45,677 bases of DNA from a virus. The notes below the pieces were generated by a model. That model saw only the letters and a program-made list of their open reading frames with translations. It searched no databases and was not told the origin of the DNA. Shown piece after piece: positions 1-45,677 of the stretch (positions are counted from its first letter, which is position 1; each line of letters starts with the position of its first letter). The stretch covers positions 1-45,677 of IMG/VR virus record IMGVR_UViG_3300047459_000072. One strand, 5' to 3'. The position numbers and the translations under genes are program-made.

Positions 1-2
1 CA

Positions 3-176
3 AAAGACAGTAAAACTTGGGCGGAGAGTTTAAAACTTGCAGACGAAATACTGGACGGTCAGTATTTTGATTTGACAGAAGGTGCAATGTGGTATCATGC
101 GTATTATATACAACCATATTGGAGTCAACATTTAAACGAGACAGTACAAATATCCGCACATATATTCTATAGGTAA
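3..176 (+). CDS. SleB-type cell wall hydrolase, C-terminal fragment
   Basis: This reading frame is already open at the left edge and ends with TAA at 174-176, giving the last 57 residues of a protein whose start lies outside the window. The visible part carries the features of the SleB/CwlJ hydrolase C-terminus: a T-E-G-A-M-W-Y-H stretch (GATHYH-like), then Y-I-Q-P-Y-W-S, and a closing G/A-H-I-F-Y-R. Such enzymes cleave peptidoglycan and could act in lysis or entry. The adenylate cyclase gene starts 5 bp downstream. The assignment rests on a short C-terminal motif only. Confidence 0.7.
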   Translation, partial: KDSKTWAESLKLADEILDGQYFDLTEGAMWYHAYYIQPYWSQHLNETVQISAHIFYR

Positions 177-181
177 AATCT

Positions 182-2032
182 ATGTATAAATGGTGGACGG
201 TTTTAATAACCATCGCTCTTCTAGCAGGTCTTCGTATATCAGACCCGTTTCTCATGGAGTCAATCCGACTCAACTATTTTGACTTTTTACAAACTCAAAA
301 GGAACCTATACAGGTTGACGATATTGTATTAGTTGACATAGACGAAAAGACATTAGAAAAATACGGACAGTTCCCATTCCCTAGAGGCGTATGGGCAGAC
401 ATGATAAATCAAACGTCCGAAACAAATCCTTCCGTCCTTACTGCTACATTTGCACAACCTGATAGATTCGGGGAAGACGAAGAACTTAGACAAGCATTAG
501 GAAACAGACTTTCCCTTCTTTCTGCCTCACCAACTAATCAAAAAGATACTGGAAGTGCACCATATATTGGTATTGCAAAGTTAGGTAAAGGTGACCCTGC
601 AAACTGGTTATACAGTTATGAGGGTATCTCTAGTCCCATACAACCCCTACAGGAGGCGGTTTACGGTGTAGGTACTGTAAGTGCTTCACCTTCTATAGAC
701 GGAACTGTACGTGCAGTTCCACTCGCTGTCATGGCGAATGGACAGATATATCCTTCTCTCGCACTAGAAACATTGAGAGTTATGAATGGTCAACAGTCCT
801 ACAATATAAAGATTACGCCTGAGGTTGGTGTAGAATGGGTTAGGATAGGTAGACTACCACCATTAACAGTACAACCTAATGCAGACTTTAATATTGCATT
901 TTGGAATCAGTTTGAACGTGTCAGTGCAGTGGACAAAATCCCTGCAGATAAAATCCTTATATGGGGTTTGACTGCTTCAGGTCTGAGTAATCCAGTTTCA
1001 ACCCCAATGGGTGCAATGTATCCCCATGAAGTACAAGCGAATTTAATTCAGACCGTCTTGACAGGATTCCAAATACAACGATTCTACTATCTTGAATTTC
1101 TTGAAATTTTTCTTGTTCTGTTTTCGTCTCTAGTAATACTGGCAATGGTCTACAGACTTCCCACAGTTCTTTCGGGGATAGGGAGTCTAAGTGTCGTTGG
1201 ATTGCAGGCGTATACGGGGTATTACGTTTGGATTGAGAACTTGATTTTGCTCGATGTCTTTTACTCATCAGTTGCCTCATTGTTAGTTTTTGGTCACGCA
1301 TCTTTCAACAAATACTTCACTACGTATCAATTGAAAGAACAAATAAAGAAACAGTTCCAAAAATATTTATCACCTGACATGGTTGAAGAACTACAGAAAA
1401 ATCCTGAACTATTGAAATTAGGTGGAGATAGAAAGGAACTTTCCTTCCTTTTTGCCGACATTGTTGGCTTCACTCCCATAAGCGAAAAGTATATGAAAGA
1501 AGATGACCCCGAAGGATTGGTTGAACTTATCAACAAATTCCTAGACGCAATGTCAAAAGTCGTTCTTGCACATGGCGGAACCATCGACAAATATATGGGC
1601 GATTGTTTGATGGCATTTTGGAATGCCCCTTTGGATTGTCCAAACCACGCTGAAATGGCGGTTAGAAGTGCTATGGAAATTGAACTGCTTACTGAACAAA
1701 TGAACAAGGAACTCAAAGAACAGGGATATGATTTACCACCCGTTGTAATTGGCACAGGAATAAATACTGGCCCATGCATCGTAGGAAACATGGGAAGTGA
1801 GGCAAGATTCGATTATTCAGTTGTCGGTGATGCAGTTAATCTAGGTGCACGTCTTGAAGTTCAAACAAGAACATTTGATACACCTATTATCCTTTCACAA
1901 TACACACTTGACCAATTGCCTGACGATATCAAAGTAAAAGAACTTGATAAAATAACTGTAAAAGGTAAAGAAGAACCTGTTACCATTTACGCACCATACT
2001 TTAAACGCACAATTAGAAAACTAAAGAAATGA
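182..2032 (+). CDS. CHASE2-domain class III adenylate cyclase (membrane)
   Basis: The 616-residue protein has an N-terminal membrane segment (about 5-20), a long extracytoplasmic CHASE2-like sensor region, three closely spaced membrane segments (about 298-375) and a cytoplasmic class III nucleotide cyclase domain from about 415. The catalytic domain keeps the two metal-binding aspartates (D426 in FADIVGF, D474 in KYMGD). Lys470 and Asp544 (RFDYSVVGD) are the residue pair that selects ATP over GTP in this family. The distal GINTGPCIVGNMG loop and the VNLGARLE motif are intact. It should therefore make cAMP in response to an extracytoplasmic or membrane signal. The domain order matches bacterial CHASE2 cyclases of full length. 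The downstream gene overlaps by 4 bp. Such a regulator is unexpected in a T4-like phage. No disruption is visible. Confidence 0.9.
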   Translation: MYKWWTVLITIALLAGLRISDPFLMESIRLNYFDFLQTQKEPIQVDDIVLVDIDEKTLEKYGQFPFPRGVWADMINQTSETNPSVLTATFAQPDRFGEDEELRQALGNRLSLLSASPTNQKDTGSAPYIGIAKLGKGDPANWLYSYEGISSPIQPLQEAVYGVGTVSASPSIDGTVRAVPLAVMANGQIYPSLALETLRVMNGQQSYNIKITPEVGVEWVRIGRLPPLTVQPNADFNIAFWNQFERVSAVDKIPADKILIWGLTASGLSNPVSTPMGAMYPHEVQANLIQTVLTGFQIQRFYYLEFLEIFLVLFSSLVILAMVYRLPTVLSGIGSLSVVGLQAYTGYYVWIENLILLDVFYSSVASLLVFGHASFNKYFTTYQLKEQIKKQFQKYLSPDMVEELQKNPELLKLGGDRKELSFLFADIVGFTPISEKYMKEDDPEGLVELINKFLDAMSKVVLAHGGTIDKYMGDCLMAFWNAPLDCPNHAEMAVRSAMEIELLTEQMNKELKEQGYDLPPVVIGTGINTGPCIVGNMGSEARFDYSVVGDAVNLGARLEVQTRTFDTPIILSQYTLDQLPDDIKVKELDKITVKGKEEPVTIYAPYFKRTIRKLKK

Positions 2033-2247
2033 CATTCAAAGAAGTCCAAGACAAATTATATCAAAAAGAAATGACAGTAGAATATCAATCATTAACTTCA
2101 AACAAAATACACACCCTTGCCTGCACTGTAGAAAAAAAGTTTCAGACTATGGGAGATAAGATTGTAGTTATGGGCATACACGAACCTACATATCATGATA
2201 TTGAAATAAATACAATTATTTCAATAAAACCCCTTGAAAAATTATAA
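2029..2247 (+). CDS. Hypothetical protein, 72 aa
   Basis: The start overlaps the cyclase stop as ATGA, suggesting translational coupling. The protein is small and soluble, beginning with a charged helix and continuing into alternating hydrophobic residues typical of a small beta fold (HTLACTVEKKF, DKIVVMGIHEP). No family is recognised. Position suggests co-expression with the cyclase, but no functional link can be shown. Confidence 0.6.
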   Translation: MTFKEVQDKLYQKEMTVEYQSLTSNKIHTLACTVEKKFQTMGDKIVVMGIHEPTYHDIEINTIISIKPLEKL

Positions 2248-2264
2248 TTCAGCATTATATAATG

Positions 2265-2272
2265 TATAAATA
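2265..2272 (+). promoter_or_regulatory. T4-type late promoter TATAAATA
   Basis: A perfect TATAAATA lies 60 bp upstream of the Hsp20 start. By T4 late-promoter geometry, transcription would start near 2278, leaving a leader of about 54 nt that ends in a strong AAGGAG ribosome-binding site at 2320-2325. This is a conventional arrangement, in contrast to the late promoters that abut start codons elsewhere in the window. Confidence 0.6.
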
Positions 2273-2331
2273 CTTTTGCAATGCCCATTAGGGGTTGCAT
2301 AATATAAACTTGCTTAATAAAGGAGAAAACT

Positions 2332-2751
2332 ATGACTATCTATGACGATGTCTTCGGGAAATCATTCCCATTCGCAATCGGGTTCGACAGAACTCTTCAA
2401 CTATTAAATCGTGCAGAAAACATGCATGATTCAACAAACTACCCGCCATACAACATTATAAAAAATGACGATGAGGACTTTTCAGTTCAACTTGCAGTTG
2501 CTGGTTTTGACAAGACGGAAATCTCTGTTACTAAAGAGAAGAACCAACTTATCATTGAGGGTAAAAAGGAAGCAGACGAGGAAATAGAGTATGTCCATAA
2601 AGGACTTGCTACTCGTTCATTCAAAAGAAGTTTCACTTTAGCAGACGATATTGTAATTGATTCTGCTTGGTGTGATAACGGTATTTTGAGTGTTCAGTTG
2701 ATTAGGGAAATACCCGAAGAAGACAAACCTCAAGAAATCAAAATTTCTTAA
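2332..2751 (+). CDS. hsp20: Small heat shock protein, Hsp20/alpha-crystallin family
   Basis: The 139-residue protein begins with an IbpA-like N-terminus. The Y-P-P-Y-N-I-I-K entry to the alpha-crystallin domain follows, then the beta-sandwich with L-A-V-A-G-F and L-I-I-E-G-K-K strands, and a C-terminal I-K-I motif used for oligomer contacts. Such ATP-independent chaperones hold unfolding proteins and are common in marine T4-like phages, where they may assist virion assembly or host proteostasis. The start is fixed by an AAGGAG site 6 bp upstream of the ATG. A perfect late promoter lies upstream, so late expression is likely. Confidence 0.93.
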   Translation: MTIYDDVFGKSFPFAIGFDRTLQLLNRAENMHDSTNYPPYNIIKNDDEDFSVQLAVAGFDKTEISVTKEKNQLIIEGKKEADEEIEYVHKGLATRSFKRSFTLADDIVIDSAWCDNGILSVQLIREIPEEDKPQEIKIS

Positions 2752-2759
2752 AAACCCAC

Positions 2760-2788
2760 TATACAGACATACGCTTGTTTAGTATAAT
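2760..2788 (+). promoter_or_regulatory. Sigma70-type promoter abutting the start codon
   Basis: A TATACA -35 box (2760-2765) and a perfect TATAAT -10 box (2783-2788) are separated by 17 bp. Exactly 6 bp follow the -10 box before the ATG at 2795, so canonical spacing places +1 on the A of the start codon. No usable ribosome-binding site fits in the gap. An AAAACCC block precedes the -35 box here and at the promoters near 9654 and 43305. Confidence 0.65.
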
Positions 2789-2794
2789 AGGTGT

Positions 2795-3931
2795 ATGTCT
2801 GTAATTCTATCTAAAGAAGATTCTCTTTACGCCTCGCAAATCTATATAGATTTCTATAATGGGTTTGACCGTATTGACGATTATCTACGTAAAATCAAAT
2901 TAGAACGTGTTGCTAATCTACCAACGTCATTGCCTGGCATGGGGCCAGAAGATGATATGTTTAGTGACTTCACAATGCACCCTCATGACATGGAATTTGA
3001 ATGTAGAGTCTTATCAAATGACCTATATGATAACTACCTAGAAATCACCACGTCTCATGCTTTAGAGAAGTCAATTCCTGGCAAGACATTGAAGTGGGTT
3101 GTGTATGAAAAAAACACAAACAAGATTATGGGTTTTATTAGATTCGGTTCACCAACAATTAATTCTAAACCTAGAAATGTTATGTTAGGTAAACCTTTAG
3201 ATACTATGTGTAAAGATACAATGAAGAGGTTCAATGATTCGGTTATTATGGGATTCACCATTGTCCCTACTCAACCATTTGGATATAATTATCTTGGTGG
3301 TAAGTTACTTGCAGCTATATGTTGTTCACACCATGCTAGAAGAACATTAAACAAAAAATACAATACAAAATTTTGTGGTTTTGAAACAACTTCTTTATAC
3401 GGTTCGTCAAAGACTTCTTCACAGTATGACGGTATGAAACCTTTCTTAAGATTTAAAGGATTGACCGTATCAGATTTTGTGCCTTCTATTAATGACCAAA
3501 ACTATAGAGACTTGAAGTATTGGTTTGAAACTAAAAATGACGGTAAACCATTAGTTCATGATGACGCTTCGTCAAGAAAAATGAAGACTATTCAGAAACA
3601 AATTTCTATGATAAAGAACTCACTAAATATACACGACAAAGAAAAGTTAAAAGAATTCAATCAAGCATTTGAAAATGCAAAAGGTCTAACGGAACAGAAG
3701 AGACAATACTTTTCAAATTATGGTTATGAGAATGTAGTGGATTATTTAAATCTAGAAACAGACGAATTAAAGAAAGCACCCAACTATGATAGATACGAGT
3801 TAGAAGGTGTAGTTGACTGGTGGAAAAAACTTGCTGGTAAAAGATATGACAAACTTAAATCCGAAAACAGACTCAGAACTGAACTAGAAACATGGAATGT
3901 TAATGCAGAAAACATTGACATTATCCGATAA
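2795..3931 (+). CDS. DruA/DUF4338-like protein (tentative)
   Basis: This 378-residue soluble protein has a central part that resembles the layout of DUF4338 (the DruA component of Druantia defence). A K-I-M-G-F-I-R-F-G-S-P strand is followed by an R/D-containing stretch, an N-D-S-V-I-M-G-F-T-I-V-P segment, a Y-L-G-G-K-L-L helix and an F-E-T-T-S-L-Y-G-S-S loop. The C-terminal 130 residues are a charged helical extension. The likeness is judged by eye from motif order, so it may be a distant relative or another fold. The start is set by the promoter immediately upstream. It is followed 5 bp later by a tRNA gene. Confidence 0.4.
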   Translation: MSVILSKEDSLYASQIYIDFYNGFDRIDDYLRKIKLERVANLPTSLPGMGPEDDMFSDFTMHPHDMEFECRVLSNDLYDNYLEITTSHALEKSIPGKTLKWVVYEKNTNKIMGFIRFGSPTINSKPRNVMLGKPLDTMCKDTMKRFNDSVIMGFTIVPTQPFGYNYLGGKLLAAICCSHHARRTLNKKYNTKFCGFETTSLYGSSKTSSQYDGMKPFLRFKGLTVSDFVPSINDQNYRDLKYWFETKNDGKPLVHDDASSRKMKTIQKQISMIKNSLNIHDKEKLKEFNQAFENAKGLTEQKRQYFSNYGYENVVDYLNLETDELKKAPNYDRYELEGVVDWWKKLAGKRYDKLKSENRLRTELETWNVNAENIDIIR

Positions 3932-3936
3932 GTTAA

Positions 3937-4010
3937 GCGGAGATAGTGTAATAGCAACACGCTGTGGTTCCACCACAGAGACGATAGTGCAATCCTATCT
4001 CTCCGCTCCA
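3937..4010 (+). tRNA. tRNA-Gly (anticodon UCC), CCA encoded
   Basis: The 74-nt cloverleaf is complete. It has a 7-bp acceptor stem GCGGAGA/TCTCCGC, 4-bp D stem GTGT/ACAC, 5-bp anticodon stem CTGTG/CACAG with loop GTTCCAC (anticodon 3969-3971), 5-bp T stem GATAG/CTATC, discriminator T and an encoded CCA. It decodes GGA, which this AT-rich phage uses. The elbow is odd: the D loop AATAGCA carries A where G18 is expected, and the T loop TGCAATC carries G at position 55. Both partners of the universal G18-U55 contact are therefore changed. Confidence 0.92.
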
Positions 4011-4018
4011 GTTTCAAT

Positions 4019-4942
4019 ATGAGTAGAAACATACCAACACAGGCAGTTGACCAATATGATTTCCTAGAACACAGAAGGAAACAAGAAGAAAAACATTGGA
4101 ATAAAAAAAGTAATGAACTCAAACCTCTTGACTCGATTCTTACAGTTGAAATTAATACTACTGAGTTGTGCAACAGGACATGTGTCTTTTGTCCAAGACA
4201 TGACCCAACAGTATTTCCCAACAGGAATCTCCATCTTACGATTAAAGGTGCTAGAACCATTGCAGAAGAATTAGGAGAAAATCAGTATTCAGGTAAAATA
4301 TCATTCAGTGGGTTCGGAGAAAATTTATTGAATCCAAACTTTGTAGAGATAGTTAAAGAGTTTAGATTTAATTTACCAATGGCAACAATTGAATGTAATA
4401 CAAATGGAGACAAACTTACAGAAAAGTATGTTGAAAGATTGTATAAAGCAGGACTAGATTTACTGTACATAAATTTGTATGACGGTATAGAACAAATGAC
4501 ACACTTTGAAAAAATGCTAAAGAATGTCAGAGAAGATATGTATAAATTTAGAATGCATTGGGGAGACTTTGAGAAACATGGATTGATTCTCAATAACCGT
4601 AGTGGGGTAATTGACTGGGTTGGGATAGAAGAAACAGACATTACTTCTTTGAAAGGCAAACCTTGTCATTACCCCTTCTACAAAATGTTTGTTGATTGGA
4701 ACGGTGATGTTCTATTTTGTTCAAACGATTGGGGGAGAGAACATGTTGTAGGTAACTTGCTACAGTCAACATTACATGACGTTTGGTTCAGTAAACCTAT
4801 GACAAAGATTCGTAAAAGATTAATGAAAGGTGATAGAAGTCAATCACCTTGTAATAAATGCAGTGTAGACGGTTCACTGTTCGGCAAACCGTCTTTTGAT
4901 TTGGTAAAAGAATATTATGAAAGTAGCAATAACAGGAAGTAG
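4019..4942 (+). CDS. Radical SAM protein with SPASM-like C-terminus
   Basis: The 307-residue protein has the radical SAM [4Fe-4S] motif CNRTCVFC (CxxxCxxC) after a T-T-E-L strand, then the S-G-F-G-E and E-C-N-T-N-G motifs of the TIM-barrel core. A C-terminal cysteine-rich region follows (C-H-Y-P-F, D-W-N-G-D-V-L-F-C, and C-N-K-C-S-V-D-G), typical of SPASM/twitch auxiliary iron-sulfur domains. It should cleave S-adenosylmethionine to start a radical modification of a peptide, sugar or nucleotide. The substrate is unknown. Its last 26 bp overlap the next gene, an SDR-type oxidoreductase, suggesting a shared pathway. It starts 8 bp after the tRNA. Confidence 0.85.
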   Translation: MSRNIPTQAVDQYDFLEHRRKQEEKHWNKKSNELKPLDSILTVEINTTELCNRTCVFCPRHDPTVFPNRNLHLTIKGARTIAEELGENQYSGKISFSGFGENLLNPNFVEIVKEFRFNLPMATIECNTNGDKLTEKYVERLYKAGLDLLYINLYDGIEQMTHFEKMLKNVREDMYKFRMHWGDFEKHGLILNNRSGVIDWVGIEETDITSLKGKPCHYPFYKMFVDWNGDVLFCSNDWGREHVVGNLLQSTLHDVWFSKPMTKIRKRLMKGDRSQSPCNKCSVDGSLFGKPSFDLVKEYYESSNNRK

Positions 4943-5483
4943 TGGTCTAGCAAAGACAATTAAAGACACACTAGAAGCAACACCATTTAAAGGTGATACT
5001 ATAGAAGTACATACACCACGTATGGAAGATATCACAATGAATGGTATGAACTGGTGGGGTTGGGCTAATGTTGACGTTTTGATTAATTTTGCACATGACG
5101 AATTTGAACAAACAAAGATACTTCAATACGCACATGATTCTTGGGTAGATAAAGGAAACAAATATATTATTAATTTTTCTTCAAGAGCTGCTCAACCAAA
5201 CATATCAAAAGGTTATCTCTATTCAGCTGCTAAAGCGTCTCTCAATCATTTAGCAAATAACCTACAATACAACTCAGATAAAAAATACAAAATGACAACT
5301 TTAAATCTAGGTCTTCTTAATTCACCTATGCCTAGTATCTCACGTCAAGAAGTTGCTGGACTGGTTTATAAGTTGATTACAAGTTATCCTGAAATAGAAA
5401 TAGCAGACATGACAATTCAAGCACACCATAATTATAAAGGTGTACAGGAAATGAAGTCATTTCAAAAAGGAGAATTGCATTGA
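4917..5483 (+). CDS. Short-chain dehydrogenase/reductase family protein
   Basis: The 188-residue protein opens with a Rossmann strand and glycine-rich nucleotide loop (V-A-I-T-G-S-S-G-L-A). It keeps an N-F-S-S-R-A-A strand carrying the catalytic serine region and the Y-S-A-A-K active-site motif, followed by L-N-L-G-L-L-N-S. It is shorter than the usual 250 residues, so the substrate-binding C-terminus is reduced. The NAD(P)-dependent redox role is inferred from the family. The 26-bp overlap with the radical SAM gene suggests they act together. Its end is coupled to the next gene by a 4-bp overlap. Confidence 0.82.
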   Translation: MKVAITGSSGLAKTIKDTLEATPFKGDTIEVHTPRMEDITMNGMNWWGWANVDVLINFAHDEFEQTKILQYAHDSWVDKGNKYIINFSSRAAQPNISKGYLYSAAKASLNHLANNLQYNSDKKYKMTTLNLGLLNSPMPSISRQEVAGLVYKLITSYPEIEIADMTIQAHHNYKGVQEMKSFQKGELH

Positions 5484-5785
5484 GTAACAGACCACATTTA
5501 ATTGGTGAAATGTATAGAGTAGTAGAGAATCCTAATCAAAGGGACGAAGAACACTATGCTATAGAAATTATAAAGGGTGAATTCAAAGACACCGTTTATC
5601 AATATGGAAAGGTGGAATTCGTAGAAGGAAAACCTGAACTAAATTTTCAGAGAACTATTAGAAGAGTTCCCGAAGGTATGGACTTGTCAGATTTAGAAAA
5701 AGACAATGACCTAAATAACCTCATGGGAGATATTCTAGTAGAACTCCTAGAAGAACAAGTCGCAAGAAGCGAGGAGAAAAAATGA
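5480..5785 (+). CDS. Hypothetical protein, 101 aa, TTG start
   Basis: The TTG at 5480 overlaps the preceding TGA stop, and a good AAGGAG site lies about 7 bp upstream, which supports this rare start. The protein is acidic at its C-terminus, with an N-terminal half that reads as a small beta domain (Y-R-V-V-E-N, Y-A-I-E-I-I-K-G-E-F). It is possibly one of the conserved small proteins of marine T4-like phages. No function can be assigned. Confidence 0.65.
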   Translation: MSNRPHLIGEMYRVVENPNQRDEEHYAIEIIKGEFKDTVYQYGKVEFVEGKPELNFQRTIRRVPEGMDLSDLEKDNDLNNLMGDILVELLEEQVARSEEKK

Positions 5786-6228
5786 ACGTAGAAAGATGTA
5801 AAGAAGCGATTAAGAGGCACGAAGGTGAAGTGCTAGAAATTTATATTGACTCATTGGGATTTAAAACTCTCGGTGTTGGACATTTATGTCAACCCGAAGA
5901 CCCTGAGTACGATTGGGAAGTTGGTACTGCAGTTTCGCAAGAAGTTGTAGACGCATACTATGACTCAGACTTTGATAAACATATGGACGAAACAGTTCAT
6001 GTTATCGGAGAAGACGTTTGGTACGATTTGCCAGGCGACATTAGAGAAGTCTTGGTTAACATGTGTTTCAACTTAGGTGGAACTAGACTGGGTAAATTCA
6101 AGAATATGTTGAATGCAGTTGAAGACCATGATTGGGAAAGAATGGCTGTTGAAATGGAAGATAGTCGTTGGTTTAAACAAGTAGGACGCAGGAGTGTAGA
6201 ACTACAAGAAACAGTTAGGAATGTATGA
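5782..6228 (+). CDS. T4-type lysozyme (glycoside hydrolase family 24)
   Basis: The 148-residue protein matches T4 lysozyme in size and active site. The catalytic triad E14, D23 and T29 has the same spacing as T4 E11/D20/T26, in the context K-R-H-E-G-E and Y-I-D-S-L-G-F-K-T-L-G-V-G-H. The C-terminal lobe contains N-M-C-F-N-L-G-G and W-x-x-M-A-x-E-M. It should cleave the MurNAc-GlcNAc bond of peptidoglycan at lysis. No signal peptide is seen, so export would depend on a holin encoded elsewhere. Both ends overlap neighbours by 4 bp. Confidence 0.93.
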   Translation: MNVERCKEAIKRHEGEVLEIYIDSLGFKTLGVGHLCQPEDPEYDWEVGTAVSQEVVDAYYDSDFDKHMDETVHVIGEDVWYDLPGDIREVLVNMCFNLGGTRLGKFKNMLNAVEDHDWERMAVEMEDSRWFKQVGRRSVELQETVRNV

Positions 6229-6461
6229 TTGATTTTCACGACAAAGTATTAAATGCGATTGTGCAACAAGCAGACGCAATGATTTCAAAACACAAAATTA
6301 ATGTTGAGGTATTAACAAAGAATGCAAGTGGTGTTGCAGAACACCCTGACTTAATGAAGACAGTGGAAGATGAGTTATCTCAAATAGCACACTGGAAGGA
6401 TATTAAGGACGTTGCAATCAATAACTTTGATTTTCATTCTAAAAAGAATCTTGTAGAATAG
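6225..6461 (+). CDS. Conserved small phage protein, 78 aa
   Basis: The start overlaps the lysozyme stop by 4 bp. The protein is mostly helical and soluble, with an A-E-H-P-D-L-M-K-T-V-E-D-E-L-S-Q-I-A segment. Similar segments (G-x-G/A-E-H-P-D-L) occur in small uncharacterised proteins of marine T4-like phages. The function is unknown. The -35 box of the DNA polymerase promoter lies inside its final codons. Confidence 0.6.
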   Translation: MIDFHDKVLNAIVQQADAMISKHKINVEVLTKNASGVAEHPDLMKTVEDELSQIAHWKDIKDVAINNFDFHSKKNLVE

Positions 6462-6479
6462 AACAAACTGTAGTATAAT
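6451..6479 (+). promoter_or_regulatory. Sigma70-type promoter abutting the DNA polymerase start
   Basis: TTGTAG (6451-6456), a 17-bp spacer and a perfect TATAAT (6474-6479) are followed by exactly 6 bp and then the ATG of the polymerase gene. Canonical geometry puts +1 on the A of ATG, so the transcript would have no leader. No Shine-Dalgarno sequence is present in the gap. Confidence 0.7.
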
Positions 6480-6485
6480 TACAGT

Positions 6486-8984
6486 ATGGATTTTTACACT
6501 AATGTAGCACGCACACGAGACAAGATATTAGTAACAGGTTATCAAGGCAATAAGAAGGTAAAACTTCAAGTTGCCTATCGACCTAATCACTACGTCAAAT
6601 CTAAGAAAGGACAAACCGCTTATAGGTCTTTAGACGGACAACCACTTGAGGTTGTGAATCTAAATTCTATGGGTGGTGCACGTAAGTTCAGAGAACAATA
6701 TGAACAAGTGGAAGGATTTGATATCCACGGTTATGACCGTTATGTCTACACTTATATTGCAGATAAGTTTCAAGGTACAATAGAACCTAATACCAAACTC
6801 ATTCGTGTCGCCTCACTTGATATTGAGTGTGAGTGTGAAGAAGGGTTTCCTGACCCTATGGAAGCGAAAGAGAAAGTCAACGCAATCACAATCAAACCAT
6901 TCGGTAAGAACTCAGTTACATTTGGAATCGGCCCATGGGACGCACCTGACAATGTTGACTATGTCGATTGTCAAGATGAAGCATTCTTACTAGAAGCATT
7001 TATAAAGTATTGGGACAAACAATCATTTGATATCATAACTGGTTGGAATGTAAACTCATTTGATATTACATATCTTTGTAATCGTATTGATAGATTATTT
7101 GGTGACGGGTATCACAAAAAACTTTCGCCTTGGAGAATGTCAGACGTAAGAGAATTCACTCAGTATGGATATCAAAAGAATCAAGTATACAATCTCTATG
7201 GTGTGAATGTTCTTGACTATCTTGAACTGTATAGAAAAAATACATTTATCAAACAAGAGAGTTACAAACTTGACCACATAGCACAAGTTGAACTGGGTAA
7301 AGGAAAACTAGATTATTCAGAGTACGGTTCTTTACACACATTATACAGAACTAATTATCCGTTGTTCTTAGAATACAATGTCCGTGACGTAGAACTGATT
7401 GAAGAACTGGAAGACAAACTTGGTTTCATTGAGTTGATTCAATCAATGGCGTATACTGCTAAGTGTAATTATGCAGACACATTTGGAATGGTGAAATATT
7501 GGGAAACCATTATTTACAACTTCCTCAAGGAACAAGGAATCCAAACACCACCACAGAAATTACGTGGACAAGAAAAGACCAATAAGATTGAGGGTGCTTA
7601 CGTAAAAGAACCATTGGTTGGCGGTCATGACTGGGTTGTAAGTTTCGACTTGAACTCATTGTATCCACATATTATTATGCAGTATAATATCTCGCCTGAA
7701 AAAATGATTAGGGGTAAGGTAGATACTTCTGTAGAAAAATTACTTACTGGTAAACAGACAATCAAAGGTGATTATGCTGTAACACCAAACGGTGCACAAT
7801 TCAAAAAAGACAAACAAGGTTTTCTTCCTGAACTCATGGAACAATTCTATGACGAAAGAAAGTTATGGAAGAAGAAAATGATTGGATATCAAATTGAACT
7901 GGAAAGTGTTTCGGATAAGAAACAACGTACAGTTTTAGAAACAAAAATCAAACGTGCGTATAACAACCAACAAGTTCGTAAGATTGCATTGAACAGTGCT
8001 TATGGTGCTCTTGCTAATCAGTGGTTTGCATTCTTTTCTGTAGACCTTGCAGAAGCAATTACGACTTCGGGTCAGTTGATTATTCAGTGGGGTGAGAAAA
8101 CAATCAATGATTGGTTGAATCAAGTTCTCAAGACAGAAGACAAAGACTATGTGATTGCAATCGATACTGATTCATTGTATATCACTCTTGACGATTTAGT
8201 GAAACAAGTCTTTCCCGAAGATACACCGAAGGCAAAAATTATTGACTTCATTAATACTATCTCAGAAGATACTATTGAACCTGTACTTGCAAAAGGATAT
8301 GATAAACTTGCAAAAGATACAAATGCATTCCAACAGAAAATGCAAATGGGTCGTGAGGTAATTGCAGACAGAGGTATTTGGACTGCTAAGAAGAGATACA
8401 TTCTTAACGTACATGATAACGAAGGAGTCAGACTCAGAGAACCTAAACTGAAAATGATGGGCATAGAAACTGCAAAGTCTTCTACACCACAATGGGTTAG
8501 AGGTAAACTTACAGACGCATTTAATGTTGTCATGAATGGAACAGAACAAGACCTATGGGAGTTTGTAGAAAAAGCACGAAGAGACTTTAGAACGCTACCG
8601 CCTGAGGACGTTGCATTCCCTAGAGGTTGCCGTGGTCTCAGACAATACTCAGATAGAACAACTATCTACAGTAAAGGAACACCAATACATGTGAGAGGTG
8701 CATTGTTATACAATCATTTACTTACACAGAAGAATCTTGACATGAGATACGAAGTAATCAAAGAAGCAGAACAATTACATTTCTCATATTTGACTACACC
8801 GAATCCTATCAATGAGAATGTGATATCTTTCATTGGAGCGTTACCAAAAGAATTTGACCTGCATAGATTTATTGACCATGACAAACAGTTTGATAAAGCA
8901 TTTGTTGAACCACTAAAAGCAGTCATTGGACTAGTAGGTTGGAATCCTGAACCAGTTGCAAGTTTAGATAGTTTCTTTACATAA
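6486..8984 (+). CDS. 43: DNA polymerase, family B (T4 gp43-like)
   Basis: The 832-residue replicative polymerase has all expected motifs. The 3'-5' exonuclease motifs are Exo I (D112, E114 in LDIECE, the same residue numbers as in T4), Exo II (W-N-V-N-S-F-D) and Exo III (Y-N-V-R-D). The polymerase motifs are A (D-L-N-S-L-Y-P-H), B (K-I-A-L-N-S-A-Y-G) and C (D560-T-D562-S). It is slightly shorter than T4 gp43 (898). It should form the phage replisome with the gp41 helicase, gp61 primase and UvsX found downstream. A strong early-type promoter directly abuts the ATG. The thermonuclease gene follows. Confidence 0.98.
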   Translation: MDFYTNVARTRDKILVTGYQGNKKVKLQVAYRPNHYVKSKKGQTAYRSLDGQPLEVVNLNSMGGARKFREQYEQVEGFDIHGYDRYVYTYIADKFQGTIEPNTKLIRVASLDIECECEEGFPDPMEAKEKVNAITIKPFGKNSVTFGIGPWDAPDNVDYVDCQDEAFLLEAFIKYWDKQSFDIITGWNVNSFDITYLCNRIDRLFGDGYHKKLSPWRMSDVREFTQYGYQKNQVYNLYGVNVLDYLELYRKNTFIKQESYKLDHIAQVELGKGKLDYSEYGSLHTLYRTNYPLFLEYNVRDVELIEELEDKLGFIELIQSMAYTAKCNYADTFGMVKYWETIIYNFLKEQGIQTPPQKLRGQEKTNKIEGAYVKEPLVGGHDWVVSFDLNSLYPHIIMQYNISPEKMIRGKVDTSVEKLLTGKQTIKGDYAVTPNGAQFKKDKQGFLPELMEQFYDERKLWKKKMIGYQIELESVSDKKQRTVLETKIKRAYNNQQVRKIALNSAYGALANQWFAFFSVDLAEAITTSGQLIIQWGEKTINDWLNQVLKTEDKDYVIAIDTDSLYITLDDLVKQVFPEDTPKAKIIDFINTISEDTIEPVLAKGYDKLAKDTNAFQQKMQMGREVIADRGIWTAKKRYILNVHDNEGVRLREPKLKMMGIETAKSSTPQWVRGKLTDAFNVVMNGTEQDLWEFVEKARRDFRTLPPEDVAFPRGCRGLRQYSDRTTIYSKGTPIHVRGALLYNHLLTQKNLDMRYEVIKEAEQLHFSYLTTPNPINENVISFIGALPKEFDLHRFIDHDKQFDKAFVEPLKAVIGLVGWNPEPVASLDSFFT

Positions 8985-8999
8985 TAAATAGACCCTTTT

Positions 9000-9007
9000 C
9001 ATAAATA
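9000..9007 (+). promoter_or_regulatory. T4-type late promoter variant CATAAATA
   Basis: CATAAATA ends 6 bp before the ATG of the thermonuclease gene at 9014, which places the expected +1 within one base of the start codon. A second AATAAATA overlaps the polymerase stop at 8983-8990. The element lies in the loop of a 7-bp inverted repeat (ACCCTTT/AAAGGGT). Confidence 0.45.
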
Positions 9008-9013
9008 AAGGGT

Positions 9014-9475
9014 ATGTATGAATATAGAGCAAAAATTTTAAAAGTCATAGATGGTGACACTGTTGATGTGGATATCGACCTAGGTTTTGGCGTAGTCTTA
9101 ACAGACGAAAGAGTCAGAATGATGGGCATCGATACACCCGAAAGCCGTACTAGAGATAAAGTTGAAAAAACTTTTGGTAAAGCTTCAAAGGCACGTCTGA
9201 TTGAAATTTTAGGCAAAGAAACTATATTACAAACGCAAATTAATAGAAATGGCGAAGATATGAAGGGGAAGTTCGGTAGAATATTAGGTGACTTCCAAAT
9301 TGAAATTGACGGTGAAACTAAACTTGCTACCCAAGTATTAGTAGAAGAGGGACATGCAGTTCCTTATTTTGGTGGTTCAAAAGAAGAGATTCGAGAACAA
9401 CATATGATTAATAGAAAAAGATTAATTGACGAAGAAGTTGTAATAATGTCTTATGATAAAGCAGGAGTTCAATAA
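9014..9475 (+). CDS. Thermonuclease (staphylococcal nuclease-like, SNase)
   Basis: The 153-residue protein has the OB-fold SNase signature: V-I-D-G-D-T-V at the N-terminus, R-M-M-G-I-D-T-P-E with the active-site region, G-K-F-G-R-I-L-G-D carrying the second catalytic arginine context, and L-V-E-E-G-H-A-V-P-Y-F. It should be a calcium-dependent nuclease that degrades DNA or RNA, perhaps recycling host nucleotides. There is no obvious signal peptide. Similar genes are frequent in marine T4-like phages near replication genes. It ends in a TAATG overlap with a small membrane protein gene. Confidence 0.9.
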   Translation: MYEYRAKILKVIDGDTVDVDIDLGFGVVLTDERVRMMGIDTPESRTRDKVEKTFGKASKARLIEILGKETILQTQINRNGEDMKGKFGRILGDFQIEIDGETKLATQVLVEEGHAVPYFGGSKEEIREQHMINRKRLIDEEVVIMSYDKAGVQ

Positions 9476-9645
9476 TGTTAATTGAGTGGATGGACGTATT
9501 TTATATAACCATGATAGGTATAATATTTGCATTCATAATTCACATTGAAACAGAACTCCATACGATTAAGACTATGATTGAAGAAGTCATAAAGTTTGAT
9601 GAGTCTAAAAGAATTAAAAACGGTAACGGGCATAAAAAAGATTAG
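9475..9645 (+). CDS. Small single-span membrane protein, 56 aa
   Basis: The ATG overlaps the thermonuclease stop (TAATG). Residues about 6-24 form one hydrophobic segment (F-Y-I-T-M-I-G-I-I-F-A-F-I-I), followed by a charged cytoplasmic-type tail with a short helix and a Lys-rich end. The function is unknown. Confidence 0.6.
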   Translation: MLIEWMDVFYITMIGIIFAFIIHIETELHTIKTMIEEVIKFDESKRIKNGNGHKKD

Positions 9646-9653
9646 AAAACCCC

Positions 9654-9682
9654 TTACAGAAATTTATTATACATAGTATAAT
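9654..9682 (+). promoter_or_regulatory. Sigma70-type promoter of uvsX
   Basis: TTACAG (9654-9659), a 17-bp spacer and TATAAT (9677-9682) are preceded by AAAACCCC. The predicted +1 is near 9689, leaving an 18-nt leader with a GGAGA ribosome-binding site (9696-9700). This promoter therefore drives a normal leadered mRNA. Confidence 0.7.
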
Positions 9683-9706
9683 AGGTATACATTATGGAGA
9701 AGTGTT

Positions 9707-10762
9707 ATGTCATTTATTAAAGACTTAGTAAAGTCCACTGGGAACGAATACGCTAGTGTTGTTTCCGATGGCGTGGCTGCTGGAGACGTTGACTCGTTTA
9801 TTGATACGGGTTCTTATATCTTCAACGCCTTATTGAGTGGTTCACTAAAAGGTGGATTACCTAAAAACAAAATCACTGCACTTGCAGGTGAGTCTGCCAC
9901 TGGTAAGACTTTCTTTGCATTGGGTATGGTCAAACAATTCTTGGAAGACCACCCTGAAGCTGCTGTGATTTACTTTGAATCAGAATCTGCACTAACGAAA
10001 GATATGATTGAGGAAAGAGGAATCGATTCCAATCGTATAGTTATCGTGCCTGTAGTGACGGTTCAAGAATTCAGAAACCAATCGCTGAATATACTTGATA
10101 AGTATCTTGAGACAGAAGAGTCAGAACGTCCACCTATGATGTTTGTACTTGATTCTCTTGGTATGCTATCAACTACTAAAGAGATTGAAGATACTGCAGA
10201 AGGAAAAGAGACAAGAGATATGACTCGAGCACAAATTACTAAGGGTGCATTCAGAGTTCTAACTCTTAAACTTGGACGTGCAAAAGTGCCAATGATTGTA
10301 ACCAATCACACTTATGACGTTATAGGTTCCATGTTCCCACAAAAAGAAATGGGTGGTGGTTCAGGTCTTAAGTATGCGGCCTCTTCAATTATATTCTTGT
10401 CAAAAAGGAAAGAGAAGGACGGTACAGAAATCATTGGTAATATCATTCATTGTAAGAATGCTAAATCAAGATTGACTGTGGAAAACAGAATGGTAGATGT
10501 CAGACTTACATATGATAAAGGTCTTGATAGATACTATGGGTTACTTGACCTTGCACTTGCCTTTGACGTATTCAAAAAACAAGGAACGAGAGTTCTTTTA
10601 CCAACAGGTAAAACAGAATACGGTAAGACAATCAATAACAATCCTGAAAAGTATTTTACAGAAGACGTTATGGATAAATTAGAAGAAGTAGTTAATGAGT
10701 ATTTTAAGTATGGAAAATCAAGCGAGACTGGAACAGACGATTCTCAAGAATCTAGTTCTTAA
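9707..10762 (+). CDS. uvsX: UvsX/RecA-like recombinase
   Basis: The 351-residue protein is a RecA-fold ATPase with Walker A G61-E-S-A-T-G-K-T68, Walker [10 protein letters not shown], and the E-S-E-S-A-L region that follows the first strand. In T4-like phages UvsX coats single-stranded DNA and catalyses strand exchange for recombination-dependent replication and repair. The acidic, Ser-rich C-terminal tail ([10 protein letters not shown]) resembles the tails of RecA-type proteins. The start is supported by GGAGA. The 3' end overlaps the start of the helicase gene by 68 bp in another frame. Confidence 0.95.
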
Positions 10763-12098
10763 CGAAACATTTAGTAGAAAAGTATTACCCTACATTAAGG
10801 GTTCGTATTTCACTGAGATGGACGAAAGGACTGTCTTCTCAGAGATATCTGATTACTTTTTAAAGTTCAACCAGCCCCCTACAACTGAGGCACTTCTCAT
10901 AAATCTAGATAGTAATGAAGAGTTATCTGATAACATTCTAGGTTCAGCAAAATCAGTTGTAGCGGGGTTCGGTTCTTTTGAGGAAGATACTCCTGTAGAA
11001 TGGTTGACGGAAGAAACTGAGAAGTGGTGCCAAGACAGAGCAATCTATCTTGCACTTATGGACAGTATTGAAGTCGTAGACAAAAAGTCTCAAAGGTCTA
11101 CAGGTGAGATTCCTGAATTATTGAAAGACGCCTTATCAGTTACATTTGACGCAAACGTAGGTCATAATGTATTAGAAGACTCGGAGAAAAGATTTGAGTT
11201 TTATACTACAGAAGAAGAGAAGATACCATTTGATTTGGAATACTTCAACAAAGTGACTAAGGGTGGATTACCAAACAAAACTTTGAACATTTGTCTCGCA
11301 GGAACAGGTGTTGGTAAATCACTATTCATGTGTCACTGTGCTTCTGCTCACTTACTTATGGGTAAGAATGTATTGTACATTACCATGGAAATGGCAGAAG
11401 AAAGAATCGCAGAAAGAATCGATTCAAACATTATGAATGTACCAATCAAAGAACTGCCTGATATGTCTAAGTCAATGTATGGTAAGAAGATTGAAAAACT
11501 AAAAGACAAAACAAAAGGTAGAGTATTCATTAAAGAATATCCTACAGCAGCTGCTCATGTTGGACACTTTAGACACTTACTACAAGAACTAGAACTCAAG
11601 AAAGATTTTAAACCCGATATAATCTATATCGATTATCTAAACATATGTGGGTCATTACGTATCAGACCTGGCGCTGGTGCAAACTCTTACACATTGGTCA
11701 AGAGTATTGCTGAAGAAATGCGTGGTCTTGCGGTTGAATATGACGTGCCCATTATGAGTGCAACACAAACTACAAGAAGTGGTTTTGGTTCTACCGATAT
11801 TGGTTTAGAAGATACCTCAGAATCATTTGGATTACCTGCAACAGCAGACTTTATGTTTGCTTTGATTACGTCTGAGGAACTAGAAGAGTTAGACCAAATG
11901 GTGGTCAAACAATTGAAAAACAGATACAACGACCCTACAGTATTCAAAAGATTTGTTTTGGGTGTTGATAGAAGTCGTATGAAATTCTATGACTGTGAAC
12001 AAGAAGCACAGGAAGAACTCGTTGATAGTGCAATTGCACAGGAAGACGACACGCCTGTAATGGACAGAAATGAGAAATTCAAGGACTTTAAAATATAA
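10695..12098 (+). CDS. 41: Replicative DNA helicase (T4 gp41-like, DnaB family)
   Basis: The protein (up to 467 residues) follows T4 gp41 closely along its length. It has a V-G-H-N-V-L linker, Walker [21 protein letters not shown], Walker [11 protein letters not shown], and the [13 protein letters not shown] segment. It is the 5'-3' hexameric fork helicase that works with the gp61 primase. The start is uncertain: ATG codons at 10695 and 10710 both lie inside the end of uvsX, and neither has a strong ribosome-binding site, so translational coupling to uvsX is likely. Confidence 0.95.
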
Positions 12099-12132
12099 AA
12101 ATACCTAAATAGTAAGACAGTATGGTATTATT

Positions 12133-12309
12133 ATGGCAAAGAATTTGAAATCGCAAGAAGTTCTAGACTTACTACAACAGAAAGTTAGTTTGAAAAAGGA
12201 ATTAAGACTTGCAAGAAAACAAAAAGACTCTAATGAGGTGCAACGCCTCAATGGTGCCATATCTTCTATTGACAAACACCTTAGTTCGACACCATTACAG
12301 AAATCATAA
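12133..12309 (+). CDS. Small helical protein, 58 aa
   Basis: The ATG at 12133 is preferred because the upstream ATG at 12122 is closed after eight codons. The product is a short basic helical protein (L-L-Q-Q-K-V-S-L-K-K-E-L-R-L-A-R-K-Q-K) that could form a coiled coil. CTAAATA and CATAAATA late-promoter-like sequences flank it. The function is unknown. Confidence 0.55.
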   Translation: MAKNLKSQEVLDLLQQKVSLKKELRLARKQKDSNEVQRLNGAISSIDKHLSSTPLQKS

Positions 12310-12348
12310 ATAGTAGACAAACACTTCAAAAGGTGGTAGCCTACTATT

Positions 12349-13554
12349 ATGGCAGTTAAAAATTTACATTTAGAACATTTAGAAGACGAGATTATCAATA
12401 ATGGTATTGATGGTGGACGTTCTGCTATCTATTTCCTTATGGAACTACGCAAAATGCTCAAGGGTAATAGTAGTTCACGTGTTAACATGACTGTCAAATG
12501 GGACGGTGCACCTGCTATATGGGCAGGGCCTCACCCCGAATCAGGTGAGTTCTTTGTTGCAAAGAAATCTTTATTCACCCAAAAACAATTACACTATAAA
12601 TCAGAACAAGAAATCAAAGACGCACCTGAACTTACAGGTGACCTAGAAGAAAAATTCCTTACTTCATTTAGATATCTTTCAAAAGTAGGCATGAAAGAAA
12701 TCCTACAAGGTGATTTAATGTATACTAATGATAAAGGTTCTACTAAATTTGATGACGGTAAGTACATTACATTCCAACCTAATACAATTCTATACGCAGT
12801 CAAAGAAGATTCAGACTTAGGTAAAAGGATTAAGAAATCAAAAATGGGTATCGTATTTCATACCACATACAGTGGTTCTACCATAGAAGGATTAGGTGCT
12901 AAATTTGGTGCAAATATAAGTGGACTAAAACAAGGTGACGTTTGGATAGATGACGCAACATATAAAGACGTTAGTGGTACAGGTTCAATGACTGCTAAAG
13001 AAGCAATGCATTTATCTAAGATACTAACCGCAACAGGTAAAGCATTCCATGGAATCAAGAAAAATGATTTAACTAAGTTCCAAAAAGTTATGGCAACTAT
13101 GGAATCAAAAGGTGCTTCGGGGGCAACATATAAAACATATGCTAACTCACTTATACGTACAGGTGGTAAATTCAAACCAAACTCTCAAGACTACATAAAC
13201 TATGTTGGTAAATATTGGGAAGAAAAAATAGTTGCAAAAGTAAAACAAGAAAAGACTAAGAATATCAAAAGAGAGATTGGACAAGATTTAATTAAAGAAT
13301 TAAATGGATTAAGAAAAATGATTGATAATCTTACTGCTTTCCAATCATATTTGGTAGAAGGTAAAATGTTAATTATCAATTGTCTTAACAGAGTTAAGGG
13401 TATAGGAACATTCAAGAAAACAAACAAGGGATTTGAAGTAGTAAATCCCGAAGGTTACGTAGCAATCGATAAAGAAGGTGGTGCTGTTAAACTGGTAGAC
13501 CGTATGGAATTTGCCTATAATAACTTCACTGCACAAAAGAATTGGGATAAATAG
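12349..13554 (+). CDS. DUF6267-like protein with ligase-type KWDG motif
   Basis: The 401-residue protein contains K50-W-D-G53 followed by A-P-A. This is the form of motif I (KxDG) in the covalent nucleotidyltransferase superfamily of DNA and RNA ligases and capping enzymes, where the lysine is adenylylated. Downstream segments could serve as later motifs: L-Q-G-D-L-M-Y (motif III-like) and M-G-I-V-F-H-T (motif IV-like). Family names of this type are used for an uncharacterised conserved protein of marine T4-like phages. Catalysis is an inference from the motif. It opens the late block after the helicase, and its TAG stop lies within the next late promoter. Confidence 0.6.
   Translation: MAVKNLHLEHLEDEIINNGIDGGRSAIYFLMELRKMLKGNSSSRVNMTVKWDGAPAIWAGPHPESGEFFVAKKSLFTQKQLHYKSEQEIKDAPELTGDLEEKFLTSFRYLSKVGMKEILQGDLMYTNDKGSTKFDDGKYITFQPNTILYAVKEDSDLGKRIKKSKMGIVFHTTYSGSTIEGLGAKFGANISGLKQGDVWIDDATYKDVSGTGSMTAKEAMHLSKILTATGKAFHGIKKNDLTKFQKVMATMESKGASGATYKTYANSLIRTGGKFKPNSQDYINYVGKYWEEKIVAKVKQEKTKNIKREIGQDLIKELNGLRKMIDNLTAFQSYLVEGKMLIINCLNRVKGIGTFKKTNKGFEVVNPEGYVAIDKEGGAVKLVDRMEFAYNNFTAQKNWDK
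13546..13553 (+). promoter_or_regulatory. T4-type late promoter GATAAATA abutting ATG
   Basis: GATAAATA ends at 13553 and the ATG of the next gene is at 13559. With T4 late geometry (element at -13 to -6), +1 falls exactly on the A of the start codon. No ribosome-binding site is present in the 5-bp gap. The element overlaps the end of the upstream gene. Confidence 0.55.
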
Positions 13555-13558
13555 AAGT

Positions 13559-14395
13559 ATGTATGACGATTTAATAATAGAAGACGCAGAATACCAAGGT
13601 AAGAAGGTCAAACTGAATGACCCTATCAGAAACCCTAGTGGTAGTAAAAAGAAGTTCAAGGTCTACGTTAAGAACGATAAAGATAATGTCGTTAAGGTTG
13701 AGTTTGGTGACCCTAATATGGAAATCAAACGTGACGACCCCAAGAGATTAAAAGCATATCGTGCTAGAATGAACTGTGATACAGACCCAGGCCCAAAATG
13801 GAAAGCAAACTATTGGTCTTGTTGGCAATGGAGAGCAAACGCACCAGTAGATGACGATGTCAAATATGACTTTGAATATTTCTTAGGTGAAGTAGTATCA
13901 ATGAAAACTAGACTGAAAATGAAACAGGCATTCAAGAAGAACAAAGCAAAGATACTAAGAGCAAGAAAGAAAGCTGCTAAGAAACCACAACTACAGAAAG
14001 GTCAGATAGAAAAGAAAGCAGAATTACAGGCACGTAAAGCAATAGAAAAGAAAATTCTTAAAGGTAAATCCAAGAAAGATTTAGGTGTTGGTGCAAAAGC
14101 AGCCCTTGAAAAACAAATGGCGAAGAAACAAAAAGCAATCAAGAAGATTGCTATGAAGATACGTAAAGACGTAATCGCAAAAGAGAAAGCAAAAATCAAA
14201 AAGAAACTTGGGGGTGTGAATGAAGAGTTTGCATTACCAAAATATCCAGCACAAACTGATATCAAATTTAAAGAGGATGATTGGGTAATTGGTGACCCTG
14301 AAAAGGGATATGAGTATGACACCTCTAAGACTGGTGACCAAAACATGGAAATCATGAATGACTTGGTGGATAAAGAAAGGGAGACAATGAAGTGA
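13559..14395 (+). CDS. Conserved marine phage protein, Lys/Ala-rich, 278 aa
   Basis: The ATG at 13559 is chosen because it lies just after the previous gene's stop and directly downstream of a late promoter; the frame itself opens earlier. The N-terminal domain contains N-P-S-G-S-K-K-K-F-K-V-Y-V, V-E-F-G-D-P-N-M-E-I-K-R-D-D-P and Y-W-S-C-W-Q-W. That pattern recurs in uncharacterised proteins of T4-like marine phages. The middle is a long Lys/Ala-rich helix, and the C-terminus is acidic. It could be a core, scaffold or packaged protein. The function is not known. Confidence 0.7.
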   Translation: MYDDLIIEDAEYQGKKVKLNDPIRNPSGSKKKFKVYVKNDKDNVVKVEFGDPNMEIKRDDPKRLKAYRARMNCDTDPGPKWKANYWSCWQWRANAPVDDDVKYDFEYFLGEVVSMKTRLKMKQAFKKNKAKILRARKKAAKKPQLQKGQIEKKAELQARKAIEKKILKGKSKKDLGVGAKAALEKQMAKKQKAIKKIAMKIRKDVIAKEKAKIKKKLGGVNEEFALPKYPAQTDIKFKEDDWVIGDPEKGYEYDTSKTGDQNMEIMNDLVDKERETMK

Positions 14396-15678
14396 AATCT
14401 TTTAGGTCATTTAACGAGGCAAAAGAAAAGGGTGCTACATTTACATTTGGTAGATTCAATCCACCCACCACTGGTCACGCAAAACTAGTCAAGAAGTTGG
14501 AACAATCTTCCAAAGGTGGTTATGTGCCTTTAATTTACACTTCACATTCAAGTGACCCTAAAAAGAATCCTCTTAGTTACAAACAAAAAATTACATACCT
14601 CAAGAAGTTCTTTCCTAAGATTGGTGTTATCAATACACCTGCACGAACTATCTTTGAAATTGTAGTAGACCTACACAACAAAGGATATACGAATGTACGT
14701 ATGGTTGTAGGTTCAGATAGAGTCAAAGAGTTTGATATGCTTGTTAAGAAGTATAACGGAAAAAAAGGAAGACACGGTTTCTACAAATTCAATTCAATCG
14801 ACATTATATCTGCTGGTGAACGTGACCCTGACGCAGATGACGTATCAGGAATGAGTGCAAGTAAAATGAGAGCACTTGCTGGTGAAGGAGACTTTGACGC
14901 ATTCCAAGAAGGTGTTCCAAGTAAAAACAAAAGATTGGCACAGTCATTATATAAAGACGTTAGAACTGGTATGGGTATCAAAGAAGAAACTATACCTTGG
15001 TATATCAGAGAAGATTTGATTATGGAAGGTGTTTATGACCAAGGAATATTCAAAGCAGTATTTCTTATGGGTGGGCCAGGCAGTGGTAAATCCACAGTTG
15101 TAGATAGACTTGCACTAAAACCACTAGGTTTAAAACTTGTAAACACGGACAAAGCATTTGAAGTGGGACTAAAGAAAGCAGGTTTGGGACTTGACTTAAG
15201 AGGTGCAGACTTCTCTAAAGTTGACCCTGTACGTGCGAAAGCAAAGAAGATTACAGGTATGAATCTAGATAATTATATTGAAGGAAGACTAGGACTTATA
15301 TTTGATACCACAGCTGCTAAGTCAAGCAAGATTGCAAACTATAAAAAGATGTTAGACAAACTAGGATACGATTATAAAATGGTATTCGTAAATACTTCTT
15401 TAGATAACGCACAAGCAAGAAACGATATGAGAGCAAGAAAACTACCACCTGAAATAGTAAAGGGTGATTGGGACGCCTCACAAAAAAATGCAAGTAAATT
15501 TAGAGCAATGTTCAAGAAAGATTTTGTAGAGATAACAAATAATGATGATGTTAAATCATTAGAAAAGAAAGCAGACCAGTTGTATAGTAAACTACTGACA
15601 TGGACAAGTAAGTTCCCTAGTAACAAAATGGCAATGGCATGGAGAGAACAAGAACTTCTTAAAAAGAAGTCTAAATAA
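14392..15678 (+). CDS. Nucleotidyltransferase-kinase fusion (cytidylyltransferase fold + P-loop kinase)
   Basis: The GTG start overlaps the previous stop by 4 bp. The N-terminal domain (about 1-170) is a nucleotidyltransferase of the NMN adenylyltransferase/cytidylyltransferase type, with G-R-F-N-P-P-T26-T-G-H29 and a distal S-A-S-K-M-R. The C-terminal domain (about 220-428) is a P-loop kinase with Walker A G227-G-P-G-S-G-K-S and an F-D-T-T-A strand, resembling zeta-toxin/AAA_33 kinases. This order resembles NadR, which joins NMN adenylyltransferase and ribosylnicotinamide kinase, so a role in NAD salvage is possible. The kinase domain is not clearly a ribosylnicotinamide kinase, so the substrate remains open. 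Confidence 0.8.
   Translation: MKSFRSFNEAKEKGATFTFGRFNPPTTGHAKLVKKLEQSSKGGYVPLIYTSHSSDPKKNPLSYKQKITYLKKFFPKIGVINTPARTIFEIVVDLHNKGYTNVRMVVGSDRVKEFDMLVKKYNGKKGRHGFYKFNSIDIISAGERDPDADDVSGMSASKMRALAGEGDFDAFQEGVPSKNKRLAQSLYKDVRTGMGIKEETIPWYIREDLIMEGVYDQGIFKAVFLMGGPGSGKSTVVDRLALKPLGLKLVNTDKAFEVGLKKAGLGLDLRGADFSKVDPVRAKAKKITGMNLDNYIEGRLGLIFDTTAAKSSKIANYKKMLDKLGYDYKMVFVNTSLDNAQARNDMRARKLPPEIVKGDWDASQKNASKFRAMFKKDFVEITNNDDVKSLEKKADQLYSKLLTWTSKFPSNKMAMAWREQELLKKKSK
15670..15677 (+). promoter_or_regulatory. Late promoter variant TCTAAATA abutting ATG
   Basis: TCTAAATA ends at 15677 and overlaps the preceding TAA stop. The next ATG is at 15683, so the expected +1 lies exactly on the start codon. The first two bases deviate from TATAAATA, so promoter strength is uncertain. 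Confidence 0.4.
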
Positions 15679-15682
15679 ACAT

Positions 15683-16480
15683 ATGAGAGTAACAAAAACT
15701 TACAAACAATCTGAATGGTTAGTAGAAGGCCCCGAAGAAGCAGCCTCTCTTAAAGCAGACCAAGCACGTGAAGTTGAAGATTTAAAACGAAGACACGAAG
15801 ACGAAGTTGAAAATTTAAAACTGAAACACGAAAGAGAGTCGGAAAGACAATCAAAAAAAGACGAAGCAGAAGCTGAAAGAGAATCACAACAAGAAGATAC
15901 TTTACCTGATATCGAAGATTCAAAATATTTACAAGACGCTGTTGACGAAGGTAAGTTAGTTAGTAGTGTAGACAATGTACTTGATATTATTGTTAAAAAA
16001 CTTAAATCTGAAATGGGTAAAAGATATAAGAAAGATGCAAAAGACGGAATAACATTTATTAGTTCTATAGCAAAAATGGTAGGAATTGTAGTATCTGATA
16101 AGAAACAAGGGAAAAACAGATTGTTCTTAAAACAAGGTGATGAATTAGAAGAAGGACTTTGGGACAATATCAGAAAGAAAAGAGCTCGTGGTGAAAAGAT
16201 GAGAAAGAAGGGTGAAAAAGGAGCTCCAACCCAAGACCAAATTCAAAGAGCACAGGAAGACAAAGAAGAACAGGATAAAGACGTAAAAGATAAAGAAGGT
16301 ACTCAACCTAAAAAGTATTACAAAGGTTTAGATAAAAAAACCAAAGAAAAAAGGGACGCACACTTCAAGAAAGGACTAACTGGGCCTGCGCCTGGCGATG
16401 AAGACGAAGATGGCGAACCTACAAAGACTAAAAAATCAGTTCATACTAAAAAGTTTGATAAAATGTTCGGAAAGAACTAA
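15683..16480 (+). CDS. Conserved charged coiled-coil phage protein, 265 aa
   Basis: The N-terminal third is a highly charged coiled coil (repeating E-V-E-D-L-K-R-R and L-K-H-E-R-E-S-E). A short globular middle follows (V-L-D-I-I-V-K-K-L ... I-S-S-I-A-K-M-V-G). The Lys-rich C-terminus has G-L-W-D-N-I-R-K-K-R-A-R-G-E-K-M-R-K and a T-K-K-F-D-K-M-F-G end, a pattern seen in uncharacterised marine T4-like phage proteins. It may be a head-core or packaged protein. The role is unproven. Confidence 0.65.
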   Translation: MRVTKTYKQSEWLVEGPEEAASLKADQAREVEDLKRRHEDEVENLKLKHERESERQSKKDEAEAERESQQEDTLPDIEDSKYLQDAVDEGKLVSSVDNVLDIIVKKLKSEMGKRYKKDAKDGITFISSIAKMVGIVVSDKKQGKNRLFLKQGDELEEGLWDNIRKKRARGEKMRKKGEKGAPTQDQIQRAQEDKEEQDKDVKDKEGTQPKKYYKGLDKKTKEKRDAHFKKGLTGPAPGDEDEDGEPTKTKKSVHTKKFDKMFGKN

Positions 16481-16490
16481 GGATAAATAT

Positions 16491-16532
16491 ATGTGCACAT
16501 GTTGTAAATGTTGTAATTGTACATGTTGTTAG
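16491..16532 (+). CDS. Putative 13-residue cysteine-rich micropeptide
   Basis: The 60-bp gap between two genes contains a tiny ORF encoding MCTCCKCCNCTCC, with eight cysteines in thirteen residues arranged as CxCCxCCxCxCC. An AAGGA site (16479-16483) lies 7 bp before the ATG, which is good ribosome-binding geometry. Such a composition recalls metallothioneins and could bind Zn, Cu or Cd. Against it, the DNA is a low-complexity run of tgt/ttg repeats with two ACATGT palindromes. In addition, the late-promoter-like GATAAATA at 16482-16489 would start transcription after the ATG, so expression would need read-through from upstream. Confidence 0.4.
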   Translation: MCTCCKCCNCTCC

Positions 16533-16541
16533 GGGAAAGAT

Positions 16542-17018
16542 ATGATAGGTAATAAAACAGATAACGGAGTTCATGAAATTGGGACAGACGATATACGTCT
16601 GACTTACCAACATGATACGCCTGGCCAAGACGTAGAGAATTACATAAAGGAACAAGAGAAAGCATTCCACGAAGAGAAAGATAGAACTAAGAAACATTTC
16701 TCACAGGTATTTGGTAATCCTTTACAGGGTTATCCTCACAACGAAGCATTTGAAGTCAAAGAAATCAAAGAAAATCAAGAAGTATTTGAGAACGAAGAAG
16801 GACTTAAAAACAAAGCAGAAAAGTCAGGAATATCTCTAGGTATTCTAAAACAAGTATACAACAGGGGACTTGCCGCTTATAAAACTGGTCACAGACCAGG
16901 CGCTACTGCTCCACAATGGGCAATGGCAAGAGTCAATAGTTTTATTACCAAGGGTAAAGGTACTTGGGGTAAAGCAGACTCAGATTTAGCGGACAAAGTC
17001 AGAGGTTCAAAGAAGTAA
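16542..17018 (+). CDS. DUF5824-like conserved phage protein, 158 aa
   Basis: A GGGGAAAG ribosome-binding site precedes the ATG. The C-terminal 70 residues carry I-L-K-Q-V-Y-N-R-G-L-A-A-Y-K-T-G-H-R-P-G-A-T and Q-W-A-M-A-R-V-N-S-F-I-T-K-G-K-G-T-W. This is a highly recognisable module in phage proteins of unknown function (DUF5824-like). The N-terminal half is acidic and likely flexible. It sits among late, probably structural or packaged proteins. The molecular role is unknown. Confidence 0.75.
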   Translation: MIGNKTDNGVHEIGTDDIRLTYQHDTPGQDVENYIKEQEKAFHEEKDRTKKHFSQVFGNPLQGYPHNEAFEVKEIKENQEVFENEEGLKNKAEKSGISLGILKQVYNRGLAAYKTGHRPGATAPQWAMARVNSFITKGKGTWGKADSDLADKVRGSKK

Positions 17019-17037
17019 CATAATGGAGTAAGTGGTC

Positions 17038-17319
17038 ATGGTCAATGAGGACTGGTTAAGTAAACACGGAACTCATGAACAATACGTCATTAGAACGTAT
17101 GATTCAACAACAGACTGGATAGATACTACCAAAAAAGAAATGGTTTATGCCCTTGCGGGCAATGGGTGGCAAATCCTGTATAAACGTGACGAAGAATATG
17201 GGACAGGTAATAAGTTAGTGCCAGGCACTAAGTTTATGTTACCTGATAATGTGAAATATAAAATTTTAAATAAGGAGAATATAGATTCAAAGTTGGTTCT
17301 CAAGATTGAGTTTATATAA
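17038..17319 (+). CDS. Hypothetical protein, 93 aa
   Basis: The ATG at 17038 is preferred over the GTG at 17032 because it is about 10 bp from a GGAG site. The protein is small and soluble, with Y-V-I-R-T-Y-D and a beta-rich second half (G-W-Q-I-L-Y-K-R, K-L-V-L-K-I-E-F). No family is recognised. A late promoter follows its stop. Confidence 0.55.
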   Translation: MVNEDWLSKHGTHEQYVIRTYDSTTDWIDTTKKEMVYALAGNGWQILYKRDEEYGTGNKLVPGTKFMLPDNVKYKILNKENIDSKLVLKIEFI

Positions 17320-17322
17320 ATA
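17315..17322 (+). promoter_or_regulatory. T4-type late promoter TATAAATA
   Basis: A perfect TATAAATA overlaps the upstream stop codon and predicts +1 near 17328, only 3 nt before the ATG at 17331. The resulting mRNA would be essentially leaderless, with no ribosome-binding site. Confidence 0.6.
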
Positions 17323-17330
17323 AAGGTAGT

Positions 17331-17624
17331 ATGAGTAATATACAAGATTGGAAATCGGAATTAGCCAAAGTTCGTTCTTTCGTTAAGGAAGCAGCTGAAC
17401 CTGTCGTTGAAGAAAAGACACAGGACGATATAATTGCGGAAGAAATTGACGCATTGTTAGAAGGTTTCGAGGAACCAATCATTGAAGACACTCAAGAATC
17501 CGATGTAAACAATAAACTTCTTGAAAAGAACATGTTAGGACGTTTAGCTAAATCATTGGACTTAAACGAAGAGAAAAAATCAATGCTTTTTAATTATTTT
17601 GAAAAGGGAGAGTTAATCCAATGA
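17331..17624 (+). CDS. Hypothetical acidic protein, 97 aa
   Basis: This small acidic protein has an N-terminal amphipathic segment (W-K-S-E-L-A-K-V-R-S-F-V-K-E-A), an acidic linker and a C-terminal helical part (L-G-R-L-A-K-S-L-D-L-N-E-E-K-K). It ends with a 4-bp overlap into the next gene and starts just after a perfect late promoter. The function is not recognised. A scaffold or core role is only a guess from context. Confidence 0.55.
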   Translation: MSNIQDWKSELAKVRSFVKEAAEPVVEEKTQDDIIAEEIDALLEGFEEPIIEDTQESDVNNKLLEKNMLGRLAKSLDLNEEKKSMLFNYFEKGELIQ

Positions 17625-17944
17625 GCATAAACAAATTATCAAATGACTTAGTTGAAGCAACTAAGAAAGTCATGACCGCAGAAGAAGAATACAAAGAATT
17701 CTTCGCAAAGGCACTTAAGAAATTTAAGGTAAATTCACCTGCTGATTTCAAATCAGACGAAGAGAAGAAGAAGTTCTTTGATTATATCGACAAGAATTAT
17801 AAAGGTAAATCCGAAGATATCAGTAAAATGCAAGAGTGGATTGCCGCTGGTGGTGACAGACGTAGAGTAAAAGAAGGTGACTCTAGAAAAACTAAAGTCG
17901 AAGACGTGGTCAGAGGTATGTGGGAAGAGTCTGCTGGAGAGTAA
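17621..17944 (+). CDS. Conserved small phage protein, 107 aa
   Basis: The start overlaps the previous stop (ATGA). The central segment F-K-V-N-S-P-A-D-F-K-S-D-E-E-K-K-K-F-F resembles a module found near the ends of several marine T4-like phage proteins. The rest is helical and charged. The function is unknown. Confidence 0.55.
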   Translation: MSINKLSNDLVEATKKVMTAEEEYKEFFAKALKKFKVNSPADFKSDEEKKKFFDYIDKNYKGKSEDISKMQEWIAAGGDRRRVKEGDSRKTKVEDVVRGMWEESAGE

Positions 17945-17945
17945 C

Positions 17946-19268
17946 ATGCATTTTCAAGGTAATATATTCCAAGAATTAAAAGAAAAGAAAGTCTTAGATA
18001 AAGACGGAAAAGTTGACGCACTCGGCCCATACGGTAAGTCAAAACTTACTGGTATGGAAGTAAATAATTATTTCAAAAAGAACAAAGTCAAAGACGCTAA
18101 AGTCAAGAAAGCAGTAGAAGTTGCTTTAGACCTTAGTGGTGCACATTCAGTTGCAACTAAAGAAATTGCAAAGTTCTATGGTAACGCAATGCTTAAAAAC
18201 AAAGACGTTATGAAAGCACTCAAATTTGCAAACGAATCATTCGTACTAAACCAAGAACTAAATCAAATCCACGAAGCATATCTAATTGAAAAGAATTTAA
18301 TGCCTGCAATACAAAAGATTGTATCAGACAAACAAGCACAGAAAGTCGGTGGAGTTATGTTAGACATGTTCACTGCAAGTGTTATTGTAAAAGCCTATGA
18401 TTCAGTCAACGACTCTAACAAAGCTAAAATGGAAAAAGCAAACATAAACATTTTAGTTAAACTTGCACATAAAGTTATGGGTATGAAAGAAGACCTAGAC
18501 GAAGGTAAGTATGCAAAATACTCAGACTTACTCTTAAAGAAAGCAAGAGAAATGCAAGCAATCGATAAAGCACAAAACAAGTCAAAGGTTGCGAATCCTT
18601 CACTAAATGCTCTTAAAGCAATCAACAAAGAGATTGAAAAAGAGATGAAGAAACTTGGTATCAAAGAAGAAGTTATCTCAGAAAAGATTGTAGGAACTGG
18701 TGAATCAATCAGTAAAATCTTTAAGACTAAAGATAAGAAAGAGATTGACGGTATTGCAAATCTTATGAACATGACAAGTACCAAAGTCCTTCAATCTATG
18801 ATGAAACAGAATCCAAAAGGTTTCAAAAGAATGGCTGCTAAAATGGGTGAACTACCTGCTATGGAACAAGTAGAGGAAGGTGCAGTATCAGCCGCTCAAA
18901 GAGCTGCTATCGCAATATCCAAGAAAGAGAAAGCAGGAAAGCCTGGATATGATAAAGAAGGTAAGTCTCTTAAGAACAAGAAAGAAGAAACTATAGAAGA
19001 AGCTTCTAAAATGGCACCACCTGAACTTATCAAACGTATTGAACAAATGACTGATAGGAATGACCATAATGGTTCATTGATTGCACTCGCAGCTGCAATG
19101 AAAGAAAAGAAAGCAGGAAAAATGTTAGAGTTGTTATCACAAATGCATAAAGCAAATGGTTCAATGAGTTCTGACATGATGGCAATGCGTAAGGGAATCT
19201 ATGATGAACTTATGAAAAAGTCTAAAAAAATGTACAAGAATCACAAAGAAATTAATGGTGCATTCTAA
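17946..19268 (+). CDS. Large Lys/Ala/Met-rich helical phage protein, 440 aa
   Basis: The ATG at 17946 is preferred because it lies 1 bp after the upstream stop; the frame opens earlier, inside the previous gene. The protein is almost wholly helical and rich in Lys, Ala, Met and Glu, with no cysteine in the main body and no membrane segment. Stretches such as A-K-M-G-E-L-P-A-M-E-Q-V-E-E-G and G-S-L-I-A-L-A-A-A-M-K-E-K suggest a packed helical bundle. Position in the late block suggests a virion or core component. A TAATG overlap couples it to the next gene. Confidence 0.6.
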   Translation: MHFQGNIFQELKEKKVLDKDGKVDALGPYGKSKLTGMEVNNYFKKNKVKDAKVKKAVEVALDLSGAHSVATKEIAKFYGNAMLKNKDVMKALKFANESFVLNQELNQIHEAYLIEKNLMPAIQKIVSDKQAQKVGGVMLDMFTASVIVKAYDSVNDSNKAKMEKANINILVKLAHKVMGMKEDLDEGKYAKYSDLLLKKAREMQAIDKAQNKSKVANPSLNALKAINKEIEKEMKKLGIKEEVISEKIVGTGESISKIFKTKDKKEIDGIANLMNMTSTKVLQSMMKQNPKGFKRMAAKMGELPAMEQVEEGAVSAAQRAAIAISKKEKAGKPGYDKEGKSLKNKKEETIEEASKMAPPELIKRIEQMTDRNDHNGSLIALAAAMKEKKAGKMLELLSQMHKANGSMSSDMMAMRKGIYDELMKKSKKMYKNHKEINGAF

Positions 19269-19825
19269 TGTCAGATAAGAACGTAAGCTTAGACGCAAGG
19301 TATAAGTCTTTTAAAGAGAGAATCAAAAAACTTGGTTACATAAAAGACAATGCTAAAAAGGTAAACAAAGTAATCGAAAAGGTCGGTGACTTTGGTATGA
19401 TGTCTGACGCAGGGAACAAGAAAGTTGCTCGTGCAGTTGCACAGAGTAAAAACGAAAAGGATTTACGAGCAAGACTAGAGAAACTCAGCAAAATGGCTGG
19501 TGGAAAATATGTCGAAGCAAGTGAAGATGAAGTTATCATGAGAGCGGTCAACGCCTTAGACTATGGTGCAAAGGGTACACAGAAACACGCAGATGCGAAT
19601 GTTATGGTACAACTTGCGTCTATAGACGATACAGGTAAAGATACAGACGTGAGAACAGATGACATGAAAAAGACGAAAGTCAAGGCAGGTGATGCAAGTA
19701 AAGTATATAATGCTTTAATGAGTATCAAAGCGCCACTCAGGTCTAAATACTTAAACATGATGCAGAAGGACTCGAAAGGGTTCAAGAAAGCATTTGACGC
19801 TGTCTTAAAGGTAGCGAATAAATAA
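19268..19825 (+). CDS. Hypothetical basic protein, 185 aa
   Basis: The ATG overlaps the previous TAA. The protein is Lys/Ala/Asp-rich and helical, similar in composition to the protein before it, and ends in F-K-K-A-F-D-A-V-L-K-V-A-N-K. It may belong to the same structural set. No family is recognised. Confidence 0.55.
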   Translation: MSDKNVSLDARYKSFKERIKKLGYIKDNAKKVNKVIEKVGDFGMMSDAGNKKVARAVAQSKNEKDLRARLEKLSKMAGGKYVEASEDEVIMRAVNALDYGAKGTQKHADANVMVQLASIDDTGKDTDVRTDDMKKTKVKAGDASKVYNALMSIKAPLRSKYLNMMQKDSKGFKKAFDAVLKVANK

Positions 19826-19841
19826 ACGAGAGGAAATAAAA

Positions 19842-20393
19842 ATGGCACTATGGGGAGTATCAGATAGCGATGAAAGTAAACCAAAGTATCTTTCAGACGC
19901 CGATAAGAAAAACACTATTGCTAAGCCAGAAGGTTGGGTTCTTAAAAAAACTGTAGGTTCTAGAAATCTAGAAGAGATTTTGGTTGCTACTGGTGCAGAC
20001 CTTGCCGTTGGTATTGGGCAGGCAGACATTACAGAAATTGATTTTGTTACAACAGCATTTGATAAATCAGATGGTGGAACATTATCAGTTAAAGTATTCT
20101 TCAACGAGAATGTGACTGTAAGTGGAACACCACAACTAACTGTTGTTAATGACAACAATGCAAACCATACATTATCGTATGCTAGTGGTTCAACCACTAA
20201 CGAACTTGTATTCAGTCTTGCAATTGGAGCCGCAAACGCAGCTACAGACGCAGGTGACGTACTAAGTATTGGTGCAAACGCAATGTCGTTAAATAGTGGA
20301 ACTATTGTTGACACAGCAGGTGGTGGTAACGCAACTATCACTAATGTTGCAGGAATAGGAACAGCTGCTGGAACAATAACTGTTACAGCTTAA
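19842..20393 (+). CDS. Virion-type protein with SwmB-like beta domain
   Basis: A GAGAGGAAA ribosome-binding site sets the start. The N-terminus (M-A-L-W-G-V-S-D ... S-K-P-K-Y-L) resembles the leading segment of virion proteins in marine T4-like phages. Residues about 63-183 form a beta-rich, Gly/Thr/Asn-rich domain with V-K-V-F-F-N-E-N-V-T-V-S-G-T-P-Q-L and D-V-L-S-I-G-A-N-A, typical of SwmB/bacterial adhesion-type Ig-like repeats. It may decorate the virion surface or bind the host. Its base composition is richer in GCA/GGT codons than nearby genes, as is common for such domains. Confidence 0.65.
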   Translation: MALWGVSDSDESKPKYLSDADKKNTIAKPEGWVLKKTVGSRNLEEILVATGADLAVGIGQADITEIDFVTTAFDKSDGGTLSVKVFFNENVTVSGTPQLTVVNDNNANHTLSYASGSTTNELVFSLAIGAANAATDAGDVLSIGANAMSLNSGTIVDTAGGGNATITNVAGIGTAAGTITVTA

Positions 20394-20411
20394 CAATAAA
20401 GGGAATATATT

Positions 20412-21302
20412 ATGGCAAATTTTGATAAGTCGGGAGACGCAGAACTAGGAAACTGTGACGTATCCACACTAACTAGTGAAATGGATAAAACCACTATGAT
20501 TAGTGATGCGGAATATGACGCTCTGTGGGAAGCAAATAAGAATAGGTTTTATAAACACCAAGCGTGGCCTAATCTTTTTGGAGATGCGGAAAAGAATCCG
20601 TATGTTTGCACAGACGAAGCAGACGCTAAAGTAAAACTGAAACAGTATTTAACGGATTTCAGAACTGGATATCTTAAGGATTTAGTAGATTGTTACTTCC
20701 TTAGAGTATATGAAGGTTCTGATATTCGTGCTTTACTGTTGTTGATTGCATGTAAATTTAAAGAAGATACGAATCCGAAAACTTATGAAGATTCGGACGC
20801 ATACTTGATTAGAGAAGACGCTGACTTAAAGAAACTTTGGGAAGCTAATGGTCAATCAGGAGACTACAGAAACGATTGTATCATTACTGATTTATCTTTG
20901 AATTTACCTTTATCAGACGGTACAACGTCAAGCTCATGGTATTATTCTTGGTATGTACAAAACACTACCTTTGAAAAAATACACAGAACAATTGGTTTAG
21001 ACGGGTACAAAAAAATATTGAATCAATTTAGTGGAACCATTCAAAAGAACTGGATAAAATCAGTCTTTGACATGATGAAACAGTATGGTGACGAGGGTAC
21101 TATACCAAGAGGTTCAATGGCAGGTCAAACTGTAGAAGCAGCTCCAGTATTTGGATATGTTGACGATAACACAACACCTGCATTTACAACAGGAATCCGA
21201 CAAAATGACCCTCATTATGCGGCTTTACCCGATGACATTAAACCATGTGGTTGGCCAATAAGTTCAATAAAACTTGGTGGAAAGTATCCACCTTATGATT
21301 AA
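20412..21302 (+). CDS. Hypothetical protein, 296 aa, possible virion protein
   Basis: The start follows an AAAGGGA site. The protein is soluble, rich in Trp, Tyr and Asp, with no membrane segment. The D-L-K-K-L-W-E-A-N-G-Q-S-G-D-Y-R-N-D segment resembles N-D-W-K-I-N-G-G-S-G-D-F-R-D-K in the protein encoded at 21591, so the two may be distant paralogues. It lies between two likely virion proteins. No family is recognised. Confidence 0.6.
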   Translation: MANFDKSGDAELGNCDVSTLTSEMDKTTMISDAEYDALWEANKNRFYKHQAWPNLFGDAEKNPYVCTDEADAKVKLKQYLTDFRTGYLKDLVDCYFLRVYEGSDIRALLLLIACKFKEDTNPKTYEDSDAYLIREDADLKKLWEANGQSGDYRNDCIITDLSLNLPLSDGTTSSSWYYSWYVQNTTFEKIHRTIGLDGYKKILNQFSGTIQKNWIKSVFDMMKQYGDEGTIPRGSMAGQTVEAAPVFGYVDDNTTPAFTTGIRQNDPHYAALPDDIKPCGWPISSIKLGGKYPPYD

Positions 21303-21312
21303 GAGGTAATCA

Positions 21313-21576
21313 ATGAAAATTAAAGTATTAGGTTCAGAAGCTGCTTGCGGTACATCTACTACTAATGGTTCTAACTTTGGCAGTTCAACTGTAGTTAGAC
21401 TATGCAATAGTGGTGCTACAGACAGACTCGTATCAATAGAAACATCTGCAAATGCACTTATCGGTACATTCACTCTAAAAGCAAATGGAGTTGAGTTTGT
21501 ACAGAAAGACCCGTCAGATGAAATCTTTGCCGCCCACGCTTCAGTTTTAGGTGTTGGTGTTGCAATAACTACATAA
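21313..21576 (+). CDS. Small beta-rich virion-type protein, 87 aa
   Basis: An AAGAGG site precedes the ATG. The product is a compact Ser/Thr/Val-rich beta protein (S-S-T-V-V-R-L-C-N-S-G-A-T, G-T-F-T-L-K-A-N-G-V-E-F) of a type often seen as small conserved proteins in marine myoviruses. The exact role is unknown, but a virion component is plausible from composition and neighbours. Confidence 0.6.
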   Translation: MKIKVLGSEAACGTSTTNGSNFGSSTVVRLCNSGATDRLVSIETSANALIGTFTLKANGVEFVQKDPSDEIFAAHASVLGVGVAITT

Positions 21577-21590
21577 GGTAAACATATATT

Positions 21591-22490
21591 ATGGCGTATC
21601 AAGTTACGATGGACAGAACCCTGTCCGAAAGTGAAATAGACAGACTGGTTCAGTCTGAATTAAGTCGTAGAAAATACAATACTCGTTTCACAGAAGAATC
21701 AAACGAAGAATTTGTAACCGAATGGAAAGCTTCATTAAAAAAAGTTCAAGATAATTTTCCTAGTGGTAGATTTAGAAACATTCGTTGGCAAGACCAATCA
21801 ACAGGTGACGCCTCTGTAGGTAACGCAAAAATAAATCCCGATGACCCATTAGGCCTTGAAGCACACCCTACAGAAAATACTTGCCCTATAATCTTTACTA
21901 GTTTCTGTCACCCCTGCAATTCAACAATAAACGAAGGAGACGGTGCATTGGTATCTCCAAAATACTGGTGGGGTTGTTCAGAATCAATAACGGAACAGTT
22001 AGAAAACGACTGGAAAATTAACGGTGGAAGCGGAGACTTTAGAGACAAACTAGGTCTTACAAATCATGCAATGTGGAATGATAATCCAGCTACTGGTGAA
22101 ACAAGTGCAGATATATTAAACCGTTGGAAATTATTACCGCATGAAAAAGGATTTGCCTCAGACCCTACTAAGATATCTATGGTTCCTTTAATCCAATTCT
22201 TTAAATCAATTGGTGTATCTCACCATGGACATTTCATTGTAGGTCAGAAACCTAAAGAAGTTACTGAAATGTTAGAAGTAGGTACAGAAAATAAAAAGGG
22301 TATAAAAACAATCAATGGAAAAGACAGAAGGGAAGCACCAAGTGATTTCCCTTGGCCATGGCAATATGGCATGTCAGACGTAACTGGTAATGAAAATATA
22401 TTCGTTCTGTCAGGCTATTTAAATTGTGAAGACGCTATTGTCAATGGGCTTGAAATAATTCAGGATTATGGTTGGCCAGGCACAAAATAA
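21591..22490 (+). CDS. Hypothetical protein, 299 aa, possible virion protein
   Basis: This Trp- and Cys-containing soluble protein has an N-terminal helical part (L-S-E-S-E-I-D-R-L-V-Q-S-E-L-S-R-R-K) and a larger domain with C-H-P-C-N-S-T and G-S-G-D-F-R-D-K. The latter resembles a segment of the 20412 gene product. It ends with D-Y-G-W-P-G-T-K. No family is recognised. A late promoter lies directly after its stop. Confidence 0.6.
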   Translation: MAYQVTMDRTLSESEIDRLVQSELSRRKYNTRFTEESNEEFVTEWKASLKKVQDNFPSGRFRNIRWQDQSTGDASVGNAKINPDDPLGLEAHPTENTCPIIFTSFCHPCNSTINEGDGALVSPKYWWGCSESITEQLENDWKINGGSGDFRDKLGLTNHAMWNDNPATGETSADILNRWKLLPHEKGFASDPTKISMVPLIQFFKSIGVSHHGHFIVGQKPKEVTEMLEVGTENKKGIKTINGKDRREAPSDFPWPWQYGMSDVTGNENIFVLSGYLNCEDAIVNGLEIIQDYGWPGTK

Positions 22491-22491
22491 G

Positions 22492-22499
22492 GATAAATA
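22492..22499 (+). promoter_or_regulatory. T4-type late promoter GATAAATA abutting ATG
   Basis: GATAAATA begins 1 bp after the preceding stop codon and ends at 22499. The ATG is at 22505, so predicted +1 is exactly the A of the start codon. No ribosome-binding site lies at a usable distance. Confidence 0.55.
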
Positions 22500-22504
22500 C
22501 ACAT

Positions 22505-22903
22505 ATGAAAACTTTTAAAACATATCTAGTAGAAGACCTTGACCATTCATACGAAGGAATGGGTGGGGAACACAACATAGATGACGCAGAAATTAAAACA
22601 AGACTCAATGCAATTTTAGGTCACACTGCTTCTATGGAATACATAAATCCAAAAGCTGCTGTTGCACAAATGGAAGCAAAACTTGCTTTACTTGGATTGT
22701 CACATGACGGAAATATAAACGACATGGACATGAACGAAAGTGGAGAGTTTGAAATCTCTTTCAAACGTTACGGAGATATCATGGGTAAATCAGTAGATAC
22801 TCCTCATGACGAAATTGAAGAAGAATCTATGAACTATACTATGAAAATCAGAACTGAGAAATTAGAATCAGGTTCATTTAAAGTATACGGTTCATTAGTC
22901 TAA
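22505..22903 (+). CDS. Conserved small phage protein, 132 aa
   Basis: The ATG at 22505 is chosen over an upstream in-frame ATG that lies inside the previous gene, because it directly follows a late promoter. The N-terminus M-K-T-F-K-T-Y-L-V-E-D resembles the start of several marine T4-like phage proteins. The C-terminus is a small beta segment (Y-T-M-K-I-R-T-E-K-L-E-S-G-S-F-K-V-Y). The function is unknown. Confidence 0.6.
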   Translation: MKTFKTYLVEDLDHSYEGMGGEHNIDDAEIKTRLNAILGHTASMEYINPKAAVAQMEAKLALLGLSHDGNINDMDMNESGEFEISFKRYGDIMGKSVDTPHDEIEEESMNYTMKIRTEKLESGSFKVYGSLV

Positions 22904-22949
22904 TCTTCTTCCTTACACTATATACTAGTGTAAACAAAAATATATTATT

Positions 22950-23321
22950 ATGAGTCTATTTGACAAACTTACAGCTAAGAACTTCGCCGCCTACGCAATA
23001 AAACACTATGATGACCCTCAGTGTGAGGACATGGAAGATTTTTATGAAGACTTACGTAGGTTCCGATACCTTAAAAGACTTCTCTTTAGATACTATCAAC
23101 ACGGAGAACTTAGAGAACGTCTCATGCTTAATCACCTCATTTGTATTTTCAATGTCTTTGGATATGAAGCGTCAATGAGAATGTTAAAGTTTAAAATCAA
23201 AGACCAAGGTTATTGGTCGTCAATCAAAACAATGCTTATATATCTTGGATACGTTGAAGAGGGATTTGAAGTAGAGGTTCCAATAGACGAAACTCTTGCA
23301 ATGACCCTTCGAGAGGTATAA
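22950..23321 (+). CDS. Conserved phage protein (DUF7207-like), 123 aa
   Basis: The helical protein starts M-S-L-F-D-K-L-T-A-K-N-F and contains D-F-Y-E-D-L-R-R-F-R-Y-L-K-R-L-L, L-I-C-I-F-N-V-F-G-Y-E-A and Y-W-S-S-I-K-T-M-L-I-Y-L. This pattern is common to a well-conserved small protein of T4-like marine phages. A weak promoter-like sequence (TTACAC ... TGTAAAC) lies upstream. The function is unknown. Its stop codon lies inside the next late promoter. Confidence 0.65.
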   Translation: MSLFDKLTAKNFAAYAIKHYDDPQCEDMEDFYEDLRRFRYLKRLLFRYYQHGELRERLMLNHLICIFNVFGYEASMRMLKFKIKDQGYWSSIKTMLIYLGYVEEGFEVEVPIDETLAMTLREV

Positions 23322-23324
23322 ATA
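23317..23324 (+). promoter_or_regulatory. T4-type late promoter TATAAATA abutting ATG
   Basis: A perfect TATAAATA contains the TAA stop of the upstream gene. It ends at 23324 and the next ATG is at 23330, so the expected +1 is exactly the start codon. The nearest purine-rich stretch (GAGAGG, 23311-23316) is upstream of the predicted start and would not be in the transcript. Confidence 0.6.
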
Positions 23325-23329
23325 GATAT

Positions 23330-23929
23330 ATGGCCACCCGAATAATAGACACGCTAATTGTATTCCGTATACTTAAGATGTTAACAACACCTTTCGTGAA
23401 AACGCAAGCATACAAGTTCGGTTTCATTGATAAGAACGGTAAAAGAATCACGCATAAACCCGACCCAAAGAATCCTGCAGTAAAACTAGAAAACAAACCT
23501 ACTACGTCTGATGAGAAAGCGTCACTTACACCATTACATAGATTGGTATTCAATCTAAAAAAACTTATAGAAAAAATACCATTTGGTAAATCAGCATTTG
23601 CCTCATACGCAGTAGCACTCGCATTACTCAAAGAAGAAACAAGATTAACAGAAGACCAAGCAGACGAGTTATGTGAAAAGTTTTACAGACACTTAAAGGA
23701 GAAAAATTTAGTCACGTCTGAGACACTACAAGAAACTATAAATCTTGCAGACTTACGTGTGGGAGTCACATACAATCTTAGACTTGCCATCTATCAAAAT
23801 GATAATAGATATAGACCAAAATCACCTATAAAGATTGTAGCAGAACATAGTATAGTGTATGGTGTTCCTGTTTACATAGGATTTCTAGAAGAACACAGAG
23901 TATTGGTAACAGCAGATGATGTTTATTGA
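23330..23929 (+). CDS. Conserved T4-like phage protein, 199 aa
   Basis: The protein begins with a basic N-terminus and a T-L-I-V-F-R-I-L-K-M-L-T-T-P-F segment. It then has L-H-R-L-V-F-N-L-K-K-L-I-E-K-I-P and F-A-S-Y-A-V-A-L-A-L-L-K-E-E, as in an uncharacterised conserved protein near structural genes of marine T4-like phages. It is probably late, given the promoter that abuts its ATG. The next gene starts inside its last codons. No enzymatic motif is seen. Confidence 0.65.
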   Translation: MATRIIDTLIVFRILKMLTTPFVKTQAYKFGFIDKNGKRITHKPDPKNPAVKLENKPTTSDEKASLTPLHRLVFNLKKLIEKIPFGKSAFASYAVALALLKEETRLTEDQADELCEKFYRHLKEKNLVTSETLQETINLADLRVGVTYNLRLAIYQNDNRYRPKSPIKIVAEHSIVYGVPVYIGFLEEHRVLVTADDVY

Positions 23930-24677
23930 GGAAGTTACAAAAGTAAATGACATGGTCTTCAAACACCAAGCGGAGTTGAAGAAACCAAAATACAATAAAA
24001 TAGATTTATGGGATACTGGTTGGCAGAAAATAATGACTGCACCGCCACCAGCAAACAATTCAACTGCTACGGTAGATGACATTAAGAAGATACAAGAACT
24101 TCTAAAAAATACTACCGCAATAACTAAAAGACAATACGTAGATTGTGACGAAGACGGTTCTTACTATATCAAAGCATATATGGAACAAAATGATTTAGAG
24201 TTTAATGTTGATACGATTGAATACATGGAAGACCAGTGCAGTCCCGTTATCAAACATTACAAAAACTTCTTTAACCGACCAAGACCATACCAATTAGCAG
24301 AAGCATTAAATATGGAATTTAAACCATATGTAACAACAACTGCAAAAAGTCCTGCATATCCAAGTGGACACGCAGTGCAGTCTAGAGTTGTTGCTAATTA
24401 CTATGCAAGTAAATATCCTGACCATAGAGAAGGATTATTCAAAGGTGCATATATATGTGGTTGGGGACGAGTAGAAGCAGGTCTACATTATCCTTCCGAT
24501 TATTCCGCAGGTATTCAACTTGCAGATGATTTAATGGGATACATGAGAGAAGATAAATTAAATGAAGATGCACCAGTGAACGCAACAGGGCCAGGCATTG
24601 CAATGCCACCCACAATGAGAAAGAAAAGGAAACAAGACAAAAGATTTTTTGAGCTTTGGACTAGAAAACCAAAATAA
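23916..24677 (+). CDS. PAP2-superfamily phosphatase
   Basis: The 253-residue protein carries the full three-part PAP2/class A acid phosphatase signature: K-N-F-F-N-R-P-R-P (KX6RP), P-S-G-H, and G-R-V-E-A-G-L-H-Y-P-S-D (RX5HX3D). The histidine of the last motif is the phosphoenzyme nucleophile, and the whole active site is intact. There is no signal peptide or membrane span, so a soluble or virion-associated phosphatase is likely. Its tail (D-A-P-V-N-A-T-G ... F-F-E-L-W-T-R-K-P-K) resembles tails on other marine phage proteins. Two adjacent ATG codons (23916, 23919) are possible starts, overlapping the previous gene. Confidence 0.88.
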   Translation: MMFIEEVTKVNDMVFKHQAELKKPKYNKIDLWDTGWQKIMTAPPPANNSTATVDDIKKIQELLKNTTAITKRQYVDCDEDGSYYIKAYMEQNDLEFNVDTIEYMEDQCSPVIKHYKNFFNRPRPYQLAEALNMEFKPYVTTTAKSPAYPSGHAVQSRVVANYYASKYPDHREGLFKGAYICGWGRVEAGLHYPSDYSAGIQLADDLMGYMREDKLNEDAPVNATGPGIAMPPTMRKKRKQDKRFFELWTRKPK

Positions 24678-24680
24678 ATT

Positions 24681-25493
24681 ATGAAATTTCTAAACTATTT
24701 GGCATTAGCCACCAGTCTAATGATAGCAGGTATCGCCGCCTATTTTTCAGTAATAGGTATGGGGATTATATTTGCTGGTGCGTATATGTCCACGATAGTC
24801 ATGATGAGTGCACTAGAATTTGGTAAGATAGTCACAGCGGCTTATGTTCATTTGTTTTGGAATCAATTGAACTATATGAAATATTATCTTGCATTTTCAG
24901 TATTTGTTCTCATGTTGATTACCTCACTGGGTATATTTGGTTTCCTATCTAAAGCAAACATAGAACAAACACTACAGGGTGATTCATACTCACTAGAAAT
25001 GTCTATCATAGAGAAAAGACTTGACGCAAAAAACAACGAATTACAGAGACTGGAAGATAGGATTGCAAACCTAGATAACATTATTGCAACTGCTAGACCT
25101 CAAGATAGAAACTATATTGATAGACGACAGAAAGAAGAACGACAAGAAATCGGAAATGATATTGACACAGTCGTAGATGATATAGTACAATTGAATGAAG
25201 AGAAATTACCTTTTCAAAGATTGCAGTTAGAACAAGAAGGGGAGATTGGGCCAATTAAGTACGTTGCAGAAATGTTATACGGACAAGACGAGGCACAAAA
25301 CTATTTGGACAATGCGGTAAGGTGGGTAATCATTGCATTGATATTTGTATTTGACCCTCTCGCACTATTGTTGTTAATAACTGCTACGAGTTTGATAGCA
25401 AATTATAAAGCGCCAGAACAACCTAGAATTGTTGTTAGAGTGCCGAAAAAAAACCTAAATAAAACTACATTCTTAGGAGATAGAAATGAGTGA
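24681..25493 (+). CDS. Membrane protein with large coiled-coil insert, 270 aa
   Basis: Three hydrophobic segments at the N-terminus (about 5-90) lead into a long charged coiled coil (about 100-200; K-N-N-E-L-Q-R-L-E-D-R-I-A-N-L), and two or so hydrophobic segments follow near the C-terminus (V-I-I-A-L-I-F-V-F-D-P-L-A-L-L-L-L). Proteins of this plan are conserved in marine T4-like phages without known function. It could act in the host inner membrane. It overlaps the next gene by 8 bp. Confidence 0.75.
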   Translation: MKFLNYLALATSLMIAGIAAYFSVIGMGIIFAGAYMSTIVMMSALEFGKIVTAAYVHLFWNQLNYMKYYLAFSVFVLMLITSLGIFGFLSKANIEQTLQGDSYSLEMSIIEKRLDAKNNELQRLEDRIANLDNIIATARPQDRNYIDRRQKEERQEIGNDIDTVVDDIVQLNEEKLPFQRLQLEQEGEIGPIKYVAEMLYGQDEAQNYLDNAVRWVIIALIFVFDPLALLLLITATSLIANYKAPEQPRIVVRVPKKNLNKTTFLGDRNE

Positions 25494-25728
25494 TAGAAAA
25501 GCAGAAGACTTTCCACTAGTAAAACCTGACCTAGGGCCATCACCTAAAACTGATAAAAACAGTGAAGGGTACAAACTTATGATGAAATCATATGAAGGTG
25601 CTATGGTAGAGTACAATGAAAAACTAGAGAAATGGTTAGCAGGAGAAGAAGTCGCAGGGATTGACTACCATGTCGTGCCTGACGGTGAAGGCGGAACTAA
25701 AGAAGAACCTCTAGAAGATTCTGAATAA
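25486..25728 (+). CDS. Hypothetical acidic protein, 80 aa
   Basis: The ATG overlaps the previous stop by 8 bp and has a TAGGAGA site upstream. The protein is Pro-rich at the start, helical in the middle (Y-K-L-M-M-K-S-Y-E-G-A-M-V-E-Y-N-E-K-L) and ends acidic. No family is recognised. Confidence 0.55.
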   Translation: MSDRKAEDFPLVKPDLGPSPKTDKNSEGYKLMMKSYEGAMVEYNEKLEKWLAGEEVAGIDYHVVPDGEGGTKEEPLEDSE

Positions 25729-25734
25729 AACACC

Positions 25735-25763
25735 TTGTTCAAACCATATCTATCTAGTATAAT
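25735..25763 (+). promoter_or_regulatory. Sigma70-type promoter next to the primase start
   Basis: TTGTTC (25735-25740), a 17-bp spacer and TATAAT (25758-25763) precede the ATG at 25772 by 8 bp. Predicted +1 is near 25770, giving a leader of about 2 nt and no ribosome-binding site. Confidence 0.65.
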
Positions 25764-25771
25764 GGCTAGAC

Positions 25772-26797
25772 ATGATATGGTTAGAACGCAAATATTTGTC
25801 TATGGTGGCATCGAGACTCGATGTCTGCAAGTGGAAGAACGATAAGACACTAAATCACAGGTGTCCCTATTGTGGTGATTCACAAAAGAATAAACACAAG
25901 GCAAGGGGATATCACTTTCAGGTAGACCAAAACTTTATATACAAATGTCACAATTGTGGCAAGTCTACTTCGTCCGTCCACTTCTTAAAAGACCACTTTC
26001 CTGATATCCACAGAGAATATCTGAAAGAATATCTACAGGAAAAAGGCGGTAAAGTTAAAGTCAAGAAACAGAAAATGCCAAGTGCAAACGACTTTAAGTT
26101 TAAAAGTAAGAACATTCTAAATACGACTAGGGACGATTTGTCAGCAGTCGCTGTTCGTGCATGGGAAAAGACGGAATCAAGAGAATACCTTCAAGACCGA
26201 CAGTTAGACGACTCTATTATCAGAGAACTATGGTATGTTACTCAAGCACAAAGTCTGTCTTTCTTAAGTAGTAAGTACAGAAATAGAGAATTAGGCAAAG
26301 ACCCTAGAATAGTTTTCCCATTTTATTCAGAGAATGGTGAATTGATTGGTGTAAGTGGCAGGGCAATCAACGACACGCCCTTGAGATACTTAACCATGAG
26401 ATTCGTAGATGACGTACCACTCATCTACAACATCAACAATGTGGACAAGTCAAAGACAATCTATGTCACAGAAGGGCCGATAGATAGTCTATTCCTACCT
26501 AACTCTATAGCAGTTGGCGGTAGTGATTTTAAAAAGATACAAAATCTAAAAGAGAATGCAATAATAATTTATGATAACGAACCACGAAACACTGAGATAG
26601 TTAAAAAGATTGACGAGGTTATTGACCTCGGATTTACCGTATGTATTTGGGGTGATAAAAGAGTCGAAGGACTCAAAGATATTAATGATATGATAATGAA
26701 CGGCATGACACAAAATGAAATCGTGGAAGTTATAAACTCTTGCACTTATTCAGGCCTTTCTGCTAAACTTAAGTTACAGGAGTATAAAAAAACATGA
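25772..26797 (+). CDS. 61: DNA primase (T4 gp61-like)
   Basis: The 341-residue protein parallels T4 gp61 throughout. It has an N-terminal zinc-binding domain (C31-P-Y-C34 ... C59-H-N-C62), A-R-G-Y-H-F, and a TOPRIM core with T-E-G-P-I-D-S-L-F and I-I-Y-D-N-E-P-R-N. A C-terminal segment reads L-K-D-I-N-D-M-I-M-N-G. It makes RNA primers for lagging-strand synthesis and works with the gp41 helicase. It is followed, with a 4-bp overlap, by nrdA, so priming and deoxynucleotide supply share one transcript from the promoter at 25735. Confidence 0.96.
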   Translation: MIWLERKYLSMVASRLDVCKWKNDKTLNHRCPYCGDSQKNKHKARGYHFQVDQNFIYKCHNCGKSTSSVHFLKDHFPDIHREYLKEYLQEKGGKVKVKKQKMPSANDFKFKSKNILNTTRDDLSAVAVRAWEKTESREYLQDRQLDDSIIRELWYVTQAQSLSFLSSKYRNRELGKDPRIVFPFYSENGELIGVSGRAINDTPLRYLTMRFVDDVPLIYNINNVDKSKTIYVTEGPIDSLFLPNSIAVGGSDFKKIQNLKENAIIIYDNEPRNTEIVKKIDEVIDLGFTVCIWGDKRVEGLKDINDMIMNGMTQNEIVEVINSCTYSGLSAKLKLQEYKKT

Positions 26798-29136
26798 CAC
26801 ATGACAATGGAGATATTAAGGTAGTAAAGAGCGATGGTTCACGTGTAGAAATTAATCTAGAAAAAATTCATGTTATGGTTACAGCCGCTTGTAAAAACGT
26901 TACAGGTGTTTCTGAATCATTAGTTGAAATGAATAGTGGTCTTCAATTCTATGACGGAATCACAACCAAGGACATTCAGAGTATCCTTATTAGGTCAGCC
27001 TCAGATTTGATTTCATTACAAAGTCCTAACTATCAGTTTGTAGCGTCTAGACTTTTATTGTTTGCACTACAGAAACAAGTTTTTGGAACTAAATGGAAAG
27101 ACGGTAAAGACATATATCCTAGACTGTATGATATGATTGGAAAGAACATAGAGCAAGGTGTTTACACCAAAGAGATTCTAAAACATTATACAGAAGAAGA
27201 AATCGATACGTGCAATAGTTATATAAGACACCAAAGAGATTTTGATTTTACTTATGCAGGTTTACAACAGATAGTAGACAAGTATCTTGTACAAGATAGA
27301 AGTACAGGTGAACTGTATGAGACACCACAGTTTATGTATATGATGATTGCTATGACATTGTTTCAAAAATACAATGGTCATGGTGAGAAGAACAGGTTAT
27401 GGTATGTAAAGAATTACTATGACGCAATTTCTACATTTAAGATTAATATTCCTACACCTATTATGGCAGGTGTAAGGACACCACTCAAACAATTTGCAAG
27501 TTGTGTATTGGTTGACAGTGACGATTCTCTTGATTCTATTTTCTCAAGTGATATGGCGATTGGAAAATATGTAGCACAACGTGCTGGTATTGGTATCAAC
27601 GCAGGACGTATCAGAGGATTAGGTGCAAAGATTCGTGGTGGTGAAGTACAACACACAGGAGTTATACCATTCCTCAAGAAGTTTGAATCTACAGTTCGTT
27701 GTTGTACACAAAACGGTGTAAGAGGTGGGAGTGCAACAGTACACTTTCCTATCTGGCACCAAGAGATTAACGATATTATTGTTCTCAAGAATAACAAGGG
27801 AACAGAAGACAATAGAGTTAGGAAACTAGACTACTCTATTCAAATGAGTGAACTCTTTTATCAGAGATTCCTCAAAAACGAGGACATTACATTGTTCTCA
27901 CCACACGTTGTAGAAGGTCTATATGACGCATTTGGAACGCCTGAGTTTGACGAATTGTACGAGAAGTATGAACGTGCAACTAGTATTCCAAAGACTAAGG
28001 TAAATGCTAGAGAATTGATAACAGATTTACTAAAAGAAAGAGCAGAGACTGGCAGAATCTATATCATGAATATAGACCACTGCAACACACATAGTGCTTT
28101 CCTTGACAAAGTGAACATGAGTAATCTTTGTCAGGAAATCACTCTACCTACAAAACCTATACAATCTATTGACGATTATAAAGGTGAGATTGCATTGTGT
28201 ATTTTAAGTGCAGTCAACGTAGGTATTGTTAAGTTGGACGAGATAGAACACTTATGTGACCTATCAGTCAGAGCACTTGACGAATTGATTGACTATCAAG
28301 AATACCCTGTGAAAGCCGCTGAGATATCAACAATCAAGAGAAGAAGTCTTGGTATAGGATATATTGGTCTCGCACATTATCTTGCAAAGAACAAAGCACA
28401 ATATGGAAGTGAAGAATCTTTACAGTTAATCCATGAACTAACAGAAGAGTTTCAATATTCACTTATCAAAGCGTCTATTAACGTTGCAAAAGAGAAGGGT
28501 AAGAATGATTGGCACCATAAAACTAAGTATGCGAAGGGCATATTACCCATAGATACGTACAAAAAGGACGTGGACGACCTAGTAACTATAAAGTATAAGA
28601 AAGACTGGGAGGCGCTACGTGGCGAAGTCCTAGAACATGGTATGAGACATTCTACACTTAGTGCACAAATGCCTAGTGAATCGTCTAGTGTTGTATCAAA
28701 TGCGACAAATGGTATTGAACCACCTAGAGACCACTTGTCAGTTAAGAAGAGTAAGAAGGGAACACTTAAACAGGTTGTACCTCAGTATACACAACTCAAG
28801 AACTTCTATACATTGCTATGGGATATGAAAGATAATCTTGGATATATCAAAGTAGTTGCAGTTATGCAAAAGTTCTTTGACCAAGGTATTAGTGGTAACT
28901 GGTCATACAACCCTGAGAACTATGAAAATGGTGAAGTTCCTGTGTCTGTTATGGCAAATGACTTGCTCAATACATATAAATATGGGTGGAAAACTTCTTA
29001 CTACCATAATACTATGGACGGTAAAGAAGAAGACGTTGTGAAAGAAGAATTGCCTTCCGCAGTAGATGACGCAGCTAATGTAATGAGTGGGTATGACCCA
29101 TTCGATGAAGAGGATTGTGACGCTTGTGCCATATAG
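26794..29136 (+). CDS. nrdA: Ribonucleotide reductase class Ia, large subunit
   Basis: The 780-residue protein starts with an ATP-cone (V-V-K-S-D-G-S-R-V-E) and keeps the catalytic residues of class Ia enzymes. These are the active-site cysteine pair (S-C-V-L-V and C-I-L-S-A-V-N), the N-L-C-Q-E radical/acid-base motif, the paired tyrosines of the radical path (S-Y-Y-H-N-T) and a C-terminal redox pair C-D-A-C. It reduces ribonucleoside diphosphates with NrdB, and the phage glutaredoxin downstream could supply electrons. The length matches the family. The gene overlaps both neighbours. Confidence 0.97.
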   Translation: MTHDNGDIKVVKSDGSRVEINLEKIHVMVTAACKNVTGVSESLVEMNSGLQFYDGITTKDIQSILIRSASDLISLQSPNYQFVASRLLLFALQKQVFGTKWKDGKDIYPRLYDMIGKNIEQGVYTKEILKHYTEEEIDTCNSYIRHQRDFDFTYAGLQQIVDKYLVQDRSTGELYETPQFMYMMIAMTLFQKYNGHGEKNRLWYVKNYYDAISTFKINIPTPIMAGVRTPLKQFASCVLVDSDDSLDSIFSSDMAIGKYVAQRAGIGINAGRIRGLGAKIRGGEVQHTGVIPFLKKFESTVRCCTQNGVRGGSATVHFPIWHQEINDIIVLKNNKGTEDNRVRKLDYSIQMSELFYQRFLKNEDITLFSPHVVEGLYDAFGTPEFDELYEKYERATSIPKTKVNARELITDLLKERAETGRIYIMNIDHCNTHSAFLDKVNMSNLCQEITLPTKPIQSIDDYKGEIALCILSAVNVGIVKLDEIEHLCDLSVRALDELIDYQEYPVKAAEISTIKRRSLGIGYIGLAHYLAKNKAQYGSEESLQLIHELTEEFQYSLIKASINVAKEKGKNDWHHKTKYAKGILPIDTYKKDVDDLVTIKYKKDWEALRGEVLEHGMRHSTLSAQMPSESSSVVSNATNGIEPPRDHLSVKKSKKGTLKQVVPQYTQLKNFYTLLWDMKDNLGYIKVVAVMQKFFDQGISGNWSYNPENYENGEVPVSVMANDLLNTYKYGWKTSYYHNTMDGKEEDVVKEELPSAVDDAANVMSGYDPFDEEDCDACAI

Positions 29137-30076
29137 AGTAACATATAAAGACGGCCCGAATTACGGGAAAGACGCACACGGATTTATGAATGACGATACA
29201 GTCAAACTCATAAAAGACCGTTACTTAGTCTTACGTAATGTTATACCAAAAGAAATAACAGATTTTGCATTAGATACATGGAAAACAATTGAACCATGGC
29301 CTGACGCATACGCAGCTGTCTTTGACGAAGAATTAGAACCAATACCAAATAGTCCTGTTTCTTCACACAATACTTCTAGAGGTGGACATACCACACCTAT
29401 GGGAGTTGCAATGCATAGGTGGTTACATAAAGAATTAGATAAAAGACTTGATATAGAGTTGGAACAAACTTATTCTTTCACTAGAAAATATGATAGAGGT
29501 GCATATCTAAGAGCACATTCTGATAGACCCTCATGTGAAATAAGTGCCACTATCTGTTTAGGATATCAATCAGATAATGACAAACCATGGAAAATATGGT
29601 TAGATAACACTAGGAACTGGGTGGATACATCTAGTGACCCTGCAATGAATGAAAACAAAGTCTTTGAACAAACTCAAGGCATTCCTATTAGAAAAAGAAA
29701 GAATGCTATTGATGTAGACTTAGAAGTTGGAGATATCCTCTTGTATCATGGCCCAAATGTGGTACACTGGCGAGATACTTTTATGGGTGACTATTCATAT
29801 CATATGTTTTTGCACTACTATACAAAAGACGCAAGTAAATTGAGTCATTGTGGTCAGTCAGGTGCTGAGTTTCACTATGAAGCAAGTGAATGGTCAAGGG
29901 AAAAGATAGGTGTCTTGAGATATGACGGAAGAGAGAATCCGTACATGCAACAAGACATTGATAGCATGGAACATGAAAAAATGACGAATTGGGTCAAAGG
30001 TTGGGAAGTGACACACAATAAATCATTTTTTGTAAACAATTACGAACACTTAGAATTTACGAAGATAGAAGAATGA
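29105..30076 (+). CDS. 2-oxoglutarate/Fe(II)-dependent oxygenase
   Basis: The gene lies between nrdA and nrdB and overlaps both. The protein has a jelly-roll oxygenase core with the iron-binding H-S-D (L-R-A-H-S-D-R-P) and a distal histidine in N-V-V-H-W-R-D. It is followed by a beta-rich C-terminus, as in prolyl-4-hydroxylase-type enzymes. The substrate could be protein, nucleic acid or a small molecule. The start is uncertain: ATG 29105, GTG 29117 and GTG 29126 all lie in the end of nrdA, and an internal ATG at 29186 begins the conserved part. Confidence 0.8.
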   Translation: MKRIVTLVPYRVTYKDGPNYGKDAHGFMNDDTVKLIKDRYLVLRNVIPKEITDFALDTWKTIEPWPDAYAAVFDEELEPIPNSPVSSHNTSRGGHTTPMGVAMHRWLHKELDKRLDIELEQTYSFTRKYDRGAYLRAHSDRPSCEISATICLGYQSDNDKPWKIWLDNTRNWVDTSSDPAMNENKVFEQTQGIPIRKRKNAIDVDLEVGDILLYHGPNVVHWRDTFMGDYSYHMFLHYYTKDASKLSHCGQSGAEFHYEASEWSREKIGVLRYDGRENPYMQQDIDSMEHEKMTNWVKGWEVTHNKSFFVNNYEHLEFTKIEE

Positions 30077-31170
30077 CAGTATTTAACAGGAACAAAGTAG
30101 ACTACACCAAGGAGAAGATATTCTTTGGTGAAGCCTTAAACACACAACGATTTGACGACTTCAAGTATCCTATATTTGATAAACTGACACAGAAACAATT
30201 AGGATTCTTTTGGAGACCCGAAGAGGTATCTTTACAGAAAGATAGGAACGACTATGCCTCTTTGAATAAATCACAGAAACATATATTCACCTCTAATCTG
30301 AGGTATCAGACTTTGCTAGACTCAGTTCAGGGTAGGGCACCAGCATTATCGTTCTTACCATTCGTGACCCTTCCTGAACTTGAGTCTTGCATTATTACAT
30401 GGGACTTCTTTGAGACTATCCATAGTAGAAGTTATACACATATCATAAAGAATGTATACTCAGACCCAAGTGACGTATTTGACACCATATTAGACGAAGA
30501 AGCAATCATTAAGAGGGCAGATATGGTCACGGAAAAATACGACCATTTCATTGAACTAGGACGTAGGAAGTTATTAGGTCAAAAAGTTGACGACTATGAA
30601 CTATACAAAGCATTATATCTCGCACTTATCAGTGTGAATATATTAGAGGGAATACGCTTCTTTGTATCCTTTGCGTGTTCCTTCGCTTTCGGTGAACTGA
30701 AAGTCATGGAAGGCAGTGCAAAGATACTATCTCTTATTGCAAGAGACGAAGCACAACACCTTGCTGTATCACAACACATACTAAAATGTTATGCAAACCA
30801 TGAGAAAGATAAAATCATGCATAAGGTTATGAAAGATTGTGAGAAAGAAGTTTACTCAATGTATGAGGACGCAGTGAATCAAGAGAAAGAATGGGCAGAG
30901 TTCTTGTTTAAAGAAGGTTCTATGATAGGATTATCTGTACCACTTCTTGGACAATATGTAGAGTACATAGCAAACAAAAGACTTAGAGCAATAGGCCTGA
31001 ATGCAATGTATGATATCTCTAGTGCAAATAATCCATTGCCTTGGACTAAACACTGGTTCAACAGTAGAGGACTACAGAACGCACCACAGGAGACAGAGAT
31101 TGAATCTTATGTCATAGGTGGTATCAAACAAGATATCCAAGAAGATACATTTGAAGGATTTAAACTGTAA
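30073..31170 (+). CDS. nrdB: Ribonucleotide reductase class Ia, small subunit
   Basis: The 365-residue ferritin-like protein keeps the di-iron and radical site of class Ia R2. The first Asp is in Q-T-L-L-D-S, and W-D-F-F-E-T-I-H-S-R-S-Y holds the first Glu and His plus the radical tyrosine. F-F-E/E-G-I-R-F-F and A-R-D-E-A-Q-H complete the second iron site. The C-terminal D-T-F-E-G-F-K-L tail is the R1-binding peptide. It stores the tyrosyl radical that NrdA uses. The start overlaps the preceding oxygenase gene by 4 bp. Confidence 0.97.
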   Translation: MTVFNRNKVDYTKEKIFFGEALNTQRFDDFKYPIFDKLTQKQLGFFWRPEEVSLQKDRNDYASLNKSQKHIFTSNLRYQTLLDSVQGRAPALSFLPFVTLPELESCIITWDFFETIHSRSYTHIIKNVYSDPSDVFDTILDEEAIIKRADMVTEKYDHFIELGRRKLLGQKVDDYELYKALYLALISVNILEGIRFFVSFACSFAFGELKVMEGSAKILSLIARDEAQHLAVSQHILKCYANHEKDKIMHKVMKDCEKEVYSMYEDAVNQEKEWAEFLFKEGSMIGLSVPLLGQYVEYIANKRLRAIGLNAMYDISSANNPLPWTKHWFNSRGLQNAPQETEIESYVIGGIKQDIQEDTFEGFKL

Positions 31171-31185
31171 GATATATTTTATATT

Positions 31186-31746
31186 ATGAAATTAGAAAGT
31201 GATTTATATAAACTGATACCAAATGCTTTACCTATGAACTTAAGGGTTGCAGTGTGGCAGGAATTACTTAAGAAGGACTATCGCCTTGGTTGGAATGATT
31301 ATGACGGAGTTGAAGCACCATTCTCAAAATCATACTATCTTGCTCACGTAGCAAGAAAAGGTGAAAGAGATAGACATGGTAAAACAAAATTTGATTACTT
31401 CGGAGATTTAGGTATACCTGATGAGTTCTGTCAAGAATATCATGATATCATGGGGGATAAGAAACCAACATATTGTTCAGTCAATTTGGTTTATCAAGGA
31501 CAACAGTTTTGGCCTCATACACATAGAAAACAAACTTCTATAGTTTACTATGCAAACCTTGAGTGGCATAATAAATGGGGTGGTGAAACTATAATTTATG
31601 AAAATGACGGAGAGACATTCCACGCCGCTGTACCATACGTGCCAGGAGCTGTACTATGGTTAGGAGAAGGAGTAACTCACGCAATAAGACCACCAAGTAC
31701 AGAAGCTCCAATGTACAGATTTACAATGGGAATATTTTATGACTAG
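31186..31746 (+). CDS. Putative 2OG-Fe(II) oxygenase-like protein with HxH
   Basis: The 186-residue protein has the strand order of a small jelly-roll oxygenase: S-V-N-L-V-Y-Q-G, then F-W-P-H111-T-H113, W-G-G-E-T-I-I-Y, P-G-A-V-L-W-L, V-T-H165-A-I and Y-R178-F-T. The usual HxD/E iron motif is HxH here, so metal binding or activity may differ from classical family members. It heads the chain of overlapping genes that runs to 35131; the next start lies in its last codons. The function is unknown. Confidence 0.65.
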   Translation: MKLESDLYKLIPNALPMNLRVAVWQELLKKDYRLGWNDYDGVEAPFSKSYYLAHVARKGERDRHGKTKFDYFGDLGIPDEFCQEYHDIMGDKKPTYCSVNLVYQGQQFWPHTHRKQTSIVYYANLEWHNKWGGETIIYENDGETFHAAVPYVPGAVLWLGEGVTHAIRPPSTEAPMYRFTMGIFYD

Positions 31747-31993
31747 AATAATTTTTACAACACTGATTACAGTATATCTTGCAGGTTGTGTAAGCACAAT
31801 CGAAACTCTTGACGGATTGTGTTTCAATGAAAAAGACGGTACATATATGTGCGATAAGCCAGAGAGAAAAAGAAAACAACCCGAAGAAGAAATGAAAGAA
31901 TGGATTGATAAGATTGAAGACGATGTCTGTAATGACGATATGAAAACTTGGCATGGTCATTGTGTCGATTCTAAATATAGAAATGTCGCATGA
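31739..31993 (+). CDS. Small lipoprotein, 84 aa
   Basis: The protein has a short signal peptide ending in a lipobox (V-Y-L-A-G-C), so it should be lipidated and exported. The mature part contains four further cysteines (L-C-F-N, Y-M-C-D, D-V-C-N, W-H-G-H-C), suggesting two disulfides or a metal site in the periplasm. It overlaps genes on both sides, immediately upstream of the cytochrome c/oxidase pair. A link to that module is inferred from position only. Confidence 0.75.
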   Translation: MTRIIFTTLITVYLAGCVSTIETLDGLCFNEKDGTYMCDKPERKRKQPEEEMKEWIDKIEDDVCNDDMKTWHGHCVDSKYRNVA

Positions 31994-32142
31994 GATTGAT
32001 ATTTAAATTATTACTGGGTGCAGGGAGTAAAGAAGACTTTAACCCAACACCTTTAAACTTATTTACAACCGCTATCATATTATTGGTGGCATTTTTAGGA
32101 CTTGTTATCGGACTGATATACATAATATTACAAATCATATGA
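31990..32142 (+). CDS. Small membrane protein, 50 aa
   Basis: The ATG overlaps the lipoprotein stop and the TGA overlaps the cytochrome gene start. The last 25 residues form one strong membrane span (A-I-I-L-L-V-A-F-L-G-L-V-I-G-L-I-Y). The plan recalls small subunits of respiratory complexes, but no family is recognised. Confidence 0.65.
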   Translation: MRLIFKLLLGAGSKEDFNPTPLNLFTTAIILLVAFLGLVIGLIYIILQII

Positions 32143-32582
32143 GAGAATTAGGAATGGTATTATTTGGGTGCACTTTGCTTGCACTCTTTTTCGCTACGGT
32201 TATCTATCCCGACTTAGAATATAAAGGTTATTCAAGAAACAGTAATTGTTCAGGTGAATGTTATGAAGAGTATGTAAGAGTCAATGGAACAGTAGTAGAA
32301 CAACTCAGAGCAAAACAAGAACTCGCAAACGCAGACGAGTTCAGTTCAATTAGAAGTTTATGGGCAGGTTGTGCCGCCTGTCATGGTCAAGAAGGACAAG
32401 GTATCGCATCATTCCCTAGACTCGCAGGACAGAGTTCAGATTACATAATAAATAGATTGACTCAGTATAAGAATGGGGAACAAGTTGGTGCTATGTCAGC
32501 CACTATGTGGGGACAGGCAGGAATGTTATCAGAACAAGACATACAAACTCTCGGTAAATTTATAGAAACAGAATTGAAATGA
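32139..32582 (+). CDS. Membrane-anchored class I cytochrome c
   Basis: The 147-residue protein has an N-terminal membrane anchor (about 5-23) and a periplasmic linker with two cysteines (N-C-S-G-E-C). Its cytochrome c domain has the heme-binding motif C78-A-A-C81-H82, followed by G-Q-E-G-Q-G and F-P-R-L-A-G-Q-S-S-D-Y-I. M119 (or M123) is the likely distal heme ligand, and the C-terminal helix reads L-S-E-Q-D-I-Q-T-L. These features match c4/c553-type cytochromes that shuttle electrons between the bc1 complex and oxidases. Heme attachment would need the host maturation system. It overlaps the oxidase gene by 4 bp. Confidence 0.9.
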   Translation: MRELGMVLFGCTLLALFFATVIYPDLEYKGYSRNSNCSGECYEEYVRVNGTVVEQLRAKQELANADEFSSIRSLWAGCAACHGQEGQGIASFPRLAGQSSDYIINRLTQYKNGEQVGAMSATMWGQAGMLSEQDIQTLGKFIETELK

Positions 32583-33145
32583 GAGATATATTTGCAAAAT
32601 CCATGACCAAGTTTTTCCGTTTCATTGCGGATACATTTTTTGCAAATAGATACGGACACAGAGCAGTTGTATTAGAAACAGTTGCAGGAGTGCCAGGCAT
32701 GGTTGCTGGTATGTGGTTACACCTCAAAAGTCTCAGGAAAATGAAGACTGGTTGGGGGCCTCAGATACGAGAAATGTTAGCAGAAGCAGAGAATGAAAGA
32801 ATGCACCTAATGTTTTTCATAGAAATTGCAAATCCAAACTGGTTTGAAAGATACCTAGTTTTGTTTGCACAAATGATTTTTATGTTGTTTTACTTCTTAG
32901 TTTACATAGTGGACTTTAGAACTGCACATAGAATGATTGCATACTTTGAACAAGAAGCAGTCAAATCATACACTGAGTATTTAAGACTGGTAGAGAGTGG
33001 AGAAGTAGAGAATATACCTGCACCACAACTCGCTATCGATTATTATAAAATGAAGAAGAGTGCTAAACTATCTGACTTAATTAAGAAAGTTAGAGCAGAC
33101 GAAGAACACCATTCTAAAATAAACATGGAGTACAGTAACAAATGA
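32579..33145 (+). CDS. aox: Alternative oxidase (di-iron ubiquinol oxidase)
   Basis: The 188-residue protein has the complete AOX di-iron ligand set: E33 (V-L-E-T-V-A-G-V-P-G), E73 and H76 (N-E-R-M-H), E126 (F-E-Q-E-A-V-K-S-Y-T) and E175/H178 (D-E-E-H-H). A hydrophobic stretch at about 91-112 packs in the membrane. It should oxidise ubiquinol and reduce O2 to water without pumping protons. It is shorter than typical bacterial AOX by trimmed termini, but the core is intact. The cyanophage plastoquinol oxidase PTOX is a relative, so a quinol other than ubiquinol is possible. It lies between cytochrome c and glutaredoxin, with 4-bp overlaps. Confidence 0.93.
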   Translation: MRDIFAKSMTKFFRFIADTFFANRYGHRAVVLETVAGVPGMVAGMWLHLKSLRKMKTGWGPQIREMLAEAENERMHLMFFIEIANPNWFERYLVLFAQMIFMLFYFLVYIVDFRTAHRMIAYFEQEAVKSYTEYLRLVESGEVENIPAPQLAIDYYKMKKSAKLSDLIKKVRADEEHHSKINMEYSNK

Positions 33146-33372
33146 TAGAGATATGGGGAAAAACACAGTGTCCATACTGTGACATGGCAAAGAGACTATG
33201 TGAAACTAATGGATATGATTTTATATATAAACAGTTAGGAGAAGACTTTCAGAGAGAAGACGTATTGGAACAATTTCCTGGCGCCAGAACCTTTCCACAA
33301 ATTATAGTTAATGAAGAAAATATCGGTGGATACACTGAACTTGAAGGACTACATAAAGGTGGACAGTTATAA
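33142..33372 (+). CDS. Glutaredoxin
   Basis: The 76-residue protein is a classical dithiol glutaredoxin with the active site C-P-Y-C near the N-terminus, the T-F-P-Q-I cis-proline loop and the G-G-Y-T-E-L glutathione-binding turn. It can reduce NrdA or other thiol enzymes. It resembles the glutaredoxins of marine T4-like phages. Its start overlaps the oxidase gene by 4 bp. Confidence 0.93.
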   Translation: MIEIWGKTQCPYCDMAKRLCETNGYDFIYKQLGEDFQREDVLEQFPGARTFPQIIVNEENIGGYTELEGLHKGGQL

Positions 33373-33652
33373 ATTATATCTTCCTACTGAAAGGGAACAA
33401 GACGTATACTGTGACAGATACAGACATATGCTTGATACCGTAGATAGGGTAGAAAACGAAGTAAGGATTTACATATGCGGTTTAGATTTTACATACAAAG
33501 ATATTGGGGAAACGCCTTTACCATTCGTGACATTGAATGGGAAGGTTAAGTCTTACGAGAATATATGCAAACATTTAGAATTGCCACATTTAATCAACAA
33601 ACCTAATTACCTAGTAAAAGAAGAGGGAACATACAACAGTGAGTTTAATTAA
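33359..33652 (+). CDS. Hypothetical protein, about 97 aa
   Basis: The GTG at 33359 gives a 14-bp overlap with glutaredoxin and lies about 10 bp after an AAGGA sequence. An ATG at 33311 in the same frame would add 16 residues but overlap further. The protein has Y-K-L-Y-L-P-T-E-R-E and V-R-I-Y-I-C-G-L-D-F, suggesting a small alpha/beta fold. The function is unknown. Confidence 0.55.
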   Translation: MDSYKLYLPTEREQDVYCDRYRHMLDTVDRVENEVRIYICGLDFTYKDIGETPLPFVTLNGKVKSYENICKHLELPHLINKPNYLVKEEGTYNSEFN

Positions 33653-33791
33653 ACTTTTTTGTACAGATTGTCAATCAGAATGTGAGATATATTCTGAAAT
33701 GGACGAACACCATTATCCAATCCAGCATTGTCCTTATTGTGGTGCTGAGATTGACGAAGGTCAACTCGAAGAAATAGATGAAGAAGACTGA
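33639..33791 (+). CDS. Small zinc-ribbon protein, 50 aa
   Basis: The GTG start overlaps the preceding stop by 14 bp. The protein has F-C-T-D-C and a second pair C-P-Y-C-G, spaced as in zinc ribbons or rubredoxin-like knuckles, followed by an acidic tail. It would bind one Zn (or Fe). The role is unknown. Confidence 0.6.
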   Translation: MSLIKLFCTDCQSECEIYSEMDEHHYPIQHCPYCGAEIDEGQLEEIDEED

Positions 33792-33942
33792 GCATATAGG
33801 ATTCCCGTTACCGTCAGAAATGTTCCATGACATACCAGTCATAAATATAGATGAGGAATGGGATAAACATTATGCGGCCACAAAACTGCTTGATATCCCA
33901 TTGAAGTGTCCAAAGTGTGGAGAAAAGTTAAGAAATGCCTGA
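33778..33942 (+). CDS. Second small zinc-ribbon-like protein, 54 aa
   Basis: The ATG overlaps the previous gene by 14 bp, and the end overlaps the COQ4 gene by 8 bp. The C-terminus has L-K-C-P-K-C-G-E-K-L, a single zinc knuckle that might complete a site by dimerising or by joining another protein. The function is unknown. Confidence 0.55.
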   Translation: MKKTEHIGFPLPSEMFHDIPVINIDEEWDKHYAATKLLDIPLKCPKCGEKLRNA

Positions 33943-34639
33943 AAAAGTCTACAAAGCCTACGAAATTAATATACCTGCAGGGATATCTGCAATCAAACGT
34001 CTTATAAAAAACAAAGGTGACACACAGGCCTATGTTGAGATAAATGTCGCATTTAACGGTAAGGGATATAAAAAGATAATTGAGGAATGGCAAGAAACTC
34101 CTCAAGGTAAAAGATATCTAAAAGGTGAGAGACTACCATTAAATAAGAAATTTAAGAAAGGTACAGTTGGTGCAGTAAGACAAGAGTTTCTTGGTAACTG
34201 GGATAAAACAAGTGACATAACAAGTTTACATGTACCACCTAATCCAAACATGGCATATGCTTATTGGAATATGGATTTACATGACGTATCACACATAATG
34301 ACAGATTATGGACAGGACGGAATAGGTGAACTTTGTAGAATAGAATTTGAGATAAATCAAGCATACCAAAGAGGATTTAAAATTATCTCATGGTTATTTC
34401 AACTAAAAGTCATGTCCCTCAGTTTCAAAAGATTCCGTAAAGTCAGAAGATATATCAGAGAAGCACAACAACGTGCAAAATTATGTGATGATATGTACAT
34501 GATAAATTGGTTTGATTACTTAGACAAACCATATGACTATGTCAAAAAAGAGGTAGCACAAATACCACCTGTTAAAGTATACAATCCCGAAGACGAATCA
34601 TTCAAAAGATTAAGCAAATGGTTAGGTAGATATTTCTAA
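33935..34639 (+). CDS. coq4: COQ4-like ubiquinone biosynthesis protein
   Basis: The 234-residue protein has the COQ4 hallmark HDxxH-x11-E: H116-D-V-S-H120 followed by E132 in G-Q-D-G-I-G-E. The motif is flanked by the usual helical M-A-Y-A-Y-W-N-M-D-L and E-I-N-Q-A-Y-Q-R-G segments. COQ4 binds a metal through this motif and takes part in ubiquinone head-group maturation. Recent work on the family assigns it the oxidative decarboxylation at ring carbon C1. Length and helix-rich character fit. Only 0.8 kb separates it from the alternative oxidase in the same overlapping gene chain, which supports a shared quinone theme. A purely structural relative cannot be excluded. Confidence 0.82.
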   Translation: MPEKVYKAYEINIPAGISAIKRLIKNKGDTQAYVEINVAFNGKGYKKIIEEWQETPQGKRYLKGERLPLNKKFKKGTVGAVRQEFLGNWDKTSDITSLHVPPNPNMAYAYWNMDLHDVSHIMTDYGQDGIGELCRIEFEINQAYQRGFKIISWLFQLKVMSLSFKRFRKVRRYIREAQQRAKLCDDMYMINWFDYLDKPYDYVKKEVAQIPPVKVYNPEDESFKRLSKWLGRYF

Positions 34640-34818
34640 TGAGATTATTGATATTACAGAAAGAGAAAGCACGTCTTATGCGTGACAGGAGTCCATTCGG
34701 AACTCCTAGGTGGGTCATAGAAGAAATGGTAGACGGAAAGTGGAGAAGTACAAAAGTTTACAGTAAAATATGGTATAAGAAAGAAAGAGTGATTGAGTTA
34801 AATGAGGGTCTACAGTAG
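34639..34818 (+). CDS. Small basic protein, 59 aa
   Basis: The ATG overlaps the COQ4 stop by one base. The product is basic and rich in Arg, Lys and Trp (T-P-R-W-V-I-E-E-M-V-D-G-K-W-R). No family is recognised. The next gene starts inside its last codons. Confidence 0.55.
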   Translation: MRLLILQKEKARLMRDRSPFGTPRWVIEEMVDGKWRSTKVYSKIWYKKERVIELNEGLQ

Positions 34819-35131
34819 ATATAAAGCACTGAAAGAGAGTGCTTGTTACTACGCAAGAGAGTTAGGTATTCAGGATTCTCGGAAGATTCGTGTACATATC
34901 TATCGCCTACCACACCCACACCCAAAACAAGGTTATATTGAGTACCCAATACACGGAAAACTAAGAGATATATCAATATATGTCAAATTAGACGATGAAA
35001 GGGAGATAACCCTTGCACATGAAATGGTGCATGTCCGTCAAGTCCTTGCCAGGCAAGGGATAGACGAGGTTGAAGCAGAGAAAATAGGTCAAAAAATAGC
35101 GGAAAAGCGCTTGACAATGACCCTATTTTAA
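34802..35131 (+). CDS. Small zincin-type metallopeptidase-like protein
   Basis: The 109-residue protein has the zinc metallopeptidase motif H-E-M-V-H (HExxH) in L-A-H-E-M-V-H-V-R-Q. A downstream D-E-V-E-A-E could give the third zinc ligand, as in SprT-like or minimal gluzincin domains. It might process a phage or host protein. Its last codons also contain the TTGACA-like half of the promoter element upstream of the nucleotidase gene. Confidence 0.7.
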   Translation: MRVYSRYKALKESACYYARELGIQDSRKIRVHIYRLPHPHPKQGYIEYPIHGKLRDISIYVKLDDEREITLAHEMVHVRQVLARQGIDEVEAEKIGQKIAEKRLTMTLF

Positions 35132-35145
35132 TGTTAGCCTATACA
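35111..35145 (+). promoter_or_regulatory. Promoter-like element shared with position 45504
   Basis: TTGACAATGACCC followed by GTTAGCC and TATACA occurs here and, with TATAAT, at 45504-45539. The TTGACA-to-TATACA spacing (23 bp) is too long for ordinary sigma70, so either TGACCC acts as -35 or another factor reads it. TATACA ends 1 bp before the first ATG and 4 bp before the second ATG of the nucleotidase gene. Confidence 0.45.
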
Positions 35146-35146
35146 C

Positions 35147-35701
35147 ATGATGAAAAAAGAAGTGAAATTAGAAACAATCTTTATTGACATGGACGGAGTC
35201 CTAGTTGACTTCATTAAGGGTGTATCTGAAATGATAGGAAAACCCCTTACTGCTGACGCTAAAGGTCACACTGAATATGACGAAAGAAAACAAGAATTAA
35301 CTGACAAAAGACTGTTCAGAAACTTACCACCAATGGTTGATTACCATGAACTAATCGGATATGTAAAACATACTGGTGTTCCTTGGGAAATCTTGACAGC
35401 CGCTGGTGCGATAAACAGAAGAACAGTTGTGTATGATAAGCAAGAGTGGATTAAACAGTGGGTTGACCCATTTGTTGTCACTACTTGTACTTACAGTGGT
35501 AGTCAGAAAGCTGCCTTTGCTATTGAAGGTGCAGTCTTGATTGACGACAGACAAAAGAACATTGACGCTTGGGTTGAAGCGGGTGGTATCGGTATAGTTC
35601 ACACTAGTGCCGCTAACACTATCGAACAACTTAAAGCATTAAGAAATGGTGGTAATATCCTTGACTTTCAAAAGGAAGTTGCGGTTACTAACCACGTTTG
35701 A
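35147..35701 (+). CDS. 5'(3')-deoxyribonucleotidase (HAD family, NT5C-like)
   Basis: The 184-residue protein opens with the HAD nucleophile motif D-M-D-G-V-L-V-D-F. It then has an I-L-T-A-A-G motif II strand, a lysine-bearing Q-K-A-A-F segment and L-I-D-D-R motif IV, the pattern of NT5C deoxyribonucleotidases. It should dephosphorylate (d)NMPs and help balance nucleotide pools alongside ThyX and ribonucleotide reductase. Two ATGs (35147, 35150) are possible starts, both next to the promoter-like element. Confidence 0.85.
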   Translation: MMKKEVKLETIFIDMDGVLVDFIKGVSEMIGKPLTADAKGHTEYDERKQELTDKRLFRNLPPMVDYHELIGYVKHTGVPWEILTAAGAINRRTVVYDKQEWIKQWVDPFVVTTCTYSGSQKAAFAIEGAVLIDDRQKNIDAWVEAGGIGIVHTSAANTIEQLKALRNGGNILDFQKEVAVTNHV

Positions 35702-35928
35702 TTGGTGTGAGTGGTGTGTGGAACCTTCATTGCGAAGATGACTATAAGCACAAGAAGCAACAGAAAACCGCCCGTTGTACTCACCAATTTTGAGGGGTCA
35801 ATATGCTTAGGGGTATTGAATAGTGGTTGAATCCACACTCTCTTGGACGGGTCTTGAGCATGTGCGCCCAGTTATACGTCCGTAGGAAAAAATACAATAA
35901 CTGAAATTGCGAGACGATTTTTCGGTGT
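35702..35928 (+). ncRNA. Candidate structured RNA between nucleotidase and iscU
   Basis: These roughly 230 bp carry no gene but have many complementary segments. An outer helix pairs 35701-35712 with 35779-35788 (10 bp with a 2-nt bulge), and hairpins pair 35798-35803 with 35814-35819 and 35823-35826 with 35833-35836. GGACG (35845-35849) can pair with CGTCC (35877-35881), while CAGTTAT (35869-35875) lies in that loop and pairs with ATAACTG (35897-35903), forming an H-type pseudoknot. A terminator follows directly. I could not match it to tmRNA, RNase P RNA, 6S RNA or a group I intron. It could be an RNA in its own right or a leader for iscU. Confidence 0.5.
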
Positions 35929-35965
35929 GGGAGTTTAGTCTTTAAAGAAACTCCCCTATTTTTTT
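35929..35965 (+). terminator. Rho-independent terminator
   Basis: A perfect 8-bp inverted repeat GGGAGTTT (35929-35936) / AAACTCCC (35948-35955) with an 11-nt loop is followed by CTA and a run of T at 35959-35965. This is a textbook intrinsic terminator for the nucleotidase/structured-RNA transcript. It isolates iscU, which then has its own promoter. Confidence 0.85.
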
Positions 35966-35966
35966 A

Positions 35967-35974
35967 TATAAATA
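35967..35974 (+). promoter_or_regulatory. T4-type late promoter TATAAATA next to iscU start
   Basis: A perfect TATAAATA lies directly after the terminator T-run. The ATG at 35979 is 5 bp after its last base, so the expected +1 falls within one base of the start codon and the iscU mRNA would be leaderless. Confidence 0.55.
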
Positions 35975-35978
35975 AAAC

Positions 35979-36416
35979 ATGGCATATAGTAAAAAGGTAG
36001 TAGACAGATTTGAAGACGTATTAGCTAATCCTGAGAAACATGCAGTCGGTAGGTTCGACCCTAAAGACCCTAATGTTGCAACAGGACTAGTAGGTGCACC
36101 AGCATGTGGTGACGTTATGAAACTTGACCTAAAAATGAATGGGGATATTATAGAAGATGTCAAATTCAAAACTTATGGATGCGGTTCTGCTATCGCATCA
36201 TCAACCATGTTTGTTGAAATGCTCAAAGGTAGAACAATTGAACAGGCAAAACAAATTAAAGATAAAGATATTGCAGAGGCTCTTGAGTTGCCTGCCATCA
36301 AACTCCATTGTTCTGTCCTTGCTGAGGAAGGAATCCATAAAGCAATAGAAAACTGGGAAGAAAAACTTGCCCATAGGAAACATAATTATGCAAACAGTGA
36401 CGAAGGACTTTCCTAA
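35979..36416 (+). CDS. iscU: Iron-sulfur cluster scaffold IscU
   Basis: The 145-residue protein keeps all residues of the IscU scaffold: C43 with D45 (G-A-P-A-C-G-D), C68 (Y-G-C-G-S-A) and H110-C111 (L-H-C-S-V-L-A). It also has L-P-A-I-K at 104-108, the counterpart of the LPPVK peptide recognised by the HscA chaperone. It should assemble [2Fe-2S] clusters with a host cysteine desulfurase. This could serve the phage radical SAM enzyme or rescue host Fe-S metabolism. It sits alone behind a terminator and a late promoter, and overlaps the next oxygenase gene by 29 bp. Confidence 0.95.
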   Translation: MAYSKKVVDRFEDVLANPEKHAVGRFDPKDPNVATGLVGAPACGDVMKLDLKMNGDIIEDVKFKTYGCGSAIASSTMFVEMLKGRTIEQAKQIKDKDIAEALELPAIKLHCSVLAEEGIHKAIENWEEKLAHRKHNYANSDEGLS

Positions 36417-37017
36417 CGGGGAATCCGTAGAACTTAACAATAATTTTATAATGCACTGCAGAGGATTCTTTGACGACAGAGAATGCGATTCATTAATTGA
36501 ATATTGGCATTGTGTAAAAGATAATGGTCAGATTAATGTACGTGGACAATATGACACAAACAACCAGTTAGAAAAATCAGATACTTCAACTCCGTCTTAT
36601 GCTAAACTACCACCCACCGAAGAAGCTAGATTCTCAGACCGCAATTCTGAATTAGTAAGAAAGATTCAAGACGACATATTACCAATATATACAGAACATT
36701 ACTTTCAAGAACTAAGAGACCTTATAAAAGTGATTGAGCCTCCGAAGGTACAACGAACAGAACCAGGCGAAGGATATCATTTATGGCATTGTGAGACAAT
36801 GGGTAGAGAAACACGTGATAGAGTATTAGCATATATGTTATATCTTAATGACGTTGACGAGGGTGGTGAAACAGAATTCTTATATCAACATTGTAGATAC
36901 AAACCAAAGAAGGGTGACTTCTTGGTATGGCCAGGCTACTTTACACACGTCCACAGAGGTAATCCACCTATCTCAGGGCATAAATATATAACCACTGGTT
37001 GGATTGAGTGGTCATAG
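36388..37017 (+). CDS. 2OG-Fe(II) oxygenase, prolyl-4-hydroxylase type
   Basis: The ATG at 36388 is chosen over an upstream TTG inside iscU. The C-terminal double-stranded beta-helix has W-H-C-E (HxE iron motif), Y-L-N-D-V-D-E-G-G-E-T-E-F, G-D-F-L-V-W-P, T-H-V-H-R-G (distal His) and G-H-K-Y-I (2OG-binding Lys). This is the classic P4H arrangement. The substrate is unknown. Confidence 0.87.
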   Translation: MQTVTKDFPNGESVELNNNFIMHCRGFFDDRECDSLIEYWHCVKDNGQINVRGQYDTNNQLEKSDTSTPSYAKLPPTEEARFSDRNSELVRKIQDDILPIYTEHYFQELRDLIKVIEPPKVQRTEPGEGYHLWHCETMGRETRDRVLAYMLYLNDVDEGGETEFLYQHCRYKPKKGDFLVWPGYFTHVHRGNPPISGHKYITTGWIEWS

Positions 37018-37026
37018 GAGAAACAT

Positions 37027-37173
37027 ATGGAACATTTACATAAATTTCTAGATTGGCATGAACAACAAGTATACAAATATATGGACTTCTTTAACATTAG
37101 TGAATACCACGCAATGTGGATATCATTTGCAAAAGGATTCTTATTGGCATTATTATTAGTATGGATTTTTTAA
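37027..37173 (+). CDS. Small membrane protein, 48 aa
   Basis: An AGGAGAAAC site precedes the ATG. The protein has a hydrophilic N-terminus rich in His and Tyr and a C-terminal membrane span (A-K-G-F-L-L-A-L-L-L-V-W-I-F). It overlaps the next gene by 13 bp. The function is unknown. Confidence 0.65.
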   Translation: MEHLHKFLDWHEQQVYKYMDFFNISEYHAMWISFAKGFLLALLLVWIF

Positions 37174-37406
37174 AACGACAATTTTGGAACCTATGGTCAT
37201 GGATAAAATCATTATTCATGACACGTTACATTGTGTCTGTATCGTATAACGCCGAATGGGGTGACAAAGACGATAGAGTTTACACTGGTGTAAGAAAGAT
37301 AATCACGAAGAAAGAGAAATTTCTATCTTTCATTGATTCGGATAAGAGACCAGTAGAGATTCGTGGAGCTGCTGGACTCAATTATAAAATAGAGGTAGAG
37401 GACTAA
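37161..37406 (+). CDS. Conserved marine phage protein, 81 aa
   Basis: The ATG at 37161 lies inside the end of the previous gene and gives the best-conserved form. An amphipathic Trp-rich N-terminus is followed by Y-I-V-S-V-S-Y-N-A-E-W-G-D-K-D and F-L-S-F-I-D-S-D-K-R-P-V-E-I-R ending G-L-N-Y-K-I-E-V. Proteins of this form are conserved in marine T4-like phages without known function. One-base overlap with the spanin gene that follows. Confidence 0.65.
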   Translation: MDFLKRQFWNLWSWIKSLFMTRYIVSVSYNAEWGDKDDRVYTGVRKIITKKEKFLSFIDSDKRPVEIRGAAGLNYKIEVED

Positions 37407-37789
37407 TGCAGAATTTATTAATTGGTCTGTTGGTTGCACTAGGATTGTTCAGTTATTATATGTACAATCAGAATCAGACCTTGACTGCTAACAATATCAA
37501 GTTAGAAAGTGCAGTAGAAGAACAGAAACAGGCTATGGACGCCTTGAGAGAGTCATATGAGAGACAAGGTAAATCTCTTATGAACATGAGTCGTAGAAAT
37601 GCGGAAATAGAGGCAGAGAAAGCTGAATACTTAGCAATCTTTGCTAGACATAATCTAGATATGCTTGCATTGAAAAAGCCAGGGTTGATAACCAACAGGT
37701 TTAACAATGGAAGTGAAAAAGTAATGGAGAGTATGGAAGATGATACAGAAGAACTTTATAAGCTTACTGTTCCTGACAATAGCGATTAG
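37406..37789 (+). CDS. Inner-membrane spanin (Rz-like)
   Basis: The 127-residue protein has one N-terminal membrane anchor (L-L-I-G-L-L-V-A-L-G-L-F) and a long periplasmic coiled coil (N-N-I-K-L-E-S-A-V-E-E-Q-K-Q-A-M), the plan of an i-spanin. The gene for a lipoprotein starts inside its last 50 bp in another frame, the typical overlapped Rz/Rz1 arrangement. Together they would fuse inner and outer membranes at lysis, after the lysozyme encoded at 5782 has acted. The assignment rests on topology and gene overlap. Confidence 0.7.
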   Translation: MQNLLIGLLVALGLFSYYMYNQNQTLTANNIKLESAVEEQKQAMDALRESYERQGKSLMNMSRRNAEIEAEKAEYLAIFARHNLDMLALKKPGLITNRFNNGSEKVMESMEDDTEELYKLTVPDNSD

Positions 37790-38288
37790 TGGTTGTTCAC
37801 TAATACCAACGAAACAGATAGAAATATCTTCCAAACCAATTCAGATTGATATTATGCAACCTGATTTACCACGTCCTGTTAATTTGACAGCACCTCAATG
37901 GTGGGTAGTATCAACAGCTAAGATAACAAATCCATGTAGGAAGACTATATCATTTGACCCTAAGAAGTTTGATGATAAAGGTGTAGAACAACTCAAGAGA
38001 CCTAAGTCATGTGATAAGTCAGAGACAGAAAATCCTGATTGGCCTGACGGTTATACATACTTAGATAGATTCCTAGATGAAATGAAGGAACAAAATAATG
38101 GTGAAGTATTGTTTGTTGCAACTACTATCGGTGATTACGAAATCATGGCAGAAGATATGCAAGAAATCAAAAGATATATTAATCAATTAGGTGAAGTAAT
38201 AATTTATTATCGTAATGTAACTATGCCCAACGGAGACAAAGGAGTGGGTGTAGGTGTGAAAAAGAATGAAAAGTCAAAGACAGACTAG
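37740..38288 (+). CDS. Outer-membrane lipoprotein spanin (Rz1-like)
   Basis: The 182-residue protein has a signal peptide with lipobox (A-I-S-G-C), then a Pro-rich mature start and a mixed alpha/beta domain. Its start lies within the i-spanin gene. As an outer-membrane lipoprotein it would contact the i-spanin coiled coil. It is larger than Rz1 of lambda, as is common in marine T4-like phages. The end overlaps the following oxygenase gene by 23 bp. Confidence 0.68.
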   Translation: MIQKNFISLLFLTIAISGCSLIPTKQIEISSKPIQIDIMQPDLPRPVNLTAPQWWVVSTAKITNPCRKTISFDPKKFDDKGVEQLKRPKSCDKSETENPDWPDGYTYLDRFLDEMKEQNNGEVLFVATTIGDYEIMAEDMQEIKRYINQLGEVIIYYRNVTMPNGDKGVGVGVKKNEKSKTD

Positions 38289-39021
38289 AGATTACAGACC
38301 ATTAGACGTTAGAAAGACGGAGTTATTCACAACTCCGTTTTATACTATGAAGTTCATAGCAGACTACGAAGAGATAGTTAGAGATGTTCGTAGAGCAATC
38401 AAAGAAGTTGAACTAGAATTTGGTGACGATAAATCAAGAAACTACACTACCTATTTCAATAGGGAACTCCACGACAGATTCATTACAGATAAAGAGTGGT
38501 GCAAGAATCTAGCAACCACACTCAAAGATACCTATGTCGATTTAATGCATAAAGAATTCTTGTTCAGTCCAAGAGAATTACAACTAACAAGGGATAAAGT
38601 GCATTTAATGTTGTGGGTAAATAGATACACAGAAGACCATGTCCACACTGCACACAATCATAAGGGTTCTAAGATATCAGGGACATTCTATGTAAAAACA
38701 GGTCAACCATGTGCACCCATTGTATTTGAGAGTCCTACAGAATATGCAAACATGTTATTTGCTACAAAAGATTTACAGATAGAAGAAGGCCAAATGAGTC
38801 ATTTCGGTACACCTGCAGTGCAGAAGGAAATGCACTATCAACCAAACAATGGTGACATAGCAATGTGGCCTGCTTATTTGTATCACCACGTACCAAGACA
38901 AGACGACCAAAAAGAACGAATATCAATCAGTTTTAATCTAGACCACCATGACAATTTAGGTTATGGATACTCAGACGAAGTGCTAGATAGACTAGACTAC
39001 GGATTTTTACACCATGAGTAG
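38266..39021 (+). CDS. 2OG-Fe(II) oxygenase (2OG-FeII_Oxy_5 type)
   Basis: The 251-residue protein contains H-T-A-H-N-H-K-G-S-K-I-S-G-T-F-Y-V (HxH region then the conserved SG-x-FYV), a G-D-I-A-M-W-P strand, Y-H-H-V-P-R and E-R-I-S-I-S-F-N-L-D. This matches the putative 2OG/Fe(II) family common in marine phages and bacteria. The substrate is unknown. It overlaps both neighbours. Confidence 0.82.
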   Translation: MKSQRQTRDYRPLDVRKTELFTTPFYTMKFIADYEEIVRDVRRAIKEVELEFGDDKSRNYTTYFNRELHDRFITDKEWCKNLATTLKDTYVDLMHKEFLFSPRELQLTRDKVHLMLWVNRYTEDHVHTAHNHKGSKISGTFYVKTGQPCAPIVFESPTEYANMLFATKDLQIEEGQMSHFGTPAVQKEMHYQPNNGDIAMWPAYLYHHVPRQDDQKERISISFNLDHHDNLGYGYSDEVLDRLDYGFLHHE

Positions 39022-39694
39022 AGTATATAGCAACGACACACTTTTTAGATTTAGTGAGAAACTAGAACCACGTATGGAGAATGGTGTTGTCTACATTGAT
39101 AATCTGTATGAAAATCCTGACGCAATATACGATTGGTTAGAGAAACAAGACGTAGCACTATGGAAATACAGTGAAGAAAGACAATCAAGAAATACGCAGG
39201 ACTACCTTGACTGCAGAGTGATACACAAAATAGGATTCCCTACAAGATTATATCAAATGCAAATGAAGATGCTGACTGATATTTGTAGAAAATATTGGTG
39301 GTCTCATGACTATCAATGGGACGAGTGTTATGAGTTTAATGCATTCCAATCACTGAAAGACCATGGTAAAGATATTCAACACTATCCACATATTGACAGT
39401 GCACTAGATTGTTTAGACAAAGACTCAGTGATAAATTGTATTACATACATGGATAAGGTAGCAAACGGTGGCACTGCTATATACGAAGGTACATGGGTCA
39501 CAAACGAAGAAGAAAAGAATTTATTATATCCTGTAGAAGAACTATTTGATATCAAAGAAATCATACCTGCAGAATTCAATAGATTGGTTATGTTTCCTGG
39601 CAATCAATTGCATGGTGGATACATAGAGGATTACTCCAAATATATGGGTGACAATTGGAGATATACTCAAGTAACATTTTTTCACCCAATATGA
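39014..39694 (+). CDS. DUF6445-like putative 2OG-Fe(II) oxygenase
   Basis: The protein has a beta-helix core with Y-P-H-I-D-S-A-L (HxD), C-I-T-Y-M-D-K-V-A-N-G-G-T-A-I-Y, R-L-V-M-F-P-G-N-Q-L-H-G-G-Y (distal His) and R-Y-T-Q-V-T-F-F. This arrangement is seen in DUF6445-type 2OG oxygenase relatives. The start overlaps the previous gene by 8 bp. The substrate is unknown. Confidence 0.7.
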   Translation: MSRVYSNDTLFRFSEKLEPRMENGVVYIDNLYENPDAIYDWLEKQDVALWKYSEERQSRNTQDYLDCRVIHKIGFPTRLYQMQMKMLTDICRKYWWSHDYQWDECYEFNAFQSLKDHGKDIQHYPHIDSALDCLDKDSVINCITYMDKVANGGTAIYEGTWVTNEEEKNLLYPVEELFDIKEIIPAEFNRLVMFPGNQLHGGYIEDYSKYMGDNWRYTQVTFFHPI

Positions 39695-39701
39695 GATAAT
39701 T

Positions 39702-39917
39702 ATGCCTACAAAATATAAAGAAAGTGCAGTGAAAGTAGATAGAGCAACTAAGAAAGTTTCTATAGAACATTTCTATGTAAAACAACTATCACAAAAAGAA
39801 GCATTTGAAATGTTAAACGCTGACAATACTAAACCAAAGGTCAAACGTAAAATACGTAATGAACTATTGAGACGAGGTATCAAGATTGTTAAAGTTCCCA
39901 AAACTTTCGATACTTAA
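39702..39917 (+). CDS. Small basic protein, 71 aa
   Basis: This Lys-rich helical protein contains L-S-Q-K-E-A-F-E-M-L-N and P-K-V-K-R-K-I-R-N-E-L-L-R-R. It may bind nucleic acid, but no domain is recognised. It lies 1 bp before the SET-domain gene. Confidence 0.55.
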   Translation: MPTKYKESAVKVDRATKKVSIEHFYVKQLSQKEAFEMLNADNTKPKVKRKIRNELLRRGIKIVKVPKTFDT

Positions 39918-39918
39918 A

Positions 39919-40242
39919 ATGTTCTCAGAAAACCACTATCGCCCTCTACCAAAAGAGGTTATAATTAAACAATCAGAGATAGACGGATATGGTATTTTTG
40001 CAAAAGAAGATATATCAAAAGATACAGAACTGGGTATTACTCACGTATGGGCAATGGGTAAGTGGATTAGAACACCACTTGGTGGTTTTATTAATCATGC
40101 TAATAATCCTAACGCCAAAGGCGTAATAAAGAATGCAGACGGAACTGATTACAGAATGTTAACTGTCATAAGAAATATCAAAGCAGGGGAAGAGATAACA
40201 TTCTTCTATACACTGAATGAGTACCAAGGAGTGTTTGCATGA
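39919..40242 (+). CDS. SET-domain protein (putative lysine methyltransferase)
   Basis: The ATG at 39919 is chosen because it lies 1 bp after the previous stop. The 107-residue protein is a minimal SET domain with G-Y-G-I-F-A-K-E-D-I (strand 1), G-G-F-I-N59-H60-A-N-N-P-N-A (NHxxxPN motif binding S-adenosylmethionine) and I-K-A-G-E-E-I-T-F-F-Y (catalytic tyrosine region). It could methylate a host or phage protein lysine. The domain is smaller than eukaryotic SET proteins but near the size of bacterial and viral minimal versions. It overlaps the next gene by 4 bp. Confidence 0.85.
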   Translation: MFSENHYRPLPKEVIIKQSEIDGYGIFAKEDISKDTELGITHVWAMGKWIRTPLGGFINHANNPNAKGVIKNADGTDYRMLTVIRNIKAGEEITFFYTLNEYQGVFA

Positions 40243-40766
40243 TATACAAGGGTGAGAGTCATATCAAAGATAAGTTATGTGATTATCTTATCGACCTATA
40301 TGACAATAACCCTCAAGACCATGAGAGAGCCAATCATGGTGGACAATTCGGTAAACTTTGGTTACACAATTATCCAAAGATACATGCTGAATTAGAACAG
40401 GCAACTATAAGAGTGATAAAAGATTACATACGCAGTATAGAGATAGGTCAATTCTTACCACCACTAGAATGTATGGAAATGTTTTGCATAAAGAAATATG
40501 AGACTGGTGGTGATGATTATTTTGACGAACATATTGACGTAGTCAATTATGATACTGCAACACGATATCTTGCTATACAGTCTTATCTTAATGACGTGGA
40601 AGAGGGTGGTGAAACAATATTCCAATACCATAACCACAGATTTAAACCAACACGTGGACAGGCAATTGCATTTCCACCAATATGGACACACCCACATTTG
40701 GCAGAACCACCTGTGAGTAATCCAAAATACATACTAACAACATACATGTCATATAAGGACGATTAA
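40239..40766 (+). CDS. 2OG-Fe(II) oxygenase, prolyl-4-hydroxylase type
   Basis: The 175-residue protein has the P4H core: F-D-E-H-I-D-V (HxD), Y-L-N-D-V-E-E-G-G-E-T-I-F, Q-A-I-A-F-P, T-H-P-H-L-A (distal His) and P-K-Y-I-L-T-T (2OG-binding Lys). It resembles the enzyme encoded at 36388 and may be a paralogue. It lies between the SET-domain gene and thyX, overlapping both. Confidence 0.87.
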   Translation: MIYKGESHIKDKLCDYLIDLYDNNPQDHERANHGGQFGKLWLHNYPKIHAELEQATIRVIKDYIRSIEIGQFLPPLECMEMFCIKKYETGGDDYFDEHIDVVNYDTATRYLAIQSYLNDVEEGGETIFQYHNHRFKPTRGQAIAFPPIWTHPHLAEPPVSNPKYILTTYMSYKDD

Positions 40767-41413
40767 TGAAAGTAAAACTAATAAACTACAGTCAGGCAGA
40801 CGGTGATTATCTTATCGATACCACCAGTGCACAGGAAATGGTAGCCTTTTGTGCGAGAGTCAGTAATCCTGATAATCAAATGAATAGTGAGTCTAGTGAC
40901 GGATTGATAAAATATCTTATCAAGCACAAACACTGGTCACCATTTGAAATGGTAAGTGCATGTCTAGAGATAAAGACAACACGTGATATAGCCAGACAGA
41001 TACTAAGACACAGGTCATTTTCATTCCAAGAGTTCAGTCAGAGATATGCTGTTGCAACAGATTTTGAAACACGTGAAGCACGTATGCAAGACCCAGTCAA
41101 TAGACAGAACAGTATACCCACAACAGACGAAAATATATTATCAGAGTGGGATAAGATACAGGACAATGTAATTGAATTGACCAGTGCGGCCTATAATCGT
41201 GCATTAGAACTTGGTATTGCAAAAGAACAAGCACGTGCGGTATTACCCGAAGGTCTTACTGCGTCTACCATGTATGTCAATGGAACACTTCGTTCTTGGA
41301 TACACTACATAGAACTACGCAGTGAAAATGGCACACAATTAGAACACATGGAAATTGCAAAAGAGGTAGGAAGAGTAATTAGTAAAATATTCCCAGTAAT
41401 AAATGTTGAATAG
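40766..41413 (+). CDS. thyX: Flavin-dependent thymidylate synthase ThyX
   Basis: The 215-residue protein carries the ThyX signature R-H-R-S-F-S-F-Q-E-F-S-Q-R-Y and the C-terminal R-S-W-I-H-Y-I-E-L-R and H-M-E-I-A-K-E-V segments that bind FAD and dUMP. It converts dUMP to dTMP using methylene-tetrahydrofolate and NADPH, feeding DNA synthesis with the phage ribonucleotide reductase. The length is normal. It shares one base with the upstream stop and overlaps the next gene by 11 bp. Confidence 0.96.
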   Translation: MKVKLINYSQADGDYLIDTTSAQEMVAFCARVSNPDNQMNSESSDGLIKYLIKHKHWSPFEMVSACLEIKTTRDIARQILRHRSFSFQEFSQRYAVATDFETREARMQDPVNRQNSIPTTDENILSEWDKIQDNVIELTSAAYNRALELGIAKEQARAVLPEGLTASTMYVNGTLRSWIHYIELRSENGTQLEHMEIAKEVGRVISKIFPVINVE

Positions 41414-42224
41414 AAAACAAGACCCAGTAGTAGTAATAGTCAATACTGGATTAAAAACAGAAGAATCAGAACGAGCAATGTTAGATATGTTATCTGACAA
41501 GGTTGCACATATCATAGAGGCAGAACAATATGATTGGAAAACTGTACTAGGATTTCATGATTTAGATAAGGCAAATATGCGTGGTGGTGACGATATCTAT
41601 GACAGAATACAGCCAGGCACTGAGATAATACTGCTACAAGATAACGTGGTGCTACACGATAATTGCAGAGAGATATTACAACAGGCAATTCCTGAAAAAG
41701 GTTCTGTTGAACCATTTCTCATGTCAGAAACAGATAAGTGGGGGCCAGAAGTTAACAGGGAAATTGTAAAGAAGAACGAGGCACTTGCAGATATAAGAAC
41801 ACAGATAGAAGAGAATAACTTTTCATATCTAAATTGTCCTATTGCGTGGTGGGAAGACGAACCTAAGATATTTACAGGTATTGTATCATTTAGATATGGA
41901 GATACAAAAGAGTTATGTCAAATCGACACTGAGTATGAAACCAGTGACGAGTTCTACTCTAACGAATTCAAGGGCGTAATATGGCCCACAGTAAAAGGTT
42001 CTGTTGTAGATATACAGAACGACAACAGTAAGGAACAGCAGTGGATAGATAAAATTATCCCTGAGTTCCCTAATGAGTTTAATCCAAGAGATAAGTTTGC
42101 TACTGCTATTGAATATAGTGAAGAAATGCACAAACCATTCTTCTCATTAGAAGACGGATTAAACCAACACGTAAGTATGGTATTCTTTGACGATTATACA
42201 AGAGTCGGGGATATGCCGTTATAA
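41403..42224 (+). CDS. Hypothetical protein, 273 aa
   Basis: The protein starts inside the end of thyX. It opens with a beta strand and loop (V-V-V-I-V-N-T-G-L-K-T-E) and contains I-I-L-L-Q-D-N-V-V-L-H-D, a D-N/D pattern reminiscent of a GT-A glycosyltransferase (V-L-Q-D-D), but the usual DxD is not clear. No other motif is recognised. It has no signal or membrane segment. Confidence 0.55.
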   Translation: MLNRKQDPVVVIVNTGLKTEESERAMLDMLSDKVAHIIEAEQYDWKTVLGFHDLDKANMRGGDDIYDRIQPGTEIILLQDNVVLHDNCREILQQAIPEKGSVEPFLMSETDKWGPEVNREIVKKNEALADIRTQIEENNFSYLNCPIAWWEDEPKIFTGIVSFRYGDTKELCQIDTEYETSDEFYSNEFKGVIWPTVKGSVVDIQNDNSKEQQWIDKIIPEFPNEFNPRDKFATAIEYSEEMHKPFFSLEDGLNQHVSMVFFDDYTRVGDMPL

Positions 42225-42227
42225 ATA
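42220..42227 (+). promoter_or_regulatory. T4-type late promoter TATAAATA
   Basis: A perfect TATAAATA overlaps the preceding stop codon. Predicted +1 (about 42233) is within one base of an ATG that opens a 16-codon basic ORF (42232-42282); the larger membrane protein gene starts at 42286. It may serve either, and also the porin gene at 42518. Confidence 0.55.
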
Positions 42228-42285
42228 TAACATGCGTAATATATTAATAATGACCAAGTGGAAACGCAGACACAATGCATAAACA

Positions 42286-42498
42286 ATGTATGACATGGGA
42301 TTGATAACAGATATGGAATGGTTAATTACATTATTCTACCTACCCGCTTATTTAATTGGGTGGGGTATATCAATCATCATATGGTGGTTCATACTATCAT
42401 TTGCTTATAAGGCACTGATAGACTTATACGACCTATTTAAATATAATAGGAAGGGTAAGAAGAAAGACCACTTAGATGATGTCGATAACTATTATTAA
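42286..42498 (+). CDS. Small membrane protein, 70 aa
   Basis: Two hydrophobic stretches (L-I-T-L-F-Y-L-P-A-Y-L-I-G-W and I-S-I-I-I-W-W-F-I-L-S-F-A) are followed by a charged tail ending D-D-V-D-N-Y-Y. It is a small inner-membrane protein of unknown role that directly precedes the porin gene. Confidence 0.6.
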   Translation: MYDMGLITDMEWLITLFYLPAYLIGWGISIIIWWFILSFAYKALIDLYDLFKYNRKGKKKDHLDDVDNYY

Positions 42499-42517
42499 TA
42501 ACAACTAGGAGAATCTT

Positions 42518-43114
42518 ATGAAAAGATTTTTATTAATTGCTATGCTTTTCGCTATGCCTTTAACAACATATGCAGGAAGTGGAGTTTCAGTGGGAGTCGC
42601 CAGTGACTATTTCTTTAGAGGAGTAAGTCAAACAGACCAACCACACGTTAATTTAACTGCAATCGGTGAATGGAACGGATTTCATGCTGGTGCATGGGTC
42701 GGTACAGTAGACTTCGGTGACGAAGCAGACTATGAATATGACCTATTTGCAGGTTACAAAATGAATGTCATGGACAATATGTCAGTCGAACTAGGAGTAA
42801 TCCAGTACAGATATGACGCAGGTGACTATGAAATGGTAGAGGAAGTATTTGCTGGTCTTACCTACGGTGGTTTATCCATACGTGGATTCCAAGATACAGA
42901 TACTGATGATACCTATGCAGAACTAGGTCTTGACGTATCCAATATTGTACCAGTGCTAGACGTGAATCTATTATATGGATATCATGATAAAGATAATGAT
43001 TTCTCAGCACTAAGAGTTGGATATAATAATTTCTTTGCAGAGATTATGTTAGAAACTGTAATGGACGGACAGTCCATGGACAGCATATCAGTCGGTTATA
43101 ACTATCATTTCTAA
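42518..43114 (+). CDS. Outer-membrane porin-like protein (Gcw_chp/TIGR02001 family)
   Basis: A GGAG site lies 8 bp before the ATG. The 198-residue protein has a cleavable signal peptide (F-L-L-I-A-M-L-F-A-M-P-L-T-T-Y-A-G). The family hallmark S-D-Y-F-F-R-G-V-S-Q-T follows, then alternating aromatic beta strands and a C-terminal Y-N-Y-H-F that ends in Phe, as outer-membrane barrels do. Members of this family are putative porins of proteobacteria. Placed in the host outer membrane by the phage, it might change solute uptake or mask phage receptors. It overlaps the next small gene (TAATG). Confidence 0.85.
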   Translation: MKRFLLIAMLFAMPLTTYAGSGVSVGVASDYFFRGVSQTDQPHVNLTAIGEWNGFHAGAWVGTVDFGDEADYEYDLFAGYKMNVMDNMSVELGVIQYRYDAGDYEMVEEVFAGLTYGGLSIRGFQDTDTDDTYAELGLDVSNIVPVLDVNLLYGYHDKDNDFSALRVGYNNFFAEIMLETVMDGQSMDSISVGYNYHF

Positions 43115-43278
43115 TGACTGCTGATTTAATTATTATTCATGTGGTTTTTATACTTGCCTGTGTAGGTACGAGTTGGTATTGGGGACGCAAAGAAGGTGCC
43201 CAACGTGTATTACAAATGTTAATAGACGACAACGTTATAACACCACGTGATTTAGAGAGATATGTGCCTGACGAATAG
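43114..43278 (+). CDS. Small membrane protein, 54 aa
   Basis: The ATG overlaps the porin stop. An N-terminal span (L-I-I-I-H-V-V-F-I-L-A-C-V-G) is followed by W-Y-W-G-R-K-E-G-A-Q-R-V and a short acidic tail. The plan is common for tiny marine T4-like phage proteins. The function is unknown. Confidence 0.65.
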   Translation: MTADLIIIHVVFILACVGTSWYWGRKEGAQRVLQMLIDDNVITPRDLERYVPDE

Positions 43279-43286
43279 GCACATAT
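43260..43286 (+). terminator. Hairpin overlapping a stop codon, possible terminator
   Basis: A perfect 10-bp inverted repeat ATATGTGCCT/AGGCACATAT (43260-43269 / 43277-43286) with a 7-nt loop spans the TAG of the upstream gene and is followed by ACTTTCT. The T-tract is weak, so this may be a terminator or an mRNA-end stabiliser rather than a strong intrinsic terminator. Confidence 0.5.
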
Positions 43287-43304
43287 ACTTTCTAAAAAAC
43301 CCTC

Positions 43305-43334
43305 TAGACAGTAACATTCCTGTTATTGTATAAT
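43305..43334 (+). promoter_or_regulatory. Sigma70-type promoter abutting the start codon
   Basis: TAGACA (43305-43310), an 18-bp spacer and TATAAT (43329-43334) are followed by 6 bp and the ATG at 43341. Canonical +1 is exactly the A of ATG. The AAAAAACCC block upstream matches those near the 2760 and 9654 promoters. Confidence 0.68.
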
Positions 43335-43340
43335 ATATAC

Positions 43341-43643
43341 ATGAGTTCAAATTGCATATCCCACCAAGAAGTGGCAAAAGTATTACATGCAGACCATAGT
43401 TCATATAAAATGGGCACACTGGTCTATGGTACATACGAAGAAATAGAGGCATGGTGTGAGAAAAATGATATGTGGGTAGACAAGTACCTAGACCATGTCA
43501 ATCCTTCTACATTATATAATACAGCAGAATGGGTAGGTACTGGTATATCAGACCCATTTGCAGTGTCAGTACCATTTGATTATAGAAAGAATAGAGCAAT
43601 GGGTAACTTTAACACACGTGGTGTTAATCTAGATAAGTGGTAA
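43341..43643 (+). CDS. Hypothetical protein, 100 aa
   Basis: The ATG at 43341 is chosen because the longer frame begins with a TTG inside the promoter. The protein is soluble with S-H-Q-E-V-A-K-V-L-H-A-D and Y-E-E-I-E-A-W-C-E-K-N, ending R-G-V-N-L-D-K-W. No family is recognised. Its own promoter suggests early, independent expression. Confidence 0.6.
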   Translation: MSSNCISHQEVAKVLHADHSSYKMGTLVYGTYEEIEAWCEKNDMWVDKYLDHVNPSTLYNTAEWVGTGISDPFAVSVPFDYRKNRAMGNFNTRGVNLDKW

Positions 43644-43774
43644 CCTTTATATTATTATTCGGTATGTTTGCCTTTTTATTATGGGCTAAATGGTACAAGG
43701 AATATATAATAGAGAAAAATACTCGTAGATACCTACGTTATTTAAAGAGTAAGAATAGAAAATGGAATACATAA
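43637..43774 (+). CDS. Tiny membrane protein, 45 aa
   Basis: The GTG start overlaps the previous stop and yields a full membrane span (V-T-F-I-L-L-F-G-M-F-A-F-L-L-W); an ATG at 43664 would remove half of it. A Tyr/Arg/Lys-rich tail follows. The function is unknown. Confidence 0.5.
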   Translation: MVTFILLFGMFAFLLWAKWYKEYIIEKNTRRYLRYLKSKNRKWNT

Positions 43775-43902
43775 CAGCATTATTATCTATGGTAGGGTTA
43801 ATTACTCTAATATATCTATTTCTAGCATGGGGACTATCAGGCGGACTACAAAAAACATTCAGTCGAGAGAAAAAGAAAGAAATGAATGATGGTGGTTGGT
43901 AA
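43762..43902 (+). CDS. Tiny membrane protein, 46 aa
   Basis: The ATG overlaps the previous gene by 13 bp. One hydrophobic span (L-S-M-V-G-L-I-T-L-I-Y-L-F-L-A-W) is followed by a basic tail (T-F-S-R-E-K-K-K-E). The function is unknown. Confidence 0.6.
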   Translation: MEYITALLSMVGLITLIYLFLAWGLSGGLQKTFSREKKKEMNDGGW

Positions 43903-43904
43903 AT

Positions 43905-44033
43905 ATGGGTAAAGGCAGTAAAAGACGCCCTGAGAAAGACGGTAAATATCAAGAGAATTGGGAGAAAATATTCGGTGACAAGAAAAAACGAGTTCAACAA
44001 AGCAGAACTAGAAAACAGCAAAAGAATATTTAA
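43905..44033 (+). CDS. Conserved tiny basic protein, 42 aa
   Basis: The sequence M-G-K-G-S-K-R-R-P-E-K followed by Y-Q-E-N-W-E-K-I-F-G resembles a tiny conserved protein found in many marine phages. It is strongly basic and may bind nucleic acid or be a structural peptide. Its last 59 bp overlap the next gene. Confidence 0.6.
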   Translation: MGKGSKRRPEKDGKYQENWEKIFGDKKKRVQQSRTRKQQKNI

Positions 44034-44274
44034 ATCTGCAACACCCAAATATACACCTGATTGGTATATTAAATGGGTAGCCTCTATATTTGTATTAAGT
44101 GCAATGTCACTACGAGGTGTAGAAGGCATGGCATTATATGATTTAATATTGTCCATGGTGGGTATTACACTGTGGTTAGTGGTGTCCGTATTATGGAATG
44201 ACCGTGCTCTCATTATATTAAATGGTGCAGGATTATTATTTCTCATACGTAATACAGTAGAATATCTAACATGA
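43975..44274 (+). CDS. Membrane protein with three spans, 99 aa
   Basis: The frame opens with GTG at 43975, inside the previous gene; no later start precedes the first span. Three hydrophobic segments (about 32-48, 52-74 and 79-95) suggest a small integral membrane protein. A holin-like role is possible from size and topology, but nothing specific is recognised. It overlaps the next gene by 4 bp. Confidence 0.55.
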   Translation: MTRKNEFNKAELENSKRIFKSATPKYTPDWYIKWVASIFVLSAMSLRGVEGMALYDLILSMVGITLWLVVSVLWNDRALIILNGAGLLFLIRNTVEYLT

Positions 44275-44831
44275 CCACCTATACCAAACTATATGACTTC
44301 TTTCCCGAAGACCTGTTTACGGAGATACTACACAACGCCGAAAATGGGACAGAAACCACTATGGAACACCCTGATATGCCCCTTATATTGGACGTAGATA
44401 GTTATAATAAGGGTACAAAAATACACGACTACATAGATAAATTCTTTGACGAATTAGGATATAATACAGAAAAAAGTACCTGTAGACTACAAGGTACAAA
44501 GCCAGGTGCAGAATACAAACCACATAAGGATACGCCTAGTAAGGTAGTAACCCTATTAATATACGTAAAAGGTAAGGAAGGCACAACATTCTACGAAGAC
44601 GTAAAGGGTAAACACCATGAGACATGGAACGAAGGTTGTCCTAAGGCAGAATGGGGAATCAACCCTACCGTAGACACATTTACGCCGAACGCTGGATATT
44701 GGTTCGATAGGGATAGTCAACCATGGCATAGTTACTGGAATACGCAAGAGACAATAAGATGGGTTTTTATGTACAACATACAGGATACAGGAGCATATAC
44801 TAGTGTCGGTAGAGATACCCCCAGTAAGTAA
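44271..44831 (+). CDS. 2OG-Fe(II) oxygenase-like protein
   Basis: The 186-residue protein has a small jelly-roll core with Y-K-P-H-K-D-T-P (HxD), V-V-T-L-L-I-Y-V, G-T-T-F-Y, N-A-G-Y-W-F-D-R-D and P-W-H-S-Y-W-N (distal His), then R-W-V-F-M-Y-N-I. The iron-binding triad is complete. It is the last of the oxygenases in the window. Confidence 0.78.
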   Translation: MTTYTKLYDFFPEDLFTEILHNAENGTETTMEHPDMPLILDVDSYNKGTKIHDYIDKFFDELGYNTEKSTCRLQGTKPGAEYKPHKDTPSKVVTLLIYVKGKEGTTFYEDVKGKHHETWNEGCPKAEWGINPTVDTFTPNAGYWFDRDSQPWHSYWNTQETIRWVFMYNIQDTGAYTSVGRDTPSK

Positions 44832-44991
44832 TATACCACCAGTCACATACAATCACACCATTACGAAGATACACTACGCCGCCGAAGGGGGTAAGAGTAT
44901 CAATCAAACGTATTGGAGTGTAGTAGTATACGATATAAACGGTGTACTTAAGACCTATACAAACAACCATTCAGTTAACTATACGGTGTAA
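44803..44991 (+). CDS. Hypothetical protein, 62 aa
   Basis: The GTG at 44803 overlaps the previous gene by 29 bp. A Pro-rich start is followed by I-T-K-I-H-Y-A-A-E-G-G-K and a beta hairpin (Y-W-S-V-V-V-Y-D-I-N-G-V-L-K-T-Y). It ends 8 bp before the tRNA-Arg gene. The function is unknown. Confidence 0.5.
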   Translation: MSVEIPPVSNIPPVTYNHTITKIHYAAEGGKSINQTYWSVVVYDINGVLKTYTNNHSVNYTV

Positions 44992-44999
44992 GGAGATAT

Positions 45000-45076
45000 G
45001 TTCCTGTAGTTCAACTGGATAGAACAAGTGCCTTCTAAGCACTAGGTTAGAGGTTCGAGTCCTCTCAGGAACGCCA
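45000..45076 (+). tRNA. tRNA-Arg (anticodon UCU), CCA encoded
   Basis: The 77-nt cloverleaf has acceptor stem GTTCCTG/CAGGAAC, D stem GTTC/GAAC, anticodon stem AGTGC/GCACT with loop CTTCTAA (anticodon 45034-45036), T stem AGAGG/CCTCT with the normal TTCGAGT loop, discriminator G and CCA. It reads AGA, the dominant arginine codon in these phage genes and often a rare one in hosts. The elbow is canonical, unlike tRNA-Gly at 3937. Confidence 0.95.
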
Positions 45077-45081
45077 ATATT

Positions 45082-45186
45082 ATGAATAAACGAGATAAAT
45101 GGGTATATTTCTATGAGATAGTGGGTGTTATTACCTGCTTCTTTATTACTACGAATATAATTCTAACGTGGTACGGAGTGCTATGA
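45082..45186 (+). CDS. Tiny membrane peptide, 34 aa
   Basis: The ORF begins 5 bp after tRNA-Arg. It encodes a basic start (N-K-R-D-K-W) and a hydrophobic span (I-V-G-V-I-T-C-F-F-I-T-T-N-I-I-L). No clear ribosome-binding site is present. It is plausible as another of the tiny membrane proteins of this region but is weakly supported. Confidence 0.35.
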   Translation: MNKRDKWVYFYEIVGVITCFFITTNIILTWYGVL

Positions 45187-45503
45187 ATATATTGTGTGTA
45201 ATAGTGTGAGAGAGTGTGTAATTATATTCGTATTTGAGATATAAGAGAGATAGTGGTAAAAAGTGGGTTTTGGTGGTGCTGTTAGGAGAACTTAGCCTAT
45301 GTATATATTGGGAGATGTCAAGGATTTTTTTTGAAATTCTCTGAGCTTACCACCCTGAGAACACGCTTGCAAGCCCCCAGTGACCCTCTGAAACCCCTAT
45401 GGCTGCAACGTTTCAGAGCACCTCTGAGTAACAACAGTGCTATGCGGTGCGACACACTATGTCGTAGCACGTAAAAAAACTTGAATTAATTACGAATTAG
45501 CTG
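45187..45503. other. Gene-free region with several inverted repeats
   Basis: No gene is supported here. The first 120 bp are rich in gtgtg/gaga repeats. A G+C-richer part follows with a 9-bp perfect hairpin CTCTGAAAC/GTTTCAGAG (45386-45394 / 45410-45418) and a 10-bp palindrome GCTTGCAAGC. A two-part stem pairs 45437-45442 with 45465-45470 and 45450-45454 with 45460-45464. CTCTGA recurs near 45339, 45386 and 45422. It could be a replication origin, a 3' structured element or a regulatory region. None of these can be decided from the sequence. Confidence 0.5.
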
Positions 45504-45539
45504 TTGACAATGACCCCCATATAGTGTTAGCCTTATAAT
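45504..45539 (+). promoter_or_regulatory. Promoter-like element shared with position 35111
   Basis: TTGACAATGACCC, then GTTAGCC and a perfect TATAAT (45534-45539), repeats the element at 35111. TTGACA and TATAAT are 24 bp apart, which is unusual for sigma70; TGACCC would give about 18 bp. It faces the structured segment at the end of the window. Confidence 0.5.
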
Positions 45540-45544
45540 GTTGA

Positions 45545-45677
45545 TGAGGAAAACAAAAGAATGAATTAACATAGAGTAACGGTAGAGGGGTCATGAAAAA
45601 ACCGACAAAGACCCCACGGATAACCCCCCGCTCGTAGTAATGATAGGTTCGCAACCTTCCGAGGCGGGGTAACCTGT
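45545..45677 (+). other. Hairpin-rich segment, possible structured RNA, cut by window end
   Basis: Downstream of the promoter-like element lie a 6-bp perfect hairpin GGGGTC/GACCCC (45587-45592 / 45610-45615) and a 9-bp stem CCCCGCTCG/CGAGGCGGGG with one bulge (45626-45634 / 45660-45669). The latter encloses a smaller hairpin AGGTT/AACCT. Only very short ORFs occur, including one of 14 codons at 45593-45637. GAGGGGTCA is also present in the RNA candidate at 35793. The segment continues past the window. Confidence 0.4.

Follow-up and report, generated by a model that had tools for sequence, protein, structure and literature searches.

What would a phage gain from carrying genes of an aerobic respiratory chain? 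This question is raised by positions 31739-34639 of the window (the whole stretch of viral DNA analysed, 45,677 nucleotides long), where a run of overlapping plus-strand genes lies in a T4-like phage contig. A sequence-only reading had described the run as a quinone respiration module with cytochrome c, alternative oxidase (AOX) and COQ4, and the corresponding open reading frames were found where it had placed them. According to PHROGs, the contig encodes a DNA polymerase, a UvsX-like recombinase, a DnaB-like helicase, a primase and a ribonucleotide reductase (RNR). No gp23 was found within the window itself; an 80.7-kb sister contig (G001), in which the cassette genes are identical at 100%, encodes a T4 gp23 major capsid protein that matches Methylophilales phage Melnitz at 67.5% and has its closest counterparts in phages of Methylophilales and Pelagibacter. 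The replication genes and the gp23-bearing sister contig therefore identify the contig as phage.

The product of 32579-33145 is certainly an AOX, a di-iron quinol oxidase, scoring 221.9 bits against PF01786 (cut-off 22.7) and covering profile positions 19-216 of 216. All 57 distinct sequences compared, the window's own among them, share residues E33, E73, H76, E124, E126, E175 and H178, and the pattern E33, E73xxH76, E124/E126, E175xxH178 covers the six di-iron ligands that had been claimed for this protein, the individual roles being those we take from alignment with the trypanosome AOX and from general knowledge of the family. The structure model (pLDDT 87.3) matches the trypanosome AOX fold with a TM score of 0.9 by query length, and all 14 PDB matches with E <= 0.001 are AOX. 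Compared with the trypanosome enzyme (3vv9/9kun; TM 0.88-0.90, 38-40% identity in structural alignment), the phage protein shares the six ligands and the quinol-oxidase family, whereas its chain is shorter, phage-borne and nearest to SAR86/SAR92-type bacterial AOX. Cyanophage PTOX (phrog_4235) belongs to the same superfamily and is likewise a di-iron quinol oxidase carried by phages, to which the electron-sink idea also applies, but the window AOX matches phrog_4235 at E 0.003 only, and the PTOX of phage S-N03 is 22% identical in the structure match. A tblastn search of phage records at 1e-5 returned one match, Phage C48C1, and no cyanophage PTOX. PTOX is thus not the closest relative; the nearest cellular kin are gammaproteobacterial AOX from SAR86, Porticoccaceae and Halieaceae, and these similarities support assigning the phage oxidase to the ubiquinol AOX type rather than the cyanophage PTOX type. 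One scan of viral contigs returned 207 AOX-related stretches. A single viral AOX clade was considered and rejected, as a quick tree gave 7 changes, at least 2 of them forced by starred branches, with many open forks.

Directly upstream, 32139-32582 encodes a membrane-anchored monohaem class I cytochrome c (PF00034, 34.6 bits; cut-off 21.3), confirming the earlier call of an anchored CxxCH protein. C78, C81, H82 and M123 are invariant in 66/66 distinct sequences, as is a C37/C41 pair, and M123 is the candidate axial haem ligand. An identity as cytochrome c4 was rejected, the window protein having one CxxCH and the SAR86 c4-like protein two. In a SAR86 genome, and similarly in its relatives, a monohaem cytochrome c lies downstream of cytochrome c4-dsbA; it resembles the phage protein in its single haem, its N-terminal hydrophobic segment, its upstream Cys pair (in the one sequence read) and its 43-49% identity over the haem domain across 17 genomes. 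Unlike the phage gene, it adjoins cytochrome c4/dsbA in the genome examined and not AOX or RNR. Together with the AOX kinship, these resemblances make SAR86/SAR92-type gammaproteobacteria the likely gene donors.

Whether the two respiratory genes belong together was assessed across marine phages. Cytochrome c lies within 1.6 kb of AOX in 21 of 56 distinct phage AOX loci and overlaps it in 7 of them, in both gene orders; where a contig holds both genes, they fall within 1.6 kb in 14/23 cases, against about 3.5 under a crude uniform expectation. The order small membrane protein-cytochrome c-AOX-glutaredoxin is kept in locus L015, though its nrdB is only 52% identical. The synteny expected for AOX and cytochrome c therefore recurs in other marine phages. 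HMM support and synteny, whose absence was to count against the sequence-only reading, are thus both present for AOX plus cytochrome c. Neither gene needs the other, since 29 distinct AOX loci have no cytochrome c (18 of them flanked on each side by at least 2 kb) and cytochrome c, for which two scans gave 376 and 487 related viral stretches, is widespread without AOX nearby; these contigs are fragments.

The same survey bears on the alternative that AOX and cytochrome c, as auxiliary genes independent of each other, share an insertion hot spot after nrdB, with no joint task. Among 66 distinct cytochrome c loci, nrdB lies within 1.5 kb upstream in 29 and glutaredoxin follows directly in 27, whereas AOX is adjacent in 8, so the linkage of AOX to cytochrome c may partly reflect a shared insertion site. 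AOX occurs in just 15/80 kept cytochrome c loci and in 4/46 whole contigs searched (a list lacking 11 of those 15 loci), and in many AOX loci it is alone or far from cytochrome c, several of them separating the two genes by 3.7 to 44 kb. AOX and the small membrane protein are also gained or lost as gene-exact units, the close relative L096 lacking exactly AOX and the 50-aa gene, which are present or absent jointly. Against a mere hot spot stand the overlaps of AOX and cytochrome c in both orders, which also occur in L011, L026 and L073 where no nrdB match was found (loci of 7 to 11 kb; L012, which covers more of the L011 phage, has an nrdB match of only 22%, farther on). The genes are moreover coupled by ATGA 4-base overlaps at the lipoprotein/50-aa, 50-aa/cytochrome c, cytochrome c/AOX and AOX/glutaredoxin junctions, and they may be co-transcribed. 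Considering both sides, we regard independent insertion as unlikely.

The small membrane proteins provide additional evidence for association. The window encodes a 50-aa single-transmembrane protein, sTM (31990-32142; hydropathy maximum 3.19), preceded by a putative lipoprotein (31739-31993), for which the LAGC lipobox is visible as proposed earlier, but whose lipoprotein profile score (LPAM_1, 17.6 bits) falls under the cut-off of 20. Lipoprotein homologues lie directly before cytochrome c in L092 and L096 and about 1.4 kb past the AOX start in L043, L046 and L050. A homologue of sTM directly precedes cytochrome c-AOX-glutaredoxin in L015 (phmmer E 1e-4), and others lie before ferredoxin-AOX in L049 and L059 (E 2e-7 and 3e-6, from a profile built without L059). 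An exclusive link between sTM and AOX was rejected, as sTM also matches in L156, a cytochrome c locus without AOX, and an assignment to DUF2970 (E 0.015) was dropped because two sTM homologues do not match that family. Small membrane proteins, sTM among them, thus recur beside both AOX and cytochrome c; the same W-rich single-TM and 135-aa 2-TM proteins are found with AOX in some phages, with cytochrome c in others, which also argues against a hot spot without joint task. Scanned members of these three families fall under Pfam cut-offs, and no match to them was found in four cytochrome oxidase operon stretches of two SAR86 genomes. Pseudoazurin and ferredoxin join the cassette on one 250-kb contig and accompany AOX in L059. 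A broader and distinctly improbable proposal is that AOX, anchored cytochrome c, at least three small membrane families and optional pseudoazurin or ferredoxin make up a mobile, recombining island in T4-like phages of heterotrophs, which would form a phage-specified respiratory complex and re-plumb the host membrane. The sequence-only reading had overlooked that the 50-aa protein is part of a recurrent cassette, joined elsewhere by pseudoazurin, ferredoxin and further small membrane proteins, and had not named the likely SAR86/SAR92-type donors.

The surrounding genes point to a purpose. The RNR beta subunit nrdB (30073-31170; phrog_86) lies upstream in the same gene string, separated from the cassette by a 2OG-Fe(II) oxygenase-like gene (31186-31746; PF13640, 25.9 bits, just under the cut-off of 27), and a CPYC glutaredoxin (33142-33372; PF00462, 45.9 bits against a cut-off of 22.9; phrog_22), as previously called, follows AOX. 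That the cassette shares a single string with nrdA, nrdB and glutaredoxin suggests a role in dNTP synthesis. Farther upstream, 29087-30076 carries a PHROG label of ferrochelatase, which would have supplied haem; this label was rejected, as Pfam shows no family there, and by eye the protein appears to resemble a 2OG-Fe(II) oxygenase. Our main reading, to which we give a probability of about 0.6, is that a T4-like phage here carries an auxiliary respiratory cassette, in which an AOX quinol branch and a cytochrome c branch serve dNTP synthesis.

AOX normally bypasses cytochrome c, so a task shared by the two proteins is not obvious. In the proposed cassette, AOX, on one membrane face, would pass ubiquinol electrons to O2 without proton pumping and thereby keep quinone-linked dehydrogenases turning over, including complex I, succinate dehydrogenase and, for pyrimidines, quinone-linked dihydroorotate dehydrogenase. 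Such an outlet would keep these enzymes running even if they were otherwise held back by respiratory control, by a light-driven proton motive force or by the decay of host oxidases. The anchored cytochrome c, facing the periplasm, would add to the pool of carrier that links bc1 with the host haem-copper oxidase, and the small membrane proteins would probably be accessory or assembly partners. With cytochrome c feeding the host oxidase and AOX taking quinol, the phage would supply both branches.

Action as a redox/ROS safety valve is established AOX physiology, and the phage AOX could mainly serve in this way, or as a low-copper, low-haem oxidase substitute during host shut-down, instead of supporting nucleotide synthesis. 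The pseudoazurin and ferredoxin found with AOX in L059 agree with such a role, and cyanobacterial PTOX has been described as such a valve (PMC5082946). The recurrent neighbours are nevertheless RNR and glutaredoxin, and a haem protein travels with AOX; we therefore consider this role rather unlikely.

The remaining genes include COQ4, the third component of the original module. Downstream of glutaredoxin lie a 113-aa protein outside any Pfam family (33311-33652; start uncertain given its overlap with glutaredoxin) and two genes previously called zinc ribbons, both under Pfam cut-offs; the product of 33639-33791 has two CxxC pairs and is zinc-ribbon-like, whereas the 54-aa product of 33778-33942 has a single CxxC. 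The final gene (33935-34639) encodes what sequence comparison indicates is a genuine but diverged and marginal Coq4 family member. Its PF05019 score is 24.0 bits against a cut-off of 22.9; of the profiles proposed for checking, PF01786, PF05019 and PF00034 exceed their cut-offs in window proteins. By BLASTP the protein matches Coq4 of a PS1-clade marine genome at 1e-13, and its identity to a marine Coq4 is 26%. The predicted HDxxH-x11-E motif is present, shared with Coq4 (PF05019; PDB 3msq), and kept in two other full-length phage homologues and in Coq4 of L278, L279 and L280; PF05019 scores for phage homologues are 33.5 bits in L087 and 17.5, under the cut-off, in L096. The best PDB sequence match has E 0.77, and the AlphaFold model is helical, with a pLDDT of 44.7 too poor for fold search.

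That COQ4 raises ubiquinone to feed AOX would accord with its family membership, its place in the same gene string and the C1 oxidative decarboxylation performed by human COQ4 in CoQ synthesis (PMC11495197). Among viral contigs, however, COQ4 occurs in three phage types, only one of which also has AOX: L096 has COQ4 with cytochrome c and no AOX, and the third type has COQ4 without AOX on a 29-kb contig and without cytochrome c within a 12.6-kb locus. Between L096 and the window, COQ4 is 55% identical and glutaredoxin 97%. Coq4 was found in 0/61 relatives of a SAR86 genome, though in 3/8 other marine genomes with AOX, one of them Halieaceae, and in 0/229 Gammaproteobacteria drawn, the latter in a search without a positive control. 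Because COQ4 lies outside the recurrent core, its supply of the quinone substrate is speculation, and the full three-part module appears very unlikely; the AOX and cytochrome c part of it is what recurs.

The host would be an aerobic, ubiquinone-using marine bacterium, probably a SAR86- or SAR92-like gammaproteobacterium; a haem-copper oxidase is encoded in 58/61 SAR86-genome relatives. The capsid protein, with its closest matches in phages of Methylophilales and Pelagibacter, weighs against this assignment. Relatives of gp23 in 4/203 genomes of a SAR86 genome's order (63-71% identity, one match being a 47-residue fragment) are a weak hint of a host link, and the contigs examined carry no cassette genes (one being covered for 40,000 of 41,906 bases).

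To our knowledge, examples of phages controlling host electron transport come mainly from cyanophages and photosynthesis. Searches of one open-access library turned up no heterotroph phage with an AOX. Viral respiratory genes reported to date include cydAB (PMC12043954), cbb3 oxidase reads (PMC3474794), prasinovirus AOX (PMC12584671), PTOX in estuarine viruses (PMC13079714) and electron-transport genes in ocean viromes (PMC4053976). In the first four of these reports, the terminal oxidases are bd or haem-copper enzymes or are placed or labelled as PTOX, and the passages compared do not describe AOX with cytochrome c in heterotroph phages; some genes that surveys label PTOX could be of the AOX type. 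The recurrence of reshuffled cassette parts in ocean viruses suggests that respiration is altered in infected non-photosynthetic bacteria, and the cassette gives three families of membrane proteins, whose scanned members stay under the Pfam cut-offs, partners that can be tested. If active, the uncoupled oxidase and cytochrome c would bring ordinary aerobic respiration, too, under phage control; carbon would then be respired in infected cells at a lower ATP yield, with a bearing on oxygen use and carbon flux during infection.

The open reading frames that the sequence-only reading had placed in the window, a 45.7-kb virus record of IMG/VR, were confirmed at their coordinates: from 31739, genes for a lipoprotein, a 50-aa membrane protein (31990-32142, + strand), a cytochrome c, an alternative oxidase (AOX) and a glutaredoxin are joined by four successive ATGA overlaps, with a 113-aa protein, two small proteins with Cys pairs and, up to 34639, a Coq4-like protein encoded 3' of them. 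This cassette is preceded by nrdA, a 2OG-oxygenase-like gene, nrdB and a second 2OG-oxygenase-like gene. Because the window carries replication genes and an 80.7-kb contig with 100% identical cassette genes carries gp23, the phage is T4-like; this gp23 is closest to that of Methylophilales phage Melnitz (67.5%), followed by Pelagibacter phages HTVC008M (65%) and Mosig (64%). The words TATAAATA at 28975 and 35967, the only ones on the + strand of 24000-38000, resemble the T4 late promoter. The window encodes several 2OG-Fe(II) oxygenases (31186-31746, the second of the two oxygenase-like genes above, slightly under its Pfam cut-off; 36367-37017; 38266-39021; 40239-40766), a NifU-N/IscU-type Fe-S scaffold (35979-36416, 132 bits) with homologues in AOX loci L033, L043, L046 and L050, tRNA-Gly (3937-4010) and tRNA-Arg (45000-45076). 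The PHROG label of ferrochelatase at 29087-30076 is probably misleading, as the gene resembles a 2OG-Fe(II) oxygenase.

The AOX assignment is carried by a Pfam match of 221.9 bits, a PDB sequence match to trypanosome AOX (E 1e-35) and an AlphaFold model built from 40 sequences (pLDDT 87.3) that aligns with the trypanosome enzyme at a TM-score of 0.88-0.90 and 38-40% identity; the residues at the six ligand positions are unchanged across 57 distinct sequences. Identity with cyanophage PTOX was ruled out by the phrog_4235 match (E 0.003) and by tblastn against 50,697 phage records, which returned a single record, Phage C48C1 (58%, annotated as 'hypothetical'). AOX relatives are encoded by 207 stretches of viral contigs, the best 80 of which were analyzed. 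The nearest 80 of 97 cellular relatives (67-79% identity) belong mostly to SAR86, Porticoccaceae/SAR92, Halieaceae and other marine gammaproteobacteria; a few are assigned to other groups. Bacterial and phage sequences are intermixed in the AOX tree. One contig filed as Saprospirales (L198), with a phage-type AOX and phage-like small genes, is perhaps a mis-binned phage.

The cytochrome c consists of an N-terminal hydrophobic anchor and a monohaem class I domain, with C78, C81, H82, M123 and the C37/C41 pair unchanged in all 66 distinct phage sequences (at least 120 aa, E below 1e-15). Relatives were found in 376 stretches of viral contigs by one scan and 487 by a profile scan, and none among annotated phage records searched at 1e-5. 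The closest host-type cytochrome found is a short one. Of 61 relatives of SAR86 genome AG-917-O19, 17 encode it in open frames of 134-166 aa (an 18th matched through a 231-aa frame), and in AG-917-O19 itself the gene follows cyt c4 and dsbA. AOX occurs in 2 of these 17 genomes versus 21 of the 61 overall, and COX1 in 58 of the 61. In another SAR86 genome a cytochrome c match (E 2.3e-4) lies in the ORF directly before coxA, an arrangement suggestive of a caa3-type oxidase.

Among 56 AOX loci distinct in their last 150 residues (from the best 80 of 207), 27 contain cytochrome c, within 1.6 kb of AOX in 21 and overlapping it in 7, with cytochrome c first in 4 and AOX first in 3; the other 29 are without it, 18 of them with flanks of 2 kb or more on each side. 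Without deduplication, cytochrome c occurs in 33 of 80 AOX loci and AOX in 15 of 80 cytochrome c loci. When contigs were searched whole (47 of the 80 AOX loci submitted), 23 of 47 carried cytochrome c, and the two genes lay within 1.6 kb in 14 of these 23 versus about 3.5 under a crude uniform expectation, a comparison that is no formal test because the contigs are related. The converse search found AOX on 4 of 46 cytochrome c or COQ4 contigs, which understates the link because the list omitted 11 of the 15 cytochrome c loci holding AOX. A ferritin-like gene adjoins cytochrome c in phage locus L156 (6457-6897) and AOX in L167 (834-1274), a contig filed as bacterial.

Small membrane proteins recur around both genes. 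A homologue of the 50-aa protein lies immediately 5' of cytochrome c-AOX-glutaredoxin in L015, whose nrdB is 52% identical to that of the window, and others precede ferredoxin and AOX in L049 and L059; the latter two were missed by the single-sequence query and detected by a profile built from the copies in the window and L015 (E 2e-7 and 3e-6), which also matches L156, a cytochrome c locus without AOX. Members of a W-rich single-TM family are encoded no more than about 300 bases from cytochrome c in 21 of 66 distinct cytochrome c loci and no more than 2.6 kb from AOX in 11 of 56 distinct AOX loci (a two-member profile still detects copies in L073, L030, L049 and L059). A 135-aa two-TM family is found at most 1.6 kb from AOX in 10 of the 56 and also occurs in SAR86 loci L183 and L199. 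In L059 (4041-6594), from a 250-kb phage contig that also has a gp23 match, the gene order is cytochrome c, EF-hand protein, pseudoazurin, W-rich TM protein, 50-aa TM protein, ferredoxin and AOX. A pseudoazurin-like gene also adjoins AOX in 10 of 80 bacterial loci, and PF00127 was confirmed for one bacterial and one phage member. In the closely related phage locus L096 (nrdB 96%, glutaredoxin 97% identical), the alignment spans the cassette with two gaps only, namely the 50-aa gene and AOX, which were therefore gained or lost gene by gene; in this one comparison they are present or absent together, cytochrome c is kept in both, and AOX is absent from the whole 31.9-kb L096 contig.

The sequence-only reading had proposed a quinone respiration module of cytochrome c, AOX and COQ4. 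Judged by its sequence, the COQ4-like protein is a real Coq4 family member, exceeding the Pfam cut-off by 1.1 bits (the L087 copy by 10.6 bits; that of L096 falls below) and aligning, metal motif included, with the Coq4 encoded by a marine genome of the PS1 clade (pairwise BLASTP 1e-13). Its place in the module was not supported: COQ4 was left out of the recurrent core because it was seen in only three phage types, one of them with AOX.

Earlier publications describe PTOX-type oxidases from cyanophages and prasinoviruses, a virus with cydAB and viral reads of cbb3 oxidase (PMC12584671, PMC12043954, PMC3474794). PTOX is also reported from estuarine viruses by a 2026 survey (PMC13079714), and this label might cover AOX-type genes. 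In searches of one open-access library, neither AOX nor AOX with cytochrome c was found for phages of heterotrophs. Gene context and established biochemistry suggest that the predicted AOX activity may support nucleotide synthesis through quinone-linked dihydroorotate dehydrogenase, RNR and glutaredoxin. The SAR86 cluster is described as proteorhodopsin-containing (PMC3474794). Back-pressure from SAR86 proteorhodopsin may be a further reason for carrying AOX.
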